DNA from: Bacteroidaceae bacterium
GTDB taxonomy: Bacteria; Bacteroidota; Bacteroidia; Bacteroidales; Bacteroidaceae
Direction of reading: 5' to 3'
DNA: 64,000 nucleotides
NCBI GenBank assembly: GCA_017470425.1
Contig: JAFUYT010000024.1
Location: 1 to 64,000 of the forward strand
A program made the position numbers and the translations under genes. The notes under the pieces were generated by a model that made no database searches, was not told the DNA's origin, and saw only the letters and a program-made list of their open reading frames with translations. Positions 1 to 64,000 of the stretch are shown here, piece by piece (the first letter of the stretch is position 1; each line of letters opens with the position of its first letter).

Positions 1-1373
1 ATAACAGCAGCTATATCGACAAGACTTACGCCCGCATTGACGGCGGCAGCGACGCTCCCGGCTACCTGTGCAGCACCTATCCGCTCTACGCCATGGTCAG
101 CGGCGACGCGCTGACGCTGAAGTGTGGCGTCGTAGAAACGGGCGGACAGCTGTACACTACCGAGGAAATGTGGTATGCCTCGTGCGCTGATATCGCTACC
201 GTCGTCGTCGATGAGAGCTGTAAAAACTATACAGGCGCCTCGCTGCAAAACCTGTTCAACTCGTTCGCAAGCCTGCAGAGCATCAGCGGATTTGAACACC
301 TTAACACCGCAAACGCCACCAACATGAGCAATATGTTCATGTACTGCTACGCCCTGGACAATCTCGACCTGAGCAGTTTCGACACTTCCTGCGTGACCGA
401 CATGTCCAATATGTTCTCCTCTTGCCGCAAGCTGGCAAAGCTCAACCTCTGCGGTTGGGACACCAGAAAGGTCACAGATATGCGGACCATGTTCGAGACA
501 TGCACATCGCTCACCACGCTCAACCTCAGCAGCTTCGACACACGTAGCGTCAAATGGACGGCTCATCTGTTTGGCGATTGCCGAAACCTCGCCACCATCA
601 TCGTTGGTTACGACTGGTCAACAGCCTCCGTGACGAACAGCCTTAGCATGTTCTACGACTGCACCAGCCTCGTGGGGCAGGACGGAACGACTGTCGGCAC
701 CACCACGGATGCCTCCAAGGCCCACACCGGAACGGGCGGCTATCTGACCGACCTGACGCGCACGCTGACGGCCAATGCCGCCAACGGCAAGCGCTGGACC
801 ACGTTCTACACCGACAATGTGGGCTATACCATCAATGGCGGCGAGGAGGCCTGCGCCTATACCGCCACCTACAACGGGGGTGCAGGCACGCTGACGCTGC
901 ACAAGCTGGGCACCGACGGACGCAGCATCCCTGCCGGCACGGCAGTTATCGTCGTGGCCAGCGAAAGCAACACGCAGGTGGGCATGACGGTTGACAACAC
1001 GCTCGGCAACTTTGAGGGCGACAACGATCTGCACGGTGTAGATATAGACACACCCACCAGCACCATCCTGACAAACCTTGGCGACGGGACGCTCTACGTG
1101 CTGGGCAACAAGAATGCCCACTTCGGTTTCCATCAGTTCGAGGGCGCCACCATGGCTGGCCGCAAGGCGTTTCTGCTGGTGGACAGCGGTGTAGCACAGA
1201 GCCGCAGTCTGACGATGGTATTCGACGACGAGACAACAGGCATCAACGAAACTGTTGCTAAGGCTGAAGATGCAGGCAGTGGCTGGTACACGACCGACGG
1301 TCGTAAGCTCAACGCGAAGCCTACCGCAAAGGGGCTATATATTAATAATGGTCGTAAAACTATTGTAAAATAA
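1..1373 (+). CDS. DUF285/BspA-like surface protein, 5' end outside window
   Basis: The reading frame is open from the first bases of the window, so the N-terminus, including any signal peptide, lies upstream. Several copies of the DUF285 repeat are visible (pattern MSNMF..C..L..LDLSSFDT..V.DM), the leucine-rich-like solenoid of BspA-type surface proteins in Bacteroidales. A beta-rich region follows. The last 30 residues hold the pattern GWYTTDGRKLNA then KGLYINNGRKTIVK, a short tail also seen on three minus-strand proteins ending at 18315, 40404 and 47121. I infer export to the cell surface, probably by type IX secretion, and a role in adhesion; no substrate can be named. A 49-aa peptide gene starts 16 bases after the stop. 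An internal ATG at 93 is unlikely to be the true start. Confidence 0.85.
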   Translation, partial: NSSYIDKTYARIDGGSDAPGYLCSTYPLYAMVSGDALTLKCGVVETGGQLYTTEEMWYASCADIATVVVDESCKNYTGASLQNLFNSFASLQSISGFEHLNTANATNMSNMFMYCYALDNLDLSSFDTSCVTDMSNMFSSCRKLAKLNLCGWDTRKVTDMRTMFETCTSLTTLNLSSFDTRSVKWTAHLFGDCRNLATIIVGYDWSTASVTNSLSMFYDCTSLVGQDGTTVGTTTDASKAHTGTGGYLTDLTRTLTANAANGKRWTTFYTDNVGYTINGGEEACAYTATYNGGAGTLTLHKLGTDGRSIPAGTAVIVVASESNTQVGMTVDNTLGNFEGDNDLHGVDIDTPTSTILTNLGDGTLYVLGNKNAHFGFHQFEGATMAGRKAFLLVDSGVAQSRSLTMVFDDETTGINETVAKAEDAGSGWYTTDGRKLNAKPTAKGLYINNGRKTIVK

Positions 1374-1389
1374 AATGGAGGACACCACG

Positions 1390-1539
1390 ATGAAGAAGCA
1401 ATACATACAACCCATCATGCAGGCGGTGAAAATACAGCAAACACAGATGCTGTGCAGCAGCCCTTACGATGATGTAAAATCGCTCCGCACCTACGACGAT
1501 GACGATGATGTCATCAGCGACAAAGACGAAATATGGTAG
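1390..1539 (+). CDS. Small peptide, MKK..YI.P family (49 aa)
   Basis: A GGAGG ribosome binding site at 1377-1381 lies 8 bases before ATG 1390, which decides this start over the in-frame ATG at 1375. The product begins MKKQYIQPIMQAVKIQQ and ends in an acidic stretch closing with DKDEIW. Two other peptides in the window (18043-18198 and 40148-40333, both minus) share the N-terminal pattern and an acidic, tryptophan-containing end. It follows the stop of the DUF285 gene by 16 bases, so the two are probably co-transcribed. There is no hydrophobic signal segment or lipobox. The function is unknown; a RiPP-like precursor, a secretion partner of the upstream protein or a regulator are all possible. 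Confidence 0.7.
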   Translation: MKKQYIQPIMQAVKIQQTQMLCSSPYDDVKSLRTYDDDDDVISDKDEIW

Positions 1540-1552
1540 AAAGGAGAACATC

Positions 1553-2387
1553 ATGAAAAAGGAACTATGTAGCCATGAAGCCCACGGGCAACACCGTGAA
1601 GTTTCACGTGGTCAGAAGCGACGGCACGCCTTACAGTAAAGTCGCTTCCGCCAGCCTCCAGGCCGGCAAGTTCTACCATCCCACGCTCTCTGCCACCCTT
1701 GACGATGCCATTACTACGCCGCTGACGCTCGAAGCCATCGAGAGCGGCACAGTCTCGTTTCAGAACAAAGCCGCCGGTTCCGTCTATTACAGCATCGACG
1801 GCGGCGCACGCACCGAGATTCCTGCCGGCTCGACGGGCACCACACCCAAGCTGGCGGCAGGCCAGAAGGTCGCGTTCTATGGCGACAATGCCACTTATAC
1901 CACATCAAATAACTATTCCGAAATCTCCTGTACCGCTGGCTGCTACGTCTATGGAAACATCATGAGCCTCATCAGTTCGACCGACTTTCCCAATTGTAAG
2001 ACACTGACGGAGAACGATACCTTTCGTAACCTGTTCTCTCCGAATTCTTACATCTACAATCATGTTTCACGGTTATTGATGCTTCCCGCCACAACGCTGA
2101 CAGACGAGTGCTACTCGGGCATGTTCTCAGGCTGCACCAGCCTGACCAAAGCCCCCGACCTGCCCGCCACCACGTTGGCTAGCTATTGCTACAGAAGAAT
2201 GTTCAGTGGCTGCACCAGCCTCCGCAGCATCAAGTGCTTAGCCACGAACATCTCTGCATCTAATTGTACCGCCGACTGGCTCAGTGGCGTATCCGCAACC
2301 GGCACGTTCACCAAGGCCTCGTCAATGACGGACTGGACGGAAGGCGCCAGCGGCATCCCCGCAGGCTGGACAGTCGAAAACGAATAG
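1553..2387 (+). pseudogene. 5'-truncated, frameshifted fimbrillin/BspA-like surface protein gene
   Basis: A good ribosome binding site (AAGGAG, 1541-1546) precedes ATG 1553, but that frame stops after 28 codons. The long frame opens only at ATG 1575, with no binding site of its own, and encodes 270 residues. Its first 45 residues look like the end of a Mfa/FimA-type fimbrillin domain (VKFHVVRSDGTPYSK, LQAGKFYHPTL). Next comes a beta-rich segment, then three repeats of the type LPATTL...CY..MFSGCTSL. No signal peptide or lipobox remains. Removing one A from the A-run at 1556-1560 would join the two frames, but the product would still lack its exported N-terminus. I infer a deletion that joined an old start region to the middle of the gene. 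Translation from 1575 as a cytosolic fragment cannot be excluded. Confidence 0.65.
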
Positions 2388-2420
2388 ATACAGACCATTT
2401 TCGGCAAAAAGTGAAAATTC

Positions 2421-2450
2421 CCCCGAACTTTGTGCAAAAGAAGTTCGGGG
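2421..2450 (+). terminator. Intrinsic terminator after the truncated surface protein gene
   Basis: A perfect 10-bp stem (CCCCGAACTT with AAGTTCGGGG) encloses a 10-base loop and is followed by ATTTTT. It sits 34 bases after the stop at 2387. Confidence 0.75.
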
Positions 2451-2459
2451 ATTTTTCCG

Positions 2460-2467
2460 TACCTTTG
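2460..2467 (+). promoter_or_regulatory. Bacteroidota -7 promoter box TACCTTTG
   Basis: It matches TAnnTTTG exactly and lies 13 bases before ATG 2481. No good -33 TTTG lies at the usual 19-21 base spacing. It would drive the reductase remnant and the intact flavin reductase at 2650. Confidence 0.55.
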
Positions 2468-2480
2468 CGGCCAGTTAAGC

Positions 2481-2620
2481 ATGACGAATATGAAGGTATT
2501 GCTGATTAACGGATGTTCATATGCCAAGGATTGTACTGCTACGGCCTTTGGCGTAGTGGCAGAATAAGAGCTCCCCTGACCGAGCAGGACATCAAGGAAA
2601 TACTGATAGCAAGCCTGTAA
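2481..2620 (+). pseudogene. Remnant of a flavodoxin-like NAD(P)H-dependent FMN reductase gene
   Basis: From ATG 2481 (or 2490) the frame reads MKVLLINGCSYAKDCTA then stops at 2567. This is the typical beta-1 strand and phosphate-binding loop of flavodoxin-fold FMN reductases (usual form MKVLLINGSPHAKG.T). A second short frame, 2576-2620, reads LTEQDIKEILIASL and stops, and could be the last residues of the same protein. The usual length is about 180 residues, so roughly three quarters is missing. Family assignment of the first part is reasonable; that of the tail is inference. It sits directly before an intact flavin reductase and a cupin remnant. Confidence 0.6.
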
Positions 2621-2649
2621 ATAAAAGATAACAAAAACAGCAACGAATT

Positions 2650-3216
2650 ATGAAAAGCTTCAAATCAAATGCGTGGCTTTTGCCACAACCCGTGCTGATC
2701 ATCGGCACCTATGACAAGGACGGCAAACCTAATGCCATGAACGCTGCATGGGGAAGTCAGTGGGATATGCACGAGATCGTCATATCGCTCGGCTCTCATC
2801 AGACGACTGACAACCTCAAAGACAATGCGGACCTCACCGTGACATTCGCTACAAGAGAGACGATGATAGCATCTGACTATGTGGGTATCGTAAGTGGAAG
2901 GAACACACCCGACAAAATGGAGAAGACAGGGTGGACGATAGAGAAAGCCCCCAACGTGAATGCTCCTGTGTTCAAGGAGTTCCCGATGACACTGGAATGT
3001 CGCGTCAAGGAGAAGATCGACGAGAGTGAGACGGGATATTACCTTGTGGCCGAGATTGTCAACATACTCTGTGACGAGAAGTATCTGGCAGAAGACGGTA
3101 AGCCCGATGTGGAGAAGATGCAACTGATCACCTACGACCCTGTCCATCACACATATATCCAGCTGGGCAAGACCGTAGGCAAAGCATTCTCCGACGGAAA
3201 GCAGATGAAAGGGTAA
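2650..3216 (+). CDS. Flavin reductase family protein (flavoredoxin-like)
   Basis: A 188-residue protein with the split-barrel flavin-reductase-like fold. The N-terminus reads QPVLIIGTYDKDGKPNAMNAAW, followed by ISLG..H.T..NL and FPMTLECRV, all typical of the flavoredoxin branch that binds FMN without a covalent link. Family members reduce flavin or act as electron carriers in the cytoplasm; the partner here is unknown. There is no signal peptide. Both neighbours are broken: the reductase remnant upstream and the cupin remnant starting 2 bases after the stop. This gene seems to be the only survivor of a small redox operon, and length and ends look intact. Confidence 0.9.
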   Translation: MKSFKSNAWLLPQPVLIIGTYDKDGKPNAMNAAWGSQWDMHEIVISLGSHQTTDNLKDNADLTVTFATRETMIASDYVGIVSGRNTPDKMEKTGWTIEKAPNVNAPVFKEFPMTLECRVKEKIDESETGYYLVAEIVNILCDEKYLAEDGKPDVEKMQLITYDPVHHTYIQLGKTVGKAFSDGKQMKG

Positions 3217-3217
3217 G

Positions 3218-3346
3218 AAGCACTGGCATGGTGCCGCCTGCGACAGCTGAATGCAGCACCTAACCTATCACGCCAACGTACAGCCCGGCAACAGCAACGA
3301 ATGGCTGGAACCTGTGACAGACGATGTGTATGATCAACTGAAATGA
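3218..3346 (+). pseudogene. 3' remnant of a cupin gene
   Basis: One frame reads KHWHGAACDS, a TGA stop (3248-3250), then MQHLTYHANVQPGN and SNEWLEPVTDDVYDQLK before TGA 3344. The KHWHGAA motif and the SNEWLEPV end are typical of the C-terminal half of small cupins often found with carboxymuconolactone decarboxylases and reductases. The TGA stands where these proteins usually carry tryptophan, so a TGG to TGA change is likely. Everything upstream of the motif is missing, including the first metal-binding histidines. It abuts the flavin reductase stop, so a deletion probably removed the front of the gene. Confidence 0.65.
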
Positions 3347-3427
3347 GGGTTTGAGTAGAAGTCCTTTGCAAGCAAAGCGCCATAGCCGAGCGGCTGTGGA
3401 TGCCGGTGATGGCAATCAGCATCATGC

Positions 3428-4555
3428 TTATTGCTGCCAAATTTTATTGTAAATTTCTAAATGCTTCTCTATTACATCCTCTATTGCGAACTCCCGTTCG
3501 GCTTTCTCCCTTGCAGCCTTACCCATTCTGACACGTAATGCCTTGTCCTCAATCAGGATGCGTAGTTTCTCTGCAAGGGATTCACTGTTCTTGACAGGAA
3601 TCAGGAATCCGTTGATACCGTCGTCCACCACGTCCTTGCATCCGATGGAGTTTGTTGTGACGATGGGTTTGCCCACGGCGCAGGCATCAATGAGCGACTT
3701 GGGGACGCCCTCGCGGTAGTAGCTCGGGAATGCCACGATGTGACACTGCTCCAGAACAGTCCTGATGTCCTTCTGGAAATTCATCCACTTAATGTATTTA
3801 CCGTCACAGCGTGTCTCAAGTTCCTCTTTCGAAACGGCGTCGGCGTTGTCTGCAAGTCTGCCGCAGAGCCAGAACTCCAGTCGTCCCTCATAGTCTTGTC
3901 GCAGCATCTCCGCCGCCTCTATCAGCTCCATGACACCTTTCTCCTTCACCATCCTGGCAGAGAAAACCACCTTCAGTGTGTCGCTCTCTGGCTCTGGCAC
4001 ATATCTGAAGACGTTTAGATCGACACCGGAGCCCTTGATGAACTCAGTCTGACTGTCTGCAATGACATGGTGATTTAGGAATAGGCTATTGTCCTCATGG
4101 TTCTGGAAGATTACCTTCACTCCCTTCCTTTTGTTTGAGAATCGCATCACAGCCAAAATGCCTCTTGCTGTCATTCCCATCTTGTTGTTGGAGAAGATGG
4201 CTCCCAGCCCGCTAATGGCATTCGCCACGCCGCGGACGCTGGCCAGCTTGGCTGCAAGTCCGCCCCAAAGACAGGTCTTCAGTCCCACGTGATGTATGAT
4301 GGCATCCTTGTTCTTTCTGTAGAGTGAATATAGAAACCAGAAAGTCCGGAACTCCTGAATAGGGTTCATTCCCGTAGGATTGACAGGTAATTCCATTACT
4401 TCCAGTCCCATTCCCTCCACTTCGTGCCGTTGTCCTGTATCCTTGCACACCACTGTGACCTCCCACCCGGCTTTCTGCGCAGCCAGGGCAATGTCCTTCC
4501 GGTGAGAAAGGAAGAATCGGTCTTCGTTGACGATGATAAAAAGTTTCTTTGTCAT
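3428..4555 (-). CDS. Glycosyltransferase family 4 (last gene of the exopolysaccharide operon)
   Basis: A 375-residue GT-B fold transferase. The N-terminal domain reads LFIIVNEDRFFLSHRKDIA; the C-terminal donor-binding domain has VFSARMVKEKGV, then REGVPKSLIDACAVGKPIV and DDGINGFLIP, the usual GT4 nucleotide-sugar pocket. The start is ATG 4555, overlapping the stop of the preceding gene as ATGA; an upstream in-frame ATG at 4570 lies inside that gene and is less likely. The protein should add a sugar to the lipid-linked repeat unit on the cytoplasmic side of the inner membrane. The sugar and linkage cannot be read from the sequence. Confidence 0.9.
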   Translation of the reverse strand: MTKKLFIIVNEDRFFLSHRKDIALAAQKAGWEVTVVCKDTGQRHEVEGMGLEVMELPVNPTGMNPIQEFRTFWFLYSLYRKNKDAIIHHVGLKTCLWGGLAAKLASVRGVANAISGLGAIFSNNKMGMTARGILAVMRFSNKRKGVKVIFQNHEDNSLFLNHHVIADSQTEFIKGSGVDLNVFRYVPEPESDTLKVVFSARMVKEKGVMELIEAAEMLRQDYEGRLEFWLCGRLADNADAVSKEELETRCDGKYIKWMNFQKDIRTVLEQCHIVAFPSYYREGVPKSLIDACAVGKPIVTTNSIGCKDVVDDGINGFLIPVKNSESLAEKLRILIEDKALRVRMGKAAREKAEREFAIEDVIEKHLEIYNKIWQQ

Positions 4556-5643
4556 ATTGCTTGTTCCCAAAATTCTTTGTTTTTATTGAACGAGAAATAC
4601 TTGTTGTAGTTCTCTTTCGCATTCTTCGACATGCTTGAATAGTATTCCCAATCGGTTGACAGTTCAATGATGGCCTCCTTCCATGTCATTCCTGTTGTTT
4701 CTTCATCAATGAGATATCCGAAGTCCTTGGTCACTATTTGCTTGTTAAAGCCAACGGCTGATGCTATGACAGGCATAGCCGTTGACATATATTGAATCAA
4801 TTTGAACCCTCCCTTGCCTCTGGTGAACTCCGTGTCGGGTAGAGGCATCAGTCCGATGTGTGAACATAGTATTTCCTTTTTGGCGATTGCCTTGTCCCAA
4901 AGGATATTGACAATCTCCAGACAGGATGCCTCTGCCATGAGGAACTTGTTGCATACCACATGAAGAGAGAGCTTCTTACCGTTCAGCGCTTTCAGGGCCT
5001 TGGCAGCATCGTCTAATGCAGGGACTATCGCCTGAATGTACTCCAGGCCTATTGCTGTCGCCACCCAGACGAGGCGAATCTCATCGCCATAGAGCAACTG
5101 TCGCTGCGCGAGAACTTCTTCTGTGTCATAACACAGGAAGTCACCGTCGGTCGTAGGGAGAACTTTTACTTTATGGGTGAAACGTTTGTCAATCAGCGAC
5201 TGCAAGATGTTGGTGGAGACAACAATGGTATCGCTGTTTTTGGAATAAAAATGGAAATCAGGAGGAGAACACCGCTTGTTCGCCAGGATATTGTCGTCTA
5301 ATTCCCAAATGATCTTGTTCCGCTTGGCAAGCCGCCTGATGAGGAATTTGTGCAGGGCAGGCAGATGACGCGGTACAATGGCACGTGCAAGGATGATGGT
5401 TCCGTCCTTCATCGCCAGGCTATCCTCCACGAGGAATATCAACGTGCGGAACACATAGAAAAAATATAAAAAGACGGAATAGACAAACAGCCCGTTCTTC
5501 CCATGATTGTGCCACCACGTGTAGATGCCGTCGGGCAAGGCCGAATGGAACCTCACCCCTGATGACAGGAAATACTGTGTCAGCCGGTAATAGCTCGATG
5601 GCGTCAGCCTGGCATTTTCAACATGTATGGATACCTTCTTCAT
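4552..5643 (-). CDS. Putative glycosyltransferase, GT4-like, GT-B fold
   Basis: A 363-residue protein starting MKKVSIHVENARLTPSSYYR. The middle has WELDDNILA, common in GT4-like proteins of surface polysaccharide clusters, and the C-terminal part has GLMPLPDTEFTRGKGGFKL followed by QYMSTAMPVIASAVG, equivalent to the donor-binding loop. Its start follows the upstream transferase with a 6-base gap and its stop overlaps the next gene by 4 bases, so translation is probably coupled. A hydrophobic stretch near residues 53-72 may hold it at the membrane. Donor and acceptor are unknown. Confidence 0.8.
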   Translation of the reverse strand: MKKVSIHVENARLTPSSYYRLTQYFLSSGVRFHSALPDGIYTWWHNHGKNGLFVYSVFLYFFYVFRTLIFLVEDSLAMKDGTIILARAIVPRHLPALHKFLIRRLAKRNKIIWELDDNILANKRCSPPDFHFYSKNSDTIVVSTNILQSLIDKRFTHKVKVLPTTDGDFLCYDTEEVLAQRQLLYGDEIRLVWVATAIGLEYIQAIVPALDDAAKALKALNGKKLSLHVVCNKFLMAEASCLEIVNILWDKAIAKKEILCSHIGLMPLPDTEFTRGKGGFKLIQYMSTAMPVIASAVGFNKQIVTKDFGYLIDEETTGMTWKEAIIELSTDWEYYSSMSKNAKENYNKYFSFNKNKEFWEQAI

Positions 5644-5649
5644 GATGAT

Positions 5650-6534
5650 TCAGTTTTTACATTTAGGAGAGGAGATGCCAGCGGCAAGCCCCTTCACCAT
5701 GTTGATCCAGCATTTACAACCGGACTTGATGAATATAGGGAAATAGATGAGCCGGGCCAAATGCTTGATGGCGTGGTTGATCTTCCATTGCAGGGGCACG
5801 TAGCTTCTTCTCAATAGCCACAGGTGGTTGCGGAACTGATAGTAGTACCTGATGGGGGAGGAAACGATGATCGTATATCCGCAAATGTAGATGGTTTTCA
5901 GTCCTACCATGTGTTTGATGGTCACGTTTGGAGTGAAGCCGCAGATGAAGCCCTTGCTTCTGGCGCGCCAGCACCACTCAAAGTCCACATAGTCTATAAA
6001 TAGGCGCTCGTCGTTCAGCCCCACCGCTTCCAGGACTTCTCTGGTCGTGCATCCGCCAGAAGAAATCAACTCCCTTCGCGGAATAAAGTCAGCCGACAGG
6101 GCATGGTCTTTGTGGATGACCGATTTGTACGCCTTGCCAGTTTCCTTGTTTTCCGTCGCAGGCCCTAAGAAGGCCAGACGTGGGAAATCCCTTTTTATCT
6201 TCTCAAAACAGTTCACGATCTCTTCCGGATAAGAGTCGGGCACCGTGCTGTCCTGGTCAAGGAATACGATGTGGGTGGCATCGGTATGGTCGAGGACATA
6301 TCGGCAGCCTATGTTCTGGGCCTTCGCAATCCCCATGTTCTCCTGCAACGATACATAGTGCATCTTGCCGAGCCTGTCTCCCTGAAAAGCCGGCTCTGGC
6401 GAATTATCTACTATCACGCCATTATGAGCCCCAGACAGCCTCCGTACGTTGGCAGTCTCCTCTTTGCTGGGGTTGTACAGCACAATGACGGCAGCAACGT
6501 TATGCACAGAACATTTTATTCCCGGATTTGCCAT
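5650..6534 (-). CDS. Glycosyltransferase family 2, rhamnosyltransferase-like
   Basis: A GT-A transferase of 294 residues. It has VAAVIVLYNPSKEE at the N-terminus, IVFLDQDSTVP as the metal-binding aspartate region and DYVDFEWCWRARSKGF, the ED-like motif seen in rhamnosyltransferase-type GT2 enzymes. I start it at ATG 6534, one base after the stop of the upstream gene and about 10 bases after an AGGAGG; the longer frame from 6606 runs inside the upstream gene. It belongs to the operon that builds the repeat unit. Rhamnose as donor is only a family tendency. Confidence 0.88.
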   Translation of the reverse strand: MANPGIKCSVHNVAAVIVLYNPSKEETANVRRLSGAHNGVIVDNSPEPAFQGDRLGKMHYVSLQENMGIAKAQNIGCRYVLDHTDATHIVFLDQDSTVPDSYPEEIVNCFEKIKRDFPRLAFLGPATENKETGKAYKSVIHKDHALSADFIPRRELISSGGCTTREVLEAVGLNDERLFIDYVDFEWCWRARSKGFICGFTPNVTIKHMVGLKTIYICGYTIIVSSPIRYYYQFRNHLWLLRRSYVPLQWKINHAIKHLARLIYFPIFIKSGCKCWINMVKGLAAGISSPKCKN

Positions 6535-6535
6535 A

Positions 6536-7387
6536 TCAATATCTGCCCCTCCTGATGCGACGCTTATATCTGAGTTTTGCCAATAGGTATTCCAGCCATG
6601 AGCCATAGCCGAGTGAGGAGAGCATGGCGTAGTACTGTCGGTTGCTTCTGACCACTTTCTTTAGATTCTGAAGTCTGTAGCGCAGCCCGATGTCGGCGGC
6701 CTTTGTGCCCGTAGCCCCAAGAGTGTTGCTGCCATGCTGACGGTAGAGGACGGTTTTTTCTTCAATGCCTTTGAGGATGCCTCCGCACTTGAGCACACAG
6801 AGGCACACCCAGATGTCGTGCATCAGAGCCTTGTCGGCAGGGAAACCATCGACCGCAGTTTTGGTTTGGTGATTGAAAAGCATGGTGCATCCGGTGGCTA
6901 TTGCCGTGTGACCTCCGCAGTCATCAAAAGTCCTGATGTATTGCGGGTAAACGCCAGCATGTTCCCACATCGATGGGAAAAGAGGCGAGAGATGCTCATC
7001 AACAATCTGCAAGTCGGTATAGACGGCAATGGCTTTGTGGGGATGCTGTTCTTCTTGCTCTTTCAGTACATCTATCGACAGCTCGATTTTCTTGGGCAGC
7101 CACACGTCGTCCTGGTCACAGAACATGTAGTAGCGTGCCTCCACCCACTTCATCATACTCAGGAAGTTGCTGCGCGGGCCGCCTGTAGGAGGATAGTCCA
7201 ACAGCGTTATTTTGTCGGGGTGGCTGGCCGCGAAGTCCTTGATGATTGCGACGGTGCCATCCCGAGAACCGTCATCGTGCACATAGAGATGCCAGTCCTG
7301 GTAAGTCTGAGCCAAGAGGGAGTCCAACTGTTCCTTGATGAACCTCTCTCCATTATAGGTCGCGAGTAGTATGGCTATGGTGCTCAT
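6536..7387 (-). CDS. Glycosyltransferase family 2
   Basis: A 283-residue GT-A enzyme. Key motifs are IAILLATYNGERFIKEQLDSL (residues 4-24), YVHDDGSRDGT and MFCDQDDVW, giving the nucleotide-binding and metal-binding aspartates, then LMHDIWV and a basic C-terminus. It is closely similar along its length to the next protein upstream (7384-8256), which points to a tandem duplication. Start ATG overlaps the stop of that gene by 4 bases. Expected to add one sugar during repeat-unit assembly. Confidence 0.9.
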   Translation of the reverse strand: MSTIAILLATYNGERFIKEQLDSLLAQTYQDWHLYVHDDGSRDGTVAIIKDFAASHPDKITLLDYPPTGGPRSNFLSMMKWVEARYYMFCDQDDVWLPKKIELSIDVLKEQEEQHPHKAIAVYTDLQIVDEHLSPLFPSMWEHAGVYPQYIRTFDDCGGHTAIATGCTMLFNHQTKTAVDGFPADKALMHDIWVCLCVLKCGGILKGIEEKTVLYRQHGSNTLGATGTKAADIGLRYRLQNLKKVVRSNRQYYAMLSSLGYGSWLEYLLAKLRYKRRIRRGRY

Positions 7388-8256
7388 GTCTGTTTATTCT
7401 GTGATCGTTTATCCATCATGTCTCTTAAATGCTCGTGACATTTTTTCCCATATTGATGTTTGTAACGCAAGTATTTGAATAGCGAACCATAGCCAAGAGC
7501 GTTCAGCATACGGTAGTGCTTGTAGTTAGCCACGATGCTCTTCTTGATGTTCAGCAGTCTTTTCATCCGGCTATACTGAACCCAGTGGTTAACGCCTATC
7601 TCGTTGTTGCTGTGCTGACGATAATAGACTAAGGGTTCATCGATAGCTTTTATGACTCCACCGGCACGCAGTACGCAAAGCGTAATCCATGAATCGTGCA
7701 TCACGGCATTGTCTGCAGGGAACACTACCGTGTCCTTGGCCCGCTTGTTAAACAGCATGGTACAGCCCGTGACGAATTCCAAGGCTCCTGCTTTGTCGAA
7801 GGTGGTGAGAAGCTCAGGATAGATGCGCTCCTGCTCCCATAGGGTTGTACCCGTCTGGTGCAGCTCGCTGTCAACGATGAACAGGTCGGAGAATACCAAG
7901 ACGGGCTTGCCGGGATTACTGCGCTCCGCTTCCTTCATCTTGGCCATTTGCTTTTCTATCTTGTCCGCACACCACTTGTCATCCTGATCGCTGAAAAGAT
8001 AATAGTCGGCTTGGACGGCCTGTAGGAGACTGAAGAAGTTGTTCTTGGCGCCGTGCTGGCTTGGATAGTCGAGGATGATGAAATTATCATATTTCGCCGC
8101 ATATTCCCTCAGGATGTTACAGGTCTGGTCCATAGACCCGTCATCATGGACATAGATTGTCCAGCCCTTGAAGGTCTGCTGGTAGAGGGAGTCTATCTGT
8201 TCCCTGAGATAGCGCTCTCCGTTATATGTTGCTAACAATATGGCTACGTTTCCCAT
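7384..8256 (-). CDS. Glycosyltransferase family 2 (paralogue of the neighbour)
   Basis: A 290-residue GT-A enzyme with VAILLATYNGERYLREQID, YVHDDGSMDQT and LFSDQDDKW. It aligns with its downstream neighbour over nearly the full length, including shared motifs around GCTMLFN, MHDSWITLCVL and YRQH. It lies 6 bases after the flippase gene and overlaps the next gene by 4 bases. The family covers many sugars, so the donor is not predicted. The C-terminal region is rich in lysine and arginine, compatible with contact with the inner membrane. Confidence 0.9.
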   Translation of the reverse strand: MGNVAILLATYNGERYLREQIDSLYQQTFKGWTIYVHDDGSMDQTCNILREYAAKYDNFIILDYPSQHGAKNNFFSLLQAVQADYYLFSDQDDKWCADKIEKQMAKMKEAERSNPGKPVLVFSDLFIVDSELHQTGTTLWEQERIYPELLTTFDKAGALEFVTGCTMLFNKRAKDTVVFPADNAVMHDSWITLCVLRAGGVIKAIDEPLVYYRQHSNNEIGVNHWVQYSRMKRLLNIKKSIVANYKHYRMLNALGYGSLFKYLRYKHQYGKKCHEHLRDMMDKRSQNKQT

Positions 8257-8262
8257 TTCTTA

Positions 8263-9615
8263 CTATTTTAGCCAGATTCCTGTTGCTTTTCCCTTGACAA
8301 TCTTTTGATATTGTATATAGTTGACGATGAGGCCGGGCAAGTTGACGGCACACATCACGATGAGCAGGCTATTGATGTCGTGCGTCATCCTTCCAAAATA
8401 GAGCGCCAATGGGATATACACCACTGAAGCAGTGATGGTGAGGATGAGTTGCAGGCGTAACACTCCGATGCCATTGAGCACGAAAGAGTATCTCATGCTC
8501 AGCAGGATGATGAACTGATAGATGGCAGAGATCAGCGTGATGGAGAAGGGCACGAACGCCTGCCCCTGAATCCAGATGTCATATACGAAGCCTGAAAGCA
8601 CCGTCATCAGCGTGATGAGTGCCAGGATAGAGAGCATGATGATGTTCAGGATCTTGTTCGCATGTCTGATCCATGCGTAGTCCTTCCGTGCGTAGGCATC
8701 GGTGGTGGCAGTCCAGAAAGGCACGCAAATGATGGTGAACAGCGTCATCGTGAGGGCGAAGTAGCGATGGGCAATCTGATAAGGGGTCACCATCTCGGGC
8801 GTGAAGAGATGGGAGATGAGAATGTTGGAAGTGAAGAAGAGGACGACACCCGGTATCTGCAGGAGGAAAAACTTGATGCCCAAAGAGAATAATTCCCTGG
8901 CAGCTCCCATGCTTACAAACTTGATGGAGGGGCGCAGCGCTTTGTATTTACCCATAAAGGTGATGGGGTAGCATATCAGGTAAACCACGAGCGGTGCCCC
9001 TGTGTCGATCAGTGCTATCAGCAGCATGGAGTGGCTACCCTGGAGATAGACGATATAGGTACCTATCAGTATCAGGGTGCTCCCGAGGCTTCCCATCAGA
9101 TTGTTGACGGCAGGCAGCTGAAGTCCCATATAGAAGTTCCCCAGGAACTTGAACACGAAAGTCGCACCCACCAGAATCGTGGCAGCCACAACGACAGTTG
9201 TAAGGTTGCTCACCCTTTGGCTATCGACATTGAAAACGCTATATGTGTCGCCCAGCAGTTCGAGGGCTATCAGTACGCACAGCACGGGGACGATGATGCC
9301 AATGAGCATGGCCAGAGTGGAAGATACCATCTCCCGTGCCTTGGCCGTGTCGTCCTGAGCCATGCAGACGGCCAGCTTGTTGCGCAGTCCGTTGCCCAGT
9401 CCGATGTCTAAGTTGTCTATCCACAGCAGCACGGAACTGATGGTAAGCCACACCCCGTTCTCATACACACCGAGACAGGACAGCGTGAGCGGCACAAGCG
9501 CCAGTTGCACCAGTGCAGACCACGCCTTGATGAAGAACGACGCCAGCACGTTCTTCTTGATAAGCGCAGTACGTGAATTACCTGTCGTTAATCCTTTCCA
9601 GTGTGTTTTCATCAT
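8263..9615 (-). CDS. Wzx-like polysaccharide flippase (MOP superfamily)
   Basis: About 450 residues with twelve or more hydrophobic segments, for example LTISSVLLWIDNLDIGLGNG near the N-terminus, a pattern typical of Wzx/RfbX flippases. It should move the undecaprenyl-linked repeat unit from the inner to the outer face of the cytoplasmic membrane. I start at ATG 9615 (or the adjacent ATG 9612); the frame extends to 9720, but that part lies inside the upstream gene and reads as non-native sequence. The chosen start still overlaps the Wzz-Wzy gene by 38 bases, suggesting coupled translation. With Wzy and Wzz next to it, the pathway is Wzx/Wzy-dependent rather than an ABC or synthase route. Confidence 0.88.
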   Translation of the reverse strand: MMKTHWKGLTTGNSRTALIKKNVLASFFIKAWSALVQLALVPLTLSCLGVYENGVWLTISSVLLWIDNLDIGLGNGLRNKLAVCMAQDDTAKAREMVSSTLAMLIGIIVPVLCVLIALELLGDTYSVFNVDSQRVSNLTTVVVAATILVGATFVFKFLGNFYMGLQLPAVNNLMGSLGSTLILIGTYIVYLQGSHSMLLIALIDTGAPLVVYLICYPITFMGKYKALRPSIKFVSMGAARELFSLGIKFFLLQIPGVVLFFTSNILISHLFTPEMVTPYQIAHRYFALTMTLFTIICVPFWTATTDAYARKDYAWIRHANKILNIIMLSILALITLMTVLSGFVYDIWIQGQAFVPFSITLISAIYQFIILLSMRYSFVLNGIGVLRLQLILTITASVVYIPLALYFGRMTHDINSLLIVMCAVNLPGLIVNYIQYQKIVKGKATGIWLK

Positions 9616-11746
9616 TATTGTGAACCAAAAGTGGGGATGCCCGTTTACTGTTATAACTGAATCCAACGAAGCGCTGATGTACCAGCAACATAAAGAATAC
9701 GAACTGACTGAACTGTACAAGATTCAGGAAGAGGTTCTCTTGGTAGAACTGTAGGGTAAGGAGATAAACCAGATATGTGTAAATGGCTTTTCCCACAGCA
9801 TTCCCATTTTTGTAAAGGCGGTACATCCAACCGGAAAGGATGCCATATATCAAGGCAAAGAATGCTATGCCCCTGTATTTGAAATCTTCGAAGAAAGGCT
9901 GGAAAATGGTATAGACGTTGGTGGATATGGGCACAAACACAAAGTCCTGCAATTTTTCATTGACCACAAAGCTGCCGAATCCCCATTTGTTCAATAGCTT
10001 ATAGACTGCCTCAAAGGTATGTGAGCCTGGCTGCAGGGATATGTCCTGGACAACCGTGCCGAAAGCGACGGGAGGGGAGAGCACATACATGACGAAGAAA
10101 TCGACGAGGGTCGTGTCCTCTGCATATTGGCTTTCATCTCCGGCGCGTGACAGGTTAATGGCGAAAAACAACATAACGATGATGCCCAATGACAGCACGA
10201 CAGAACGCATTCGCACAAGTCGTTTCTCGTATAATACAAACAGCGTGATGATGATGATATAGAACAGCATACCTTTCTCCATGATGGCAAAAGCGTTCAT
10301 GAACGCCATGCAATAGACGGTGATCAATTTCCACAGCGGGATGCACGGGTAGCGCCAGAGGGCCATGATGAGAAGAGCCTGGTTCAAGACGTACGAGAGG
10401 CTGAGATAGCCGAAACTCTCGTTGCCGTGAACAGCAAAAACGCGAATGTTGGAAATCATGTCCTCTGTACCAAACTGAGAGACAATCTTCAGGATGGAAT
10501 ACAGATAGAGTGGGGTGATGACTACTGAGATGGCGAAGAAGAAGTTGAATATAAGCGTGTTGAAGGGCACCGTCACCATCCGTGTACGGACGCTTTGCGG
10601 AAGTCTGGGAAGTACGTTGAATGTGGCGAAAGAGGAGGTACAGAAGATGGTCAGCCACAATGCAAGGCAGATGTAAAACTGCCTGCTCAGCGGGTACAGC
10701 TCATCTGCCTCAATATACAATCCGGTAAGTATAGCTGCCCAGATCCCTATCGTGATGGCCCAGGGTGAGAAGGCGTTGCCGTACTGTATTTTCCGCCCGG
10801 AGTTGTCAACGAAGAGGTAAAGCACTGCGAGCGTGGTGAGCAGCAGCGTGACGACGAGGAACGAAAGGATGTTGACCGCATATTGGGGATTTGACGGGCT
10901 TACCGGCACTGATGCCCTCTTCAGCGTATAGAACGACGGTGATTTCTTCGTCAGCAGCGTCTGTGAGCGGAGACATTGCTGCTTGAGAATCAGATAGGTG
11001 CTATAAGCTGAGTTCTTGTCGTTCTCCAAAGTCTTTAGGTGGCTGCTCTCATCGGCTTTGTGGGTCTTTGAATGTGCTTCCTTATAATCGGCAAATAGTT
11101 TCTGACGGAAGAGATAATCATTCCTCGCTTCGTCGCAAGCATCTTTAAGATACTCATATCTCTGCCTCGCTATATAGGCTCTCTTCGTGGAAATGAACTC
11201 CTGCAAGTGGCTGCAAACGCTGTCCACCATGACGGCACTGACCACGGGGTCGGGATCGACGACCTGGATTGTAATCGTCTGCTTCTTCGGGACGACCCTA
11301 TACCTGATACACTTCCTGATCTCGCTGAGTGCCTCTTCATCGTCGCTCTCATATTCACGCAGGCTCCACCAGGGGCGGCGATGGTTCCCTTTTACGTACT
11401 CGAGGTAGCTTGTGCCATAGCCGGGTATGCGTACTTGTGACATACTGATGGCAAACTCGCGTGAGTCTATCTGTTGGGCATAGATCTCCACATCGTTGAT
11501 GCCTTTGTTCCATGACTCCTTGTCATTGTACCATTCTTGGGAATGATTCAGTCCTATGAGAACATCAAGCTCCGAGCTCTCGTCTATAAGCACTGACTCG
11601 GCAGTATAAGCCGTAGGTAGGCTGATGGAATAAAGAAGGCTGACGACGATGCTCAAGGTGCATGTCACGGCATAGATTCCAAGGATTCTGCACCGCCTTT
11701 CCCTCCCTTTCCATTGTGCGAAACGCCTTTTCATGCCGATGCCCAT
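9578..11746 (-). CDS. Wzz-Wzy fusion: chain-length regulator joined to O-antigen-type polymerase
   Basis: One uninterrupted frame of 722 residues. Residues 21-42 form a first membrane helix; 43-288 are a periplasmic region with a long charged helical part; a proline motif ASVPVSPSNPQ (278-288) leads into a second helix at 291-313. This is the complete layout of a Wzz polysaccharide co-polymerase, and the region aligns with the separate Wzz next to it (shared PWW, VV..SVCSHLQ/EVVRKQLQ, Y...L.D.A..EY). Residues 325-690 then hold about ten further hydrophobic segments, with NLSRAGDESQ and NVYTIFQPFFEDFKYRG, typical of Wzy polymerases. The start is ATG 11746, after the Wzz stop; ATG 11734 is an alternative. 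Wzy and Wzz are normally separate proteins that act together, so the fusion would fix them at 1:1. No other Wzy is in the operon. Confidence 0.85.
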   Translation of the reverse strand: MGIGMKRRFAQWKGRERRCRILGIYAVTCTLSIVVSLLYSISLPTAYTAESVLIDESSELDVLIGLNHSQEWYNDKESWNKGINDVEIYAQQIDSREFAISMSQVRIPGYGTSYLEYVKGNHRRPWWSLREYESDDEEALSEIRKCIRYRVVPKKQTITIQVVDPDPVVSAVMVDSVCSHLQEFISTKRAYIARQRYEYLKDACDEARNDYLFRQKLFADYKEAHSKTHKADESSHLKTLENDKNSAYSTYLILKQQCLRSQTLLTKKSPSFYTLKRASVPVSPSNPQYAVNILSFLVVTLLLTTLAVLYLFVDNSGRKIQYGNAFSPWAITIGIWAAILTGLYIEADELYPLSRQFYICLALWLTIFCTSSFATFNVLPRLPQSVRTRMVTVPFNTLIFNFFFAISVVITPLYLYSILKIVSQFGTEDMISNIRVFAVHGNESFGYLSLSYVLNQALLIMALWRYPCIPLWKLITVYCMAFMNAFAIMEKGMLFYIIIITLFVLYEKRLVRMRSVVLSLGIIVMLFFAINLSRAGDESQYAEDTTLVDFFVMYVLSPPVAFGTVVQDISLQPGSHTFEAVYKLLNKWGFGSFVVNEKLQDFVFVPISTNVYTIFQPFFEDFKYRGIAFFALIYGILSGWMYRLYKNGNAVGKAIYTYLVYLLTLQFYQENLFLNLVQFSQFVFFMLLVHQRFVGFSYNSKRASPLLVHNNDENTLERINDR

Positions 11747-11753
11747 TGCCTGA

Positions 11754-12818
11754 TTATTGTTGCCAGGAGAAAGTGAAAAGCTGTTTACGGTTGCGGTAGG
11801 CGATCAAGAGCAGATAGGCTCCCATGACCAGCACCTCAAAGGCAAACAGTATGATGATTTTTTTTGTGTTACTATGCTTCAGGGGAACGGTGGCCATCTT
11901 GACGATTGTAAAGGCAGGCGTGCGTTCCTGAACCTTTGCTTTCGTAATTTGCAGCTGTTCCGAAAGCTGTCTATAGGCTTCGTATTTCAGTATCATCTCA
12001 TTTTCCAGTCCTTCCCTCTTCATGTTGTAAGAAGGGAGGAAGGTTTTCTGGTTGGCATCGCTGAATTGCGAGTATGCTTTTCTCGCTGCCTCATATTCCG
12101 TGAAAGCCTGGTCGCAAAGGCCTTGAATATACTCCATATCCGAACGTGCCTTGTTGGTGCGGTAGTTGGTGATGAAGACCTGCAGCTGCTTCCTTACGAC
12201 TTCTGTCATCGTGGCGGCGATCAGCGGGTCCTGGGCTGTCACCTCTATGGAGATGACGTTTGTCTTCTTGTCCACACCACAATTGATGTTCGCCGATATG
12301 GCTTTGACAACGTCGTCCTGTTCTTTTGTCAACATAAAGGGATCTGGGGCACCGCCGTGCTGCCGGGTGCCTCCTTCTGCTTTGGGTAGCAGGCTTTTCA
12401 TCCATCCTATCGGCAGCATCCACCAAGGGGTTTTCTGCCTGTTCTTTATATAGTCATAATAAGTGGTACGCAAGGTGCTGTCTTGAGAAACCACCTCGAC
12501 ATCAAACAGACTCACCAAGAAATCGTTCGACCGAATCAAGTCCGGGTATATTTCCGGGTATAAAGCATCACCGCCGGTAGCCATATTTAAGTTCAGACCC
12601 ACCATATCTGCCAGCGAAGTGAAGCTGCCGAATCCGTTAGCTACCGACGATTCTGGCGACAGTGTAACATTCGACTTGTATATCCGTGGTATGCTGAAAC
12701 TCACGATAACAGCTACAATGGCGGTAACAAGAAAGCATGTGACAAGTGCTTTCTTCTTGTTCGCAATGATGCTGATGAGCTCTCGTATATGAATGTTTAT
12801 TAGTTTCTTTGAAGTCAT
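11754..12818 (-). CDS. Wzz chain-length determinant, stand-alone
   Basis: A 354-residue inner-membrane protein with two helices (about 24-44 and 318-340) and a periplasmic domain between them. A long coiled region spans about 215-300. The proline-containing stretch ATVPLKHSNTKK lies just before the second helix, as in the polysaccharide co-polymerase family. There is no tyrosine kinase domain, unlike Wzc. It should set the length of the polymer and connect polymerase and exporter. It is a paralogue of the N-terminal part of the fusion protein downstream, so the operon carries two Wzz modules of different sequence that could form mixed rings. Confidence 0.9.
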   Translation of the reverse strand: MTSKKLINIHIRELISIIANKKKALVTCFLVTAIVAVIVSFSIPRIYKSNVTLSPESSVANGFGSFTSLADMVGLNLNMATGGDALYPEIYPDLIRSNDFLVSLFDVEVVSQDSTLRTTYYDYIKNRQKTPWWMLPIGWMKSLLPKAEGGTRQHGGAPDPFMLTKEQDDVVKAISANINCGVDKKTNVISIEVTAQDPLIAATMTEVVRKQLQVFITNYRTNKARSDMEYIQGLCDQAFTEYEAARKAYSQFSDANQKTFLPSYNMKREGLENEMILKYEAYRQLSEQLQITKAKVQERTPAFTIVKMATVPLKHSNTKKIIILFAFEVLVMGAYLLLIAYRNRKQLFTFSWQQ

Positions 12819-12842
12819 GTCTTTTACTTAAAAGGAACGTGT

Positions 12843-15260
12843 TTACATCTTTGTCAAAGCTACGATCATAGTGGCGAGGCTGGTGAGAGAGGTGCCTATG
12901 CCTAACCATTGGCTGAGGGCATTGGGATTGCGCGGAGCCTTCGAGGGCACCACAATCTCGCAGCCAGGCTCTACCTTGGCTTTGCGGGCTATGGCCATCG
13001 TGCCATTCTGATAGACAATATAGGAATTGCGTTTCTTGGCACGGTTCCCGAATCCGCCGGCCTGCTCTACATAATATTTGTAACTCTTTCCCTCCTCGAA
13101 CGCGACAGTATTAGGCAGATTGACGTCGCCACTGATCCGGACAGTATGGTTGAAGCGGGGAACTATCAGACGGTCGCCGTCAACAAGTTCAATGTCCTGC
13201 GTGGAGCCGGGATGGGCCAATGCCTCATCCAGACGGATTCCGATGGTATAGGTCTCGCTCATCTCTATCTTGTCAAGATTGACAGAGTCACGGCCGTCTG
13301 CACTCTGGCGGGCCAGTTCCACAACCTGGAGCATACGGGCCTTTTCATCTTCGGTCATCTGGCGAATCAGACGGGCACCACGGACATAACTGCCGGGAAT
13401 CACTCCACCGGCAGCACGGATGACATCGGAGAGGCGCTGGTTCTTCTTCTCCATGGTATAGCCGCCCTGGAAAGCCACCTCGCCTTCTACATTCACACGG
13501 ATGGGATCCTGGTGAATCGGGCTCTTACGGACTTCTACGATGTCGTATGGCTGAAGGATAAAATGTTCTGCACTGTTTGGCCCGTCCTTCAAGGACAGGC
13601 TGAAAGTCTGGGCCAGGTCAAGGCCTGCCTCAGTCGCATCTGCATCACGAAGCTGGCGGAACACATCAACCTTCACTGTCGAAGCTGCATCCGTAAGACC
13701 GCCCGCCTGAAGAATCAGGTCTTTGGCGGACATGTTGTCAGCATATTCGTACGTTCCCGGGAAAATTACTTCGCCGCCAATGGTAAAGGTGCGGAAGTTC
13801 TGGTGCTCGGCCAATGTGGGGATGAACAGGACATCCTCGTTTTTCAATGGGATGTCGGCTTCGGTCCCATTCATGATGGCCTCGATATTTATTGAGAGCA
13901 CTTCCTGGGTGCGGTTGGGTTTCAAACGGCGCATAACCGCGTGTGTTGTCATCGCCTCCTCGGTTAAGCCAGACGCTGTCTCAATGAGCGTGCGTACACT
14001 GTTTACCTTGTTGCCCAGCTGATACATGCCAGGGCGGAATACAGCGCCTTTCACCTCTACCATGTTCTTGTAGCGGTCTAAGATGGGACTGACAATCACT
14101 TGGTCACCGTCGGTAACCTTGAAGTTAGAGAAATCGAATTCTTCTACGTTATAGACACTCTTCATGTCTTCGTTGCGAAGCACACAGACCAGCTTCTTAT
14201 AGGCATTGTCGGCGAAGCCGCCACTATATTTAAATAAGGTAAAGAGGCTTTCATCGGCTTTCATCTCGTATGCCATAGGGCGTTTCACACAGCCGGAGAT
14301 TTCAACAATGCTCTCGTAGGTACCAACCTGAATGACATCGTTATCCTCCAGGCGGACATTGCCGGCCAGACGGCCATTCAGGATGAACTCGTAAACATCG
14401 ACTGTCGAAATCTGGCGCCCCTGACGGAACACCTTGATACTTCGCAGGGTTCCGAGGCTGTTGATGCCACCGGCACGATAGAGGGCATGGAACACGGTGG
14501 CAAAGGCTGAGAGGGTGTAGGTGCCTGGCACTTGGACCTCCCCCATGACGTTGACCATGATGGTACGGGTCTGGCCAAGTGATATCTTAATCTGCGAACT
14601 CGCGAAATAGGCGCCAACGCGACTGCGGATGTGACTCTGGGCAGCAGCTACGGTGAGGCCGCCGACATGGACTGGTCCGAAATCTGGAATGGTAATGTCG
14701 CCATCGGGACTGATGGTCAGCGAAAGGCTCTCCTGTGAAGCGCCATAGATATCGACTATCAACTGGTCGCCTGGCCCCAATACATAGTTTTGCGGCGTGG
14801 CGATGTTCATCTGGGGCTCAAAAGTGAGTAGCTGATTATTGAAAATATCACGACCGAAAACACGCTTGCCCGACGGAGCCAATGGCTCCTGGACAACATC
14901 GGGGGTATCGGCGCTCGGGGGAGTGACGCTTTCGACATCAGTCACTTCATTATTCTTGCGCATACGATCCGTCGCAGCAGAAATAGCATCATCGACCGGG
15001 GCGTCCATGCCCCCCTGCGTAATCTGCATGGCATACTGCTGCCGAATACGCTGAATCTGCTGCAACGTGGCACCTTTTTGTATCAGGTGTGCCGCAATTT
15101 CAGACTCAGAAGTGCCAGCATCCTTCTCTTTGATGGCCATTTTGAGTACTTCTTGGTCGCTCATGCTCTGCGCCCGGCAAACAGTAGTAAAAGCAAATGA
15201 GCATAAAATAAGGAGAGATATAATTTTCCCGTGGAACTCTCTGTTGATTGTCGTCTTCAT
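12843..15260 (-). CDS. Wza-like outer membrane polysaccharide exporter with six SLBB repeats
   Basis: About 805 residues from ATG 15260 (the upstream ATG at 15281 would overlap the promoter box). A signal peptide ends near VCRAQ. The Poly_export domain reads YVLGPGDQLIVDIYG, LTISPDGDITIPDFGPVHVGG. Six SLBB-type repeats follow, each with a form of V.V.GEV..PGTY (VNVMGEV, VEISGCV, VEVKGAV, FTIGGEV, VNVEGEV, VRISGDV). E. coli Wza is about 380 residues with two SLBB domains, so this is the long form usual in Bacteroidota. A hydrophobic end, LGIGTSLTSLATMIVAL, may be the membrane-inserting helix. It is the first gene of the nine-gene operon. Confidence 0.9.
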   Translation of the reverse strand: MKTTINREFHGKIISLLILCSFAFTTVCRAQSMSDQEVLKMAIKEKDAGTSESEIAAHLIQKGATLQQIQRIRQQYAMQITQGGMDAPVDDAISAATDRMRKNNEVTDVESVTPPSADTPDVVQEPLAPSGKRVFGRDIFNNQLLTFEPQMNIATPQNYVLGPGDQLIVDIYGASQESLSLTISPDGDITIPDFGPVHVGGLTVAAAQSHIRSRVGAYFASSQIKISLGQTRTIMVNVMGEVQVPGTYTLSAFATVFHALYRAGGINSLGTLRSIKVFRQGRQISTVDVYEFILNGRLAGNVRLEDNDVIQVGTYESIVEISGCVKRPMAYEMKADESLFTLFKYSGGFADNAYKKLVCVLRNEDMKSVYNVEEFDFSNFKVTDGDQVIVSPILDRYKNMVEVKGAVFRPGMYQLGNKVNSVRTLIETASGLTEEAMTTHAVMRRLKPNRTQEVLSINIEAIMNGTEADIPLKNEDVLFIPTLAEHQNFRTFTIGGEVIFPGTYEYADNMSAKDLILQAGGLTDAASTVKVDVFRQLRDADATEAGLDLAQTFSLSLKDGPNSAEHFILQPYDIVEVRKSPIHQDPIRVNVEGEVAFQGGYTMEKKNQRLSDVIRAAGGVIPGSYVRGARLIRQMTEDEKARMLQVVELARQSADGRDSVNLDKIEMSETYTIGIRLDEALAHPGSTQDIELVDGDRLIVPRFNHTVRISGDVNLPNTVAFEEGKSYKYYVEQAGGFGNRAKKRNSYIVYQNGTMAIARKAKVEPGCEIVVPSKAPRNPNALSQWLGIGTSLTSLATMIVALTKM

Positions 15261-15279
15261 TATTTCTGTTTTAAGGTGC

Positions 15280-15287
15280 AAAGATAC
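15280..15287 (-). promoter_or_regulatory. -7 promoter box TATCTTTG of the exopolysaccharide operon
   Basis: The minus strand reads TATCTTTG, an exact TAnnTTTG, 19 bases before ATG 15260. No clear -33 TTTG is present. It would drive the whole operon from 15260 to 3428. Confidence 0.6.
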
Positions 15288-15373
15288 ATAGACTTGATTT
15301 GTTTGTCTCTTCTCTCCTCGTTAAAAGATGTTAATCGACTCAAATAAGTGCATGATTCTGGTAAACATTTGAG

Positions 15374-15381
15374 TAACTTTG
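15374..15381 (+). promoter_or_regulatory. -7 promoter box TAACTTTG, possibly giving a leaderless mRNA
   Basis: An exact TAnnTTTG ends only 4 bases before ATG 15386. As transcription in Bacteroidota usually starts about 5-7 bases after this box, the fucosidase mRNA would begin at or next to its start codon. Confidence 0.55.
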
Positions 15382-15385
15382 CGCC

Positions 15386-16684
15386 ATGAAACGAGGATTG
15401 TTGATTATCACGGGCTTGGCGATGCTGGTGGCATCGGCCGCTGCCCAATATGTGCCGACGGCCGAGAACATGGCGGCACGCCGCGAGTTCGAGGGCTTCC
15501 GCTTCGGCATCTTCCTGCACTGGGGCATCTACAGCGAGTTCGCCCAGGGCGAGTGGTATCTGAACAGCGGCCTGCGCCATGAGGAATACGCCAAGGCTGC
15601 CTCGTGCTTCTATCCCGTTCGCTTCGACGCCGGAGCATGGGTGCGGGCCATCAAGGAGTCCGGCGCCCGCTACATCACCTTCACCAGCCGCCACCACGAT
15701 GGCTTCTCGATGTTCAAGACCGAGACCGGCCCCTACAACATCGTGGATGCCACGCCCTTCCGGCGCGATGTCGTCCAGGAGCTGGCCGACGCCTGCGTGC
15801 GTGAGGGCGTGCGCCTGCATCTTTATTATTCCATCCTCGACTGGATGCGACCGGACTACCCGCTGGGGCGCACGGGGCTGAAGACGCGCACGGCCGTGGC
15901 ACCCGACTACGACAGCTACTTCGCCTTCATGAAGACGCAGGTGTGGGAGCTGCTGACCCGCTACCCGCAGGTCGGCGCCCTGTGGTTCGACGGCTACTGG
16001 GACCACGACAGCGACAGCATCCCCTTTGACTGGCGGATGCCAGAGTTCTACCGCTACATCCACGCACTGCGTCCCGCCTGCCTCATCGGCAACAACCACC
16101 ATATCGCGCCCATCGAGGGCGAGGACTTCCAGATGTTCGAGCGCGACCTCCCTGGCGAGAACACCGCAGGACTCTCCGGGCAGGAGGTCAGCCGCCTGCC
16201 GCTGGAGATGTGCCAGACGATGAACGGGATGTGGGGCTACAAGGTGGCGGACCAGAACTATAAATCCACCGAGGAACTCATCCGTCTCATCGCTCGCGCC
16301 GCCGCCAAGGGCAGCAACCTGCTCCTCAACATCGGGCCGCAACCCAACGGCGAGCTCCCGGCCACGGCTCTCGACCGCCTTCGCGGCATCGGGCGATGGA
16401 TGCAGGTGAATGGCGAGAGCATCTACGGCACACAGGCCACCCCGCTGGCGCAGCAGCCGTGGGGCGTCACCACCCAGAAGGGGAACCGCCTCTTCCTACA
16501 TGTCTTCGCGGAGGAGGCGGCCGCCATCACGCTGCCGTGGGACGCCCGTAAGCCGCGCGCCGTCCGTGCCCTCGCCACCGGCGCTCCGCTCCCCTTCACC
16601 CTCGACCGCCGTGCCGGGAGCCTCACCGTCCAGCTTCCCGCCGAGCACGACCGCGCCGACTTCGTCATCGAAATCACCCAATAG
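15386..16684 (+). CDS. Alpha-L-fucosidase, GH29
   Basis: A 432-residue secreted enzyme with a signal peptide (residues 1-20, ending ASAAA). The GH29 catalytic barrel shows FGIFLHWGIYS (40-50), TSRHHDGFSMF (100-110) and ALWFDGYWD (198-206), where Asp202 is the expected nucleophile. NIGPQPNGELP marks the end of the barrel, and a small beta domain completes the protein. It should release alpha-linked L-fucose from host or plant glycans in the periplasm or outside. The general acid/base, which varies in position in this family, was not located with certainty. The start is fixed by the promoter box just upstream. cutC follows after 19 bases. Confidence 0.93.
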   Translation: MKRGLLIITGLAMLVASAAAQYVPTAENMAARREFEGFRFGIFLHWGIYSEFAQGEWYLNSGLRHEEYAKAASCFYPVRFDAGAWVRAIKESGARYITFTSRHHDGFSMFKTETGPYNIVDATPFRRDVVQELADACVREGVRLHLYYSILDWMRPDYPLGRTGLKTRTAVAPDYDSYFAFMKTQVWELLTRYPQVGALWFDGYWDHDSDSIPFDWRMPEFYRYIHALRPACLIGNNHHIAPIEGEDFQMFERDLPGENTAGLSGQEVSRLPLEMCQTMNGMWGYKVADQNYKSTEELIRLIARAAAKGSNLLLNIGPQPNGELPATALDRLRGIGRWMQVNGESIYGTQATPLAQQPWGVTTQKGNRLFLHVFAEEAAAITLPWDARKPRAVRALATGAPLPFTLDRRAGSLTVQLPAEHDRADFVIEITQ

Positions 16685-16703
16685 CCTTTCCATTCCGCGA
16701 GAT

Positions 16704-17429
16704 ATGTCACCACATCCTATTCTCGAAGTCTGTTGCGGGAGCCTCGGCAGTGCCGAGGCCGCTGTCGAGGGCGGCGCATGTCGCATCGAGCTCTGTGCTG
16801 CGCTGTCGCTGGACGGCCTGACGCCCTCTATCGGTCTCGTCCGTGAGCTGCGCCGTCGGTTCCCCGACCTCCTCATCCATGTCCTGATCCGTCCGCGTGA
16901 AGGCGACTTCGTTTATTCCGAGGCGGAGCTGCAGGTGATGGAGGCGGACATCCGTGCGGCCATCGATGCCGGAGCCTCCGCCATCGTCAGCGGTGCCCTC
17001 ACCGCGGAAAGTACGGTTGATGAGGATGCTACGGCTCGCCTCGTCCGTGCCGCCGCCGGCCTCCCCTTCACCTTCCATCGCGCCTTTGACAGCGTCCGTG
17101 ACCCCTTCAGCGCCCTCCGTCAGCTCCATGCCCTCGGCGTGCGCCGCATCCTCACCTCCGGCGGTGCCCCCACCGCCGAGGTCGGCATCCCCGTCCTCCG
17201 TCGCCTCGTGGAGCAAGTCGCCACCCTCAACTCCTCCCCCCACAACTCGTCTCCCCTTACCATCCTCCCCGGTGGCGGCGTCAACCGTCACAATGCAGCC
17301 CGCATCCTCCGCGAGACAGGAGCCACGGAGATTCACGGCTCCTGCTCCATCACGCTTCCCAGTGGCCTCCGCCAGACCTCTGCCGACGAAGTCCGTGCTG
17401 TACTTTGTCATCATGAGGATATGTTGTAA
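16704..17429 (+). CDS. cutC: CutC family protein
   Basis: A 241-residue TIM-barrel protein of the CutC family. Motifs include LEVCCGSLGSAEAAVEGGA, RIELCAALSLDGLTPS, IRPREGDFVYS, FHRAFDSV, ILTSGGAPTA and ILPGGGVN, and the length matches the family. The first reports linked CutC to copper homeostasis, but its biochemical role is unsettled. It begins 19 bases after the GH29 gene, so they are probably co-transcribed. An insertion-like stretch, TLNSSPHNSSPLT (about residues 174-186), is low in complexity and may come from a repeat. A 22-bp tandem array begins 33 bases after the stop. Confidence 0.93.
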   Translation: MSPHPILEVCCGSLGSAEAAVEGGACRIELCAALSLDGLTPSIGLVRELRRRFPDLLIHVLIRPREGDFVYSEAELQVMEADIRAAIDAGASAIVSGALTAESTVDEDATARLVRAAAGLPFTFHRAFDSVRDPFSALRQLHALGVRRILTSGGAPTAEVGIPVLRRLVEQVATLNSSPHNSSPLTILPGGGVNRHNAARILRETGATEIHGSCSITLPSGLRQTSADEVRAVLCHHEDML

Positions 17430-17462
17430 ACATTTGACAAAGTACAGGTGTACTACCGTCGG

Positions 17463-17616
17463 CCGAAAAGGCAGATGGTGATGACCGAAAGGGCAGGGGG
17501 GGGTGGCCGAAAGGGCAGAAGGTGTTAGCTGAAGGGCGGTGGGCCGTTGCCTGAAAGGTCAGGAGGTATTGGCTGATGAGACAGAGGGTGTCGGTCGGAG
17601 GGTCAGAGGGTGTTGG
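17463..17616. repeat. Tandem repeat array A: seven 22-bp units
   Basis: Unit anchors (CCGAAA/CTGAAA and variants) lie at 17463, 17485, 17507, 17529, 17551, 17573 and 17595, exactly 22 bases apart, and the next anchor position, 17617, falls in the first palindrome. A unit is roughly CYGAAAGGKCAG followed by AGGGTGTTGG. Sequence varies between units but the length never does. The first half is a small imperfect dyad (CTGA...TCAG). As 22 is not a multiple of three and units change frame, I do not regard it as coding. A second array with another sequence and the same period lies at 38937-39117. Confidence 0.85.
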
Positions 17617-17705
17617 GTGGATCACCTTGGTGATCCACCTGACGGGTCACGAGGTGTAGCGCAGAAGGACGCATCGTTTCGGGTGGATCACCAAGGTGAT
17701 CCACC
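17616..17705. repeat. Two copies of a palindrome GGTGGATCACC-(TT/AA)-GGTGATCCACC
   Basis: Copies at 17616-17639 and 17682-17705 are perfect hairpins that differ only in the two central bases (TT or AA), so each is the exact reverse complement of the other. The flanks are also related (GAGGTGTAG..GAAGGAC and GGGGTGTGG..GAAGGAC), making a 66-base tandem unit. It directly continues array A. Confidence 0.75.
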
Positions 17706-17963
17706 TGATACGTTGTGGGGTGTGGTGGCGAAGGACTCGATGTGTGTCCCGACAGGACATGGGGTTGTAGCCCAAAGCTTGCATCGATTAGGCCGTCTCC
17801 TGCAAACGTAATTAATTTTATTTTACGATGTTATGATGTTCTTTTCACTAAATGTGTACTGGCGTTATGATCTCTGATTGACATGAAAAGAGAAAGAAGA
17901 CATAGGATTTGTTGATTCCATAATCTTTTTTCCCGCTGAATAGGGGTAGAATCCCATTGAAAA
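17706..17963. other. Intergenic stretch without a recognisable gene
   Basis: The first 100 bases are the degenerate end of the palindrome unit and contain TGTCCCGACAGGACA, a small inverted repeat. From about 17810 the sequence turns AT-rich; no start with a ribosome binding site, promoter box or RNA gene was seen. Confidence 0.5.
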
Positions 17964-17989
17964 GAGGCCGAGCTTCACAGCCCAGCCTC
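17964..17989 (-). terminator. Intrinsic terminator after the 51-aa peptide gene
   Basis: On the minus strand an 11-bp stem (GAGGCTGGGCT with AGCTCGGCCTC, two G-T pairs) with a 4-base loop is followed by TTTTC. It ends the transcript about 54 bases after the stop of the peptide gene at 18043. Confidence 0.7.
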
Positions 17990-18042
17990 CCAAATGAAAA
18001 AAACTAATACTACTCTATATTGTGCAAATAGAGCCACGGGAA

Positions 18043-18198
18043 TTACTCTGACCAGATGTCTGCCCAGTCAGCCTCGGATTCTTTGGTGAGCTGTGCACCG
18101 CCGTCGCCGGTGAATTTCTGGAAGGACTCTGCAATCAGGGTCTCGCAACGCACCTCCACCATGTGAAGTGCGGGAAGGATATATGCTTTCTTTTTCAT
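18043..18198 (-). CDS. Small peptide, MKK..YI.P family (51 aa), ends ADIWSE
   Basis: The product begins MKKKAYILPALHMVEV, has LIAES near residue 25, a variable middle with glycines, and ends EADWADIWSE. Start and end match the peptide at 40148-40333 (MKKNYIVP...MVKV, LAES, SDLWSE), while the middle differs. Gene size is 52 codons with a strong terminator about 54 bases downstream. It starts 117 bases after the stop of a 1126-aa tail-bearing secreted protein on the same strand. No signal peptide or double-glycine leader is visible. Function unknown; the conservation of both ends argues that it is a real gene. Confidence 0.72.
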   Translation of the reverse strand: MKKKAYILPALHMVEVRCETLIAESFQKFTGDGGAQLTKESEADWADIWSE

Positions 18199-18314
18199 AG
18201 TCGTATGCATTTGAAATTTATGATTAATTTGTGATCTAATTCATGGACATTCGTGTAATAGATTTCTCACATGAATTTACCAAGAATTATCTCATTAATT
18301 ATCCATGAATGAAG

Positions 18315-21300
18315 TTACTTCACGAGCACCTTCATACCGTCCACGATGTTCACACCCTTCTGCAACTTACTGAGGCGTTGGCCTGCGAGGTTGTAGATTG
18401 CCTTGTTAACGTGAAGGTCAGCGTCAACGTTCTCGATGCCCGTCGTATTGCCGAAGTCGAAGCCGATGAATCCCTTTGCGCTGGCAGCTGCGGGGAGGTA
18501 GGCCTTGAAACCGGCGAGGGTGGTGATGGCGCTGTCGTCGGCAGGATAGAAGCCTACGCCGCTGTCGCCTTTGCCTAAGTAATAGGCTCCTGCGGGCTTG
18601 GTGATGGTGGCGGCGGAACCAGTGAGAGCCGAGCTGATGGCATCCACGTCGGTGGCGATGGCGAAGTCGTAGCTACCCTCATCACCCTTGAGAATCACAC
18701 CCGTCTCCTTCGGAATCGTCGTCCCTTCAATGGGCGTCAACGTCAGATAGGTTCCGTTGTCGGTGGCAGTGTATGCTGTCACGCCCGTGGGGATGGTCAG
18801 AGCTACAGGGCTCCAGAGCGTGGCGTAGCCGGCGGCAGAGATGCTGACGGGGAGGGTAGTGACTTCTTCTACACCCCAATCGGTATTGTAGCTGCCACTG
18901 GTGACAGCACTTCCATTTCTATTTAGATATGTGTCGCTATCATAACAGTATTCTCCGTCATTGTTGTTGTGAACGGTTCTGCCGTTTGATACTAAAGAAT
19001 ACTTGCCTGTCTGTGATCCCTTTAAGAATGTATAAGAATTAAGAGGATTGCCAACAGTTGCAACATAACATGTATGGTCCATACCTAAGCCACTTCCATA
19101 GAAAATCAGATAGGTATTGTCATCATAGTAGATAATATTATTTGCATTAGCTGTGCCATTCAAAGAGGCTGAATTACCTGCCAAGTTAGAAGTAATGTAG
19201 TTTCCAGAGCATCCCTTAATACGGTAGAAACCATTGCCCGGGGCAACATACAGGGCTATGTTACCAGCAGAATTCGTTTGCTGTCCATAGGAAATATAGC
19301 GCAGTATATAATCGCCCGGTGCAACATTCCGTAAAGTATATTCATTGTTCGATATTGCATCACCAGCATATCCATCATGATAATCACTTGACACGACCTC
19401 ACCAGTTTCGGCATCTATCAGGTCAACACCTGCGATGTCAATGCGATAATCGCCCGATGAATATGTAAATTTCACGCCAACTGTAGCACTTTGGCTCGTG
19501 CCGACTGTTATCTGTTTAACGGCTTGATAGTAAGGCCTGATTGTCGTAATACCGCTGGGTATATCAGACAGGACTTTCCACGGGCTTGCATCGTAGTTCC
19601 AAGTGTCTGCATACGTGTTGTTGAGTTCCATCTCACATGTAGCGTATGACACATAAATTCCATCTCCATTGATGACCACCGTTTTAGTAAAGCCTGCGAT
19701 GTCTGTTACTGTCAAATCAGCAAGGGCAAGAGATGTTGGAGCGATGAAATCCTGACCATGGGAATAGGCTGTAGCATTGTATGTTACGGAAGGAGAACTA
19801 CCGTCGGGAACAGAGGAGAAAACGACGGTATAGAGTGCATACTCCGTGCTCTCTGTAAATTTAAAGTCTGTTGACCAATTTGTGGCTTGTGTCTTTGATT
19901 GTGCATAATAATTCCCACTTTTCGTACCAAATTGTGTATTACCATCAGAAGCTACATAGCGGCCTCCTCCGAGAGAACTATTATACATAGAAATGTAAGG
20001 ATAGTTCGTGCCACCACTTAATTGCCATGCGGCTCCAGTCTCATCTAAGCAAGTTCCTGAATAGGTCAAATATTTGCTCATGTCAGCGGCACTCTGAAAC
20101 ACTATATAATTGCCAGACCGACGCACAATCCAAAGGTTCTCCAGCGGAGACTCAGACGCTGCAGTGCCTTGCGTGAACGTACCACTCACATTCTTCAAGT
20201 ATGAAAGGGTGCTTGATGATGACACATAGTTCTGAATGGTATAGACCTTGCCTATGCGCGGAACATCAACATCGGCCAGGAACGTGTTATACGCTGTGCT
20301 CAGCGTAGAGAAGTCTGCCGACGTTTTTGAAGAGTTATCGAATGTCGTTATGGCAGCCCTGAATGTGATACGAGCAGCAGCACTCGGATAACCAAGCCCA
20401 ACAGGAGCATTGTTTAAGTCACTAAGGTATGTGTAATAATCCGTAGAATAATTAGTATAAGTAACCTTAATCAACTTACGGTCGCTGTCAATGGTAATAT
20501 CGGAATAGCAATTGTCAATGATGCTGGCTGTAAAATCACTTGCAGCTGGAGTGGCGCTCAGAACGAAGAAGCCGTTATTGGATTGTGTGGTGGTGGCTCC
20601 GGAAAGAATATTACTCCCCGTATAGGTCACGGTTCCGGTTGACACAACTTGCCACGCAGCGTAACCCTCCAATTCTTTGACGGCCCAACGGGCATTCCAG
20701 GAACCAACAGCATTTAATGGCGTGTTTAGGGTATTGTAAGGATTGGTATATCTGTTGACTTGTCCATCATTACATTCTGCTACCCATCCCTCGTAAGGTT
20801 TATCTCCCGACACCTTTCGGAACATATTGTAATAGGGGGATGCGGCAGCTGTACCACTAGTATAGGTATAATTGCTATAGAACCCAGAAGATGTATTCAT
20901 AAACATGAAAGATTCCGCTGGCGCAGCGAGGGTTTGATAGCCGAGGTATTTTCCGTCGCCTTCTGCCTTGGGAAGATTATATAATGCTTCGCCATAGGTA
21001 TCAATGCCGTTATGACGCAAAACAAAGTATTGAGGAGTTTGCCCTGTGGTAGCATTATAAACCTTGACACTATTATCGTATAAGGCATATTCATTGTTGT
21101 CTGTAGGTACATTATATAGAGCCACCACTTTTCGGTCTGTTACAGCAGTTCCACTACCCCCAGCCAGCACAATACCCCAGCCTGAATAGGTATCATTGTA
21201 AGCGTAGAATCCCATAGTGTTGGATGTGTTATAGGAGGCTCCATAATACCAGTTCCAAGAAACCATCGCTACACTTTTGCCCTCGTCCGTTTTGAAAGCA

Positions 21301-21695
21301 CGAATGTCATAATACTTGCTGTCTGAATCATCTTCGGTAATGTTCCATGGTACAGAAGGCTTCTCTGAACTAAGGCTGATTTTGTCTTGCCCATCATTAT
21401 AACTCGATAAGGCTTCATAAGTTACCCACTTACCTTCAAAGATACTGTAAATATAATAGCCGTTAGTGTAGCCATCCTCAGCATCTGCTTCATAGAATGC
21501 GAAGAGACCATAATCAGTGCCGGAATTTGTCGCGTTGGTTGTATTGCCTAAATAAAAAGTATTATCAGCACGACAGAATATCTTGTACTGATATTCCGCG
21601 TTACTACCTACGGTAGTTGACACTTTGAGGCCATCCGCCCACGCCCCGCCGACTCCAGTCAGCAGAGCAATCAATAAAAGTAAAAGTTTTCTCAT
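18315..21695 (-). CDS. Large secreted protein with short C-terminal sorting-type tail, function unknown
   Basis: About 1126 residues from ATG 21695, giving MRKLLLLLIALLTGVGGAWA, a clear signal peptide; the frame extends to 21761 but without signal-like sequence. The body is beta-rich and aromatic, with several stretches like YALYNV, KYLGYQT and NGFYRIKGCSGNYI that suggest carbohydrate-binding or beta-trefoil-like units (ricin-type is one possibility). Near the C-terminus is VSISAAGYATLWSPVALTIP, common in Bacteroidales surface proteins. The tail reads AIYNLAGQRLSKL then KGVNIVDGMKVLVK. I infer export and surface exposure. The gene has lower GC than its neighbours. A small peptide gene follows. 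Confidence 0.8.
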   Translation of the reverse strand: MRKLLLLLIALLTGVGGAWADGLKVSTTVGSNAEYQYKIFCRADNTFYLGNTTNATNSGTDYGLFAFYEADAEDGYTNGYYIYSIFEGKWVTYEALSSYNDGQDKISLSSEKPSVPWNITEDDSDSKYYDIRAFKTDEGKSVAMVSWNWYYGASYNTSNTMGFYAYNDTYSGWGIVLAGGSGTAVTDRKVVALYNVPTDNNEYALYDNSVKVYNATTGQTPQYFVLRHNGIDTYGEALYNLPKAEGDGKYLGYQTLAAPAESFMFMNTSSGFYSNYTYTSGTAAASPYYNMFRKVSGDKPYEGWVAECNDGQVNRYTNPYNTLNTPLNAVGSWNARWAVKELEGYAAWQVVSTGTVTYTGSNILSGATTTQSNNGFFVLSATPAASDFTASIIDNCYSDITIDSDRKLIKVTYTNYSTDYYTYLSDLNNAPVGLGYPSAAARITFRAAITTFDNSSKTSADFSTLSTAYNTFLADVDVPRIGKVYTIQNYVSSSSTLSYLKNVSGTFTQGTAASESPLENLWIVRRSGNYIVFQSAADMSKYLTYSGTCLDETGAAWQLSGGTNYPYISMYNSSLGGGRYVASDGNTQFGTKSGNYYAQSKTQATNWSTDFKFTESTEYALYTVVFSSVPDGSSPSVTYNATAYSHGQDFIAPTSLALADLTVTDIAGFTKTVVINGDGIYVSYATCEMELNNTYADTWNYDASPWKVLSDIPSGITTIRPYYQAVKQITVGTSQSATVGVKFTYSSGDYRIDIAGVDLIDAETGEVVSSDYHDGYAGDAISNNEYTLRNVAPGDYILRYISYGQQTNSAGNIALYVAPGNGFYRIKGCSGNYITSNLAGNSASLNGTANANNIIYYDDNTYLIFYGSGLGMDHTCYVATVGNPLNSYTFLKGSQTGKYSLVSNGRTVHNNNDGEYCYDSDTYLNRNGSAVTSGSYNTDWGVEEVTTLPVSISAAGYATLWSPVALTIPTGVTAYTATDNGTYLTLTPIEGTTIPKETGVILKGDEGSYDFAIATDVDAISSALTGSAATITKPAGAYYLGKGDSGVGFYPADDSAITTLAGFKAYLPAAASAKGFIGFDFGNTTGIENVDADLHVNKAIYNLAGQRLSKLQKGVNIVDGMKVLVK

Positions 21696-21772
21696 AATTG
21701 TTTGTTTGAAGTTAGTTGTGTAGAGTTTCGTAAGGCAGGGTGGCTTTGAAACTGCACTCACTTCAAGGCACG

Positions 21773-21935
21773 AAAAAAGCGCAGACCTCAGCCATATTTC
21801 CTGCCAGGCCTGCGACAGCCTCTATATCCTTATGGTGAAGTCTGCGTAGTACACGCATACTTCAATAGGATATAGACTTTGCTCTTTAAAATCCCTTTCG
21901 AGGTCGCAGTTCGGCAGGAAAATTGAGCAAATAAG
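21773..21935 (-). ncRNA. Structured RNA candidate with terminator (6S-like or attenuator)
   Basis: Nested inverted repeats, in plus coordinates: 21797-21805 with 21913-21921 (TTTCCTGCC), 21810-21816 with 21903-21909 (CTGCGAC), 21821-21830 with 21867-21876 (TCTATATCCT) and 21836-21847 with 21853-21864 (TGAAGT.TGCGT, one mismatch). Together they make a 125-base rod with one large one-sided internal loop (21877-21902). On the minus strand a competing stem, CGCAGGCCT with AGGTCTGCG (21806-21814 and 21780-21788), is followed by six Ts and would act as a terminator. The rod with an open bubble recalls 6S RNA; the two exclusive folds recall an attenuator before the 18315-21695 gene. No promoter box was clear, and no Rfam match could be tested. 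Confidence 0.5.
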
Positions 21936-22040
21936 ATGATGTGTTGGCAGCCTCACCTTGTCGTGGCTTATCTGCCGGTAGTTCGTTGGGTTATGTAATC
22001 ATTCCAAGATGTTGAAGGAGTTAACAATCAATATGATTCT

Positions 22041-22382
22041 TTATGCGAAAGCTTTATCTACCTTGTGGGTTAATTCATTGCGGATGTACGAGTTGACTGA
22101 CATCCCTTCTCTCTTGGCGAGCATCGTCAATTGTCGATGGATATCAGGAGTCAGACGCAGATGCAGTACTCCGGAGTAGGACTTAGAAGGCTTGATACCT
22201 TCTTCCTCACAATAGAGGAGATAGTCGTCAACAGCCTCATGGAAGGCATTTGTCAGCTCATCAACGCTGGCTCCTTCAAAGTTCACAAGGCCGTCTATGC
22301 CTTCAATCTTACCGAAAAAGACATTGTCTTTTTCGCTGAAGGCTACAGAACCCATATATCCTTTATATGTCAGTGTGTTCAT
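22041..22382 (-). CDS. hicB: HicB family antitoxin
   Basis: A 113-residue protein. The N-terminal half is the HicB partial RNase H-like fold (YKGYMGSVAFSEKDNVFFGKI, GLVNFEGASVDEL, AFHEAVDDYL). The C-terminal part is a ribbon-helix-helix DNA-binding domain (HLRLTPDIHRQLTMLAKREG then MSVNSYIRNEL). It should bind and block HicA and repress its own operon. It lies 13 bases after the HicA gene, the usual toxin-first order of hicAB. Confidence 0.92.
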   Translation of the reverse strand: MNTLTYKGYMGSVAFSEKDNVFFGKIEGIDGLVNFEGASVDELTNAFHEAVDDYLLYCEEEGIKPSKSYSGVLHLRLTPDIHRQLTMLAKREGMSVNSYIRNELTHKVDKAFA

Positions 22383-22395
22383 TTCGATACCTGTT

Positions 22396-22653
22396 TTATG
22401 CGATGAAGCCAGCTTCTTTCAAATCATTATAGACCTGCCTCATGGCATAGTCCTTGATGATGTTCCCTGGATGAGGTTTGTGCAACATGATGGGTCGTTT
22501 GTCGCTATTCTTGAAGATTACTCGAGAGCCAGATGTCTTTCCTTTCTCCGATTTTTCATAGCCATAGCTCATGAGCAGGCTTTGCATCTCGTCGAAAGTG
22601 AAATCTGAGGGTAGCCTCAGAAAGCGCTCTCTTAGTTTCTCTTTCTTACCCAT
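22396..22653 (-). CDS. hicA: HicA family toxin
   Basis: An 85-residue protein from ATG 22653 (MGKKEKLRERFL); the frame upstream to 22710 is inside the promoter. HicA proteins are small double-stranded-RNA-binding-fold mRNA interferases. Visible motifs are FTFDEMQSLLMSYGYE, SGSRVIFKN and MLHKPHPGN, ending VYNDLKEAGFI. The active-site histidine usually found in GSH reads GSR here, a variant seen in this branch, so activity may depend on the later His in LHKPH. A promoter with perfect boxes lies at 22681-22711. Confidence 0.88.
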   Translation of the reverse strand: MGKKEKLRERFLRLPSDFTFDEMQSLLMSYGYEKSEKGKTSGSRVIFKNSDKRPIMLHKPHPGNIIKDYAMRQVYNDLKEAGFIA

Positions 22654-22680
22654 TGGGAGGTTTATGCGTCTATTTCGGGG

Positions 22681-22711
22681 CAAATGTAGCGAGAATGTTT
22701 GGAATGGCAAA
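22681..22711 (-). promoter_or_regulatory. Promoter of hicAB
   Basis: On the minus strand TTTG (22708-22711), 19 bases, then TACATTTG (22681-22688) match the Bacteroidota -33/-7 consensus exactly. The -7 box ends 27 bases before the hicA start. Confidence 0.8.
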
Positions 22712-22775
22712 GGATTTGGTGGGAAAATCTGCGGGGAGGTTCTTTCTTTTTCAACGAATGGGTGTATTTTTATCT

Positions 22776-25340
22776 TTACTTGAGCTGCTGGATGACTTTC
22801 TGCATCTGCTCGCCGAGGCCGATGGTGTAGCCTTGCTGGACGAAGACGACGCGGTTGAAGCTGTCGCAGATGAGGAAGATGGGGAGGGAGGCGGTGGGGA
22901 GGTTCATCTGCCCGAGGATCTCGGCACGGATGTGGCCGTCGATGTCGGTGCCCCAGACGGTGGTGGAGGGGAGGCCTTGGATCTCACTGAAGTTGAACCT
23001 CGAGGCGCTCTCCTGGTCCTCGAAGAGGAGCACGAGCTTGCGGCCCCAGCGCTCGAAGTCCTCGCGGACGAGGGCGATGTCGCGGAGGACGTGGTTCGTG
23101 GGCTCGTGGTTGGGGGCGATGAGGCCGATGGCGTAGTAGCCGCGGCCGCAGGTGGCGAGGAGGGACAGCCCCCTCCCAGCCTCCCCGTCGGGGGAGGAGT
23201 TGAGATGTCCGCTATTCACGCTCAATGGGTGGTAGAGATCTTCGGCGTTGAGGGAGCCGATGACGGTGACGGCATCGGTGGCGGTGCGCAGGTGGAGGGG
23301 CACGGTGGTGGTGTCGCCAGCGGCGATGGTGAAGGAGCTCAGGTGGGCGCGGACGCTGCCGTCGGCCATGCGGATGCCGGTGGTGAGGAAATAGGTGCCG
23401 GCATCGAGGGTGACGCCGTTGCGGAAGGTGCTCTCGAAGGTGGAGCCCCAGGGGTAGGTCAGCAGCTGGAGGGTGTTGCGGGGCGTGAGCTTGGAGAGGG
23501 TGAAGTGGGTGTAGTACTTGGGATCGGGAGTATAGGGGACGGGTGTGTAGGTGAAAAGAGCCCTCCCGACCTCCCTGTTAGGGGAGGAGGCTACGGGGGT
23601 GTCGAAGGCGACATCGATCCAGTCCCGGTCATAATACTGCACTTTGCCGTTGATCTCATTGATGCGGGCGGGGATGCCGATGGCGCGGGCGGCGGCAACG
23701 AAGAAGATATTGCGTCCGGCGGCATCGGCGGTGCGGCTGCGATAGACGCCGAGGGGCTGGATGCGCAGGTGCTGCGGGTTCTGGTTCGTGACGAGGGTGA
23801 TGCTGTCACGCGTCCAGGCGATCAGCTGCTGGATGCTGCTATCTTTGAAGGCGGCGCGCAGGGGGGCTTTGTAGGCTGTTAGGCGTTCGCGGTCGATGCG
23901 GGGGGAGAGGAGGTAGGGGAGGGTGACATCGCCGGGTAAACCGACGATGGCGGACTCGGGGGCTAAACCGGCGATGGCGGGTTCGGGGGGGAGGTTGTCC
24001 AAGAGGACTTCGAGGGTGATGTCCTGGAGGTCTTTGTCGGGGAGGATGCTGAGGAGGGTGTCGGCGAGGGCGCGGAGGGGGATGTTAGAGAGGCTGGTGA
24101 GGCTGCGGGCGGCGGCGCTGTCGCGGAAGGCGGCGATAACGGCATGGTTGCCGCGGCTGCGCGGGTCGGGCATCGTGAGCTCGTAGGCGTGGCGGATGCT
24201 GTCCTCGACGGCGAGGCGGCGGTCGTTGGCAGCGCGCTGCGCGGGGCTGACGGTGGGGAGGGTGGCGCTGATGGGTGGCGGAGTGATGTTGAGGTCTGTT
24301 GATAATGGATAATGGAAAATGGACAATGGAGAATGGACGGTGGGCAGCAGGTTCGTTAGCTTGAGGGTAAGGGTGGAGTCGGTGGCGAAGCTGGCTTTTG
24401 CAAAGGCGTAGGCGGTGGGCGTGGAGGCCCAGACGAGCATGTCGCCGTGTCCGGCGGTGAGGGAGGCCTGGCCTGCGGCGTCGGTGAGCTTGGCGGCGAC
24501 GGTGAAGAACTCGGCGTAGTTATAGACCTTGAAGCCTACGGCGACGCCGGGGACGGGGCGGTCGAGGCTGTCGAGGACGGTCACGGTGAGGCGGCGTGCG
24601 GGGGCGTAGTTCCCGATGACGTTGATCTCGGTGAGAGCGTACTGGCGGTTGACGACCTCCTCGGGGCCGTCGTAGTTGCCGAACACCTTGGTGTGCATGA
24701 GCATCCCGCGCGAGGCGCTCTCATTGAACCACCCCATGTTCAGAATGGGTTCGGGCTCACAGGCTCCGAGGAACCACCAGCGGCCGTCGGCCCACGCCTC
24801 GACCCATGCGTGGTTGTCGTCGGTATGTGCCCATCGCGGGGTATAAACCTGTCGTGCGGGGATGCCCACGGCGCGGAGGGCTGCCACGGTGAACACCGAC
24901 TCCTCGCCGCAGCGCCCGTAGGCTGTGCGATAGGTGGCGAGGGGGCTGAGCGTGCGGGCGTCGGTGGGGCGGTAGGTGACGTGTTCGTGGCACCAGTGGT
25001 TGACCTCCAGGACGGCCTCGGACATGGTGAGCCCCTGGAGGCGCGGCTTCAGCTCGCGGAAGAAGACGGCGCGGGCGGTGTCGAGGTCCTCGTTGCTGAC
25101 GCGCGGCGGCAGCACGAAATGGCGGAACTCGCGCTCCGGCACGCTCGTGCCCCAAGGCATCTCGCGGCGTGCCTGCAGGGCGAGTCGCACCTGCTGGCGG
25201 TAGTATGCCGAGTCGTAGTCGATGCGGTCGGGCAGCGACATATTCTCATAAAGAAAGAGGAGATTGCTCTCCTCTTCGCTTTGGGCATGGCACACCATGG
25301 TCAGGATGGCGGCGCACGCTATCAGAATGATTCTTTTCAT
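22776..25340 (-). CDS. Secreted transglutaminase-like protein with C-terminal thioredoxin-like domain
   Basis: About 854 residues from ATG 25340, with a signal peptide ending near VCHAQ (residue 20). Residues 105-200 form a transglutaminase-like papain-fold core: YGRCGEESVF with Cys144, DDNHAWVEAW with His177, and WFLGACEPEP, where Glu195 occupies the place of the usual third catalytic residue. Beta-sandwich segments follow. The last 100 residues (LVLLFEDQESAS..., LPIFLICDSFNRVVF) look like a thioredoxin fold without the CXXC. Three repeat-derived stretches lie inside the frame (23169-23199, 23571-23589 and 24302-24336). The substrate is unknown; a role in peptide or protein processing in the periplasm or at the surface is likely. 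Confidence 0.82.
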   Translation of the reverse strand: MKRIILIACAAILTMVCHAQSEEESNLLFLYENMSLPDRIDYDSAYYRQQVRLALQARREMPWGTSVPEREFRHFVLPPRVSNEDLDTARAVFFRELKPRLQGLTMSEAVLEVNHWCHEHVTYRPTDARTLSPLATYRTAYGRCGEESVFTVAALRAVGIPARQVYTPRWAHTDDNHAWVEAWADGRWWFLGACEPEPILNMGWFNESASRGMLMHTKVFGNYDGPEEVVNRQYALTEINVIGNYAPARRLTVTVLDSLDRPVPGVAVGFKVYNYAEFFTVAAKLTDAAGQASLTAGHGDMLVWASTPTAYAFAKASFATDSTLTLKLTNLLPTVHSPLSIFHYPLSTDLNITPPPISATLPTVSPAQRAANDRRLAVEDSIRHAYELTMPDPRSRGNHAVIAAFRDSAAARSLTSLSNIPLRALADTLLSILPDKDLQDITLEVLLDNLPPEPAIAGLAPESAIVGLPGDVTLPYLLSPRIDRERLTAYKAPLRAAFKDSSIQQLIAWTRDSITLVTNQNPQHLRIQPLGVYRSRTADAAGRNIFFVAAARAIGIPARINEINGKVQYYDRDWIDVAFDTPVASSPNREVGRALFTYTPVPYTPDPKYYTHFTLSKLTPRNTLQLLTYPWGSTFESTFRNGVTLDAGTYFLTTGIRMADGSVRAHLSSFTIAAGDTTTVPLHLRTATDAVTVIGSLNAEDLYHPLSVNSGHLNSSPDGEAGRGLSLLATCGRGYYAIGLIAPNHEPTNHVLRDIALVREDFERWGRKLVLLFEDQESASRFNFSEIQGLPSTTVWGTDIDGHIRAEILGQMNLPTASLPIFLICDSFNRVVFVQQGYTIGLGEQMQKVIQQLK
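23169..23199. repeat. REP-like palindrome inside the transglutaminase gene (copy 1)
   Basis: On the coding (minus) strand it reads CTCCTCCCCCGACGGGG then AGGCTGGGAGGGG, a hairpin with a G-rich tail, encoding SSPDGEAGRGL. The same pattern recurs at 23571-23589, 35408-35440 and 58566-58698. Confidence 0.6.
23571..23589. repeat. REP-like palindrome inside the transglutaminase gene (copy 2)
   Basis: On the coding strand it reads CTCCTCCCCTAACAGGGAGG followed by TCGGGAGGG (full extent about 23571-23598), encoding SSPNREVGRAL, nearly the same peptide as copy 1. Confidence 0.6.
24302..24336. repeat. Five tandem heptamers within the transglutaminase gene
   Basis: Plus-strand units ATAATGG, ATAATGG, AAAATGG, ACAATGG and AGAATGG follow without gaps. 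They encode part of the sequence HSPLSIFHYPLST, which links two beta domains. Confidence 0.75.
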
Positions 25341-25350
25341 CAAAAGGTGT

Positions 25351-25848
25351 TTATCCGTTGAGGAGCCAGTTGTCAGCTTCTTCGTAGAGGTCCTTGAGGT
25401 AGTCGGGGCGCGACTTGCCGGGCAGCTCCTCGAGGATGGTGGTGCAGCACTTGATGTACCATTCGCCATTGAGGCGTACGAGCTTGTAGATGTATTGGGA
25501 TTCTCCGGTCTGGTTGAAGGTGACGCCGGCGATCTCCGTCTTCACGGGGAAGGTGGTCTCCACGATAGCCACGGCGCGGTTGCCGTGTGTCCATACGATG
25601 CAGGCATGGATGTGGTAGGGGATATGATCCGTGCGTGCTGCGAGCGCCTCGGCGAATGCCTTGGCATTGCCCTCGAACCAAGATGCCTTCACGGTGGCAT
25701 CGGGGGCGTAGCAGGTGAGCATCTGATCCCAGAGCTGGTTGTCGCGGGCGAAACGCTCGAAGGTTAACATGCGCCTGACCGCTTCTTTTTCGCGGCGTGC
25801 TTCCAGGCCTAAGTGGACAGGACGTTTGAGAATGACTTGGGTTTTCAT
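25351..25848 (-). CDS. NTF2-like / SnoaL-type domain protein
   Basis: A 165-residue protein from ATG 25848; the longer frame from 25914 covers the promoter. It has the cone-shaped NTF2-like fold pattern: an N-terminal helix pair (EAVRRMLTFERFARDNQLWD), YAPDATVKASWFEG, IPYHIHACIVWTHGNRAVAIVE and YIYKLVRLNGEWYIKC. Family members include isomerases, dehydratases and ketosteroid-type enzymes, but also proteins with no known activity; the pocket residues do not let me choose. It has no signal peptide. It lies 10 bases upstream of the transglutaminase start and shares its strand, so the two are probably one operon. Confidence 0.8.
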   Translation of the reverse strand: MKTQVILKRPVHLGLEARREKEAVRRMLTFERFARDNQLWDQMLTCYAPDATVKASWFEGNAKAFAEALAARTDHIPYHIHACIVWTHGNRAVAIVETTFPVKTEIAGVTFNQTGESQYIYKLVRLNGEWYIKCCTTILEELPGKSRPDYLKDLYEEADNWLLNG

Positions 25849-25882
25849 TGCGCTTAGGTTTGCTATCTTGACTTTGCAAATG

Positions 25883-25890
25883 CAAAGATA
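25883..25890 (-). promoter_or_regulatory. -7 promoter box TATCTTTG
   Basis: An exact TAnnTTTG on the minus strand, 34 bases before ATG 25848. No -33 TTTG at the usual distance. Confidence 0.55.
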
Positions 25891-25951
25891 TAGCTTTCTT
25901 GGACACAATGACACTTTTCAGCAGAAAGATTGACAATCTTTAACAAATAAA

Positions 25952-25981
25952 GAGACTGCGCCATTGCTGTGGCGCAGTCTC
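25952..25981 (-). terminator. Intrinsic terminator of the coaX-ppiD operon
   Basis: A strong hairpin (GAGACTGCGCCA paired with TGGCGCAGTCTC) followed on the minus strand by TTTATTTG, 60 bases after the stop of the ppiD gene. Confidence 0.75.
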
Positions 25982-26041
25982 GGAGGGTATATCTCGCGCG
26001 CGTACATTATTATATTATATGCGCGGGAGGGGATGCTGTGT

Positions 26042-28195
26042 TTAGTAGAAGAGGTAGCGGTTGTCCTTGATACCGGCCTTCTCGTAGAGCTCCTGCATGA
26101 AGCGGGAAGCGTTGCGGAGATTCTGACTTGCCAGCTGAGTCTTCAGGTTCTGCTTAGTGGCGTCGTCGAGCTTGGCATCGGTCTTGCTCTCGTCGAGCAC
26201 CTGGAAGGCATAGACGCCGGTGTTACCCTTCACGCCCTTGGCGAAAGCGCCCTTGGCGGTCTTGGCGACGGCACCGGAGAGGGCGATCTCGCTGCCACCC
26301 ACGAAGGGCACGAAGACGGGCGATGCGAAGGTGATGTGGCGGATGGTGTCGCTCTGTGCACCTTCGAGTTTAGCGGCAGCCTTGATGTCAGCGCAGGCTT
26401 CCATCTTCTCCTGGAGGAGGGCAGCCTTCTTGTCGCGGATGACTTCGTCCTCAAGGTAGTCCTTCACGCTTTCGAGGGTGCGGAACTTGCCGTCGTTCTT
26501 CGCGGTGAGGATGACCACGAGGAGGTGGTCGTTGTTGCCGCAGGTGTAGATCTCAGAGACCTCACCTACCTTGGTGTCCTTGTTGAAGATCCAGCGGAAA
26601 GCCTCGCGCGTGGAGCTGAGACCGGCGATGTTGTGCTCGTAGCTGCCGATGTCCTTGCGCTGCTGCACCATGTAGCCAGCCTTCATGGCGTTGGCCTCGA
26701 TCTCCTCGGCAGTCTTGTTGGAGGCTACGAACTGTGAGAAGTCGTTGTAGGTCTTGTTGAAGGTGTCGTTGGAGAAGTCGAGGGGGCGCTTGACGATGGC
26801 CACCTGATACTTTTCGACCAGGTTCTTGCGGTCGGTGACGCGGAGGATGGCGATGCCCGTGCCGAGCTTCACCTGCTGCGTGGTGCCCACGGCCTGCGTG
26901 TTGATGGCGTTGATGAACTTGAGGTTGTTCTCGTCGAGGGTGGCGTTCTCGTACTGTGCTGAGGTGATCCACTGTGCCTCGCCCGTCTGGTTGTACTTCT
27001 TGGCGATGCTGTCGAAGGGTGCACCGGCGTTGAGAGCCGTCATGATGCTGTCGGCGGTCTTCTGTGCAGCCTCGTCGATGCCTCCGATGCCGATCTGACG
27101 CACCTCTACGGAGTCGGGGAGGGTGCTCTTGGCGATGAGGCGTACGATGTTCTGGGTGTTGTCAGCAGCGGTGAGGAAGGGACCCTTCTGCGTGCTGGCA
27201 GCCATCGAATCCACCTGTGCGGCGATGTCGGAGGGGAGTGCGGCGCGGCGTACGGGGAGGGCGCTGTAGGCTACGGTGCTGCCGCTCTTGCGGACGATGT
27301 TGGCGTAGTCTGCGTCCTCGGCCTGCAACTGCTCTGCGACTTCGAGGAGCTCGCTGTTGATCTGGTCGCGGTCGGCCTTGCTGGCGGTGATGGCCACGTC
27401 GATGTACTTGATGTCGCGCTCGGGGTTGTCGAGGCGGAAACGGTTCTTCACCTCGTCGTACTTGGCCTTGAGCTCCTTCTCCTCAGCCTTCACCTCGTCC
27501 TTGACGGCACTGAGGGGGAGAGCCACGAGGAGGACTTCCTTCTCGTTGTTGCGGGCCTCGAAGAGGTTCTGCACGCTGACGGGGTTGGCGATGAAGAGCT
27601 TGCCGAGCAGTGTCTGGTACTTGTTGGCGAGCGTCTGCTGGCGGATGTTCTTCTCGATGAACTTCCAGTAGTTGTACATCTGGGTGTAGTACTCGACGGC
27701 CTCTGCGGGCTGTCCAGCCTGATCCTTGATGGACTTATACTGTGTGAGGAACTGGTTCAGGGCTTCCACGTCGAAGGCGCCGGTCTGCTGGTTGCGGAAG
27801 GGTGTCTGTGCGAGCATGGGGTTCTGTCCGTTCTTGATGATCTCCTGCATCTCAGCGTCGGTGACGGTGAGACCGAGCTCCTCGGCTTCGTGCTCCATGA
27901 GGCTGTTCTGGACGTAGGTCTGCCAGACCTGGTCGCGCACGGATTGCATCTGCTCCTCGTTGAGGTTGTCGTTGCCCGAGGTGAACTTGATGACGCTGAC
28001 GTACTCATCGACGAGGTCGTTGAACTCCTGGATGTTGATGGATTTGCCGTTGACTTCGCCAATGCGCTGGTGGCTTTCAGCACGTGACGAGGAGAGGGAA
28101 CGCACGCCTTCTTCGGCGATGAAGGCAAAGAGCGCCAGACCTACGAAGAGGAGGAGCAGTGCGCCTTTGCTTCTGATTTTTTGAATGGTTGCCAT
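26042..28195 (-). CDS. ppiD: PpiD-like peptidylprolyl isomerase / periplasmic chaperone
   Basis: A 717-residue protein anchored by one N-terminal helix (GALLLLFVGLALFAFIAEEG, residues 10-29), with the rest in the periplasm. A SurA-type N-terminal chaperone domain follows (INIQEFNDLVDEYV, TDAEMQEIIKNG), then a parvulin-like region with VEVRQIGIGG, APFDSIAKKYNQ and GTGIAILRVTDR, and a second degenerate one near KVGEVSEIYTCGN. PpiD proteins assist folding of outer membrane and secreted proteins after Sec export. It is the last gene of a five-gene operon; the 164-base gap before it may hold its own promoter (TACCTTCG on the minus strand, one mismatch, at 28265-28272). Confidence 0.88.
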   Translation of the reverse strand: MATIQKIRSKGALLLLFVGLALFAFIAEEGVRSLSSSRAESHQRIGEVNGKSINIQEFNDLVDEYVSVIKFTSGNDNLNEEQMQSVRDQVWQTYVQNSLMEHEAEELGLTVTDAEMQEIIKNGQNPMLAQTPFRNQQTGAFDVEALNQFLTQYKSIKDQAGQPAEAVEYYTQMYNYWKFIEKNIRQQTLANKYQTLLGKLFIANPVSVQNLFEARNNEKEVLLVALPLSAVKDEVKAEEKELKAKYDEVKNRFRLDNPERDIKYIDVAITASKADRDQINSELLEVAEQLQAEDADYANIVRKSGSTVAYSALPVRRAALPSDIAAQVDSMAASTQKGPFLTAADNTQNIVRLIAKSTLPDSVEVRQIGIGGIDEAAQKTADSIMTALNAGAPFDSIAKKYNQTGEAQWITSAQYENATLDENNLKFINAINTQAVGTTQQVKLGTGIAILRVTDRKNLVEKYQVAIVKRPLDFSNDTFNKTYNDFSQFVASNKTAEEIEANAMKAGYMVQQRKDIGSYEHNIAGLSSTREAFRWIFNKDTKVGEVSEIYTCGNNDHLLVVILTAKNDGKFRTLESVKDYLEDEVIRDKKAALLQEKMEACADIKAAAKLEGAQSDTIRHITFASPVFVPFVGGSEIALSGAVAKTAKGAFAKGVKGNTGVYAFQVLDESKTDAKLDDATKQNLKTQLASQNLRNASRFMQELYEKAGIKDNRYLFY

Positions 28196-28359
28196 GTGTG
28201 TGGTTTGATTTATTTATTTTATTCTTGTTTCGGGATTATGCCTCAAAAAGCGTGCGAAGGTACAAAGATTTTCGGACATGACCACGTGTTTGTCCTGAAA
28301 ATTGCGTTTTCGGCATGAAAGTTTTGCGAAAACGGCCGTGCGACGCCCGTAAATCGCTC

Positions 28360-29634
28360 TCAGTCCTCCAAAATGCGGAGTCGGACGAGCTCTATCTTCG
28401 TGTTGGTGTTCTTGATGATCTTGAACTCGAAGTTGTCGAACTGCACGACCTCGTTGAGCTTGGGGAATCGCTGTACGCGGTGGAGGATCAGTCCGCCCAC
28501 GGTGAGGTAGTCGTCGCTCTCCGGCAGCTCGATGTCGAGGAGCTCATTGGCCTTCTCCACTTCGAGGCGCGCCGAGATCTCGTACTCTCCGGAGGGTAGG
28601 CGGCGGGCGGTGTATTGCTGCTGGTCGTGCTCGTCCTCGATGTCTCCGAAGATCTCTTCCACGAGGTCTTCGAGGGTGCAGATGCCGCTGGTGCCGCCGA
28701 ACTCATCGACGACGACGGCAAGGGAGATCTTCTGCTGCATGAGCGTCTGCATGAGTTTCTGGGCGTTCATGCTCTCCGGCACGATGGGCACTTCGCGGAT
28801 GTGCTCGCGCCAGCTGTCGGTGGCTTTCAGACGGAACATCTCCGAGGAGTGGATGAAGCCGACGATGTTGTCGATATCCTCCTCATAGACAATGATCTTG
28901 GAGCATCCGCTCTCGATGAACAGCGCCTTCAGCGCCTCTAAGCTCTCGTTGATATCCACGGCCACGATCTCCGTGCGGGGCACGATGCAGTCGCGCACCT
29001 TGCAGTTGCTGAAGTCGAGGGCATTCTGGAAGATCTTGACCTCGTCGGTGATCTCCTCGTCGTTGTCGGTGTGGTCGATGGATGACTGGATGAGGTAGTC
29101 GAGATCCACCTTGGTGAAGGCCGTGTCGGTGTCGGCGTGGGCCACCTTCAGCCCGAAGAGGCGCAGGATGGCTTTGGCGAGGCCGCTCGTGAACTTGGCG
29201 ATGGGGTAGAGGAGGATATAGAACGCGTAGGCGAGGGGGGCAAAGAAGGTCAGCGTGCGATTGGGGTTCAGCTTGAAGAGTAGCTTCGGCAGGAACTCGC
29301 CCGTGAAGAGTACGATGAGGGTGGAGATGACGGTCTCGGTGAGCAGCGCCAGCCACTCGTCGGTGATGCCCAGTGGCCCGATGACGGTGGCGTCGAGGAG
29401 GCGTGCCACGAGGATGCCATAGACGACGAGGGCGATGTTGTTGCCCACGAGGAGCGTGGAGATGAAGTTGTTGGGGTGCTCGTAGAAGATGGCGGCGCAA
29501 CGCGAGCCGAAACCGCTTTGCGTGCGTTCCATCTCAAAGCGCAGCTTGTTGCTCGATACGAAGGCAATCTCCATTCCCGAGAAGAAGGCGGAGAAGGCGA
29601 GGCTGATGATGATGTATATGATGAGTGTGGTCAT
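28360..29634 (-). CDS. CorC/HlyC family protein (CNNM + CBS pair), GldE-like
   Basis: A 424-residue membrane protein. An N-terminal DUF21/CNNM domain with four hydrophobic segments spans 1-180 (SLAFSAFFSGMEIAFVSSNK, STLLVGNNIALVVYG, LFTGEFLPK). A CBS pair follows (CIVPRTEIVAVD, IVGFIHSSEMF, ISLAVVVDEFGGTSGICTLE) and then a CorC_HlyC domain (SARLEVEKANELLDI, TVGGLILHRVQRFP). Members have been linked to Mg2+ and Co2+ transport; the form in gliding Bacteroidota is called GldE. Transport activity here is an inference. It overlaps lptC by 4 bases (ATGA). Confidence 0.9.
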   Translation of the reverse strand: MTTLIIYIIISLAFSAFFSGMEIAFVSSNKLRFEMERTQSGFGSRCAAIFYEHPNNFISTLLVGNNIALVVYGILVARLLDATVIGPLGITDEWLALLTETVISTLIVLFTGEFLPKLLFKLNPNRTLTFFAPLAYAFYILLYPIAKFTSGLAKAILRLFGLKVAHADTDTAFTKVDLDYLIQSSIDHTDNDEEITDEVKIFQNALDFSNCKVRDCIVPRTEIVAVDINESLEALKALFIESGCSKIIVYEEDIDNIVGFIHSSEMFRLKATDSWREHIREVPIVPESMNAQKLMQTLMQQKISLAVVVDEFGGTSGICTLEDLVEEIFGDIEDEHDQQQYTARRLPSGEYEISARLEVEKANELLDIELPESDDYLTVGGLILHRVQRFPKLNEVVQFDNFEFKIIKNTNTKIELVRLRILED

Positions 29635-30248
29635 TGTCCTTGTCGTGCGCGGCGGCTGTCGGCCTGCGAGGCGCGTTCTTCTTTAGGTTCGTCGGTGGCG
29701 TTCCCGGTGTCGTCCTTGGCGGGCGTGTAACCGGCGGAGTTGTCGATGTGGTAGTCCGTCATCTCCTCGTTGGAGCGGAAGTTGTAGCCCTGTAGCTGTT
29801 GCTGGCTGCCGGGCTTGGTGATGGTCATGAACATGGTGTTCCACATCTGGTGCTCGTCCATGTCCCAGAAGAGCTCCTCGGTCTCGAAGAGGTCTCCGTC
29901 GCGGTTCAGGATGACGACGCGGCCGCGGAGCTCCCATGTGCGGTTGTTGTGGCAGTAGGCGGTATCGCTCTGTACGTGCCACTCGACGTGGAAGGTCGTG
30001 TCGAACTTTTCCAGGAAGAGACCCTTGAGGAACGTCCATTTCTGTGGCTCGGTCGTGTAGATGTTCCAGTCCTCGGCCACGATCTTGTAGCTGATGATGC
30101 CGGAGTCGGAGATGAGGTTGGAGATGCCGTGAGCCGTCAGGAACGGCAGCGAGTCCTGGTCGTGCACCGCCGGGGCGATGTGCTCGTGATGGCGGTTGCA
30201 GGCGAAGAGGGTGAAGAAAGCAATGATGATGAAAAGAGATTTTTTCAT
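29631..30248 (-). CDS. lptC: LptC, LPS export periplasmic component (lipoprotein form)
   Basis: A 205-residue protein with a lipoprotein signal, LFAC with Cys17. E. coli LptC has a membrane helix in this place; the lipoprotein form is common in Bacteroidota. The body is a beta-jellyroll-like LptC fold: GISNLISDSGIISYKI, FLKGLFLEKFDTTFHVEW, TWELRGRVVILNRDGDLFETEELFWD. LptC hands lipopolysaccharide from the LptBFG transporter to LptA. The C-terminal 40 residues are hydrophilic and look disordered. Its start touches the stop of the upstream gene as TAATG. Confidence 0.9.
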   Translation of the reverse strand: MKKSLFIIIAFFTLFACNRHHEHIAPAVHDQDSLPFLTAHGISNLISDSGIISYKIVAEDWNIYTTEPQKWTFLKGLFLEKFDTTFHVEWHVQSDTAYCHNNRTWELRGRVVILNRDGDLFETEELFWDMDEHQMWNTMFMTITKPGSQQQLQGYNFRSNEEMTDYHIDNSAGYTPAKDDTGNATDEPKEERASQADSRRARQGQ

Positions 30249-31591
30249 TACTTAAACTTCCACTTCATGAACCATCGTTCGTTGAACGTCAGTCCGACAT
30301 TGACCATCATGATATTCTCGCGGACGAAGCCTGCGGTGCTGGCGGAGCGGTGGGTCCACTGGACACCCACGTTCACGTAGGTCGGGCAATAGATGTTGCG
30401 GTAGTTCATGTTGGCCCATCCGTTGGTGATGGGGATGCCCACGCCGGCTGTCAGTCCGAACTCAGTGGGGCCATCGTGGCCGTTCACGTTCAGGTAGGGC
30501 GTGGAGAAGAAGGCACCGGCGCGATAGTTGATGCGCTGTTTGAAGGGTCGCTCGTAGCGGCCGGGGACATACTCTGCGCCGACGTTGAAGCGCAGCCTGT
30601 TCTGGTAGGTTCCGGTGCGGGCGACGTAGCGGTCGCTCAACGGGTCGTACTCGGGTGTCGTGCAGGCTCCCCAGCGCTCGAAGGTGGCGTCGGCGGCGAT
30701 GAGGAGGCGTTCGGCATGTTCCCATGCGACACCGGCGCTGTACGTCATCGGCAGCTCGAAGGCCTTGGCAGCCGTCAGCGTGTCGGCCGTGCCGCCGTTG
30801 ATGCTGCTGATGTAGCGGGCGTCACGGTTGATCTTGTGGCCGATGCCTACGGTGGCGCCGACGGTGAGGCGGTTGGTGCTGTTGAGGAGCGCCTGGTACT
30901 GGACGCCCACGTCGCCCTTCCACGTCAGCAGCGAGGCATCGTAGTAGGTGATGATGAAGCCGTCGGTGGTGGTCTCGGTGCCATTCTGCGAGAATGCCGT
31001 GCCGGCGGTGTGGTTGATGTTACCCCAGAGCAGTCCCAGGTTGGCACCGATGGAGAGTCCCTTCAGCGGTTCCCATCCCGCGCCGATGAATGCCTCGTGG
31101 AGGCCACCCTCGCCGGTGAAGGAGGCGGGACTCGTGATGAGCTCGCCCGTGTTGTAGTCCGTGCCGACGGTAGGCTCCTGGGAGAAGGTGTAGCCGATGT
31201 GGGTGTAGGGCATGAAGCCGAGGGTCATGCCCAGCCCCTTCCGCACCCGGAAGCTGGCTGTGACGAAGTCAAAGGAGGTGTTGTTGGCCGCCACGTGGGA
31301 GCCGTTCTGCACCATGCGGGTGCGCTGCACGCTCATGCCCACGTCGAAGAGGAATGTCAGCGAATCGACGGCCGCGTAGCTGGCGGGGTTCAGGAAGTTG
31401 ATACGGTTGCCGGAGCGGAGCGCCTGACCCACGCCGCCCATGGAGCGGTTGCTGCTGTTGGACTGGTCGCTGAGCAGTCCCATGCCGAAACGCGAGTAGG
31501 AGGAGTTGGAGCCGTTGGACTGCGCGGCGGCTGTCCCCAGCATCCAGGGAGCTATGAGCAGGAGTAGAGTGAGTGTATGTCTGGGTTTCAT
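30248..31591 (-). CDS. Outer membrane beta-barrel protein, FadL/OmpP1-like
   Basis: A 447-residue protein with a signal peptide ending GTAAAQ (residue 24). The mature start, SSYSRFGMGLLSDQSNSSNRS then MGGVGQALRSGNRINFLNPASY, is typical of FadL/OmpP1-type barrels in Bacteroidota, followed by alternating amphipathic strands and a C-terminal strand ending MVNVGLTFNERWFMKWKFK. The ligand is unknown; hydrophobic compound uptake is a family idea only. It sits between coaX and lptC in one operon and overlaps both by a few bases, which suggests a steady housekeeping role in the envelope. Confidence 0.82.
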   Translation of the reverse strand: MKPRHTLTLLLLIAPWMLGTAAAQSNGSNSSYSRFGMGLLSDQSNSSNRSMGGVGQALRSGNRINFLNPASYAAVDSLTFLFDVGMSVQRTRMVQNGSHVAANNTSFDFVTASFRVRKGLGMTLGFMPYTHIGYTFSQEPTVGTDYNTGELITSPASFTGEGGLHEAFIGAGWEPLKGLSIGANLGLLWGNINHTAGTAFSQNGTETTTDGFIITYYDASLLTWKGDVGVQYQALLNSTNRLTVGATVGIGHKINRDARYISSINGGTADTLTAAKAFELPMTYSAGVAWEHAERLLIAADATFERWGACTTPEYDPLSDRYVARTGTYQNRLRFNVGAEYVPGRYERPFKQRINYRAGAFFSTPYLNVNGHDGPTEFGLTAGVGIPITNGWANMNYRNIYCPTYVNVGVQWTHRSASTAGFVRENIMMVNVGLTFNERWFMKWKFK

Positions 31592-32322
31592 AATCGGATC
31601 ATCGGGAGTGGTTGGTGAGCGAGGATGTAGTTGAGACCCCGCGGAACGATGAAATGGTCTGCAAAGATGAGGTTTTTTAAGCTCTCGTCAAAGCGAAAAT
31701 CGTCGCCGCCCGTTAAAAAAACCAAAAGGTCGGCATATTTCTTGCGGAAGGCGGCGATATAGCCTTCGATTTCGTGCTTCATGCCCTCGATGACGCCGGC
31801 GCGGATGGCCGTCTCGGTGTCGTAGCCCATCTCCGGTACGTCGCCCTCGACGGCTACGTGCGGCAGACGGGGGAAGTAGTCGCCGATGGCGCGCAGGCGG
31901 GCGTGGATGCCGGGGGCGATGTTGCCGCCGAGGTACTCGCCCTCAGCTGTGACAAAGTCAAACGTGATGCAGCTTCCCGCATCGATGATGAGCAGCGGCC
32001 GCCCCGGCTGCTGTGCCCACGCGCCGACGGCCGCCGCCAGACGGTCGGAGCCCAGCGTGGCAGGCGTCAGGTAGCAGTTCTGCAGGGGTACGGGCGTGGC
32101 CGGCGTGAAGCGCACGACGGGGTAGGGCAGTGCCTGCAGGCGCGCTTCGGCCTCGGCCGGGAGATCCACGACGGAGCTAACGATGGCCGCAGACACACCC
32201 GTCGCGAAGCGCGAGAGGAACGTCAGCGCGTGACCCTCCTCGCTACCATGTGCCTGTAGCTCATCACCCTCGAAGCAGAAATACTTGCCCGTGGTGTTGC
32301 CGATGTCGATGACCAAGTTCAT
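31588..32322 (-). CDS. coaX: Type III pantothenate kinase
   Basis: A 244-residue protein of the acetate/sugar kinase superfamily. Motifs are LVIDIGNTTGKYF (phosphate 1, residues 3-15), LGSDRLAAAVGA, LLIIDAGSCITFDFV (adenosine and phosphate region), GNIAPGIHARLRAI and FLTGGDDF. CoaX makes 4'-phosphopantothenate, the first step to coenzyme A, in the cytoplasm, and needs a monovalent cation. It heads the operon to ppiD and overlaps the next gene as ATGA. The promoter box lies only 10 bases upstream, so the mRNA leader must be very short. Confidence 0.95.
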   Translation of the reverse strand: MNLVIDIGNTTGKYFCFEGDELQAHGSEEGHALTFLSRFATGVSAAIVSSVVDLPAEAEARLQALPYPVVRFTPATPVPLQNCYLTPATLGSDRLAAAVGAWAQQPGRPLLIIDAGSCITFDFVTAEGEYLGGNIAPGIHARLRAIGDYFPRLPHVAVEGDVPEMGYDTETAIRAGVIEGMKHEIEGYIAAFRKKYADLLVFLTGGDDFRFDESLKNLIFADHFIVPRGLNYILAHQPLPMIRL

Positions 32323-32332
32323 TTTGCGGGCG

Positions 32333-32340
32333 CAAAGGTA
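32333..32340 (-). promoter_or_regulatory. -7 promoter box TACCTTTG of the coaX operon
   Basis: An exact TAnnTTTG, ending 10 bases before ATG 32322. The expected transcription start leaves a 5' leader of only about 4-6 bases. Confidence 0.6.
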
Positions 32341-32466
32341 ACGATAATTTGTGATTTACGATTGTCGTTTCGCGATTTAATCTCTGCGCAAGCCTATTTT
32401 TCACCTTTTTTAGGCAAGGAATCGCAGAAAAACGGATTTTGTAGGGCGTAAATCATAAATAATGAT

Positions 32467-32474
32467 TACCTTTG
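32467..32474 (+). promoter_or_regulatory. -7 promoter box TACCTTTG of the DUF4105 gene
   Basis: An exact TAnnTTTG, ending 9 bases before ATG 32484, the mirror image of the coaX arrangement. The 126 bases between the two boxes are AT-rich and hold no gene. Confidence 0.6.
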
Positions 32475-32483
32475 CGCCCGTTT

Positions 32484-33719
32484 ATGAAACGCCTCTTCCT
32501 ATATATATTGTATGTGTGCGCCTTATGCGCTGGTGTCCGCGCGCAGACGGACAGCCTGCCGACGGCTCCCGCCGAGACCCCCGACACCACGCTCCGGGTG
32601 AGCCTGCTCACCTGCTCGCCGGGTCCCGCGACCTACGAGCTCTACGGCCACACCGCCATTCGCGTGCGCAGCGAGCAGTACCGCTACGACGAGGTCTATA
32701 ACTACGGCGTCTTCGACTTCCGCCAGGAGCATTTCGTCTGGCATTTCGTTCTGGGCGAATGTGACTATATGGTGGCGCGCGAAGGCTATCCCTACTTCGA
32801 GTTCGACTACAAGCGGCGCGGCTCCTCCATCACCGAGCAAGTGCTCAACCTGCAGCCGCGCGAGGCATTGGCGCTGGTGGTGGCGCTGGAAGAGAACTGC
32901 CGCCTCGAGAACTGCACCTACCGCTACAACATCTTCCGCAGTAACTGCACCACGAAGGCGCGCGACATGATCGAGTCGAATGTCTTCGGCCGCATCATCT
33001 ACCCCGCCCGTTCGCGCCGCAACACCTTCCGCACGATTCTGCATCAGTTCACGGCTGGCTCCGACTGGGACGAGGCCGGCAACGACCTGCTTCTGGGCGT
33101 CGAGGTGGATACGCTGCTCACGGAGCGCGACGAGATGTTCTCGCCCATCTACATGATGTGGTACGCCGACAGCGCCATGATCGACCGTGGCTACCAGCGC
33201 TACGACCCGCTCGTGCGGGAGACGAACATCCTCCTTGAGGCCGATGCCGCCCGCATGGCGGAGGCTACCGCCGAGGAACCCTCCTTCCCCCTCTCGCCGC
33301 AGGCGCTCTGCTGGGTGCTGGTAGCGCTGGGTGTGTTGCTGGCTGCCTGGGAATGGCGCCGGCGCCGGATGGTGTGGGGCGTCGATGTGGTGCTGATGAC
33401 GCTGCAGGGGCTCGCCGGCATCCTGATTGTGTTCATGATGCTGTTCTCCGAGCACCCCGGTGTGGGCTCCAACTGGCAGGTGTGGGTGCTGAACCCGCTG
33501 CCGCTGCTGTTCATCCCTGCTGTGGTGCGTGCCGACCGTAGGCGTCAGCCGTGTCTCTACCACACGTTCTCGGCTGCCATCTTGTCAGCCTTCCTGTTGC
33601 TTTCCTTCATCCTTCCGCAGGATTTCCCCCCGGTGATCTATCCCTTGGCACTCCTTTTGCTGAGCCGGGCGATAGCGCATCTCTGTCAATATTCATCTTT
33701 TAGCACCCACAGATCTTGA
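32484..33719 (+). CDS. DUF4105 membrane protein, likely Lnb-type lipoprotein N-acyltransferase
   Basis: About 411 residues from ATG 32484; a TTG at 32472 in the same frame lies inside the promoter. A signal peptide ends AGVRAQ (residue 21). The DUF4105 domain (about 38-270) has CSPGPATYELYGHTAIRV (44-61) and FRSNCTTKARDMIE (151-164), giving a His56 and Cys155 pair as in papain/NlpC-like enzymes. Four to five hydrophobic segments follow (about 295-400). To my knowledge DUF4105 proteins were recently linked to N-acylation of lipoproteins in Bacteroidota (Lnb), which lack a classic Lnt; I cannot check that this gene is the orthologue. The next gene overlaps the stop. Confidence 0.82.
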   Translation: MKRLFLYILYVCALCAGVRAQTDSLPTAPAETPDTTLRVSLLTCSPGPATYELYGHTAIRVRSEQYRYDEVYNYGVFDFRQEHFVWHFVLGECDYMVAREGYPYFEFDYKRRGSSITEQVLNLQPREALALVVALEENCRLENCTYRYNIFRSNCTTKARDMIESNVFGRIIYPARSRRNTFRTILHQFTAGSDWDEAGNDLLLGVEVDTLLTERDEMFSPIYMMWYADSAMIDRGYQRYDPLVRETNILLEADAARMAEATAEEPSFPLSPQALCWVLVALGVLLAAWEWRRRRMVWGVDVVLMTLQGLAGILIVFMMLFSEHPGVGSNWQVWVLNPLPLLFIPAVVRADRRRQPCLYHTFSAAILSAFLLLSFILPQDFPPVIYPLALLLLSRAIAHLCQYSSFSTHRS

Positions 33720-35338
33720 ACACCGCAGAATCCCATCCCCATGCCCCTCGCACGAGTCGGCTGCTGACATCGCTCATCGTGATGCTGGCGCTGGCTGGCG
33801 TGGATGCCGCTGCCGCCGACAAGCAACCCCGACTGTTCGTGCACATCCTGGTCGATCAGCTCCGCACCGACTACCTCGAAGCCTTCTCACCCCTCTATGG
33901 CGAGGGCGGCTTCAAGCGCCTGATGACCGGCGGCCGCTACTTCACCGACGCCCAGCCGCCCTACGTCCCCGTCGATCGCGCCTCTGCGGCTGCGACCGTC
34001 GTCACGGGCACCACGCCCGCCGTGCATGGCATCCCGTCGCTCAAGTGGCTGTCGCGCCAGACACTGCAGCCCGTCTATTGCGTGGATGATGCCCAGTACA
34101 AGGGTCTGCAGACCACCGAGAACTCGTCGCCCGCACAGCTGCTGACCACGACCGTGGCCGATGAGCTGGAAGTGGCCACGGGGCAGTGCGCCGTCACCTA
34201 CGCCATCGCCCCCGACCGCGACATGGCCGTCCTCATGGCTGGTCACGTGGCCGACGGCGCCTTCTGGATCAGCGATCAGACCGGCTCGTGGTGCGGCACC
34301 AGTTACTACGGCGACTACCCCGCATGGGCCAGCGTCTATGAGCGCATGGATCCGCTCTCGGCGCGTATCGGCTCGCTTTCCTGGAAGCCTGTCTATGAAG
34401 GCGCCAACGCTGGTTTCCACTACTTCCAGAACATCGCCTTCGGGCAGAAGGCCGACTTCCAGCACTCCTTCACCGATGCCAGCCGCATCCGTCAGTTCAA
34501 GACGTCGGCGCTGGTCAACGAGGAAGTCTATAACTTCGTTGCGCGTTGCATCGAGGGTTCCTACCTCGGTCGCGACAACGTCCCCGACCTCCTCTCCATC
34601 GGCCTCTATGCCGGAGGCTACGAGCGCAAGAGCGTCCTCCTGGCGCCGTCGGAGCTGCAGGACACCTACGTCCGCCTCGACCGCGTCCTCGCTGACCTCT
34701 TCGCCCTTTTCGAGACCCTCGCCGGCAAGGACGGTGCCTTTGTTGTCCTCTCCTCTACCGGCTACAGCGACACCTACGGCGGCGAGACCGATCAGAAAGC
34801 CTACCGCATCCCCTCCGGCACCTTCTCGATGGAGCGCGCCTCGATGCTACTGAACATGTACCTCGGTGGCCTCTACGGACAGGCGCAATACGTTGAGGGC
34901 ACCAATGGCAACAATATCTACCTCAACCATAAGCTCATCGAGCAGCGCTCCCTCAACCTCAACGAGGTGCTCACGCGCTGCGAGGAATTCATGGGCCAGA
35001 TGTCAGGCGTCCGCGCTGCCTACACCGCCCGTAACCTGGCGCTGGGTGCCTGGGACAAGGAAGTCACGCGCATTGCCGAGGGTTGGAGCCGCGACCGCTC
35101 CGGCGACATCCTCGTGGAGGTCAGCCCCGGCTGGCAGGTGACCGCCACCGATGGCACCGTCTCCGTGCATCCGGGCGATGCCTACTACGCCTACCCCCTC
35201 TTCTTCATGGGACCCGGCGTGGCGGCAGCGCGCCTCGTCGCGCCCGTCTCTTGCGCAGCCATCGCCCCCACGCTGGCCAGCCAGCTGCGCATCCGCGCCC
35301 CCAACGGCAGCCGCGAGGCACCCCTGCCGCTGAGATAA
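33716..35338 (+). CDS. Alkaline phosphatase superfamily protein, probably inactive
   Basis: The frame starts at TTG 33716, overlapping the previous stop as TTGA; no better start precedes the signal-like sequence LIVMLALAGVDAAAA. The 540 residues follow the PafA-type phosphatase plan: FVHILVDQLRTDYL (Asp47), GGFKRLMTGGRYF, TGTTPAVHGI, then a C-terminal PLFFMGPGV and IAPTLASQL. Most metal ligands are altered. The usual catalytic Thr and GH before TGTTPA read VDRASAAATVV (86-96), the S..D..GH site reads SIGLYAGGYERK (294-305), and the ADHG site reads SSTGYSD. I infer loss of hydrolase activity and a structural or binding role. It lies between the DUF4105 gene and secA. Confidence 0.8.
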   Translation: MNTAESHPHAPRTSRLLTSLIVMLALAGVDAAAADKQPRLFVHILVDQLRTDYLEAFSPLYGEGGFKRLMTGGRYFTDAQPPYVPVDRASAAATVVTGTTPAVHGIPSLKWLSRQTLQPVYCVDDAQYKGLQTTENSSPAQLLTTTVADELEVATGQCAVTYAIAPDRDMAVLMAGHVADGAFWISDQTGSWCGTSYYGDYPAWASVYERMDPLSARIGSLSWKPVYEGANAGFHYFQNIAFGQKADFQHSFTDASRIRQFKTSALVNEEVYNFVARCIEGSYLGRDNVPDLLSIGLYAGGYERKSVLLAPSELQDTYVRLDRVLADLFALFETLAGKDGAFVVLSSTGYSDTYGGETDQKAYRIPSGTFSMERASMLLNMYLGGLYGQAQYVEGTNGNNIYLNHKLIEQRSLNLNEVLTRCEEFMGQMSGVRAAYTARNLALGAWDKEVTRIAEGWSRDRSGDILVEVSPGWQVTATDGTVSVHPGDAYYAYPLFFMGPGVAAARLVAPVSCAAIAPTLASQLRIRAPNGSREAPLPLR

Positions 35339-35407
35339 ACCAAGCAACATTTAATAAATTAATTAATAAAAAGAAATGACCCTATAGACTTCCATGCGCT
35401 AGCCGCT

Positions 35408-35440
35408 CCTCTCCCTTACGGGAGGGGTTGGGGGTGGGTC
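35408..35440 (+). repeat. REP-like palindrome before secA
   Basis: CCTCTCCCTTACGGGAGGGG followed by TTGGGGGTGGGTC: a hairpin with a G-rich tail. It lies 7 bases before the secA ATG and would fold in its leader. Close copies are at 58566-58698 and, in coding sequence, at 23169 and 23571. Confidence 0.7.
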
Positions 35441-35447
35441 TTAAACT

Positions 35448-38400
35448 ATGGATTTCTTCAAACTCATGCGTAAGCTCTTTGGCAATAAGAGCGACCGCGA
35501 TATGAAACAGATTCAGCCCCTCGTGGAAGAGGTGCTGAAGATCTATCCCGAGATTCAGGCACTCAGCAACGACGAGCTTCGCGCGCGTACCAAAGAATTA
35601 CAAGCGCGCCTGCGCGAGGCCGGCAAGCCTATCCGCGCACAGATCGACGACCTCAAAGCACAGATCGAGAAGACCGACATACAGGACCGTAAGCCCATCT
35701 TCGACCGCATCGACAAGTTGGAGAAGGAGCAGCTCGAGGTCTTCGAGAAGGTGCTCGACGAGATACGTCCCGTGGCCTTCGCCATCGTCAAGAGCACGGC
35801 CGAGCGCTTCACCCTGAACGAGAACGTGGCCGTCACCGCCACTGACTTCGACCGTGAGCTGGCCGCGCGCCACGACTTCGTGGATATCGAGGGCGACCAG
35901 GCCATCTACCACAACCACTGGGTCGCCGGCGGCAATGAGACCGTCTGGAACATGATCCACTACGACGTCCAGCTCTTCGGTGGCACCGTCCTGCACCAGG
36001 GTAAGATCGCCGAGATGGCTACCGGTGAGGGTAAGACCCTCGTGGCCACCCTCCCCGTCTTCCTCAACGCGCTGACGGGCAACGGCGTGCACGTGGTCAC
36101 CGTCAACGACTACCTCGCCAAGCGCGACTCCGAGTGGATGGGGCCGCTCTATATGTTCCATGGTCTCTCCGTGGATTGCATCGACAAGCACCAGCCCAAC
36201 AGCGAGGCACGCCGCCATGCCTACCAAGCTGACATCACCTTTGGCACCAATAACGAGTTCGGTTTCGACTACCTGCGCGACAACATGGCCACCTCGCCCG
36301 AGGACCTCGTGCAGCGGATGCACAACTACGCCATCGTGGATGAGGTCGATAGCGTGCTCATCGACGATGCCCGCACGCCGCTCATCATCTCCGGTCCCGT
36401 GCCCAAGGGCGACGACCAACAGTTCGAGGAGTACCAGCCCCTCGTGGAGAAGCTCGTCGGCGTGCAGCGACAGCTCGCCACGCAGTACCTCGCCGAGGCC
36501 AAGAAGCTCATCAGCGAGGGACAGGCCGAGAATGACAAGGCGAAGACCGACGCGGGTTTCCTCTCGCTCTTCCGCTCCTACAAGGCGCTCCCCAAGAACA
36601 AGCCCCTTATCAAGTATCTCTCCGAACCCGGCATCAAGAGCGGTATGCTCGCCACCGAGGAGATCTTCATGGAGAACAACAACAAGCGGATGCCTGAGGC
36701 CGTGGAGCCCCTCTTCTTCGTCATCGACGAGAAGCTCAACAGCGCCGACCTCACCGACAAGGGTAACGAATGGCTGGCCAAGCAGGTGAACGACGACGAT
36801 CTCTTCATCCTCCCCGACATCGCCGCACAGCTCTCCGCCCTCGAGGGCGAGGCGGGTCTCTCCGACGAGGACCGCGTGCAGCGCAAGGATCAGCTCTACA
36901 CCGACTACGCCATCAAGAGCGAGCGCGTGCACACCATCCAGCAGCTCCTGAAGGCTTACGCCATGTTCAACCTCAACGAGGAGTACATCATCGTCGATGG
37001 CGAGATCAAGATCGTCGATGAGCAGACGGGTCGTGTCATGGAAGGACGCCGCTGGAGCGACGGTCTCCACCAGGCCGTCGAGGCCAAGGAGCACGTGAAG
37101 GTACAGGCCGCCACGCAGACCTTCGCCACCATCACCCTGCAGAACTACTTCCGCATGTACCACAAGCTCGCCGGCATGACCGGTACCGCCGTCACAGAGG
37201 CAGGTGAGTTCTGGGACATCTATAAGCTCGATGTCGTGGAGATTCCCACGAACCGTCCTGTCATCCGCAACGACCAGAACGACCGCGTCTATAAGACGCA
37301 GCGCGAGAAGTACAACGCCGTCATCGCCGAGGTGGAGCGGATGCGCAACAGCGGACGTCCCACCCTCGTGGGCACCACCTCCGTGGAGATCTCCGAGCTC
37401 CTCTCCCGTATGCTCTCCCTCCGCAAGATACCGCATCAGGTCCTCAACGCCAAGCTTCACCAGAAGGAGGCCGACATCGTGGCTCTCGCCGGTCAATCGA
37501 CCAACGGCCTCGGCGCCGTCACCATCGCCACCAACATGGCCGGTCGTGGTACCGATATCAAGCTTTCACCGGAAGTGAAAGCCGCTGGCGGCCTTGCCAT
37601 CATCGGCACTGAGCGCCACGAGAGCCGTCGCGTCGATCGCCAGCTGCGCGGTCGTTCCGGCCGACAGGGCGACCCGGGCTCCAGCGTCTTCTTTGTCTCC
37701 TTGGAGGATAAGCTCATGCGTCTCTTCGCCAGCGAGCGTATCGCCAAGGTGATGGACCGCCTCGGCTTCGAGGACGGCGAGATGATCGAGCACCCGATGA
37801 TCAACAGCTCCATCGAGCGCGCCCAGAAGAAGGTCGAGGAGAACCACTTCGGTGTCCGCAAGCGCCTCCTCGAGTACGACGATGTGATGAACAAGCAGCG
37901 CACCGTCGTCTATGAGAAGCGTCGCCACGCCCTCATGGGCGAGCGCCTGGGCATGGACATCGCCGATATGCTCTACGACCGCGTCTGCAACATCATCGAG
38001 AACTGCGCCACCCATGACCAGATGAAGGAGGAGTTCATCAGCCTCTTCGCCATGGAAGTGCCCTTCACTGAGAGCGAGCTCGTGCAGCTGAAGCGTGCCG
38101 ACCTCGAGGAGAAAGCCTACCAGGCCGTCCTCGCGCGCTTCCAGCAGAAGACAGACCTCATTGCCGCCGAGGCATACAAGGTCTTCAAGCCCATCTTCGA
38201 CGGCCCCAACGGCCAGGAGTGGAAGGACCGCCCCGTCATGGTGCCCATCCTCGACGGCCGCCGTGTCTATAACATCGGCGGCGTCAGCCTCCAGCAGACC
38301 TGCGACAGCGAGGGTCGCGCCATCGTCACCGCCTTCGAGAAAGCCATCATGCTCCATGTCATCGACGAGGCATGGAAGGAGAACCTCCGCGAACTCGACG

Positions 38401-38906
38401 AGCTGAAGCACTCCGTGCAGAACGCCTCCTACGAGCAGAAGGACCCGCTCCTCATCTTCAAGCTCGAGTCCGTCCAGCTCTTCGACAAGATGGTCAACCG
38501 CATCAACAACCAGACCATCAGCATCCTCATGCGCGGTCAGGTGCCCGAGCAGCAGGTGCAGGCTCCCGATGATGCCGCCCAGCAGCGCGCCGCCTACGAG
38601 GCCCAGCGCCGTGCCCGCGCCGCTGCTGCCGAGCGCGCCCGCTACACGGCTTCCCGCAGCGGCGGAGCACCTGGCTATGGCGCACAGCCCAGCACCACGC
38701 AGGCACCCAACTACAGCCGTCCCGACTACGCCCAGGGTGCTCCCGCCGACCTCAACGACCCGGCACAGCAGGCAGCCGCCGCACAGGACACCCGTGCCCA
38801 GCAGCCCCGCACCCCCTTCACCGCCGAGAAGCTCCCCGGCCGCAACGACCCGTGTCCCTGCGGCAGCGGCAAGAAGTTCAAGGCCTGCCACGGCAAGAAC
38901 CTCTAA
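35448..38906 (+). CDS. secA: Preprotein translocase ATPase SecA
   Basis: A 1152-residue SecA, the motor that drives unfolded proteins through SecYEG. Motifs: [15 protein letters not shown] (Walker A, 189-203), [46 protein letters not shown] (DEAD-type), [24 protein letters not shown] and [18 protein letters not shown]. Two insertions compared with E. coli (901 aa), one at about 60-100 and one near 330-400, are the usual Bacteroidota lengthening. A linker rich in Ala, Gln and Pro leads to the zinc-binding end [17 protein letters not shown]. No ribosome binding site is visible, but a REP hairpin sits directly upstream. Confidence 0.97.
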
Positions 38907-38936
38907 ATGTAACGTGGTGTAATACAATACCTTACC

Positions 38937-39117
38937 AGCTTTTTGACGTAAGCTCGCGAAGTTAGCCAAATAACCTCGCGAGCTTTCGTTTGTAAGCACG
39001 CGTGCTTATGGCCTTAAGCACGCGAGCTTATGCCCATAACCTCGCGTGCTTATTGCCATAACCTCACGAGCTTCTCGAACCACCCTGACGAGCTTCCCGA
39101 ATCTCCCTGGTAAGGTG
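38937..39117. repeat. Tandem repeat array B: nine 22-bp units
   Basis: The anchor AGCTT/TGCTT or its variant lies at 38937, 38959, 38981, 39003, 39025, 39047, 39069, 39091 and 39113, always exactly 22 bases apart. The core is a 14-base near-palindrome (AAGCACGCGTGCTT at 38994-39007 is perfect; AACCTCGCGAGCTT is a variant), with about 8 bases between, often TATGCCCA-like. It begins 31 bases after the secA stop. Same period as array A at 17463, but no shared sequence. It is not coding, because the period shifts the frame. Confidence 0.85.
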
Positions 39118-39190
39118 TTGCCCAACAGCTCACGATGTGTCCGCCAAAAGGTTGCCTGCTGTTAAGTTCTTTCTCGGGTCCTATCGAGTG

Positions 39191-39790
39191 CTACGTGGTT
39201 AATGGATATAAAACTCTATACATGCGTAAGGTGTCCTTGTAGCCTCCATGAGGATACTCTGAGGGTTCAAAGCGACATCTTTCATAGAAGCCGACAGCGG
39301 AGTAGCCTTTTTCTAAATAGGCATCCACTGTAATAAATTGATAGTCGGGATGCTCTCTCCTTACTTTTCTGACAACTTCTTCTACAATGTATTTGCCGAT
39401 GCCCTTTTTTCGATATTCCTTGGCAACAGCCAAATAGGCGATTTCGATAGCAGGGAATCTACTCTCGGTGAGATATGAAGGGGTGTCCAATGCGATTTTC
39501 GGCTTAGGGACAAAACCGTGTAGCATATCGTCTTTGTCATCCTCGTCTAACACCATTACATCTTCTTTAAGTGTCAGAAGTGCAACAATCTCATCATGCA
39601 TGGATATACAATATGTTTCACATGAGGTGTGATCCATATACTCCTGAAGACGATGATGGATGAAATCATCCATCTTTGTTATCCCACAAATAAAATTTGA
39701 TAGAATTGAAGTATCTTCAATCCTATCAAACACCAATTCCAGTGTGTGAATGTTATCGCCAGACTGCATGATACTTGGTTGATGACTCAT
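39191..39790 (-). CDS. GNAT family N-acetyltransferase, TacT-like toxin candidate
   Basis: A 190-200 residue acetyltransferase. The N-terminal part, SNFICGITKMDDFIHHRLQEY, matches the F.CG...LDDF pattern of GNAT toxins such as TacT, which acetylate aminoacyl-tRNA. The acetyl-CoA site is AIEIAYLAVAKEYRKKGIGKYIVEEV, followed by FITVDAYLEKGYSAVGFYERCRF. Start candidates are ATG 39790 and ATG 39769; both overlap the small ORF that ends at 39753. An overlap of this kind with a small upstream gene is typical of toxin-antitoxin operons, but protein or small-molecule acetylation is equally possible. Confidence 0.82.
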   Translation of the reverse strand: MSHQPSIMQSGDNIHTLELVFDRIEDTSILSNFICGITKMDDFIHHRLQEYMDHTSCETYCISMHDEIVALLTLKEDVMVLDEDDKDDMLHGFVPKPKIALDTPSYLTESRFPAIEIAYLAVAKEYRKKGIGKYIVEEVVRKVRREHPDYQFITVDAYLEKGYSAVGFYERCRFEPSEYPHGGYKDTLRMYRVLYPLTT

Positions 39791-39911
39791 GGTCGGGAGA
39801 TACAACGCCAGATGCGGTGTCACTCATCGAATGTGCACGAATCAGTTGTTCACGAATATGTTTCGCGAACTCTCCTCGAATGGGATCCCTTCTTGTCTCA
39901 AAGCCTAACAT
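39753..39911 (-). CDS. Small ORF upstream of the GNAT gene, possible antitoxin
   Basis: 52 residues beginning MLGFETRRDPIRGEFAKHIR and rich in charged residues, with a helical first half. It starts 27 bases after a promoter whose -33 and -7 spacing is exact and overlaps the GNAT gene start. No ribbon-helix-helix pattern is clear, and it is shorter than typical GNAT antitoxins (80-90 residues), so it could be a truncated gene or a leader. I do not recognise the family. Confidence 0.5.
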   Translation of the reverse strand: MLGFETRRDPIRGEFAKHIREQLIRAHSMSDTASGVVSPDHESSTKYHAVWR

Positions 39912-39938
39912 TTCTTGTAGTCTTTTAGTTTGATGTCG

Positions 39939-39969
39939 CAAAGTAAAGAAGAATTTAGGATACAACAAA
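39939..39969 (-). promoter_or_regulatory. Promoter of the small ORF and GNAT gene
   Basis: Minus strand TTTG (39966-39969), 19 bases, then TTACTTTG (39939-39946), one mismatch to TAnnTTTG. Confidence 0.6.
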
Positions 39970-40072
39970 AGGAAAAACAAAAAAAGTGAATGTGAAAGTA
40001 TATTTTTCTCATGCAGGGGACAGCGCGAAGGTGCGCATTGCAACTGCTGGTGTAGTGCTAATAGACAACAAA

Positions 40073-40106
40073 CAGCCCGCTGCAACTGTAATCGTGCAGC
40101 GGGCTG
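40073..40106 (-). terminator. Intrinsic terminator of the secreted-protein operon
   Basis: A 12-bp perfect stem, CAGCCCGCTGCA with TGCAGCGGGCTG, followed on the minus strand by TTTGTTG, 42 bases after the small peptide stop. Confidence 0.75.
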
Positions 40107-40147
40107 GTTGATGATGCAACTGTAGTTGCTATGACGGGTCCCGTGGA

Positions 40148-40333
40148 CTATTCGCTCCAGAGGTCAGAGCCCCAGTAGTCGATCTTGTTGGAAGTGGGAC
40201 CATTGTATTCTTCGTCGGCAGGAGTGATCTGCTGAGTTCCGGACCCCGGATTACCTAAACAACTTTCTGCCAGCACCGTCTGCGTCCCTACTTTCACCAT
40301 ATCTGTTTGCGGTACGATATAATTCTTTTTCAT
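40148..40333 (-). CDS. Small peptide, MKK..YI.P family (61 aa), ends SDLWSE
   Basis: The product reads MKKNYIVPQTDMVKVGTQTV then LAESCLGNPGSG, a variable middle with Gly, Pro and Asn, and DYWGSDLWSE at the end. It shares both ends with the 51-aa peptide at 18043-18198 and the N-terminus with the 49-aa peptide at 1390-1539. AGGAAA 7 bases before ATG 40333 may bind the ribosome. It is the last gene of a run that begins at 51640, 70 bases after the 2231-aa adhesin gene and before a strong terminator. Function unknown. Confidence 0.75.
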   Translation of the reverse strand: MKKNYIVPQTDMVKVGTQTVLAESCLGNPGSGTQQITPADEEYNGPTSNKIDYWGSDLWSE

Positions 40334-40371
40334 TGTTTTGTTTCCTGAAATGAGTTAGACATTGTTTCTTT

Positions 40372-40393
40372 GCCCCTCCCGAGCGGGAGGGGC
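40372..40393. repeat. Perfect palindrome between the giant adhesin gene and its peptide
   Basis: GCCCCTCCCGAGCGGGAGGGGC forms a 10-bp stem with a 2-base turn, similar to the stem of the REP-like elements but without the G-rich tail. It could slow transcription or set the ratio between the two genes. Confidence 0.6.
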
Positions 40394-40403
40394 AAAGAAC
40401 TTG

Positions 40404-43400
40404 TTATTTAATGAGTACTTTCTTACCGTTGATGATGTTCACGCCCTTACGGGATCCGTTGAGCTTGCGACCTGCGAGGTCGAAGATCTGTTGAGCCTCG
40501 GGGGTGTCAATGTCGATGGTCTTGACGCTTGTAGCGAGACCGTCGTCGAAGACGAGAGCCTTGACAGATGCGCCGGTGGGGATGTCGAAGTAAGCGCGGA
40601 AACCCTTGGACGTGGCGGCTGCACCGAGCGGAGCAATCTTAGCTTCAGGCGTCAGTCCGTAGGCCTTGCCGTTGGCTGTGAAACCGTCAGCGGCGATGGG
40701 AGCGAAGGTGCCGCGGAAGACAACACCGTTTTGCTCGGTCATGCCAGCAGTGGAAATCAGAGTGACATCATTCAGAGTGAAGGCATCAGCTTTCTCGTCC
40801 TTCACATAGACGATGTACGGAGTGCCTGCTGTGAGGGCATCGACCTTCGTGAAGTTGAGCGTGCCGTCTGTGTAGCCTGTGAAGGCGTATGCGTAAGAGC
40901 CATCACCGAAGAAGGCGCTCACATCTGCCACCGCGAAGGGCAGGCAGAGACTGTTCCAGCTCTCGGCATTGAAGGCGCGGGAGAGGGTGAGGTTGAAGGT
41001 ACCTGCGGAAATCGTTTCGGGATCCACTTCCTCGCTCAATGCGTAGCTGACCTTCATCGCGTTCTCTGCCGTTGCGAAGGCCTCGCTGTCGTCGCTGTAG
41101 TAGATCTTGATCTGTGCCGTCTTGTTCTCGGGGATAGCGTAGGTGAAGGAGAATGTCTTAGTGCCGTTCAGGGCGATGTCCTGAGCTTCGGCAGTCTGTT
41201 CTGCCTCTGTTGCACCATCGATGAACAACTTAGCATAGACACCTGTTTCTGCGGCAATCAGAGAAGTGACGGTTGCAGAGATGGTAGCATCGTTGCCCTT
41301 CGTCGTCGTGGCGGGGAAGGTGGAGGTGGTGACGTAGAGGTCACGGGTGTTGTTCTTCTTCGTCCAACCGAGGAAGTTGTCAACCTTCACGCGGGCACCG
41401 GAAATCTTCACATAGTAGTCGCCAGCAGCGAGACCGCTGATGTTCACATCCTGATAGCTGGTGGTCAGCGTCAGACTGCTTAAGTCAACCTCTGTCCAAT
41501 CTACACGATCCTGAGAGGTATATACCTTGAAGGTCGGAGCAGAATTGCTGCTGGTACGGGCGGCCTGGAATGTTAGAACATCAGAGGAGCCTGCAACAGC
41601 GAGTTGCTCTGTAATTAGGTCTTGAGGAGTGGCTGTATCCTCCTGCATAGCTTGCGCACTATATACTTTCCAATATCCTCCGAAGTACCATCCTGAGGGC
41701 TGTCCAGAAGCAAACTGTTCATCGAGCGCGTTCGGATTGAGAATCGTTGCGTTGTAGTTGATGACGAAGTTTCCGAGGCTGGTCTCTACCGTCACTGCAC
41801 CCTCCTTGTATTCGTAAGGAGCAGCAATAGGCATGGTGATGGTCAGCGTTGCGGACTCGCCGTTAGCCAGCGATGTAGCGCTGACAGCAGCGGTGGCGGC
41901 ACCGGTAACGGTCACAGGCGAGGTGATGGTCAGCGTGCCGTTACCAACATTCTTGATGGTGTAGGTAGCCGTAGCCTCTTCCTTGATAGAACCGAAGGCC
42001 TTGGTCACGCCGCTCTCAACAGCCGTCGTACTCTCCTTCACCTGAATCATGGAGGCGGTGTTGTTGAGCTCGCCGCCGTAGATGTTATCGAGCTGGATGT
42101 AGTAGCGTCCCTTGAACTCAATGATGGCAGTGACGGCAGCATCATTGTCGAGGTCAATCTCATGAGAGCTGAAGGTGCTGCCAGAGGTGTTGATAGCGGC
42201 CGTGTAGTCCACATAGTCAGACCAACTGATACCGCCATTCACGCTGTAGCGAACCTTCAATGAGCCCGAATAGGGGTTATAGGCATCGAAGAAGACCTTC
42301 TCGCCTGCAGCCAGGTTGATAGGCTGAGTGATGAGAGAATTCTCATCAGAAGCAGTTGTTCTGGCGGTCTGCGAAGAAACGCTCCATGAGCCTGTCTCCA
42401 CGAAGCTGGAAGGAATCTCGCTGGCGAAGTCAACATACCACTTCGAGGCATCGCGGGTCTTACCGCTCAGGTTGATGGTCTTGCCTGCAACACCGTCGGC
42501 AGAGATGGTCAGAGTAGCGTTGTGCTCCTTATACTCAGTGCTGGCCTTCAGCGTAGCCGTCACCTTGATGGTCTGGCCGACGGGGATGTTTGCTTTACCA
42601 TCAGTGATGGTAGCAGTGCTGCCATCGGGAACAGACAGAGCCACCTCGTAGTCAGCAGCATCAGTACCAGACAGAGCGGCAGTCATATTCGCCATTGCTG
42701 CCGTACCGCTGTTGGTAACGGTAATCTCATAGTCAGCAGCAGCAATCTGCATACCGAAGTCGTAGCTGGCAGCAGCAGGCGAGAGTGTCATCACAGGCTC
42801 CAGAACAGCGGTGTAGCCGTAGATGCGCTCAATGTCGATATAGGTTCCTGTGAACTTGATCTTTGCACTACCGGCGGGAATACCACTGATAGATACAATC
42901 TCATAGGAAGTTGAACTTGGAGTAATGCCCTGAGAAGCAGACCATGTCTCGCCGCCATCAGTGGAGTACTGGTATGACAGCGTGCCGGAATTGTATTGTT
43001 TCTTGGCTTTAATTGACATGCTCTCACCTGCTGCTACGGTATATGTACCTGTAGTAAGTGTCCCAGAGTTCCAACCCACAGATGCACTTGTGTTAGCTGT
43101 TACGCTCCAGTATGTGCCGCCATCCCAACCTGCGGGGAAGGCATCGAGCGTAGTGAAGTTGATGTCGGTCTTGTCGCCAACCACCACACCAGAGGAGGTG
43201 ACGGTGAAGGTGCCCAGGGTGTTGTCGCCGCTGTCTTTGGCGGTCAGCACGATGTCGCCTGCATGGTAGCCCTCATTGTGGTCAGCATCGTTCTCCATAG
43301 AGATGGTGAGGCTGGTGCTTTCGCCTGCGCCCAAAGAAGTCTTACCCAGCGCGGCGGTGAAGCCAGCGGGAGCATCACTCTTGGTGAGCGTCATCGTGCC

Positions 43401-46400
43401 CGTACCTACATTCTTAATATAATAGGTAGCGGTCTTGTTCTCTGTGACGAAGCCCCAAGAGTTGGTAGCGCTGCCGGAGGTGAGCTCGGAGCTGAACTCC
43501 GAGTCGCTATATACAGCAAATTCAGGATCATTGTCGTCGTAGGTGAAGCCGTTGAGGCCATTTACATAGACGTAGTAACCTACGAACTGCAGTTTGTTGA
43601 CTGTGGTTGGGATGTCGTCAAGTTCAACGACGGTGTATTCGGTGTTGTTCAGTTGCGTATTGTCGAGCTTCTTTGTGTAAGCCGTCCAGGTAGCACCATT
43701 GTCGGAGGAACCGTTGATGGTCACATAGTAGCTGCTGCCCGAGTAGCGCTGCATAGCACTGATGGCCAGCTTCTGACCCTCAGCAACCACAATCTTCGGC
43801 GTCTCCAGTTTGGAAGAGCTGCTTGTTGCAGTGGCACCGTTTGCGCTGAACGACCAATAGTTGCCTGTATTCGTCCAGCGGCTGGGCAGTGATGTGAAGG
43901 TCTCGAAGATCTTCGTGTCATCAGCCACATAGCCCTTCACGGTGAAGGTCTTTGCAGTCACGTCATCACCGCTGATGGTGACAGTACCTGTCTGCGAACC
44001 CTTTGTGGTGTTCTTCAACGTAACAGTGAACGTAGCCGTACCGCCATTGGCAGCAATCTCATTAGCATCGTCTGTGACGGCAATCTCAAAGTTAGCGTTG
44101 TCGCACGTTACAGAGAGATTCTCCAACTTGGCCGTACCGCTGTTCGTGATGGTGTAAGCATCAGAGGTCGTGTTAGCAGTCACCATACCGAAGTTCTTCG
44201 TGGTGCCTGCTTCGGCGAACTCCATGAAGGGTTCCACCAAAGCCGTGAAGCCGTATATGCGACGGATTTGCACATACTGTCCGGCGAACTTCACCTTAGC
44301 CTGTCCAGCAGCGATGCCACTGATAGCAAACACCTTCCATTCGCTATTGGACAGTCCGGAAATGGCAGTCGCTTCAGTCCATTCTGAACTACCAGCCTTG
44401 TAGCTGTAGCTCAGAGAACCTGTCTGGTATTGCTGTGCTTTGGCTTCAAAGAGCAGTGTTTCGCCTGCTCCTACGGTGTAGGTCTGTGAGGTCAAGTCGC
44501 CTGCAGCACCACTGTTATAGCCAATGCCAACATACTGGCTGTTGGTTACCGACCAAGTTGCACTTTCCCAACCAGCAGGCAGTGCAGCCAGTTCGTCGCC
44601 AACGAAATCAATATCGTTCTTGCTGCCTGCAACAGCACCGTTGAGGGTGACAGTAAAGGTTCCGAGCACCTCGTCGGTGTCATGATTCTTAGCGGTCACG
44701 GTCATTGTACCGTCGTGCAGCCCCTCAGTAGCAGCCATATTGATGGTCAACGTAGCCTTCTCGTTCTCAGTGAGTGCGGTTTCGTCGACAGTAGTGGTGA
44801 AGCCGTCAGCCTGTATTATGGTCAGATCAATCTGGCCCGTCCCCGTGTTCTTGATATAATACTTCTGCTGTTGGGCCGTTGTTACAAACCCGAAGTTCTT
44901 CGTTGCTGCGGCAGTCTGTGCTACTGTGCAGTCCTCGTCGCTGTACAGGGAAAGCACGGGATCAGGTGCGTATGTGAAGCCATTGAAATTCTTCAAATAT
45001 GCGTAATAGCATTTCACTCGCAACTTGTTAATCTTCTTGCCTTCGACTTCTACGTCATCAATATCGTCGAGTGTAATCAGTTTATAAATATTCGTCTCAC
45101 TACCGAATGCGCTATAGTCAAGTTTCTTTGTGTAGGCCGTCCAAGTCTCGCCGCCATCGGTAGAGCCTTCGATTATCAGATACCCGTAGGTCGCGCTGCT
45201 TCTGAGTTTCGCATAGATGACCAGGGACTCATCATCGGTGACGTTGATTTTTGGAGTGGTAAGCGTGGAATTCTCATTCGTGTTATATGCACCATCAGCG
45301 CTATAGTTCCAGTTATAGGTGCTGTAGCCTGACTTATAGGCATATTCAGTCCAGTGGCTGGGAGCTGCACTTGTGAAGGTTTCATTAATCTTTGTGTTGT
45401 CTAAAGTATATCCGCTGACAGGAATCTCAACAGTAGTCTGATCTGTAGCCTCAATGCTGATAGTGCCGCTAAATGCTCCAACGTTGGCTGTATTCACAGC
45501 AACGGTTATGGTCTGTTGATTATTTGCATTGATAGTTGAATTATTTAATGTAGGTGTAATAGTGATGGCATCTGCAGCACCAGTTGTAGCGGCATAGCTA
45601 ATGGTAACTCCTGTCATGTTTGCGGCACCACTATTCTTGATGACCACATCTTGTGAGGAAGTACCAGCAACCATTCCAAATGCGATACTCTCGGTCTCTA
45701 CATCCAATTTCGCCTCCATCGGCGCTTCTTTCACCATGAAACCATCAAGATAGATATACGCATCGCCAGAACCATAATTAGAGGTACCTTTGAATACAAT
45801 AACTACATTGTTTTTAAATTCGTCTGGGATACTCAGCTCAATTTGTTTCCAGGCACTTTGTCCAGTTAAACCCGTGGCAAGTGATGTAGTATAACTGTCG
45901 CCGCCGTCATTGGAAATGTAAACAGAAAAATCACCGCCTGTCGGATTTTTATACCAAAAGCTTAACTGCATTACTTTGTCTGCGGGAAGATTCATGGCTG
46001 GTGTCTTTAATACATTCCAAATGCCGTTTTGGTTGTTATAGGAATTGAAGCGAAGTCCTGCGCCATCTTGTCCAGTAGCATAGTAGCTCCATTTGTATGA
46101 GTCGTTGATTGTAGTTCCTTCGCTATTATCCCAGTTCGCAGGAATACCCGAAGATATTCCGTTGAAGGTCTCAGAATAGGGGAATGACGTGATTGGAGCA
46201 GGTTTTGTCGTAAAACTTATGCTAGACCAATCGCTAACGTTATCACCATCAACGGTCTGAACTCGTACTTGGTATTCAGTTTCTGCAGTTAGCGAAGTGA
46301 TGTTATATGATTTGGATATTAGGTTATTTTCAGTTATCCAGTCTTCTTCTGTTGCTACTTTATAGTTCAAGTTCCATTTATCGCCATCTGAAGTCCAACT

Positions 46401-47099
46401 AACTTGTGCAGACTGATCCGTAATATTTGCTGTAGCCAATCCACTTGGAGGTGCTACATAACCACTAGCAGAGGCGTGATAAAAAGTTGTCTTAGGAAGA
46501 AAGTTCCTTGATGTGCCAGTCGCCCCAACAGAGTTTATCCCGCTTGAACTATAGGCATTTACAGATGCGCTCGAAGCGCTTTCTCCATAGAAGTAAGTGT
46601 GGGGATAGCTACCACCTGTTGTAGTTTTATAAATACCGATAAGAAGATTACCACCATTGTAATGATACGCCTTATCAAAAGTGATGTTCAATTTATACTC
46701 ATTAGAAACGCTCAATGTACCTGAATAGACTACATCACTCTCGTCATACCCATAGAAACTGGTTGAGGCAAATGCTGATTCGGAGACTTCTTTTAAAAAC
46801 ACTTTTATAACAGAACTAGCATTCCCTATATATCCTGTTCCAGATGAGGAACTTAAGTAGAAGGTTAACCCTGTTATGATATTTCCAGACATAGGAGATA
46901 TCTGCGTGCTTGGCATGATGATTTCACCTTTGGTTGCATAGTCGCCACAATATCCATAGGTGGGAACGTACTCGTTCGTAGTTGACCCGTCATAGACCGT
47001 CAGCTCATCTGCCCTCGCCTGACTCACTCCTATCACGAGGGCGAAGGTGAGGAGGAGCAGCCATTTGCTACTCCGGGTTAGTTTAGAATAGTGTTTCAT
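40404..47099 (-). CDS. Giant secreted modular adhesin-like protein (2231 aa)
   Basis: A signal peptide (MKHYSKLTRSSKWLLLLTFA... ending SQARA) begins the protein. A fibronectin type III-like domain is at about 215-300 (PSGLATANITDQSAQVSW, AETEYQVRVQTV). Then two module types alternate five to six times: an immunoglobulin-like unit of the choice-of-anchor D type (FGMV...Y.I.NSGTA.L..L) and a jelly-roll unit (W.V....Y..S.GWNSG, then VAAGE.L...A, then SYQYSTDGGETW). The tail reads QIFDLAGRKLNGSR then KGVNIINGKKVLIK, as in other proteins here. I infer surface display through type IX secretion and a role in adhesion or matrix. It starts 21 bases after the previous gene's stop. The repeats may make assemblies unreliable here. 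Confidence 0.85.
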   Translation of the reverse strand: MKHYSKLTRSSKWLLLLTFALVIGVSQARADELTVYDGSTTNEYVPTYGYCGDYATKGEIIMPSTQISPMSGNIITGLTFYLSSSSGTGYIGNASSVIKVFLKEVSESAFASTSFYGYDESDVVYSGTLSVSNEYKLNITFDKAYHYNGGNLLIGIYKTTTGGSYPHTYFYGESASSASVNAYSSSGINSVGATGTSRNFLPKTTFYHASASGYVAPPSGLATANITDQSAQVSWTSDGDKWNLNYKVATEEDWITENNLISKSYNITSLTAETEYQVRVQTVDGDNVSDWSSISFTTKPAPITSFPYSETFNGISSGIPANWDNSEGTTINDSYKWSYYATGQDGAGLRFNSYNNQNGIWNVLKTPAMNLPADKVMQLSFWYKNPTGGDFSVYISNDGGDSYTTSLATGLTGQSAWKQIELSIPDEFKNNVVIVFKGTSNYGSGDAYIYLDGFMVKEAPMEAKLDVETESIAFGMVAGTSSQDVVIKNSGAANMTGVTISYAATTGAADAITITPTLNNSTINANNQQTITVAVNTANVGAFSGTISIEATDQTTVEIPVSGYTLDNTKINETFTSAAPSHWTEYAYKSGYSTYNWNYSADGAYNTNENSTLTTPKINVTDDESLVIYAKLRSSATYGYLIIEGSTDGGETWTAYTKKLDYSAFGSETNIYKLITLDDIDDVEVEGKKINKLRVKCYYAYLKNFNGFTYAPDPVLSLYSDEDCTVAQTAAATKNFGFVTTAQQQKYYIKNTGTGQIDLTIIQADGFTTTVDETALTENEKATLTINMAATEGLHDGTMTVTAKNHDTDEVLGTFTVTLNGAVAGSKNDIDFVGDELAALPAGWESATWSVTNSQYVGIGYNSGAAGDLTSQTYTVGAGETLLFEAKAQQYQTGSLSYSYKAGSSEWTEATAISGLSNSEWKVFAISGIAAGQAKVKFAGQYVQIRRIYGFTALVEPFMEFAEAGTTKNFGMVTANTTSDAYTITNSGTAKLENLSVTCDNANFEIAVTDDANEIAANGGTATFTVTLKNTTKGSQTGTVTISGDDVTAKTFTVKGYVADDTKIFETFTSLPSRWTNTGNYWSFSANGATATSSSSKLETPKIVVAEGQKLAISAMQRYSGSSYYVTINGSSDNGATWTAYTKKLDNTQLNNTEYTVVELDDIPTTVNKLQFVGYYVYVNGLNGFTYDDNDPEFAVYSDSEFSSELTSGSATNSWGFVTENKTATYYIKNVGTGTMTLTKSDAPAGFTAALGKTSLGAGESTSLTISMENDADHNEGYHAGDIVLTAKDSGDNTLGTFTVTSSGVVVGDKTDINFTTLDAFPAGWDGGTYWSVTANTSASVGWNSGTLTTGTYTVAAGESMSIKAKKQYNSGTLSYQYSTDGGETWSASQGITPSSTSYEIVSISGIPAGSAKIKFTGTYIDIERIYGYTAVLEPVMTLSPAAASYDFGMQIAAADYEITVTNSGTAAMANMTAALSGTDAADYEVALSVPDGSTATITDGKANIPVGQTIKVTATLKASTEYKEHNATLTISADGVAGKTINLSGKTRDASKWYVDFASEIPSSFVETGSWSVSSQTARTTASDENSLITQPINLAAGEKVFFDAYNPYSGSLKVRYSVNGGISWSDYVDYTAAINTSGSTFSSHEIDLDNDAAVTAIIEFKGRYYIQLDNIYGGELNNTASMIQVKESTTAVESGVTKAFGSIKEEATATYTIKNVGNGTLTITSPVTVTGAATAAVSATSLANGESATLTITMPIAAPYEYKEGAVTVETSLGNFVINYNATILNPNALDEQFASGQPSGWYFGGYWKVYSAQAMQEDTATPQDLITEQLAVAGSSDVLTFQAARTSSNSAPTFKVYTSQDRVDWTEVDLSSLTLTTSYQDVNISGLAAGDYYVKISGARVKVDNFLGWTKKNNTRDLYVTTSTFPATTTKGNDATISATVTSLIAAETGVYAKLFIDGATEAEQTAEAQDIALNGTKTFSFTYAIPENKTAQIKIYYSDDSEAFATAENAMKVSYALSEEVDPETISAGTFNLTLSRAFNAESWNSLCLPFAVADVSAFFGDGSYAYAFTGYTDGTLNFTKVDALTAGTPYIVYVKDEKADAFTLNDVTLISTAGMTEQNGVVFRGTFAPIAADGFTANGKAYGLTPEAKIAPLGAAATSKGFRAYFDIPTGASVKALVFDDGLATSVKTIDIDTPEAQQIFDLAGRKLNGSRKGVNIINGKKVLIK

Positions 47100-47120
47100 A
47101 AACTGTGATATTTTTTGTTG

Positions 47121-49901
47121 TTACTTTATCAGATATTTTTTGCCGTTCTGGATGACAATGCCCTTGTAGCTGTCGCTGACGCGGCGGCCGGTGAGGTCGT
47201 AGCGGATGTCTCCTGTGACAGGCTTTTGGACCTTCAGGTCGGCGATGCCGACGGGCTTTTCGTTCTTGTAGATGACGACGTCGGAGAAGTAGGCCCACAG
47301 GGAGATGGCGGTCGTGGAGCCGTTGAGAAGGATGTGCTCGAAGTTGTAGAACGCCTGCTCCTCCTCATCGTAGAAGAACATCATGTCGGTGAGGGTGTCG
47401 TTGCTGCCGCCGCAGTAATAGATGTCCTCGTTGCTATAGCGACTGATGTACTGACCCAAGGGGAAAAGGTAGGCGGTCGGACCGTCGTAGTCATATTTGC
47501 TGCCGCGCATCCATGCGTTACCCGTGATGGGGTTGGGGAAGTTGAAGGCCAGGTCATCGCCGTCGAACACGACCTCGATGTCCTCAATGTCTTCCTCGGT
47601 GAGCTCTTCGTCGTTGTCAGACATATGATGGAACGTGTAGCTGATGTGCCAAATCTCCTTGACGGAGGTGTCCGGAGCCAGTTGGAAGCCGCAGAGGTTG
47701 TCGATGCCGTTCTGGTATCTGGCGGTGAAGCGCAGGTGGTAGAGGCCGTCGGCAGGTGCCGTGAAGGACATCTGTTTGTGGTACTTGTCGCCCTGTTCCT
47801 CATCGGCGGCTTGGTAGCTGTAGATGGTGTGCCAGGTTGTCTGATTGTCATCGGAGTATTCCACTACGAGAGCTTCGTCGCTCCAGCGCAGGTAAGCATC
47901 CCATGTTAGCACATCGCCCTCTTTGGCTTGTAGGCGCGGGGTGACGAGTGTGGCTTCTGTCGTGCTCTGGGGAGCCAATGCCATCGGCGTGGTGTTGTCA
48001 TCGAAGGCACTGGTGGTGCCTACGGTCCATCCTGTAGTAGTCCATCCCGTGGGTAGCTCGCCTTCGTCGAAGTCTTCGCTCCATACGTTGGGGTCGAGTA
48101 AGGTGGCGGTGGCGTTGATGATGACGTCGTCCAGTCCTTCGGCAGTGGGATGGATGGTGATTGTGGCGCTCTTGGCACCGTAGTCACTACTCATCATCAG
48201 GTTGACTTCGAACGTAGTGCTCTCGCCGGCTTCCAAGCTGAAGTCAGCCTTTGAAACGGCGAACACGCTCTCATCGGACGATGTGATGATGCCCTCGAGG
48301 GTGCCTGTGCCGCCATTGGTGATGGTGTAGGTCTTCGCTGCGGGTTGTGTGCTGACCTTTCCGAAGGCGGCGTCATTCGTGGGCGTGACGACGAGCGTCG
48401 GCGCGTTGAGGTCGAGTTGGAAGCCTTCGAAATTGTCGAGGTCGTAGTCATCGTTGGCGAAGCGGAATTGATAGGAGCCGCTCTCCAGACCGTCGATGGT
48501 GAAGGTAGCAAATTCGTCGGAGGCGTTGAGCCAGTCGCTTGTCTTGTACTCGCTGAAGCTGCCGCCGTCCTTGGCCATCTCAATCTTCATCTTCACATAG
48601 TTGGATGTAGCGCGGTACTGGAATGTCATCGATGCGCCAGCAGTGACTCTCAGGGCGGGAGTGGTCAGGAAGTGCTGATAGCCGGTGGAGTAGTTGCCAT
48701 AGACGGCGTGCGCCACACCATCGGAGAAGGTCCAGCTGGCATCTGCCTGCCAGCCGTCGGGGAGAGCATTGGCGGAGAAGTCTTCAGTCCAGATGTTCGG
48801 GTCTTGAACGTAGGCTGAGGCGGTGATGACTGCTGCCTCCCCGCTGTTGGGTGTGATGGTGACAGCAGCCTCATGCAGACCATAGGCGTCGGCATCGTAG
48901 TGGTAGGTGATGCTGAACGTCTCTGTGCCACCTGCTGCTACCGTGATGGTCTCTTTGCTAACGGTGAATGAAGCGTCTGTGGAGGCAATCGTGGCTACCA
49001 GCTCGGCATCACCTGTGTTGCTGACAGCGATGTCCTGTGTGGCGTCTGCCGCCACCCGGCCAAAGGCTATTGTGAGGGGGGAAACGTTCATGATGGGAGC
49101 AGGCGCGCGGTAGATGCTCTTCAGCTGGATGGTGAAGGGGCTGTTGGCATCGTCGGACGTGATGGTGAGCGTGCCCTCGGTGTCGTGGTCGGGGGTGGCA
49201 ATGGTCAGCTGTGTAGATGCCTGCGAGGCGATGGCGGTCACGTCGGAACCCTCGGTGATGAGGAAGTCGCCGGTGACGCTAATGCTGCTGATGGTCAGCT
49301 CTTTCTTGCCGATGTTGTTGAGCGTGAACGTCTTGGCTGTTCCTGCTGAGACGGGTACGCCACCGAAGTCGTAAGAGTCGCCAGAGGCGAAGCCGTCGAT
49401 GGTCAATGTAGGTGTCTCGGACACCTGATAGGGGGTGTAGGTGACATCGTCGAGAGCGGCATAGTTCAGGGCAATAGCCAGCTGCGTTCCTCGTGGCAGC
49501 GTAAAGCTGAACTTACTCCAAGTGGGTGTCGATGTGGTGCGCAGGGACCCGGTGCTGTAGAGCTGCTGACCGAGGCCGTCGGCACTGTATTCATAGACGA
49601 TGACCTCGCTGGCACGGTTCTTGTTGTAGGCGCGGGCGTAGAATTCGAAGTTGCCCTCGACTGGCTCCGTGACCACATAGTTGTCTGTCGTTGATGAGGA
49701 GTAGGAGAAGAGGCCTTTGCCGCTGCGGGCGCGGTCGTCGGCATTCATCACGTCGCCAACCAAACTCCAGCCTTCGGGAAGGCCGCTGTTGAAGTTGGCG
49801 GTCAGTGTCTCAGTAGCACTTGCAGCCGTGCTGCCTCCGAAGAGAACTGCCACGGCCGCCAGTACGCAAAACAATAGTTTTGAGGATTTGCGTTGTGTCA
49901 T
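47121..49901 (-). CDS. Secreted choice-of-anchor-domain protein (926 aa)
   Basis: A signal peptide (LLFCVLAAVAVLFGGSTAASA) and three copies of an anchor-like module are visible, with YDFGGVPVSAGTAKTFTLNN, IAFGRVAADATQDIAVSNTG and AAFGKVSTQPAAKTYTITNGG as the starts of immunoglobulin-like units. Jelly-roll units lie between (LPEGWSLVGD, LPDGWQADASW, LPTGWTTTGW). The C-terminus reads IRYDLTGRRVSDSYKGIVIQ then NGKKYLIK. It has the same building plan as the 2231-aa protein downstream, from which it is separated by 21 bases, and probably shares its transport route and role. Confidence 0.85.
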   Translation of the reverse strand: MTQRKSSKLLFCVLAAVAVLFGGSTAASATETLTANFNSGLPEGWSLVGDVMNADDRARSGKGLFSYSSSTTDNYVVTEPVEGNFEFYARAYNKNRASEVIVYEYSADGLGQQLYSTGSLRTTSTPTWSKFSFTLPRGTQLAIALNYAALDDVTYTPYQVSETPTLTIDGFASGDSYDFGGVPVSAGTAKTFTLNNIGKKELTISSISVTGDFLITEGSDVTAIASQASTQLTIATPDHDTEGTLTITSDDANSPFTIQLKSIYRAPAPIMNVSPLTIAFGRVAADATQDIAVSNTGDAELVATIASTDASFTVSKETITVAAGGTETFSITYHYDADAYGLHEAAVTITPNSGEAAVITASAYVQDPNIWTEDFSANALPDGWQADASWTFSDGVAHAVYGNYSTGYQHFLTTPALRVTAGASMTFQYRATSNYVKMKIEMAKDGGSFSEYKTSDWLNASDEFATFTIDGLESGSYQFRFANDDYDLDNFEGFQLDLNAPTLVVTPTNDAAFGKVSTQPAAKTYTITNGGTGTLEGIITSSDESVFAVSKADFSLEAGESTTFEVNLMMSSDYGAKSATITIHPTAEGLDDVIINATATLLDPNVWSEDFDEGELPTGWTTTGWTVGTTSAFDDNTTPMALAPQSTTEATLVTPRLQAKEGDVLTWDAYLRWSDEALVVEYSDDNQTTWHTIYSYQAADEEQGDKYHKQMSFTAPADGLYHLRFTARYQNGIDNLCGFQLAPDTSVKEIWHISYTFHHMSDNDEELTEEDIEDIEVVFDGDDLAFNFPNPITGNAWMRGSKYDYDGPTAYLFPLGQYISRYSNEDIYYCGGSNDTLTDMMFFYDEEEQAFYNFEHILLNGSTTAISLWAYFSDVVIYKNEKPVGIADLKVQKPVTGDIRYDLTGRRVSDSYKGIVIQNGKKYLIK

Positions 49902-49936
49902 CTTATATATATAATAAGGTGTAGTTCATATATTGG

Positions 49937-51640
49937 TCAGAGCTTTACCTTCAAGACCTTGTCGGCCACCTTGATGATGTAGAGCTTGTTCGGCTTCAGG
50001 GCAATGTCGGCCTGGGTGCCTGCCAGCTGGCGGGAATAGAGCACGCGACCGTCGGCGCCGCAGATGGTCACCTGGTCACCAGCCTTGGCGCCGGTGATGT
50101 GGATGCCATTGGCGCTACCCAGCACCATCACCTTCGAAGCGGCTGCTTCCTCGATGTCCTCGACAGGGGTGAGACCGTCCTGCTCGAAGACGACGATGAG
50201 GCGGTTGTACTGTGCGCTGACAGCGGGTGTCTCCACGACATTCTCCTCGACGGTCAGGGGGGCGCCGTTGAAGGTCACGCTGTGGATGATCCATCCGTCG
50301 GCAGGCTCGATGTAGTAGCTGTACTGCTTGCCCATCTCCACGTGCTGCCAGATGCTGCCGTTGTCGGAGGTCTGCATGGCGATGAAGTTGCCGTTGGTGG
50401 GCTCAGAGCCGGGATTGAGGAGATCCACGTCTGCGTCGTCGCTGCAGTCGTCGCCGTCAATCCAGATGGCGGAGAATATCCAGCGGTTGGGGATGGTGCA
50501 GAGGCGGTTGGTTTCGCCCGTGGTGATGTCGATTTCATAGAGGGCGGTGTCGTACTTGCCATTGGTGCGCCATTCCTTGTCGGAGAGGGAGCTCCAGGAG
50601 CCCCATTCGTTGGTGCCCTTTCCGCTGTTGTAGTATCCTACCCAGTACATCTTGTTGGGGTTGCTCTTGGCAAAGCAGGCCGCCTGACGGGTGTACTGTG
50701 AGCTGAAACCTGTTGCGGGCAGCAGGGGCTCATAGTCGGTGTAGGTCTCGCCCGTCTCGCTGTCGGTCTTCTCCACTGCCTTGGTCTTGATGAGACCTGT
50801 CTCCAGGTTGAACTCCCAAATCTGTGCGCCGGTGAGGTTACCGTTGACATCACGCTGCTTGCCGTCGCTCTCGTCGGCTGGTGCGCTGCTGCCGCCGCTG
50901 GTGAGGGCGAAGGCACGACCCTCGCTGTTGATGGCGAAGGTGATGAAGTTCTGGTAGTAGAGACCCGGGGTGATGGGCGTGACCTTCATGGTCTTCAGGT
51001 CGATGGTGCAGAGGGCGTAGCCGGCATCGCCGTCGGTCATGTCGTCATCCTGGTCGGCGAAGTAGTCGGGGTCGCTGGTGATTTCTGCGGGCAGGTCGTT
51101 GCCAGTCAGGTAGAAGAGACCATAGACCTTTCCGTCCTTGGGGTTATAGGACATGCCGGCGGACTCCAGACGGTCGCTCTTGGGGCGGATCTCGGTGGAG
51201 ATGAGGTTACCAGTCTTGGCATCCCACTTGCGCACGGCGAACAGCTCTTCATCGACGGTCGAGGACTCGTCGCGCGACATCACGGTTACCAGCTTGCCAC
51301 CCGCATAGACGGCGCCGGAGTTGCCGTACATCATGTTGAAGTTGCTGGCCCACAGCTCCTTCTCGTCGTTGCCTTTGATTTCGCTGGCGTTGACGGCGGG
51401 CTCCTTCACGGGTGTGGTGAGGGTGGTGCCGTTCCACTGCATCTGGTAGATACCGTTGTCCACGATGAAGATGGCTTTTCCCATGTCGTAGTTCCAGCCG
51501 AGATAGGTGGATTTCATCTGGTCGCCGTCATCGTAGCGGTTGTTGTGTCCGATACCCTTGATCTTGACGCTCTGTGCGTTGACTGCCATCGAGCACAGCC
51601 CGATGAGAGCCAGAGAGAGAATGTAACGTAGTTGTTGCAT
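49937..51640 (-). CDS. Secreted propeller-like protein with canonical type IX sorting domain
   Basis: 567 residues from ATG 51640 with a signal peptide (LALIGLCSMAVNAQ). The body has repeats of the kind seen in beta-propellers (AIFIVDNGIYQMQWNGT, ELFAVRKWDAKTGNL, AGYALCTIDLKTMKVTPI, YDTALYEIDITTGE). The last 80 residues hold the classic type IX sorting domain: VMVLGSANGIHITGAKAGDQ, TICGADGRVLYSRQL and KLYIIKVADKVLKVKL. It should cross the outer membrane by the PorSS/T9SS and be fixed to the surface or released. It is the first gene of a four-gene run after a strong promoter. Ligand unknown. Confidence 0.87.
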   Translation of the reverse strand: MQQLRYILSLALIGLCSMAVNAQSVKIKGIGHNNRYDDGDQMKSTYLGWNYDMGKAIFIVDNGIYQMQWNGTTLTTPVKEPAVNASEIKGNDEKELWASNFNMMYGNSGAVYAGGKLVTVMSRDESSTVDEELFAVRKWDAKTGNLISTEIRPKSDRLESAGMSYNPKDGKVYGLFYLTGNDLPAEITSDPDYFADQDDDMTDGDAGYALCTIDLKTMKVTPITPGLYYQNFITFAINSEGRAFALTSGGSSAPADESDGKQRDVNGNLTGAQIWEFNLETGLIKTKAVEKTDSETGETYTDYEPLLPATGFSSQYTRQAACFAKSNPNKMYWVGYYNSGKGTNEWGSWSSLSDKEWRTNGKYDTALYEIDITTGETNRLCTIPNRWIFSAIWIDGDDCSDDADVDLLNPGSEPTNGNFIAMQTSDNGSIWQHVEMGKQYSYYIEPADGWIIHSVTFNGAPLTVEENVVETPAVSAQYNRLIVVFEQDGLTPVEDIEEAAASKVMVLGSANGIHITGAKAGDQVTICGADGRVLYSRQLAGTQADIALKPNKLYIIKVADKVLKVKL

Positions 51641-51665
51641 GTTTAAATATCTTTCAAAAACGGCG

Positions 51666-51696
51666 CAAAAGTACGTTATTCTTGTCAAATAGCAAA
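51666..51696 (-). promoter_or_regulatory. Promoter of the secreted-protein operon
   Basis: Minus strand TTTG (51693-51696), 19 bases, TACTTTTG (51666-51673): an exact match to the Bacteroidota consensus, 25 bases before ATG 51640. The remaining 150 bases up to the terminator at 51852 are AT-rich and hold no gene. Confidence 0.8.
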
Positions 51697-51851
51697 GAAT
51701 TTGACACTATTTTATTACAAAAGGTCAATATTTTTAATTTAATACCCTTCTTGAATCTCGTTGTATAAATACGTTCTATAAATATAGGGCTATATATTCT
51801 TCGTGGCAGTTAATATATTATTTATCAGAATAAAGCGGATGATACAAAAGA

Positions 51852-51883
51852 AGAGCCCCTGACATCCTTATGCCAGGGGCTCT
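51852..51883 (-). terminator. Intrinsic terminator after the PL11 gene
   Basis: AGAGCCCCTG paired with CAGGGGCTCT and followed on the minus strand by TCTTTTG, 18 bases after the stop at 51901. Confidence 0.75.
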
Positions 51884-51900
51884 CGCTATGTTTGAATTAT

Positions 51901-54879
51901 TTACTTCACTATGACCTTCTTGCCGCCTACGATATAGACGCCGTCTCGCTGCATCTCTTCAACCTTGCGTCCGCCGAGGTCGTAGATGGCCTCATTGGCG
52001 TCCGTGGCTTGGACGTCGCGGATGGCATCGGGGAGGGCGGTGAGGACGAGGATGCCCTCGGTGGCCAGCCGCGAGGTATCCCACTGCCAGCCCTCGCTGC
52101 CGTCGGCCATCTCAATGGTGGGTGTGCCGGAGAGGGTGATGGCACCGTCGCCGGTGAAGATGTGCAGCTCATCGCCAACCTGTAGCGGAAGTGCGCCAAC
52201 GACCGTGATGCGGATGACGGGGGCGGTGAGCGTGGTGCGCCCCGCGACCTTGAAGGCGTCGGTGCTGGCTTGGGTGGCGGTGCGGCGTGCCTTCAAGCTG
52301 ATGGTGGCACGCTGCACGGAGAGGGTGCCGCCGATGGTCAGCGTGGCTGTGGTCGTAGCCGACTTGCCGGCGGACAACGTGCCCCCCGACTGGACGGTGA
52401 CGTTCTGTGTCTGACCCGTACCCGCGAGTGTGCCGCCGTTGCGGACGGTGATGGCACCCGTGGTCGTGGCGGCTGCCGTGGTGTTGGCATAGACGGTGCC
52501 GGCGTAGATGTTCAGTGCGCCGCTGCTGGCGCCAGTGAGCGTGAGGGTGCCCGAGAACTTACCGGCGTAGGTGTCGTTCTTACCCAGATAGCCCACTTCC
52601 CAGGTGCCCGTGGAGAGCTGTGCGTCGGTGGCGGTGCTCTGGAGGGCGCCTATCTTGGTGGTGAGGTTCTGCTCGTCGCCGCTCTGGCTCTTGGCGTGCA
52701 CGGCATAGACACCGGCACCGAGCTTGAAGGTGGCCTTGCTGAGGTCGGTGGCAGCGACGATGCGGAACTGTCCGCTGGTGGCGCTGAGGGTGCCCTCGAA
52801 CTGGGAGCAGTTCATGGAGAAGTCGCCGCGCACGTAGGGGAAGCTGATGTTCATTGTGCCCTCGCCGAGCAGTGTGCCCTGAATCTTGCAGCGCTGTCCG
52901 GTGTTCATCGTGAGCGTCTTGCCTTTCTGGATGGTCAGTCGGTTCTGGAAGGTGGGTGTCTGCGAGGTGGAGTTGTTGTTGAAGATGCTGATGGCGGCAT
53001 TGCCAGTTACGTCGATGGTGGAGGTGGCTGTGCCGAAGGTGGTGTTCCATGTGCCTTGTGCGAGGGTGCCTGCGGCGAGGATGGTGCCGCCCGTGTAGGT
53101 GTTGGCTCCGTCGGCGGTCAGGTTGAGCTGCCCATTGCCCTCCTTGCGCAGCGTTCCCTTGCCGCTGACCTTGCCCTTGAAGGCTACGACGCCGCTGGCA
53201 ATCTGCACACTGGCAGTGTCGTTGAGCTGGAGCTGGCGGTTGGTGGCGCTGTTGGTGTTGTTCACGATGAGGCGTGCCTTGCCCATCTGGAAGTTAGTGG
53301 CTTCAGCTGTGGCCGCACCGATGCTGCTGGGCAGTCCTCCGTCGGCGAGCTCCGTCACTTCGAGGGTACCGCGGTTGACGATGGTGGCACCGGTGTAGAT
53401 GCTCTTGGTGGTGCGCAGGTTCACGCGTCCGCCGCCGTTGAGGGTCACGCCGCCGTCGCCGCTGAAGCCGCCGTCGCCGCCGAGGGTCACGGTCTTAGTC
53501 TCATTCTCGAAGGTGACGCCGCCCACAGGCATCAGCTCGTTGACCTGGATGGTGGTGCGCTGTGCCTCGTCGTTGAAGACGATCTGGTCGCCAGCCACGA
53601 ATTCCGTGGCGCCTCCTGCAAGCAGCCAGTTGGAGGTCTGGTAGTCCCAAGTGGTGTTCTCGGCACCTGTCCAGACGACGCCCTCAGCAGCCTTGCGCTG
53701 TTCGTTGATGACGAGGGTGACGGTGCCGTCCTCCACCTTTATATTATATGAGAGTCCTTCGAGACCCATGACGCTGATGTTCTCTTCCTTGCCCTTGAAC
53801 TCGCCGGTGAAGGTGATGAGGCGGTACTCGCCGGGTTCCAGCTTCGTGGCGTGCTTCACGTGGATGATGAGCTTCGCGGTGACGTTGAGGTCGCCCTCGA
53901 TGGCGAGGAGGTCGCAGCGGGGGGCGGATGTGGCGTCGGCGGACGAACCGCCGACAACGGGGAGTTGGGTGGCCGCTGCGGGGGCGGCGGATTCTATGTT
54001 GGCTTCATAGAAGAGGCGGTGATCGACGATGAGACCGTGCTGGAAGGTGATGGTGCCGTAGGGTTCGTCGGGGGTGCCGGGGCTGAGACGGCCGCCTTCG
54101 TAGTTGAGAGCTCCTTCGAGCGTGAGGGCTCCGGCGAGGGTGGCGTTGCCGGCGAGGGTGCCGCGTGCACGCAGCTCCACAGGACCGACGATGGTGGTGT
54201 TCGCCTCGAGGGTGCCCTCGGAGATGTAGGTCGTGCCCGTGAAGTTCATCGGCACGTTGATGGCGAAGGTGCCTTGCTGGCTCTTCCAGAGATTCATGGT
54301 GCCCTCGAAGGCGCCAGTGCCATCGACGAACTGGCGCTGGTCACGCACCGGCATCGCGTAGATGACGCCGGGGCGCACGGCATCGTTCAGGATGATGTGC
54401 GAGGGTGCATAGAGGTCGATGAGGACGCTCTTGCCGTCGGCGTATGAGACTGCCTCGGAACGTGTGAAGTCGGTGAAGGCGCTGTTGCCGGCTGCGAAGG
54501 TGGCGGATCGCGCGGCGGTGTTGCCGAAGACCGGGGCGAAGACGAGGTCGGTGACCATCGTGGGCGGCAGCTGCGGGCGCGGCATGTCATAACCGAGGTA
54601 GAAGCCCGGGTTGGGACTCTGGTAGTAGCCTTTCGTGGAGCAGTCGCCACGGTAGTGCGGGTCTTCCTGCAGGCAATAGATGTTGTTGATGTTGGTGGGT
54701 GTGACGGTGCTGACGCCCACGATGCCGACCGTCACTCCGTTCTCCTTGTGCAGCAGGATGAGTTCCTCGCGCCAGTCACCGATAATGTCGCCCCAGAAGG
54801 CGGCGCGCTTGGCATAGACTGTGACGTAGCGCCAGCCGCTGAGACTGGCGAACTGCTCCAGGCGTCCTTTGTAGAAGTC
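51901..54879 (-). pseudogene. 3' part of the split PL11 gene: end of lyase, autotransporter-type beta-solenoid, sorting tail
   Basis: Translation continues in the same frame after the TAG at 54880-54882. DFYKGRLEQFASLSGWRYV and AFWGDIIGDWREELILLHKE complete the PL11 catalytic domain, followed by GYDMPRPQLPPTM. About 800 residues of beta-solenoid then follow, with PATR-type units (NTYTGGTILAAGTLAQGTW, SIYTGATIVNRGTLEV) and Gly- and Thr-rich strands. The tail reads AIYDLGGRKVEEMQ then DGVYIVGGKKVIVK. The first ATG-like start after the stop is GTG/ATG near 54735, without a binding site. Unless the TAG is read through, this part is not expected to be made or exported. Confidence 0.7.
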
Positions 54880-56421
54880 CTAGATATAGACATTGTAGTG
54901 GCTGTCGCTGGTCTGGACGGTCTCGCGATCCGGCTCGGCGTCCCACCAGATGCCCTCGCAGGGGTACTGGTTGGCGAGACCCGGGATGAGGTTGCCCTTG
55001 GCGTCGTACATATTGCCGTCCATCGTGGACCACATCTCCCATCCGAGGTGGTTGGGATCCACGTCCATGCACTCGCCGCGACCCACGTCGCCCGTGGCGG
55101 GCATGTACCAGCGCTTGATGCTCTCGCCTGTGCGGGAGTCATAAAGGATCATGCCCAACTGGTCACCAGCGTACTGCTGCACGGCGAAGGTCTCCAATCC
55201 GGGGCGGTCGGGGTCGATGTCACTGATGCGGAAACGGTCGCCGTGGGCGATGCCGGTGTTGAAGAGCACCTTGCCGGTATGGTCCATCGTGTAGCCGCCC
55301 ACCATCATCTCGTCGCAGCCGTCGCCATCGACGTCGCCGACGCGGATCTGGTGGAAGGCAGGAGCTCCCGTGGGTTCGTTGAACAGCTCCTTCAGCTTAC
55401 CAGCCTTGCCGCCGGTGAAGTCGAAGCCTACGCCGAGGTTGTAGTAGTGGTGGTCGCCACCGGTGCCGCGCATGTGCCATTCCATGACGATGGCAGGGTG
55501 CACGCCGTCGGGGAAGAAGACGCCCATGTGACCTACGTGCTTGTTGTACTCATCGCCCATCAGGTTGGCGCGGTTGGTGCGGTTGTAGTGCTGGTTGTAG
55601 CTCTGTTCCACGCTGGCTTTCTCGCGCCCGGTGCGTCCGTCGATGACGCTGATGTAGCGGGGCGCATTGCGGGTGTTCTGTGTCTCGTAGTTGGTGATGC
55701 CGTCGCCGTCGGTATCGGCAGTGCTGCTACCGTTCACGTAGAGCCCGAAGTCGCGCTTGTCAGGATCCCAGAAGCGGGTGCCGTCGGAGGACTGGATGAT
55801 GACGTCGCCGTAGCCGTCGCAGTCCATATCGACGGCAGTAATCTGGTCATCCTGTCCAGAGCAGCTGAGCTCGTTGGGACCCAGCTGCACGGTCCACAGG
55901 TGTTCACCCGTGCGGAGGTATCCTTCGACGTAGCTGTCGAGTGCGTTGGTGTTTGACTTGCGGTTGACGATGTAGTCCATTTCACCGTCGCCGTCGAGAT
56001 CGACTGGCCAGACGTAGCTCGTGTTGAAGTCGGCAGCGGTCAGTGGGGAGTCATCGAAGGTGATGCTCATGAACAGGTTGCGCATATCATAGTTCTTGGC
56101 ATCGAACGCTACGCTGGGTGCGCTCTCAACGCCGTTTGCGACGGTCGTCACGGTGACCTTGGCGCCCGTGGGCACCTTCGAGGAGGTCGTCTGCCAGTTG
56201 GTGTTCGTCAGGGGCGACGTGTTCGCTTTTGTGCCGTTGACATAGACATTGTAGGTGACATCCTCGGGTTCCTGTGCCAGACGGCGCCAGGAGACGAGCA
56301 CGGTGCTGCCGTTGCGCACGGCCACGACGCCGCGTCCCAAGGGTTGCTGGAGGCGCTGTGCGCCTGCGGGCGAAAGGAAAGCCAGCAGCATAGCTGCCGC
56401 TATCAGTCGTTTCAGTTTCAT
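54880..56421 (-). CDS. Rhamnogalacturonan lyase PL11, cut short by in-frame TAG
   Basis: 513 codons from ATG 56421 (signal peptide ending LSPAGAQ) up to TAG 54880-54882. The sequence is typical PL11: RLQQPLGRGVVAVRNG, VYVNGTKAN, WPVDLDGDGEMDYIVNRKS, QDDQITAVDMDCDGYGDVII, GHMGVFFPDGVHPAIVMEWH, RVGDVDGDGCDEMMVGG. The repeated D.DGDG loops are the calcium sites of its eight-bladed propeller. It would cleave the rhamnose-galacturonate backbone of pectin by beta-elimination. The stop falls after DSHYNVYI, before the last blade, so a truncated product is unlikely to be stable. The frame upstream of 56421 covers the promoter. Confidence 0.85.
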   Translation of the reverse strand: MKLKRLIAAAMLLAFLSPAGAQRLQQPLGRGVVAVRNGSTVLVSWRRLAQEPEDVTYNVYVNGTKANTSPLTNTNWQTTSSKVPTGAKVTVTTVANGVESAPSVAFDAKNYDMRNLFMSITFDDSPLTAADFNTSYVWPVDLDGDGEMDYIVNRKSNTNALDSYVEGYLRTGEHLWTVQLGPNELSCSGQDDQITAVDMDCDGYGDVIIQSSDGTRFWDPDKRDFGLYVNGSSTADTDGDGITNYETQNTRNAPRYISVIDGRTGREKASVEQSYNQHYNRTNRANLMGDEYNKHVGHMGVFFPDGVHPAIVMEWHMRGTGGDHHYYNLGVGFDFTGGKAGKLKELFNEPTGAPAFHQIRVGDVDGDGCDEMMVGGYTMDHTGKVLFNTGIAHGDRFRISDIDPDRPGLETFAVQQYAGDQLGMILYDSRTGESIKRWYMPATGDVGRGECMDVDPNHLGWEMWSTMDGNMYDAKGNLIPGLANQYPCEGIWWDAEPDRETVQTSDSHYNVYI

Positions 56422-56457
56422 GTGTTTGTTGTGTTTAGTTAGCTGTTTTTTGCGGCG

Positions 56458-56489
56458 CAAAGATATAATATATTCCCGTATTTCACAAA
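56458..56489 (-). promoter_or_regulatory. Promoter of the PL11 gene
   Basis: Minus strand TTTG (56486-56489), 20 bases, TATCTTTG (56458-56465), both exact, 36 bases before ATG 56421. The split gene therefore still has an intact promoter. Confidence 0.75.
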
Positions 56490-56550
56490 CTTTATCGCCG
56501 CGATTGCAACTTTTCACAGTTCTTTTTGCCCTCAAGCCGCCAAGAAACGC

Positions 56551-56558
56551 TACCTTTG
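56551..56558 (+). promoter_or_regulatory. -7 promoter box TACCTTTG of the MacAB-like operon
   Basis: An exact TAnnTTTG. A TTTG lies 22 bases upstream (56525-56528), slightly wider than usual. The leader to the TTG start at 56645 would be about 80 bases and contains the heptamer repeat. Confidence 0.65.
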
Positions 56559-56600
56559 CAGCCAACTCTCCGCTCGAGCTTGCTCGCTCGATACTTCGAG

Positions 56601-56635
56601 AACTTTCAACTTTCAACTCTCAACACTCAACAACC
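56601..56635. repeat. Five tandem heptamers in the leader of the ABC operon
   Basis: AACTTTC, AACTTTC, AACTCTC, AACACTC and AACAACC follow one another and end 9 bases before the TTG start. It lacks G, so this part of the leader is unstructured. Confidence 0.75.
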
Positions 56636-56644
56636 ACTCCACCA

Positions 56645-57313
56645 TTGATTCACCTTCAGGGCATACATAAGACTTACGCAGGTGCGCAGCCGCTACACGT
56701 GCTGAAAGGCATCGACCTCGACATCGGTGCGGGCGAGCTGGTGAGCATCATGGGTGCCAGCGGCTCTGGCAAGAGCACGCTGCTGAATATCTTGGGCATC
56801 CTCGACGACTACGACGAGGGTGAGTACTGGCTGGCGGGAACGCTCATCCGCGACCTCAGCGAGACGCGTGCGGCGCAGTACCGTAACCGCATGATCGGCT
56901 TCATCTTCCAGTCGTTCAACCTCATCGGTTTCAAGACGGCGGTGGAGAACGTGGAGCTGCCGCTGTTCTATCAGGGCGTCGGTCGCCGCAAGCGCCACGA
57001 GCTGGCGATGGCGGAACTGGAGAAGATGGGTCTCACGGACTGGGCGGAACATTATCCCAACGAGATGTCGGGCGGACAGCGACAACGCGTGGCCATCGCT
57101 CGTGCCCTCGTCACGCGACCGCAGATCATCCTTGCCGACGAGCCGACGGGAGCACTGGACTCCAAGACGGGCGAGGAAGTGATGGAACTCCTCAAGCGCC
57201 TGAACCGCGAGGAGCAGATCACCATGGTCATCGTCACCCACGACCCAGGCGTGGCGGCGCAGACGAACCGGATTATCAGGATCAAGGATGGAGTAATCAA
57301 TAACGACGAATGA
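56645..57313 (+). CDS. ABC transporter ATPase, MacB/LolD type
   Basis: 222 residues beginning at TTG 56645 (read M, IHLQGIHKTYAGAQPLH); there is no ATG close to the conserved start, and sequence further upstream is heptamer repeat. Walker A is MGASGSGKSTLLN, the Q-loop FIFQSFNLI, the signature EMSGGQRQRVAIARAL, Walker B ILADEPTGALD, and the switch His is in IVTHDPG. The ATPase powers the two permeases that follow, as in MacAB-like mechanotransmission pumps. It overlaps the first permease by 4 bases (ATGA). Confidence 0.92.
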   Translation: MIHLQGIHKTYAGAQPLHVLKGIDLDIGAGELVSIMGASGSGKSTLLNILGILDDYDEGEYWLAGTLIRDLSETRAAQYRNRMIGFIFQSFNLIGFKTAVENVELPLFYQGVGRRKRHELAMAELEKMGLTDWAEHYPNEMSGGQRQRVAIARALVTRPQIILADEPTGALDSKTGEEVMELLKRLNREEQITMVIVTHDPGVAAQTNRIIRIKDGVINNDE

Positions 57314-58563
57314 TCGAGCTCATCGGTGAAATATGGCAGACCATGCGGCGCAACAAGCTGCGCACCTCGCTGACGGGCTTCGCCGTGGCGTGGGGCATCT
57401 TCATGCTCATCGTGCTGCTCGGCGCGGGCAATGGATTGCTGAACTCGCAGACGGTCAACACTGACCGGTGGGTGGATAACTCCATGATGGTGTTCGGCGG
57501 TCAGACCTCCAAACCCTACGACGGTCTGAAGGAAGGGCGTAGCATCGCGCTGGAGGATGCCGATCTCGTGAGCACCCAGACGCGCTTCACGCAGCATGTG
57601 GATCGCGCTGGCGCCATCATCTATCAGGGCAGTGTCACCATCGCCTATGGCGGGGACTACGTCACCAGCTCCCTGCGGGGCGTCTATCCGATGGACGCTG
57701 AGATCAACAAGACGAAGCTGGTGGCGGGGCGCTTCATCAACGACCTCGACATCCGCGAGCAGCGCAAGGTGCTCGTGATTCCAGAGAACCAGGCGCGCGA
57801 GCTGAAACCCGGCAACCCCTATGCCCTCGTGGGCGAGACCGTGAGGGTGGGGGAGCTGGCGTTCACCGTCGTGGGGCTGGAGCAGGAAAACCGCAGTCGC
57901 ATGAGCACCGACGTGGCAGTACCCTTCACGACCCTGCGCACGATCTACAACCGCGGCAACCGCGTGGATCGGGTGGCCTTCACGTTTCATGGTCTTGAGA
58001 GCGAACGGGAGAATGAAGAGTTCGAGGCACGCTACCGTGCCACCATCAATCTGGGGCACCGCGCTGCTCCCGACGATGAGGAGGCGCTCTGGCTCTGGAA
58101 CCGTTTCACGCAGGCGCTGCAGATGGCTCGCGCCACGAATATCCTGCGCGTAGCGCTCTGGGTGATTGGGCTGTTCACATTGCTCAGCGGCATCGTGGGT
58201 GTCTCGAACATCATGTTAATAACGGTACGCGAGCGCACGCGCGAGTTCGGCATCCGCAAGGCTATCGGTGCCTCGCCAGCCAGCATCCTGCGCATCATCA
58301 TCACGGAGAGCGTCGTCGTGACGGGGTTCTTCGGCTACATCGGCATGATCCTCGGCATCGGCGCCACCTATTACATGGATGCCACGCTCGGCTCCAAACC
58401 CATCGAGACGGGACTGTTCACGGCAACGATGTTCGTGGATCCCACCGTGGGGCTCGGCACCTGCCTCGGCGTCACTGCCGTGCTCATCATCGCCGGTACG
58501 ATTGCCGGTCTGATGCCGGCGCTGAAGGCGGCAAGGGTGAGACCCGTGGAGGCGCTGAAATAG
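57310..58563 (+). CDS. ABC permease, MacB/FtsX family (first copy)
   Basis: A 417-residue protein with the MacB plan: one N-terminal helix (TGFAVAWGIFMLIVLLG, about 20-40), a periplasmic domain of about 230 residues, and three C-terminal helices starting at WVIGLFTLLSGIVGVSNIML. The FtsX motif VRERTREFGIRKAIGASPASILR is on the cytoplasmic side, and the protein ends with ARVRPVEALK. It shares its plan and many residues with the second permease, so they probably form a heterodimer. It ends 2 bases before a pair of REP-like palindromes. Confidence 0.92.
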   Translation: MIELIGEIWQTMRRNKLRTSLTGFAVAWGIFMLIVLLGAGNGLLNSQTVNTDRWVDNSMMVFGGQTSKPYDGLKEGRSIALEDADLVSTQTRFTQHVDRAGAIIYQGSVTIAYGGDYVTSSLRGVYPMDAEINKTKLVAGRFINDLDIREQRKVLVIPENQARELKPGNPYALVGETVRVGELAFTVVGLEQENRSRMSTDVAVPFTTLRTIYNRGNRVDRVAFTFHGLESERENEEFEARYRATINLGHRAAPDDEEALWLWNRFTQALQMARATNILRVALWVIGLFTLLSGIVGVSNIMLITVRERTREFGIRKAIGASPASILRIIITESVVVTGFFGYIGMILGIGATYYMDATLGSKPIETGLFTATMFVDPTVGLGTCLGVTAVLIIAGTIAGLMPALKAARVRPVEALK

Positions 58564-58565
58564 AA

Positions 58566-58698
58566 CAGACCCAATCCCTCCCGTGAGGGAGAGGAGATAA
58601 GTTACCTTTCAAGCATTGAACTTCAATCATGAATACTAACACACACACATCGCGCAAGCCTCTCCCCTCCTTATTGGGAGGGGTCGGGGGTGGGTCTG
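58566..58698. repeat. Inverted pair of REP-like palindromes (BIME-like), contains a start codon
   Basis: The element begins CAGACCCA (58566-58573) and ends TGGGTCTG (58691-58698). Each half is a hairpin with a G-rich tail: reverse complement of CTCTCCCTCACGGGAGGG near 58575-58595, and CCTCTCCCCTCCTTATTGGG at 58659-58680 and onward in direct orientation. The 60 bases between hold the ATG (58629) of the second permease. Confidence 0.65.
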
Positions 58699-59915
58699 AA
58701 CTGTTGCAAACCCTCCTCCGCAACAAGACCCGCTCCTTCCTGACTGGCTTCGGGGTGTTCTGGGGCGTGTTCATGCTCGTGGCGCTGATGGGCGGTGGCA
58801 GCGGCATGAAGGAGATGCTGAACACCAACTTCGAGGGTTTCGCCACGAACGCGGCGATGGTGTGGGCGCAGACCACCACGAAACCCTACCACGGTTTCCG
58901 CAAGGGGCGTGAGTGGAATCTCACGACCGACGATGTGGAGCGCCTGCGACAGCAGGTGGCGCAGCTCGATGTCATCTCGCCTGTCTGCTCCCGATGGGGG
59001 ATGCAGGTGGTCCGTGACGAGCACACGATGAGCTGCAATGTCAAGGGGTTGCTGCCGGAATATGTGGGCGTGGAGGCACCGAAGCTCCATTACGGGCGTT
59101 ACCTCAACGAGATGGACATCGCCCAGCACCGCAAGGTCTGCGTCATCGGGAAGCGCATCTACAAGACCCTTTTCCCCGCTGGCGGCGACCCCTGCGGGCA
59201 GTTCGTGCGCCTGGACTCTGCGTACTACAGCGTCGTAGGCGTCGATTACGGAGGCGGCAACATGAACATCAACGGCTCGGCAGACGAGAGCGTGGTCATC
59301 CCCCTCACGCTGATGCAGCAGGCCTACAACCTCGGCGACCGCCTTGAGCTCATCGCCTTCACGGCGCGCGAGGGCACTGCCGTGGCGGACATCACACCCC
59401 GTGTCCGCGAGGTCATCGCCCGTGCCCACGACGTGGATCCTACCGATGACAAAGCCGTCACCGTCTTCAACACCGAGGTGCTCTTTGGGTTGATGGACAA
59501 TCTCTTCGACGGCGTCGATATCCTCATCTGGCTCGTGGGCATCGGCACGCTGCTGGCGGGTGCCATCGGCGTGTCGAACATCATGATGGTGACCGTCCGC
59601 GAGCGCACCACCGAGATAGGCATCCGCCGTGCCATCGGTGCTACGCCCCGCACGATCCTCACCCAGATTATCTCCGAGAGCATCCTCCTCACCGCCGTAG
59701 CTGGCATGGCGGGCATCCTCTTCGCCGTGCTCGTGTTGCAAGGCATGGAGCTCGGCTTCACCGAGAACGGCATCCCCAAGGCACACTTCCAGGTCGGCTT
59801 CTGGGCAGCCCTCGGTGCCCTCGCCCTCCTCGCCGTCCTCGGCGTGCTCGCGGGGTTGGCACCGGCGGCGCGGGCGATGGCCATCAAACCCGTGGATGCG
59901 ATGCGAGAAGAATAA
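58629..59915 (+). CDS. ABC permease, MacB/FtsX family (second copy)
   Basis: 428 residues from ATG 58629. Residues 1-23 (MNTNTHTSRKPLPSLLGGVG and GGS) come from the palindromic repeat; the conserved part begins ELLQTLLRNKTRSFLTGF, the equivalent of GEIWQTMRRNK in the first permease. The rest follows the MacB plan with one N-terminal helix, a periplasmic domain, and LIWLVGIGTLLAGAIGVSNIMM, VRERTTEIGIRRAIGATPRTIL and a C-terminal ARAMAIKPVDAM. No ribosome binding site of good quality is visible. An original start seems to have been displaced by the repeat. A membrane fusion protein gene follows after 33 bases. Confidence 0.9.
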   Translation: MNTNTHTSRKPLPSLLGGVGGGSELLQTLLRNKTRSFLTGFGVFWGVFMLVALMGGGSGMKEMLNTNFEGFATNAAMVWAQTTTKPYHGFRKGREWNLTTDDVERLRQQVAQLDVISPVCSRWGMQVVRDEHTMSCNVKGLLPEYVGVEAPKLHYGRYLNEMDIAQHRKVCVIGKRIYKTLFPAGGDPCGQFVRLDSAYYSVVGVDYGGGNMNINGSADESVVIPLTLMQQAYNLGDRLELIAFTAREGTAVADITPRVREVIARAHDVDPTDDKAVTVFNTEVLFGLMDNLFDGVDILIWLVGIGTLLAGAIGVSNIMMVTVRERTTEIGIRRAIGATPRTILTQIISESILLTAVAGMAGILFAVLVLQGMELGFTENGIPKAHFQVGFWAALGALALLAVLGVLAGLAPAARAMAIKPVDAMREE

Positions 59916-59948
59916 ACCTATATTTTTAGCCAATCATACACATTCAAT

Positions 59949-61073
59949 ATGAAAAAGAATCTGCTACGCTATGCGATGATCATTCTTGTCCTGGTCCTCT
60001 TCCTCGGCACCTTCGTCTTTCTCTATTTCAATTCCCGCCCGAAGGCTGAGCGCTACGAGACGCTGTCGCCCACGGTCATGGATCTCTCGAAGACCACCAT
60101 CGTCACGGGAAAGATCGAGCCGCGCGACGAGGTAGCCGTGAAACCGCAGATCAGCGGCATCATCACTGAGCTGCTGAAGGAAGCCGGACAGCGCGTGGAG
60201 GCTGGCGAGGTCATCGCCAAGCTGAAGGTCATCCCCGACATGAATCAGCTCGCCTCGGCAGAGAGCCGCGTGCGACTCTCCCGCGTCAATCTGGAGCAAG
60301 CCAGAACCGACTACGACCGCCAGAAGACACTCTACGACAAGGGTCTCATCAGCGCCAATGAGTATGAGAAGGTGCGGCAGGCTTACGACCAGGCTCGTGA
60401 GGAAGCCGCTATCGCACAGGAACAGCTGGAGCTCACCCGCGACGGCGTCTCTGCCAGCAACGCTTCCAGCAGCAACACCCTCGTGCGCTCCACCATCAGC
60501 GGCATTATCCTGGACATCCCCGTGAAGGTTGGCAACAGCGTCATCCTCACCAACACCTTCAACGAAGGAACCACCATCGCCTCCGTGGCAGACATGAGTA
60601 ACCTCATTTTCCGCGGCAACATCGACGAGACCGATGTCGGTCGCCTCTCCGTGGGTATGCCTATGCAGATCACCATCGGTGCCCTCCAGGATCTTCGCTT
60701 CTCCGCTGCCCTCGAGTACATCAGCCCCAAGGCTACCTCCAACGGCGGTGCCAACCAGTTCGAGATCAAGGCTGCCGTCGCGATCCCCGCTGATTCCACC
60801 GGCGGGAGTGCACCCCTCATCCGCAGCGGCTACAGCGCCACCGCCCGTATCGTCCTGGAATCCGCTGCCGGTGTCCTCGCCATTCCCGAGTCAGCCATCG
60901 AGTTCGCGGGTGACAGCACCTTCGTCTATCTCGTCGGGGGCACAGCCTCTAACCCCACCTACACCCGTACTCCCGTCGCCATCGGTCTCTCCGACGGCGT
61001 CAATATCGAGATCCGTCAGGGTCTCACCGCTCACGACCGCATCCGCGGCAATCTGATTGTCAAAGAAGACTAA
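59949..61073 (+). CDS. Periplasmic adaptor (membrane fusion) protein, MacA/RND type
   Basis: 374 residues with an N-terminal membrane helix (YAMIILVLVLFLGTFVFLYF, residues 8-27). A barrel-sandwich half reads VTGKIEPRDEVAVKPQISGI, a coiled hairpin spans about 90-165 (ESRVRLSRVNLEQARTDYDR, ISANEYEKVRQAYDQA), and the second half reads STISGIILDIPVKVGNSV. A beta-barrel and membrane-proximal domain follow. It links the ABC pump in the inner membrane with a TolC-like channel, which is not in the window. It may export a peptide, lipid or siderophore. GH16 starts 5 bases after its stop, so the transcript probably continues. Confidence 0.92.
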   Translation: MKKNLLRYAMIILVLVLFLGTFVFLYFNSRPKAERYETLSPTVMDLSKTTIVTGKIEPRDEVAVKPQISGIITELLKEAGQRVEAGEVIAKLKVIPDMNQLASAESRVRLSRVNLEQARTDYDRQKTLYDKGLISANEYEKVRQAYDQAREEAAIAQEQLELTRDGVSASNASSSNTLVRSTISGIILDIPVKVGNSVILTNTFNEGTTIASVADMSNLIFRGNIDETDVGRLSVGMPMQITIGALQDLRFSAALEYISPKATSNGGANQFEIKAAVAIPADSTGGSAPLIRSGYSATARIVLESAAGVLAIPESAIEFAGDSTFVYLVGGTASNPTYTRTPVAIGLSDGVNIEIRQGLTAHDRIRGNLIVKED

Positions 61074-61078
61074 GCAAT

Positions 61079-61996
61079 ATGAGACATCGACTCTTTCTCC
61101 TCGCAGCCCTCTGCACGGTGGCATCAGCCGCTGTCATGGCACAGCCGGTGGACAGCCTCACGCTGGTGTGGCACGATGAATTTGACTACATCGGGCACCC
61201 GGACAGCGCCCGCTGGCAGTATGAGCACGGTTTCGTGCGCAATCAGGAACTGCAGTGGTACCAGCCAGACAACGCCCGCGTCATCGGTGGCGTGCTACAG
61301 ATCACGGCGCGCCACGAACAGGTCATGAACCCCAACTACAAGCAGATCAGCAGCAACTGGAAGCGCAACCGCCCCTACGCCGAGTTCACCAGCTCCTGCG
61401 TGATGACGCGCGACCGCTTCTCGTTCCGCTATGGTCGTCTGGAGGTGCGCGCCCGCATCCCCGTGGCGTCTGGCGCCTGGCCTGCCATCTGGACGCTCGG
61501 CAACCGTTGGGGTTGGCCTGCTTGCGGCGAGATCGACGTCATGGAGTTCTATCGCGTGCCGCCGCAGTCAATGGGCATCCATCACACCGACGGCAGCCGC
61601 GAGCGCACCCTGCCTATCATCCTGGCCAACGCCTGCTGGCAGGATGCGAACGGACGCGATGCGTGGGACACCAGCCGCACGCCCCTCACCCATTTCACGG
61701 ATCGCGACCCCGCATGGGCAACGCAGTTCCATGTCTGGCGCATGGATTGGACACCCGATGCCATCCGCCTCTACTTGGATGATGAACTGCTCAATGACAT
61801 CCCCACGGCGCAGGCAGCAGGCGGTGGCGGCTGGAACCACGACGTGAACCCCTTCGCCAACGATGTCCCCGGCTTCGGGCATTATATCCTCCTGAACCTG
61901 GCCATCGGCAGCAGCGGCGGCACCCCCGACCTCAGCGCCTTCCCGATGGTCTATGAAATCGACTACGTCCGCGTCTATCAGCGCCCGCATCACTAA
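61079..61996 (+). CDS. GH16 family beta-glucanase/laminarinase-like enzyme
   Basis: 305 residues with a signal peptide ending AAVMAQ (residue 22). The GH16 jelly roll shows LVWHDEFDYIG, FRYGRLEVRARIP, and the active-site motif GEIDVMEFY (150-158), with Glu151 as nucleophile, Asp153 and Glu156 as acid/base. The inserted M in EIDVME fits the laminarinase/beta-1,3-glucanase group rather than lichenases without it. Aromatic residues near WPAIWTLGNRWGWP line the cleft. Exact specificity, beta-1,3-glucan, mixed-linkage glucan or galactan, cannot be set. It follows the adaptor gene by only 5 bases. Confidence 0.92.
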   Translation: MRHRLFLLAALCTVASAAVMAQPVDSLTLVWHDEFDYIGHPDSARWQYEHGFVRNQELQWYQPDNARVIGGVLQITARHEQVMNPNYKQISSNWKRNRPYAEFTSSCVMTRDRFSFRYGRLEVRARIPVASGAWPAIWTLGNRWGWPACGEIDVMEFYRVPPQSMGIHHTDGSRERTLPIILANACWQDANGRDAWDTSRTPLTHFTDRDPAWATQFHVWRMDWTPDAIRLYLDDELLNDIPTAQAAGGGGWNHDVNPFANDVPGFGHYILLNLAIGSSGGTPDLSAFPMVYEIDYVRVYQRPHH

Positions 61997-62021
61997 TGAC
62001 ATAGCTCTTATGGAAAGATCA

Positions 62022-62768
62022 ATGAACAGATTACTATTCCTTTGTACGTTCTTCGCCGCGCTGCTCGGCACGCCTGCCGTGGCGCAGGGAATCATGGAGT
62101 CGGCAGACAGCGTGGACGGTGCAGGGCATCGTGTGGAGCTGATGGCAGGCATGGACATTGTGAGCCAGTATGTGTGGCGTGGCATGAATATGGGCAGCGC
62201 TTCTTTTCAGCCCACGCTGGGTATCGGTTGGCGGGGACTGAGCTTGTCGGCATGGGGAAGCGTGGGGTTTGCCCGCTGGGATGATGCCAAGGAAATCGAC
62301 CTCACGTTGTCCTATACACACGGCGGCTTTACCGTGGGACTCACTGACTACTGGTGCGATGATCCCGAGCCTCGCTATTTTGCATACAAGAATGGCCATA
62401 CGAGCCATGTCTTTGAGGGCATGGTGTGCTACGACTTCGGCTTCCTGCATGCCTCCTGGCAGACCTTTTTTGCGGGTAACGACGGCGTGAACGGCAGTGG
62501 AGCTCGTGCCTATTCATCGTACTTCGAGCTGGCGGCGCCATTCCGGTGGCTGACGTGCGACTGGGAGGCCGCAGTGGGCATCGTTCCTTACGCCACGGAC
62601 TACTATGAGGCCGAGGGCTTCAGATGTACGAATGTCAGCCTGCATGTGGCGCGGGAAATCCCTGTCTCACGGCGCTTCAGCATACCTCTGTTCGTGCAGC
62701 TCACTGCCAACCCGAACACCCGGCACTTGTTTCTTGTGGCGGGCGTGACGCTGGCGATTAAGAATTGA
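62022..62768 (+). CDS. Small outer membrane beta-barrel protein, TorF-like
   Basis: About 248 residues from ATG 62022 (GGAAAG lies 5-10 bases before it; ATG 62010 is an in-frame alternative). A signal peptide ends TPAVAQ. VELMAGMDIVSQYVWRGMNM is a hallmark of TorF-type porin-like proteins, followed by regular strands (GLSLSAWGSVGF, IDLTLSYTHGGFTVGLTDYW, SWQTFFAGNDG, YFELAAPF) and a final strand FLVAGVTLAIKN. It should sit in the outer membrane as a barrel; function not known. It lies 25 bases after GH16 on the same strand, perhaps in one transcript. Confidence 0.8.
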   Translation: MNRLLFLCTFFAALLGTPAVAQGIMESADSVDGAGHRVELMAGMDIVSQYVWRGMNMGSASFQPTLGIGWRGLSLSAWGSVGFARWDDAKEIDLTLSYTHGGFTVGLTDYWCDDPEPRYFAYKNGHTSHVFEGMVCYDFGFLHASWQTFFAGNDGVNGSGARAYSSYFELAAPFRWLTCDWEAAVGIVPYATDYYEAEGFRCTNVSLHVAREIPVSRRFSIPLFVQLTANPNTRHLFLVAGVTLAIKN

Positions 62769-62799
62769 ACATTGACGAAAACATCATTTTTCATATATT

Positions 62800-64000
62800 A
62801 TGAGTGTAAGGTATATATATAAGAAGGTGGGGTTGGCACTGATAGCGCTGACGCTCACGGTCGCGTCCTGTCGCGACGATGATGACACGCTCATCGACAC
62901 ACCAGAGCAACAAGACGACCGCCACACGGATGCCACCCGGGCTCTGATACAGATTTGCGAGACCAATGCCGAGGTGAAGGCACTGCTCAGTCATGCCATC
63001 GCGCAGGCGGCAGAAATCAATCCCGACCGTGACTACAACCCGGCACAGACGCTCACGGAGTTTTATGATTTCGTGGATTGGAACGTGCGACAGTTGCCTT
63101 GGGACGTAATGATTCATCCGGCACCCAACGACTACGGCCGCTCGCTCTATGGTCGCACGGACCAGGGCATCGGCTACTTCTGGTTTGTGGTGGACCAGCC
63201 GTTGGACGAGCTGCGCGACCGCGGATTCTTCTACCCTACGGTAGAGTTCGTGGAGCCTTTCGCCTCATGGCTATCTACGTACAGCAACTCGTGGGGCGAG
63301 TGGCTGAACACGGAAGCGAGCTGGAACGACACATATTATAATATGGTGAAGAACGACCCCGACTGGGGGCTCCTGGAGGGATGGTACGGCGAGGGCAACC
63401 AGTGGCGCACCTTCAACGAGTTCTTCGCCCGCAGTCTGGCTTCGCCCGATATGCGCCCGATCGGCTCCACGGAGGTGGTGGCACCCGCCGACTCATGGCC
63501 CAAGCAGACGTGGGAGATCGATGACAACAACCAGCTTGTCTATACCGACGAGGAGCAGCTGCAGATCAAGACGGCACGCATCTCGGACATCGCGCAGCTC
63601 ATCGGCAGCGACTCACGCTACAAGGATGCCTTTGCCGGCGGCACGCTGACGCATACTTTCCTCGACGTGAACTGCTACCACCGCTACCACGCGCCCGTGG
63701 CTGGCACGCTGCGCGAACTGCGTCGCGTGCCTGGTGTCTCGGCTGGCGGCGGCTACACGATGTGGGACAATGAGCAGAAGCTCTACTACTATCAGAACGA
63801 CATCGGTTTCCAGATGGTGGAGACACGCGCATGTGCCATCATAGAGACCGACGAATATGGTCTGGTGGCGATGATGCCTGTGGGAATGTCGCAGATCTGT
63901 AGCGTCAATTGGGTGCCGGAGCTGTGTGTGGGTCAACGATTGCAGCGGGGCGATGAGATGGGCTTCTTCCAGTTTGGAGGGTCGGACATCGTGATGCTTT
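62800..64000 (+). CDS. Lipoprotein related to phosphatidylserine decarboxylase, 3' end outside window
   Basis: The frame from ATG 62800 stays open to the end of the window (400 codons). The N-terminus is a lipoprotein signal, LTLTVASC, with a lipidated Cys near residue 24 and an acidic start RDDDD. A PSDC-type N-terminal domain follows (TLTEFYDFVDWNVRQLPWDV, FNEFFARSL), then the decarboxylase core: VVAPADSW, HRYHAPVAGTL and FQFGGSDIVML. In the classic enzyme an LGST or GGS[ST] sequence is cut to form the pyruvoyl group; here it reads GGSD, so the Ser is kept. If active it would work outside the cytoplasm, unlike Psd of the inner membrane. The substrate may differ. Confidence 0.83.
   Translation, partial: MSVRYIYKKVGLALIALTLTVASCRDDDDTLIDTPEQQDDRHTDATRALIQICETNAEVKALLSHAIAQAAEINPDRDYNPAQTLTEFYDFVDWNVRQLPWDVMIHPAPNDYGRSLYGRTDQGIGYFWFVVDQPLDELRDRGFFYPTVEFVEPFASWLSTYSNSWGEWLNTEASWNDTYYNMVKNDPDWGLLEGWYGEGNQWRTFNEFFARSLASPDMRPIGSTEVVAPADSWPKQTWEIDDNNQLVYTDEEQLQIKTARISDIAQLIGSDSRYKDAFAGGTLTHTFLDVNCYHRYHAPVAGTLRELRRVPGVSAGGGYTMWDNEQKLYYYQNDIGFQMVETRACAIIETDEYGLVAMMPVGMSQICSVNWVPELCVGQRLQRGDEMGFFQFGGSDIVML

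Follow-up and report, generated by a model that had tools for sequence, protein, structure and literature searches.

Peptide genes and their neighbors in the window

The window (the whole 64-kb stretch of DNA that was analyzed; its position 1 is the beginning of contig C21) opens with an ORF at positions 3-1373 on the + strand, referred to here as partner 1, which is truncated by the contig and window edge, matches DUF285 (4.7e-34), and carries a T9SS-like tail with the C-terminal end KGLYINNGRKTIVK. Peptide 1 (1390-1539, + strand) is a gene of 49 codons plus stop, whose 49-aa product has the mid-motif MLCSS and ends in DEIW. It starts 16 bases past the TAA (1371-1373) of partner 1 and has a GGAGG ahead of it at 1377-1381; a longer start is possible at the in-frame ATG at position 1375. 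These details confirm an earlier note on this DNA, which had described a 49-codon gene with a binding site behind a tailed DUF285 protein.

Two further peptide genes lie on the - strand. Peptide 2 (18043-18198; 51 aa, ending in DWADIWSE) is 3′ of partner 2 (18315-21695, -), a secreted protein with a signal peptide ending in GVGGAWA and the tail LQKGVNIVDGMKVLVK, and the intercistronic spacer between the two genes (18199-18314, -) contains an AT-rich long inverted repeat and aligns with the spacers of eight other cassettes of the genome. Peptide 3 (40148-40333; 61 aa, ending in YWGSDLWSE) is 3′ of partner 3 (40404-47099, -), a 2231-aa secreted protein with the tail SRKGVNIINGKKVLIK, and a 15-bp inverted repeat (palindrome) at 40366-40399 (-) separates them. 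The positions of these sister peptides, each 3′ of a similarly tailed protein, are as the earlier note had claimed. Its count of three out of three stands insofar as all three window peptides are found 3′ of tail genes; it does not extend to the tail genes themselves, two of which have no peptide. One of these (47121-49901, -; tail, 31.2 bits) leaves just 21 nt to the start of the next gene and thus no room for a peptide, and the other lies at 51901-54735 (-; L046). Neither matches domain X, the domain described below.

The alignment of the three window peptides is invariant at M, K, K, Y, I, P, V, S, and W. None of the three has a Pfam or NCBIfam match above the cut-off, with two matches falling below the threshold (E values of 0.061 and 0.19). 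By eye, short intergenic repeat units are also visible in the window at 17600-17720 and 38980-39110 (GGTGGATCACC..GGTGATCCACC and CTCGCGAGCTTA-type, respectively).

A family of small coding genes in one genome

A search of the genome with the DNA pattern ATGAARAARNNNTAYNNNNNNCCN, which encodes M-K-K-x-Y-x-x-P, returned 14 matches, and the reversed control returned none. Thirteen of the 14 (12 distinct) open a peptide of 49 to 61 aa, and all 13 of these are located 3′ of a tail-bearing ORF; the remaining match (L013) is a chance ORF of 34 aa. A profile built from the 13 peptides identified 25 matches in the genome, which reduce to 22 distinct ones because contigs C12/C25 and C23/C24 carry duplicates, and every one of the 25 lies 3′ of a tail match that has the same orientation. 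The earlier note had proposed to check whether the peptides are spread at random relative to tail genes; by these counts, the pairing goes beyond chance. Peptide 1 scores 2.3e-14 against this profile, which includes peptide 1 itself. The assembly is 72% complete, and the duplicate stretches on C12/C25 and C23/C24 score identically, so that genes on them are double-counted.

Across genomes, 157 distinct YxxP peptides were profiled, 19 of them gathered by a rule that requires YxxP and the remainder found through a profile or by their position. Their consensus runs from KK-x-Y-I-x-P through a strand-like stretch to [MI]-[LI]-A-x-S (A in 70% and S in 77% of the peptides) and a variable acidic middle, and 152 of the 157 have a Trp no more than 14 residues from the end, mostly after [DN] and [IL]. 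Chance ORFs were ruled out as the source of these peptides, since none was found beside 246 control ORFs and the reversed pattern had no match. Judged by sequence, the peptides are a true coding family with a KxYxxP start, an [MI][LI]AxS middle, and an acidic end with [DN][IL]W. The coding conservation that the earlier note had asked about was seen in 24 of 25 gap-free peptide pairs of at least 60% identity, where pN was lower than pS, with the qualification that these close pairs are not independent and include one locus twice. We regard the peptides as being under purifying selection and conserved as protein.

The segmented appearance of the peptide brings to mind the precursor of a ribosomally synthesized and posttranslationally modified peptide (RiPP). 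In that case, the N-terminal half (YxxP ... MLAxS) would serve as the leader that a maturase from another locus reads, and the acidic Trp end would form the core of a product that accompanies the surface protein. YxxP recalls the leader motif of lasso peptides, and this resemblance speaks for such a precursor, as do the 22 distinct copies scattered over this genome and the succession of a conserved N-terminal half, an AxS boundary, a variable middle, and a conserved Trp end. In the 25 close and non-independent pairs, however, the N-terminal, middle, and C-terminal parts are about equally conserved (0.80, 0.79, and 0.71), which is not the expected pattern of a conserved leader and a variable core. 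The position profile of the 157 peptides also contains no double-glycine cleavage motif of the kind found in GG-leader peptides of Bacteroidales, and the sole PqqD/RRE-type match of the genome (C22:49611) lies among genes that by eye look like housekeeping genes, away from any peptide. The equal conservation of the segments and the lack of a linked RRE in this genome weaken the RiPP reading, and we consider it unlikely.

Domain X, not the tail, marks the partners

The tail profile has 87 matches at an E value of ≤10 in this genome, and the 3′ side was read at 43 tail loci (L152-L191 and L044-L046). A peptide stands beside 19 of these tail genes and is absent within 450 nt of the other 24. These 24, among them the window gene at 51901-54735, are the highest-scoring tail genes that have no peptide match; for tail matches with lower scores, coverage came from the genome-wide peptide profile alone. 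All 22 partners of the distinct peptides have a C-terminal domain of about 150 residues ahead of the tail, here termed domain X. Leave-one-out models of this domain recovered all 22 partners at 38.6 to 126.5 bits; in the window, domain X lies at 762-1232 (+) in partner 1 (38.6 bits, the weakest of the 22), at 18444-18884 (-) in partner 2 (93.3 bits when left out of the model), and at 40542-41000 (-) in partner 3 (93.2 bits when left out). Among 21 peptide-less tail proteins that were compared, several of which are enzymes (glycoside hydrolases and peptidases), domain X exceeds 10 bits in just two (51.8 and 27.1 bits). A genome scan with the 22-partner model gave 28 matches. The 25 that score 96 bits or more coincide exactly with the peptide genes, and no peptide match accompanies the remaining three (51, 40, and 28 bits).

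The domain X of the 22 partners has no PDB match at an E value of ≤0.1, and no Pfam or NCBIfam model matches the domain X/tail region in more than 3 of the 22, those that do being models of the tail. The earlier note had taken the type of tail as the mark of a partner. We ruled this out, as the 24 tail genes above and all six tail-only ORFs of the controlled count below are without a peptide. The domain X-less tail genes that were examined have none, and the tails that do stand next to peptides vary widely in the 40-gene set from other genomes.

Linkage of peptide and domain X across genomes

A search with domain X plus tail in other genomes yielded 263 loci, the best 80 of which were kept. 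Nearly all of the 80 come from metagenome-assembled genomes titled Bacteroidaceae, Prevotellaceae, Prevotella, or Bacteroidales, with rumen or gut as a frequent origin, and they include the strains Alloprevotella tannerae ATCC 51259 and Prevotellamassilia timonensis An873. A peptide follows directly on the 3′ side at more than 10 bits in 65 of these best 80 loci, starting no more than 1 nt from the stop of the partner in 5 of the 65; the exceptions include one locus without room (L246) and one whose peptide scores 7.8 bits and is a member by eye (L290). A controlled count over the same best 80 of 263 loci accepted a peptide at more than 8 bits with YxxP and demanded at least 430 nt of room. 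It found peptides behind 66 of 79 domain X ORFs (≥20 bits), 0 of 6 tail-only ORFs, and 0 of 246 other ORFs of at least 200 codons, many of the last being not real genes. The 13 domain X ORFs without a recognized peptide leave three possibilities: the peptide is not an absolute requirement, works in trans, or escaped recognition.

For the second set, we went down the list of domain X matches in other genomes and took the best 40, from 23 genomes, irrespective of tail or peptide. A peptide is present in 38 of the 40, a 39th scores 7.9 bits, and one gene has none. The tails of these 40 are strongly unlike those in the window. The two sets overlap (L224 and G110:C26 carry the same peptide) and share genomes, so the two tests are not fully independent. 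Class-wide, a 25-row peptide profile at an E value of ≤1e-4 matched 5 of 395 genomes, four of them in the same family including this genome, with limited sensitivity.

At the level of sequence and gene order, the peptide and the secreted protein with domain X and a C-terminal type IX-like tail make up a conserved two-gene unit, which occurs in 22 distinct copies here and has relatives throughout the family of this genome. Its first gene encodes the large protein, and the peptide gene comes second at a distance of -1 to about 300 nt, often behind a folded spacer. Since the two are nearly always encoded one right after the other, the large secreted protein and the peptide probably work as a pair.

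Adjacency of this kind could be genetic only, if domain X, tail, spacer, and peptide recombine together onto new passengers as a single 3′ module. Near-identical tails and spacers do occur on different passengers in this genome, and an orphan ORF of 45 aa (C33:45952-46130; L187) ends in a complete tail, has 56 nt of the spacer element behind it but no peptide, and is apparently a relic of a copied 3′ module. Set against this, the link persists in the 23 other genomes of the 40-gene set with very different tails, beyond the reach of recent copying, and we give joint transfer as the whole explanation little probability.

A second context 5′ of lipoprotein genes

We collected 74 peptide loci of other genomes, consisting of 29 and 40 loci from a longer list of peptide matches (in list order, skipping two contig-edge places) and 5 from the class-wide search. 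Five of the 74 had less than 300 nt upstream and were dropped. Among the remaining 69, a tail (≥10 bits) or domain X (≥20 bits) is found upstream in 57, both in 50, and neither in 12. By eye, 7 of these 12 (L082, L090, L100, L102, L145, L149, and L151), as well as the dropped locus L094, have the peptide just 5′ of a lipoprotein-like gene, which in L102 is a Pfam fimbrillin (Mfa_like_1). Half of these eight loci belong to one genome, G068. We take this arrangement to be a second context of the peptides, rarer than the one 3′ of a partner. The other five of the 12 (L130, L133, L136, L143, and L146) fit neither context; at L146 (G020:C39), the peptide is located 8 nt past a protein that by eye has a dockerin-repeat-like C terminus in place of domain X and tail. 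A Cys in the middle motif is present in six of the eight second-context peptides and likewise in peptide 1, and other Cys-type peptides come after tail genes (L142 and L150). In G068:C28 (L302), three lipoprotein genes form an array, and at least two of them are preceded by a Cys-type peptide.

Peptide 1 is followed by a lipoprotein-related gene (1575-2387, +), which has an LRR_5 match below the cut-off and shares 38% identity, over 172 aa, with the C-terminal part of a lipoprotein of the G068 array. Within 1553-2387, the frame of the ATG at 1553 stops early, and a 270-aa ORF is read in another frame. The stretch looks like a 5′-truncated relative of a lipoprotein of the G068 peptide array, and this remnant is a candidate rival or former partner for peptide 1. 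As its upstream partner has domain X and its downstream neighbor is a candidate former partner, we consider peptide 1 the least typical of the three window peptides, with features of both contexts.

The pairing of the peptide with surface-type proteins of two kinds would suit a subunit that reaches the surface with its partner by a nonclassical route and becomes part of it. Such a subunit, one of the roles offered in the earlier note, is disfavored by the lack of an export signal: 153 of 161 peptides fall below the 5th percentile of 42 tail-protein N termini on a measure of hydrophobicity alone. We therefore hold an exported subunit to be improbable.

Association with type IX secretion

This genome encodes sprA and PorV. 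Among 151 genomes of the family, sprA (TIGR04189) is present in 98 of the 100 genomes with domain X and in 13 of the 51 without it. For the peptide (E value of ≤1e-5), sprA is found in 44 of 46 genomes with a match versus 67 of 105 without, and domain X is found in 45 of 46 and 55 of 105, respectively; the 40-gene test implies that the peptide profile misses many members at this threshold. No sprA was found in two genomes with a peptide match. One of them, G010, has a PorV match of 500 bits; in the other, G006, PorV is missing too, and the single peptide is in the second context, 5′ of a lipoprotein gene. A further second-context genome, G013, likewise matches neither sprA nor PorV, from which it follows that the second context needs no type IX secretion.

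The C termini of 3 of the 22 partners match the type A sorting-domain models TIGR04183/PF18962 weakly at an E value of ≤0.1 (best, 4.5e-4 and 0.0073), and the other 19 have no match at that value. A typical signal peptide was recognized by eye in 17 of 19 partners (L185 and L187 being doubtful) and in window partners 2 and 3. AWA is a frequent ending of the partner signal peptides, and a Trp is located within residues 15 to 36 in 16 of the 22 peptide partners and in 6 of the 21 peptide-less tail proteins.

Folded spacers between the genes

When spacers of at least 40 nt were compared with mononucleotide shuffles, shorter ones being left out, 37 of 57 folded with z below -3. Nine spacers of this genome, including 18199-18314 of the window, align over the AT-rich long inverted repeat. 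The ratio of the partner and peptide products may be set at the RNA level. The arms of the intercistronic inverted repeat also have relatives in arrays of short repeats at C23:80619-81872 and C24:3374-4627 of this genome.

Folding of this extent, together with the position of the second-context peptide 5′ of its gene, would be compatible with a regulator of the operon, in which the small ORF and the folded spacer tune expression of the large gene, or of the lipoprotein in the second context, and the protein product matters less. The amino acids are nevertheless conserved while synonymous sites change, and a peptide gene that lies 3′ of its partner, as in the main context, cannot be a leader for it. 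We judge this account quite unlikely.

Co-variation and a proposed role for the peptide

Peptide distances correlate with domain X distances (r = 0.62, n = 65; r = 0.63, n = 55), also within this genome (r = 0.37, n = 22), a value reached in none of 2000 permutations. The corresponding correlations with tail distances are 0.42, 0.43, and, within this genome, 0.37. Between genomes, domain X tracks peptide distance more than the tail does, and within this genome the two are equal. Shared phylogeny remains in the cross-genome permutations; it or joint inheritance of the 3′ module, rather than contact, could explain part of the co-variation. The proposal of the earlier note that the peptide belongs with its secreted partner is supported by the linkage across genera, the purifying selection, and this co-variation.

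We tentatively favor, at somewhat under an even chance, the reading that the peptide is a cargo-dedicated small partner or escort for a class of type IX cargo. The absence of a signal peptide, the one-to-one pairing, and the close spacing suggest a cytoplasmic escort, which would remain in the cytoplasm and act on the partner encoded with it, either ahead of export or in its course. The peptide may bind the late-emerging domain X/tail region as a small cargo-specific escort, and it would thereby keep this region export-competent or mark it for a secretion route. Two contact sites are conceivable, namely the conserved and strand-like N-terminal half (KxYxxP...V.VE..MLAxS) and the acidic Trp end, which the variable linker would join. 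The peptide gene adjoins the cargo gene, one per cargo, which is a criterion for cargo-specific chaperones. Two observations count against the escort reading, namely the 13 domain X ORFs behind which no peptide was recognized and the second context, which does not depend on type IX secretion. A broader proposal, possible in our estimation and on the doubtful side, is that domain X defines a separate Prevotella-family class of type IX cargo that requires one leaderless Trp-tagged mini-partner per cargo. This would amount to an undescribed cytoplasmic selection step, which may be connected with an ancestral pairing that involved fimbrillin-type lipoproteins.

Prevotella-type bacteria, which encode many large surface proteins, occur abundantly in the gut and rumen. 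A near-invariant pairing of domain X with a protein of about 50 aa, present here in 22 copies, would be a missing piece in how such proteins are made or sorted, and it yields two new families to annotate and a rule by which many small genes can be located. No such pairing is described in the titles and abstract openings of the open literature, a body that mostly leaves out subscription papers and preprints, or in passages of PMC10202324 and PMC10352776.

Comparison with known systems

Type B cargo genes of type IX secretion are usually clustered with cognate PorP/SprF genes, according to PMC10202324, and the unit described here resembles them in combining a secreted protein that has a C-terminal signal with a clustered gene for a cognate partner. 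The partner here differs in being a leaderless peptide of about 50 aa and not an outer membrane protein, and the tail resembles type A. The tails of the partners recall the type A sorting domain itself through the three weak matches noted above, and the other 19 C termini have no match at an E value of ≤0.1. The peptide shares with precursors of lasso and other RRE-dependent RiPPs a YxxP near the N terminus and a short length, whereas no linked RRE is seen in this genome and the peptide is paired with a large secreted protein. Like the chaperones of type III secretion, the peptide is small, acidic, encoded beside its cargo gene, and presumed to be cytoplasmic; unlike them, it is far smaller, and its cargo is expected to cross by Sec and type IX secretion.
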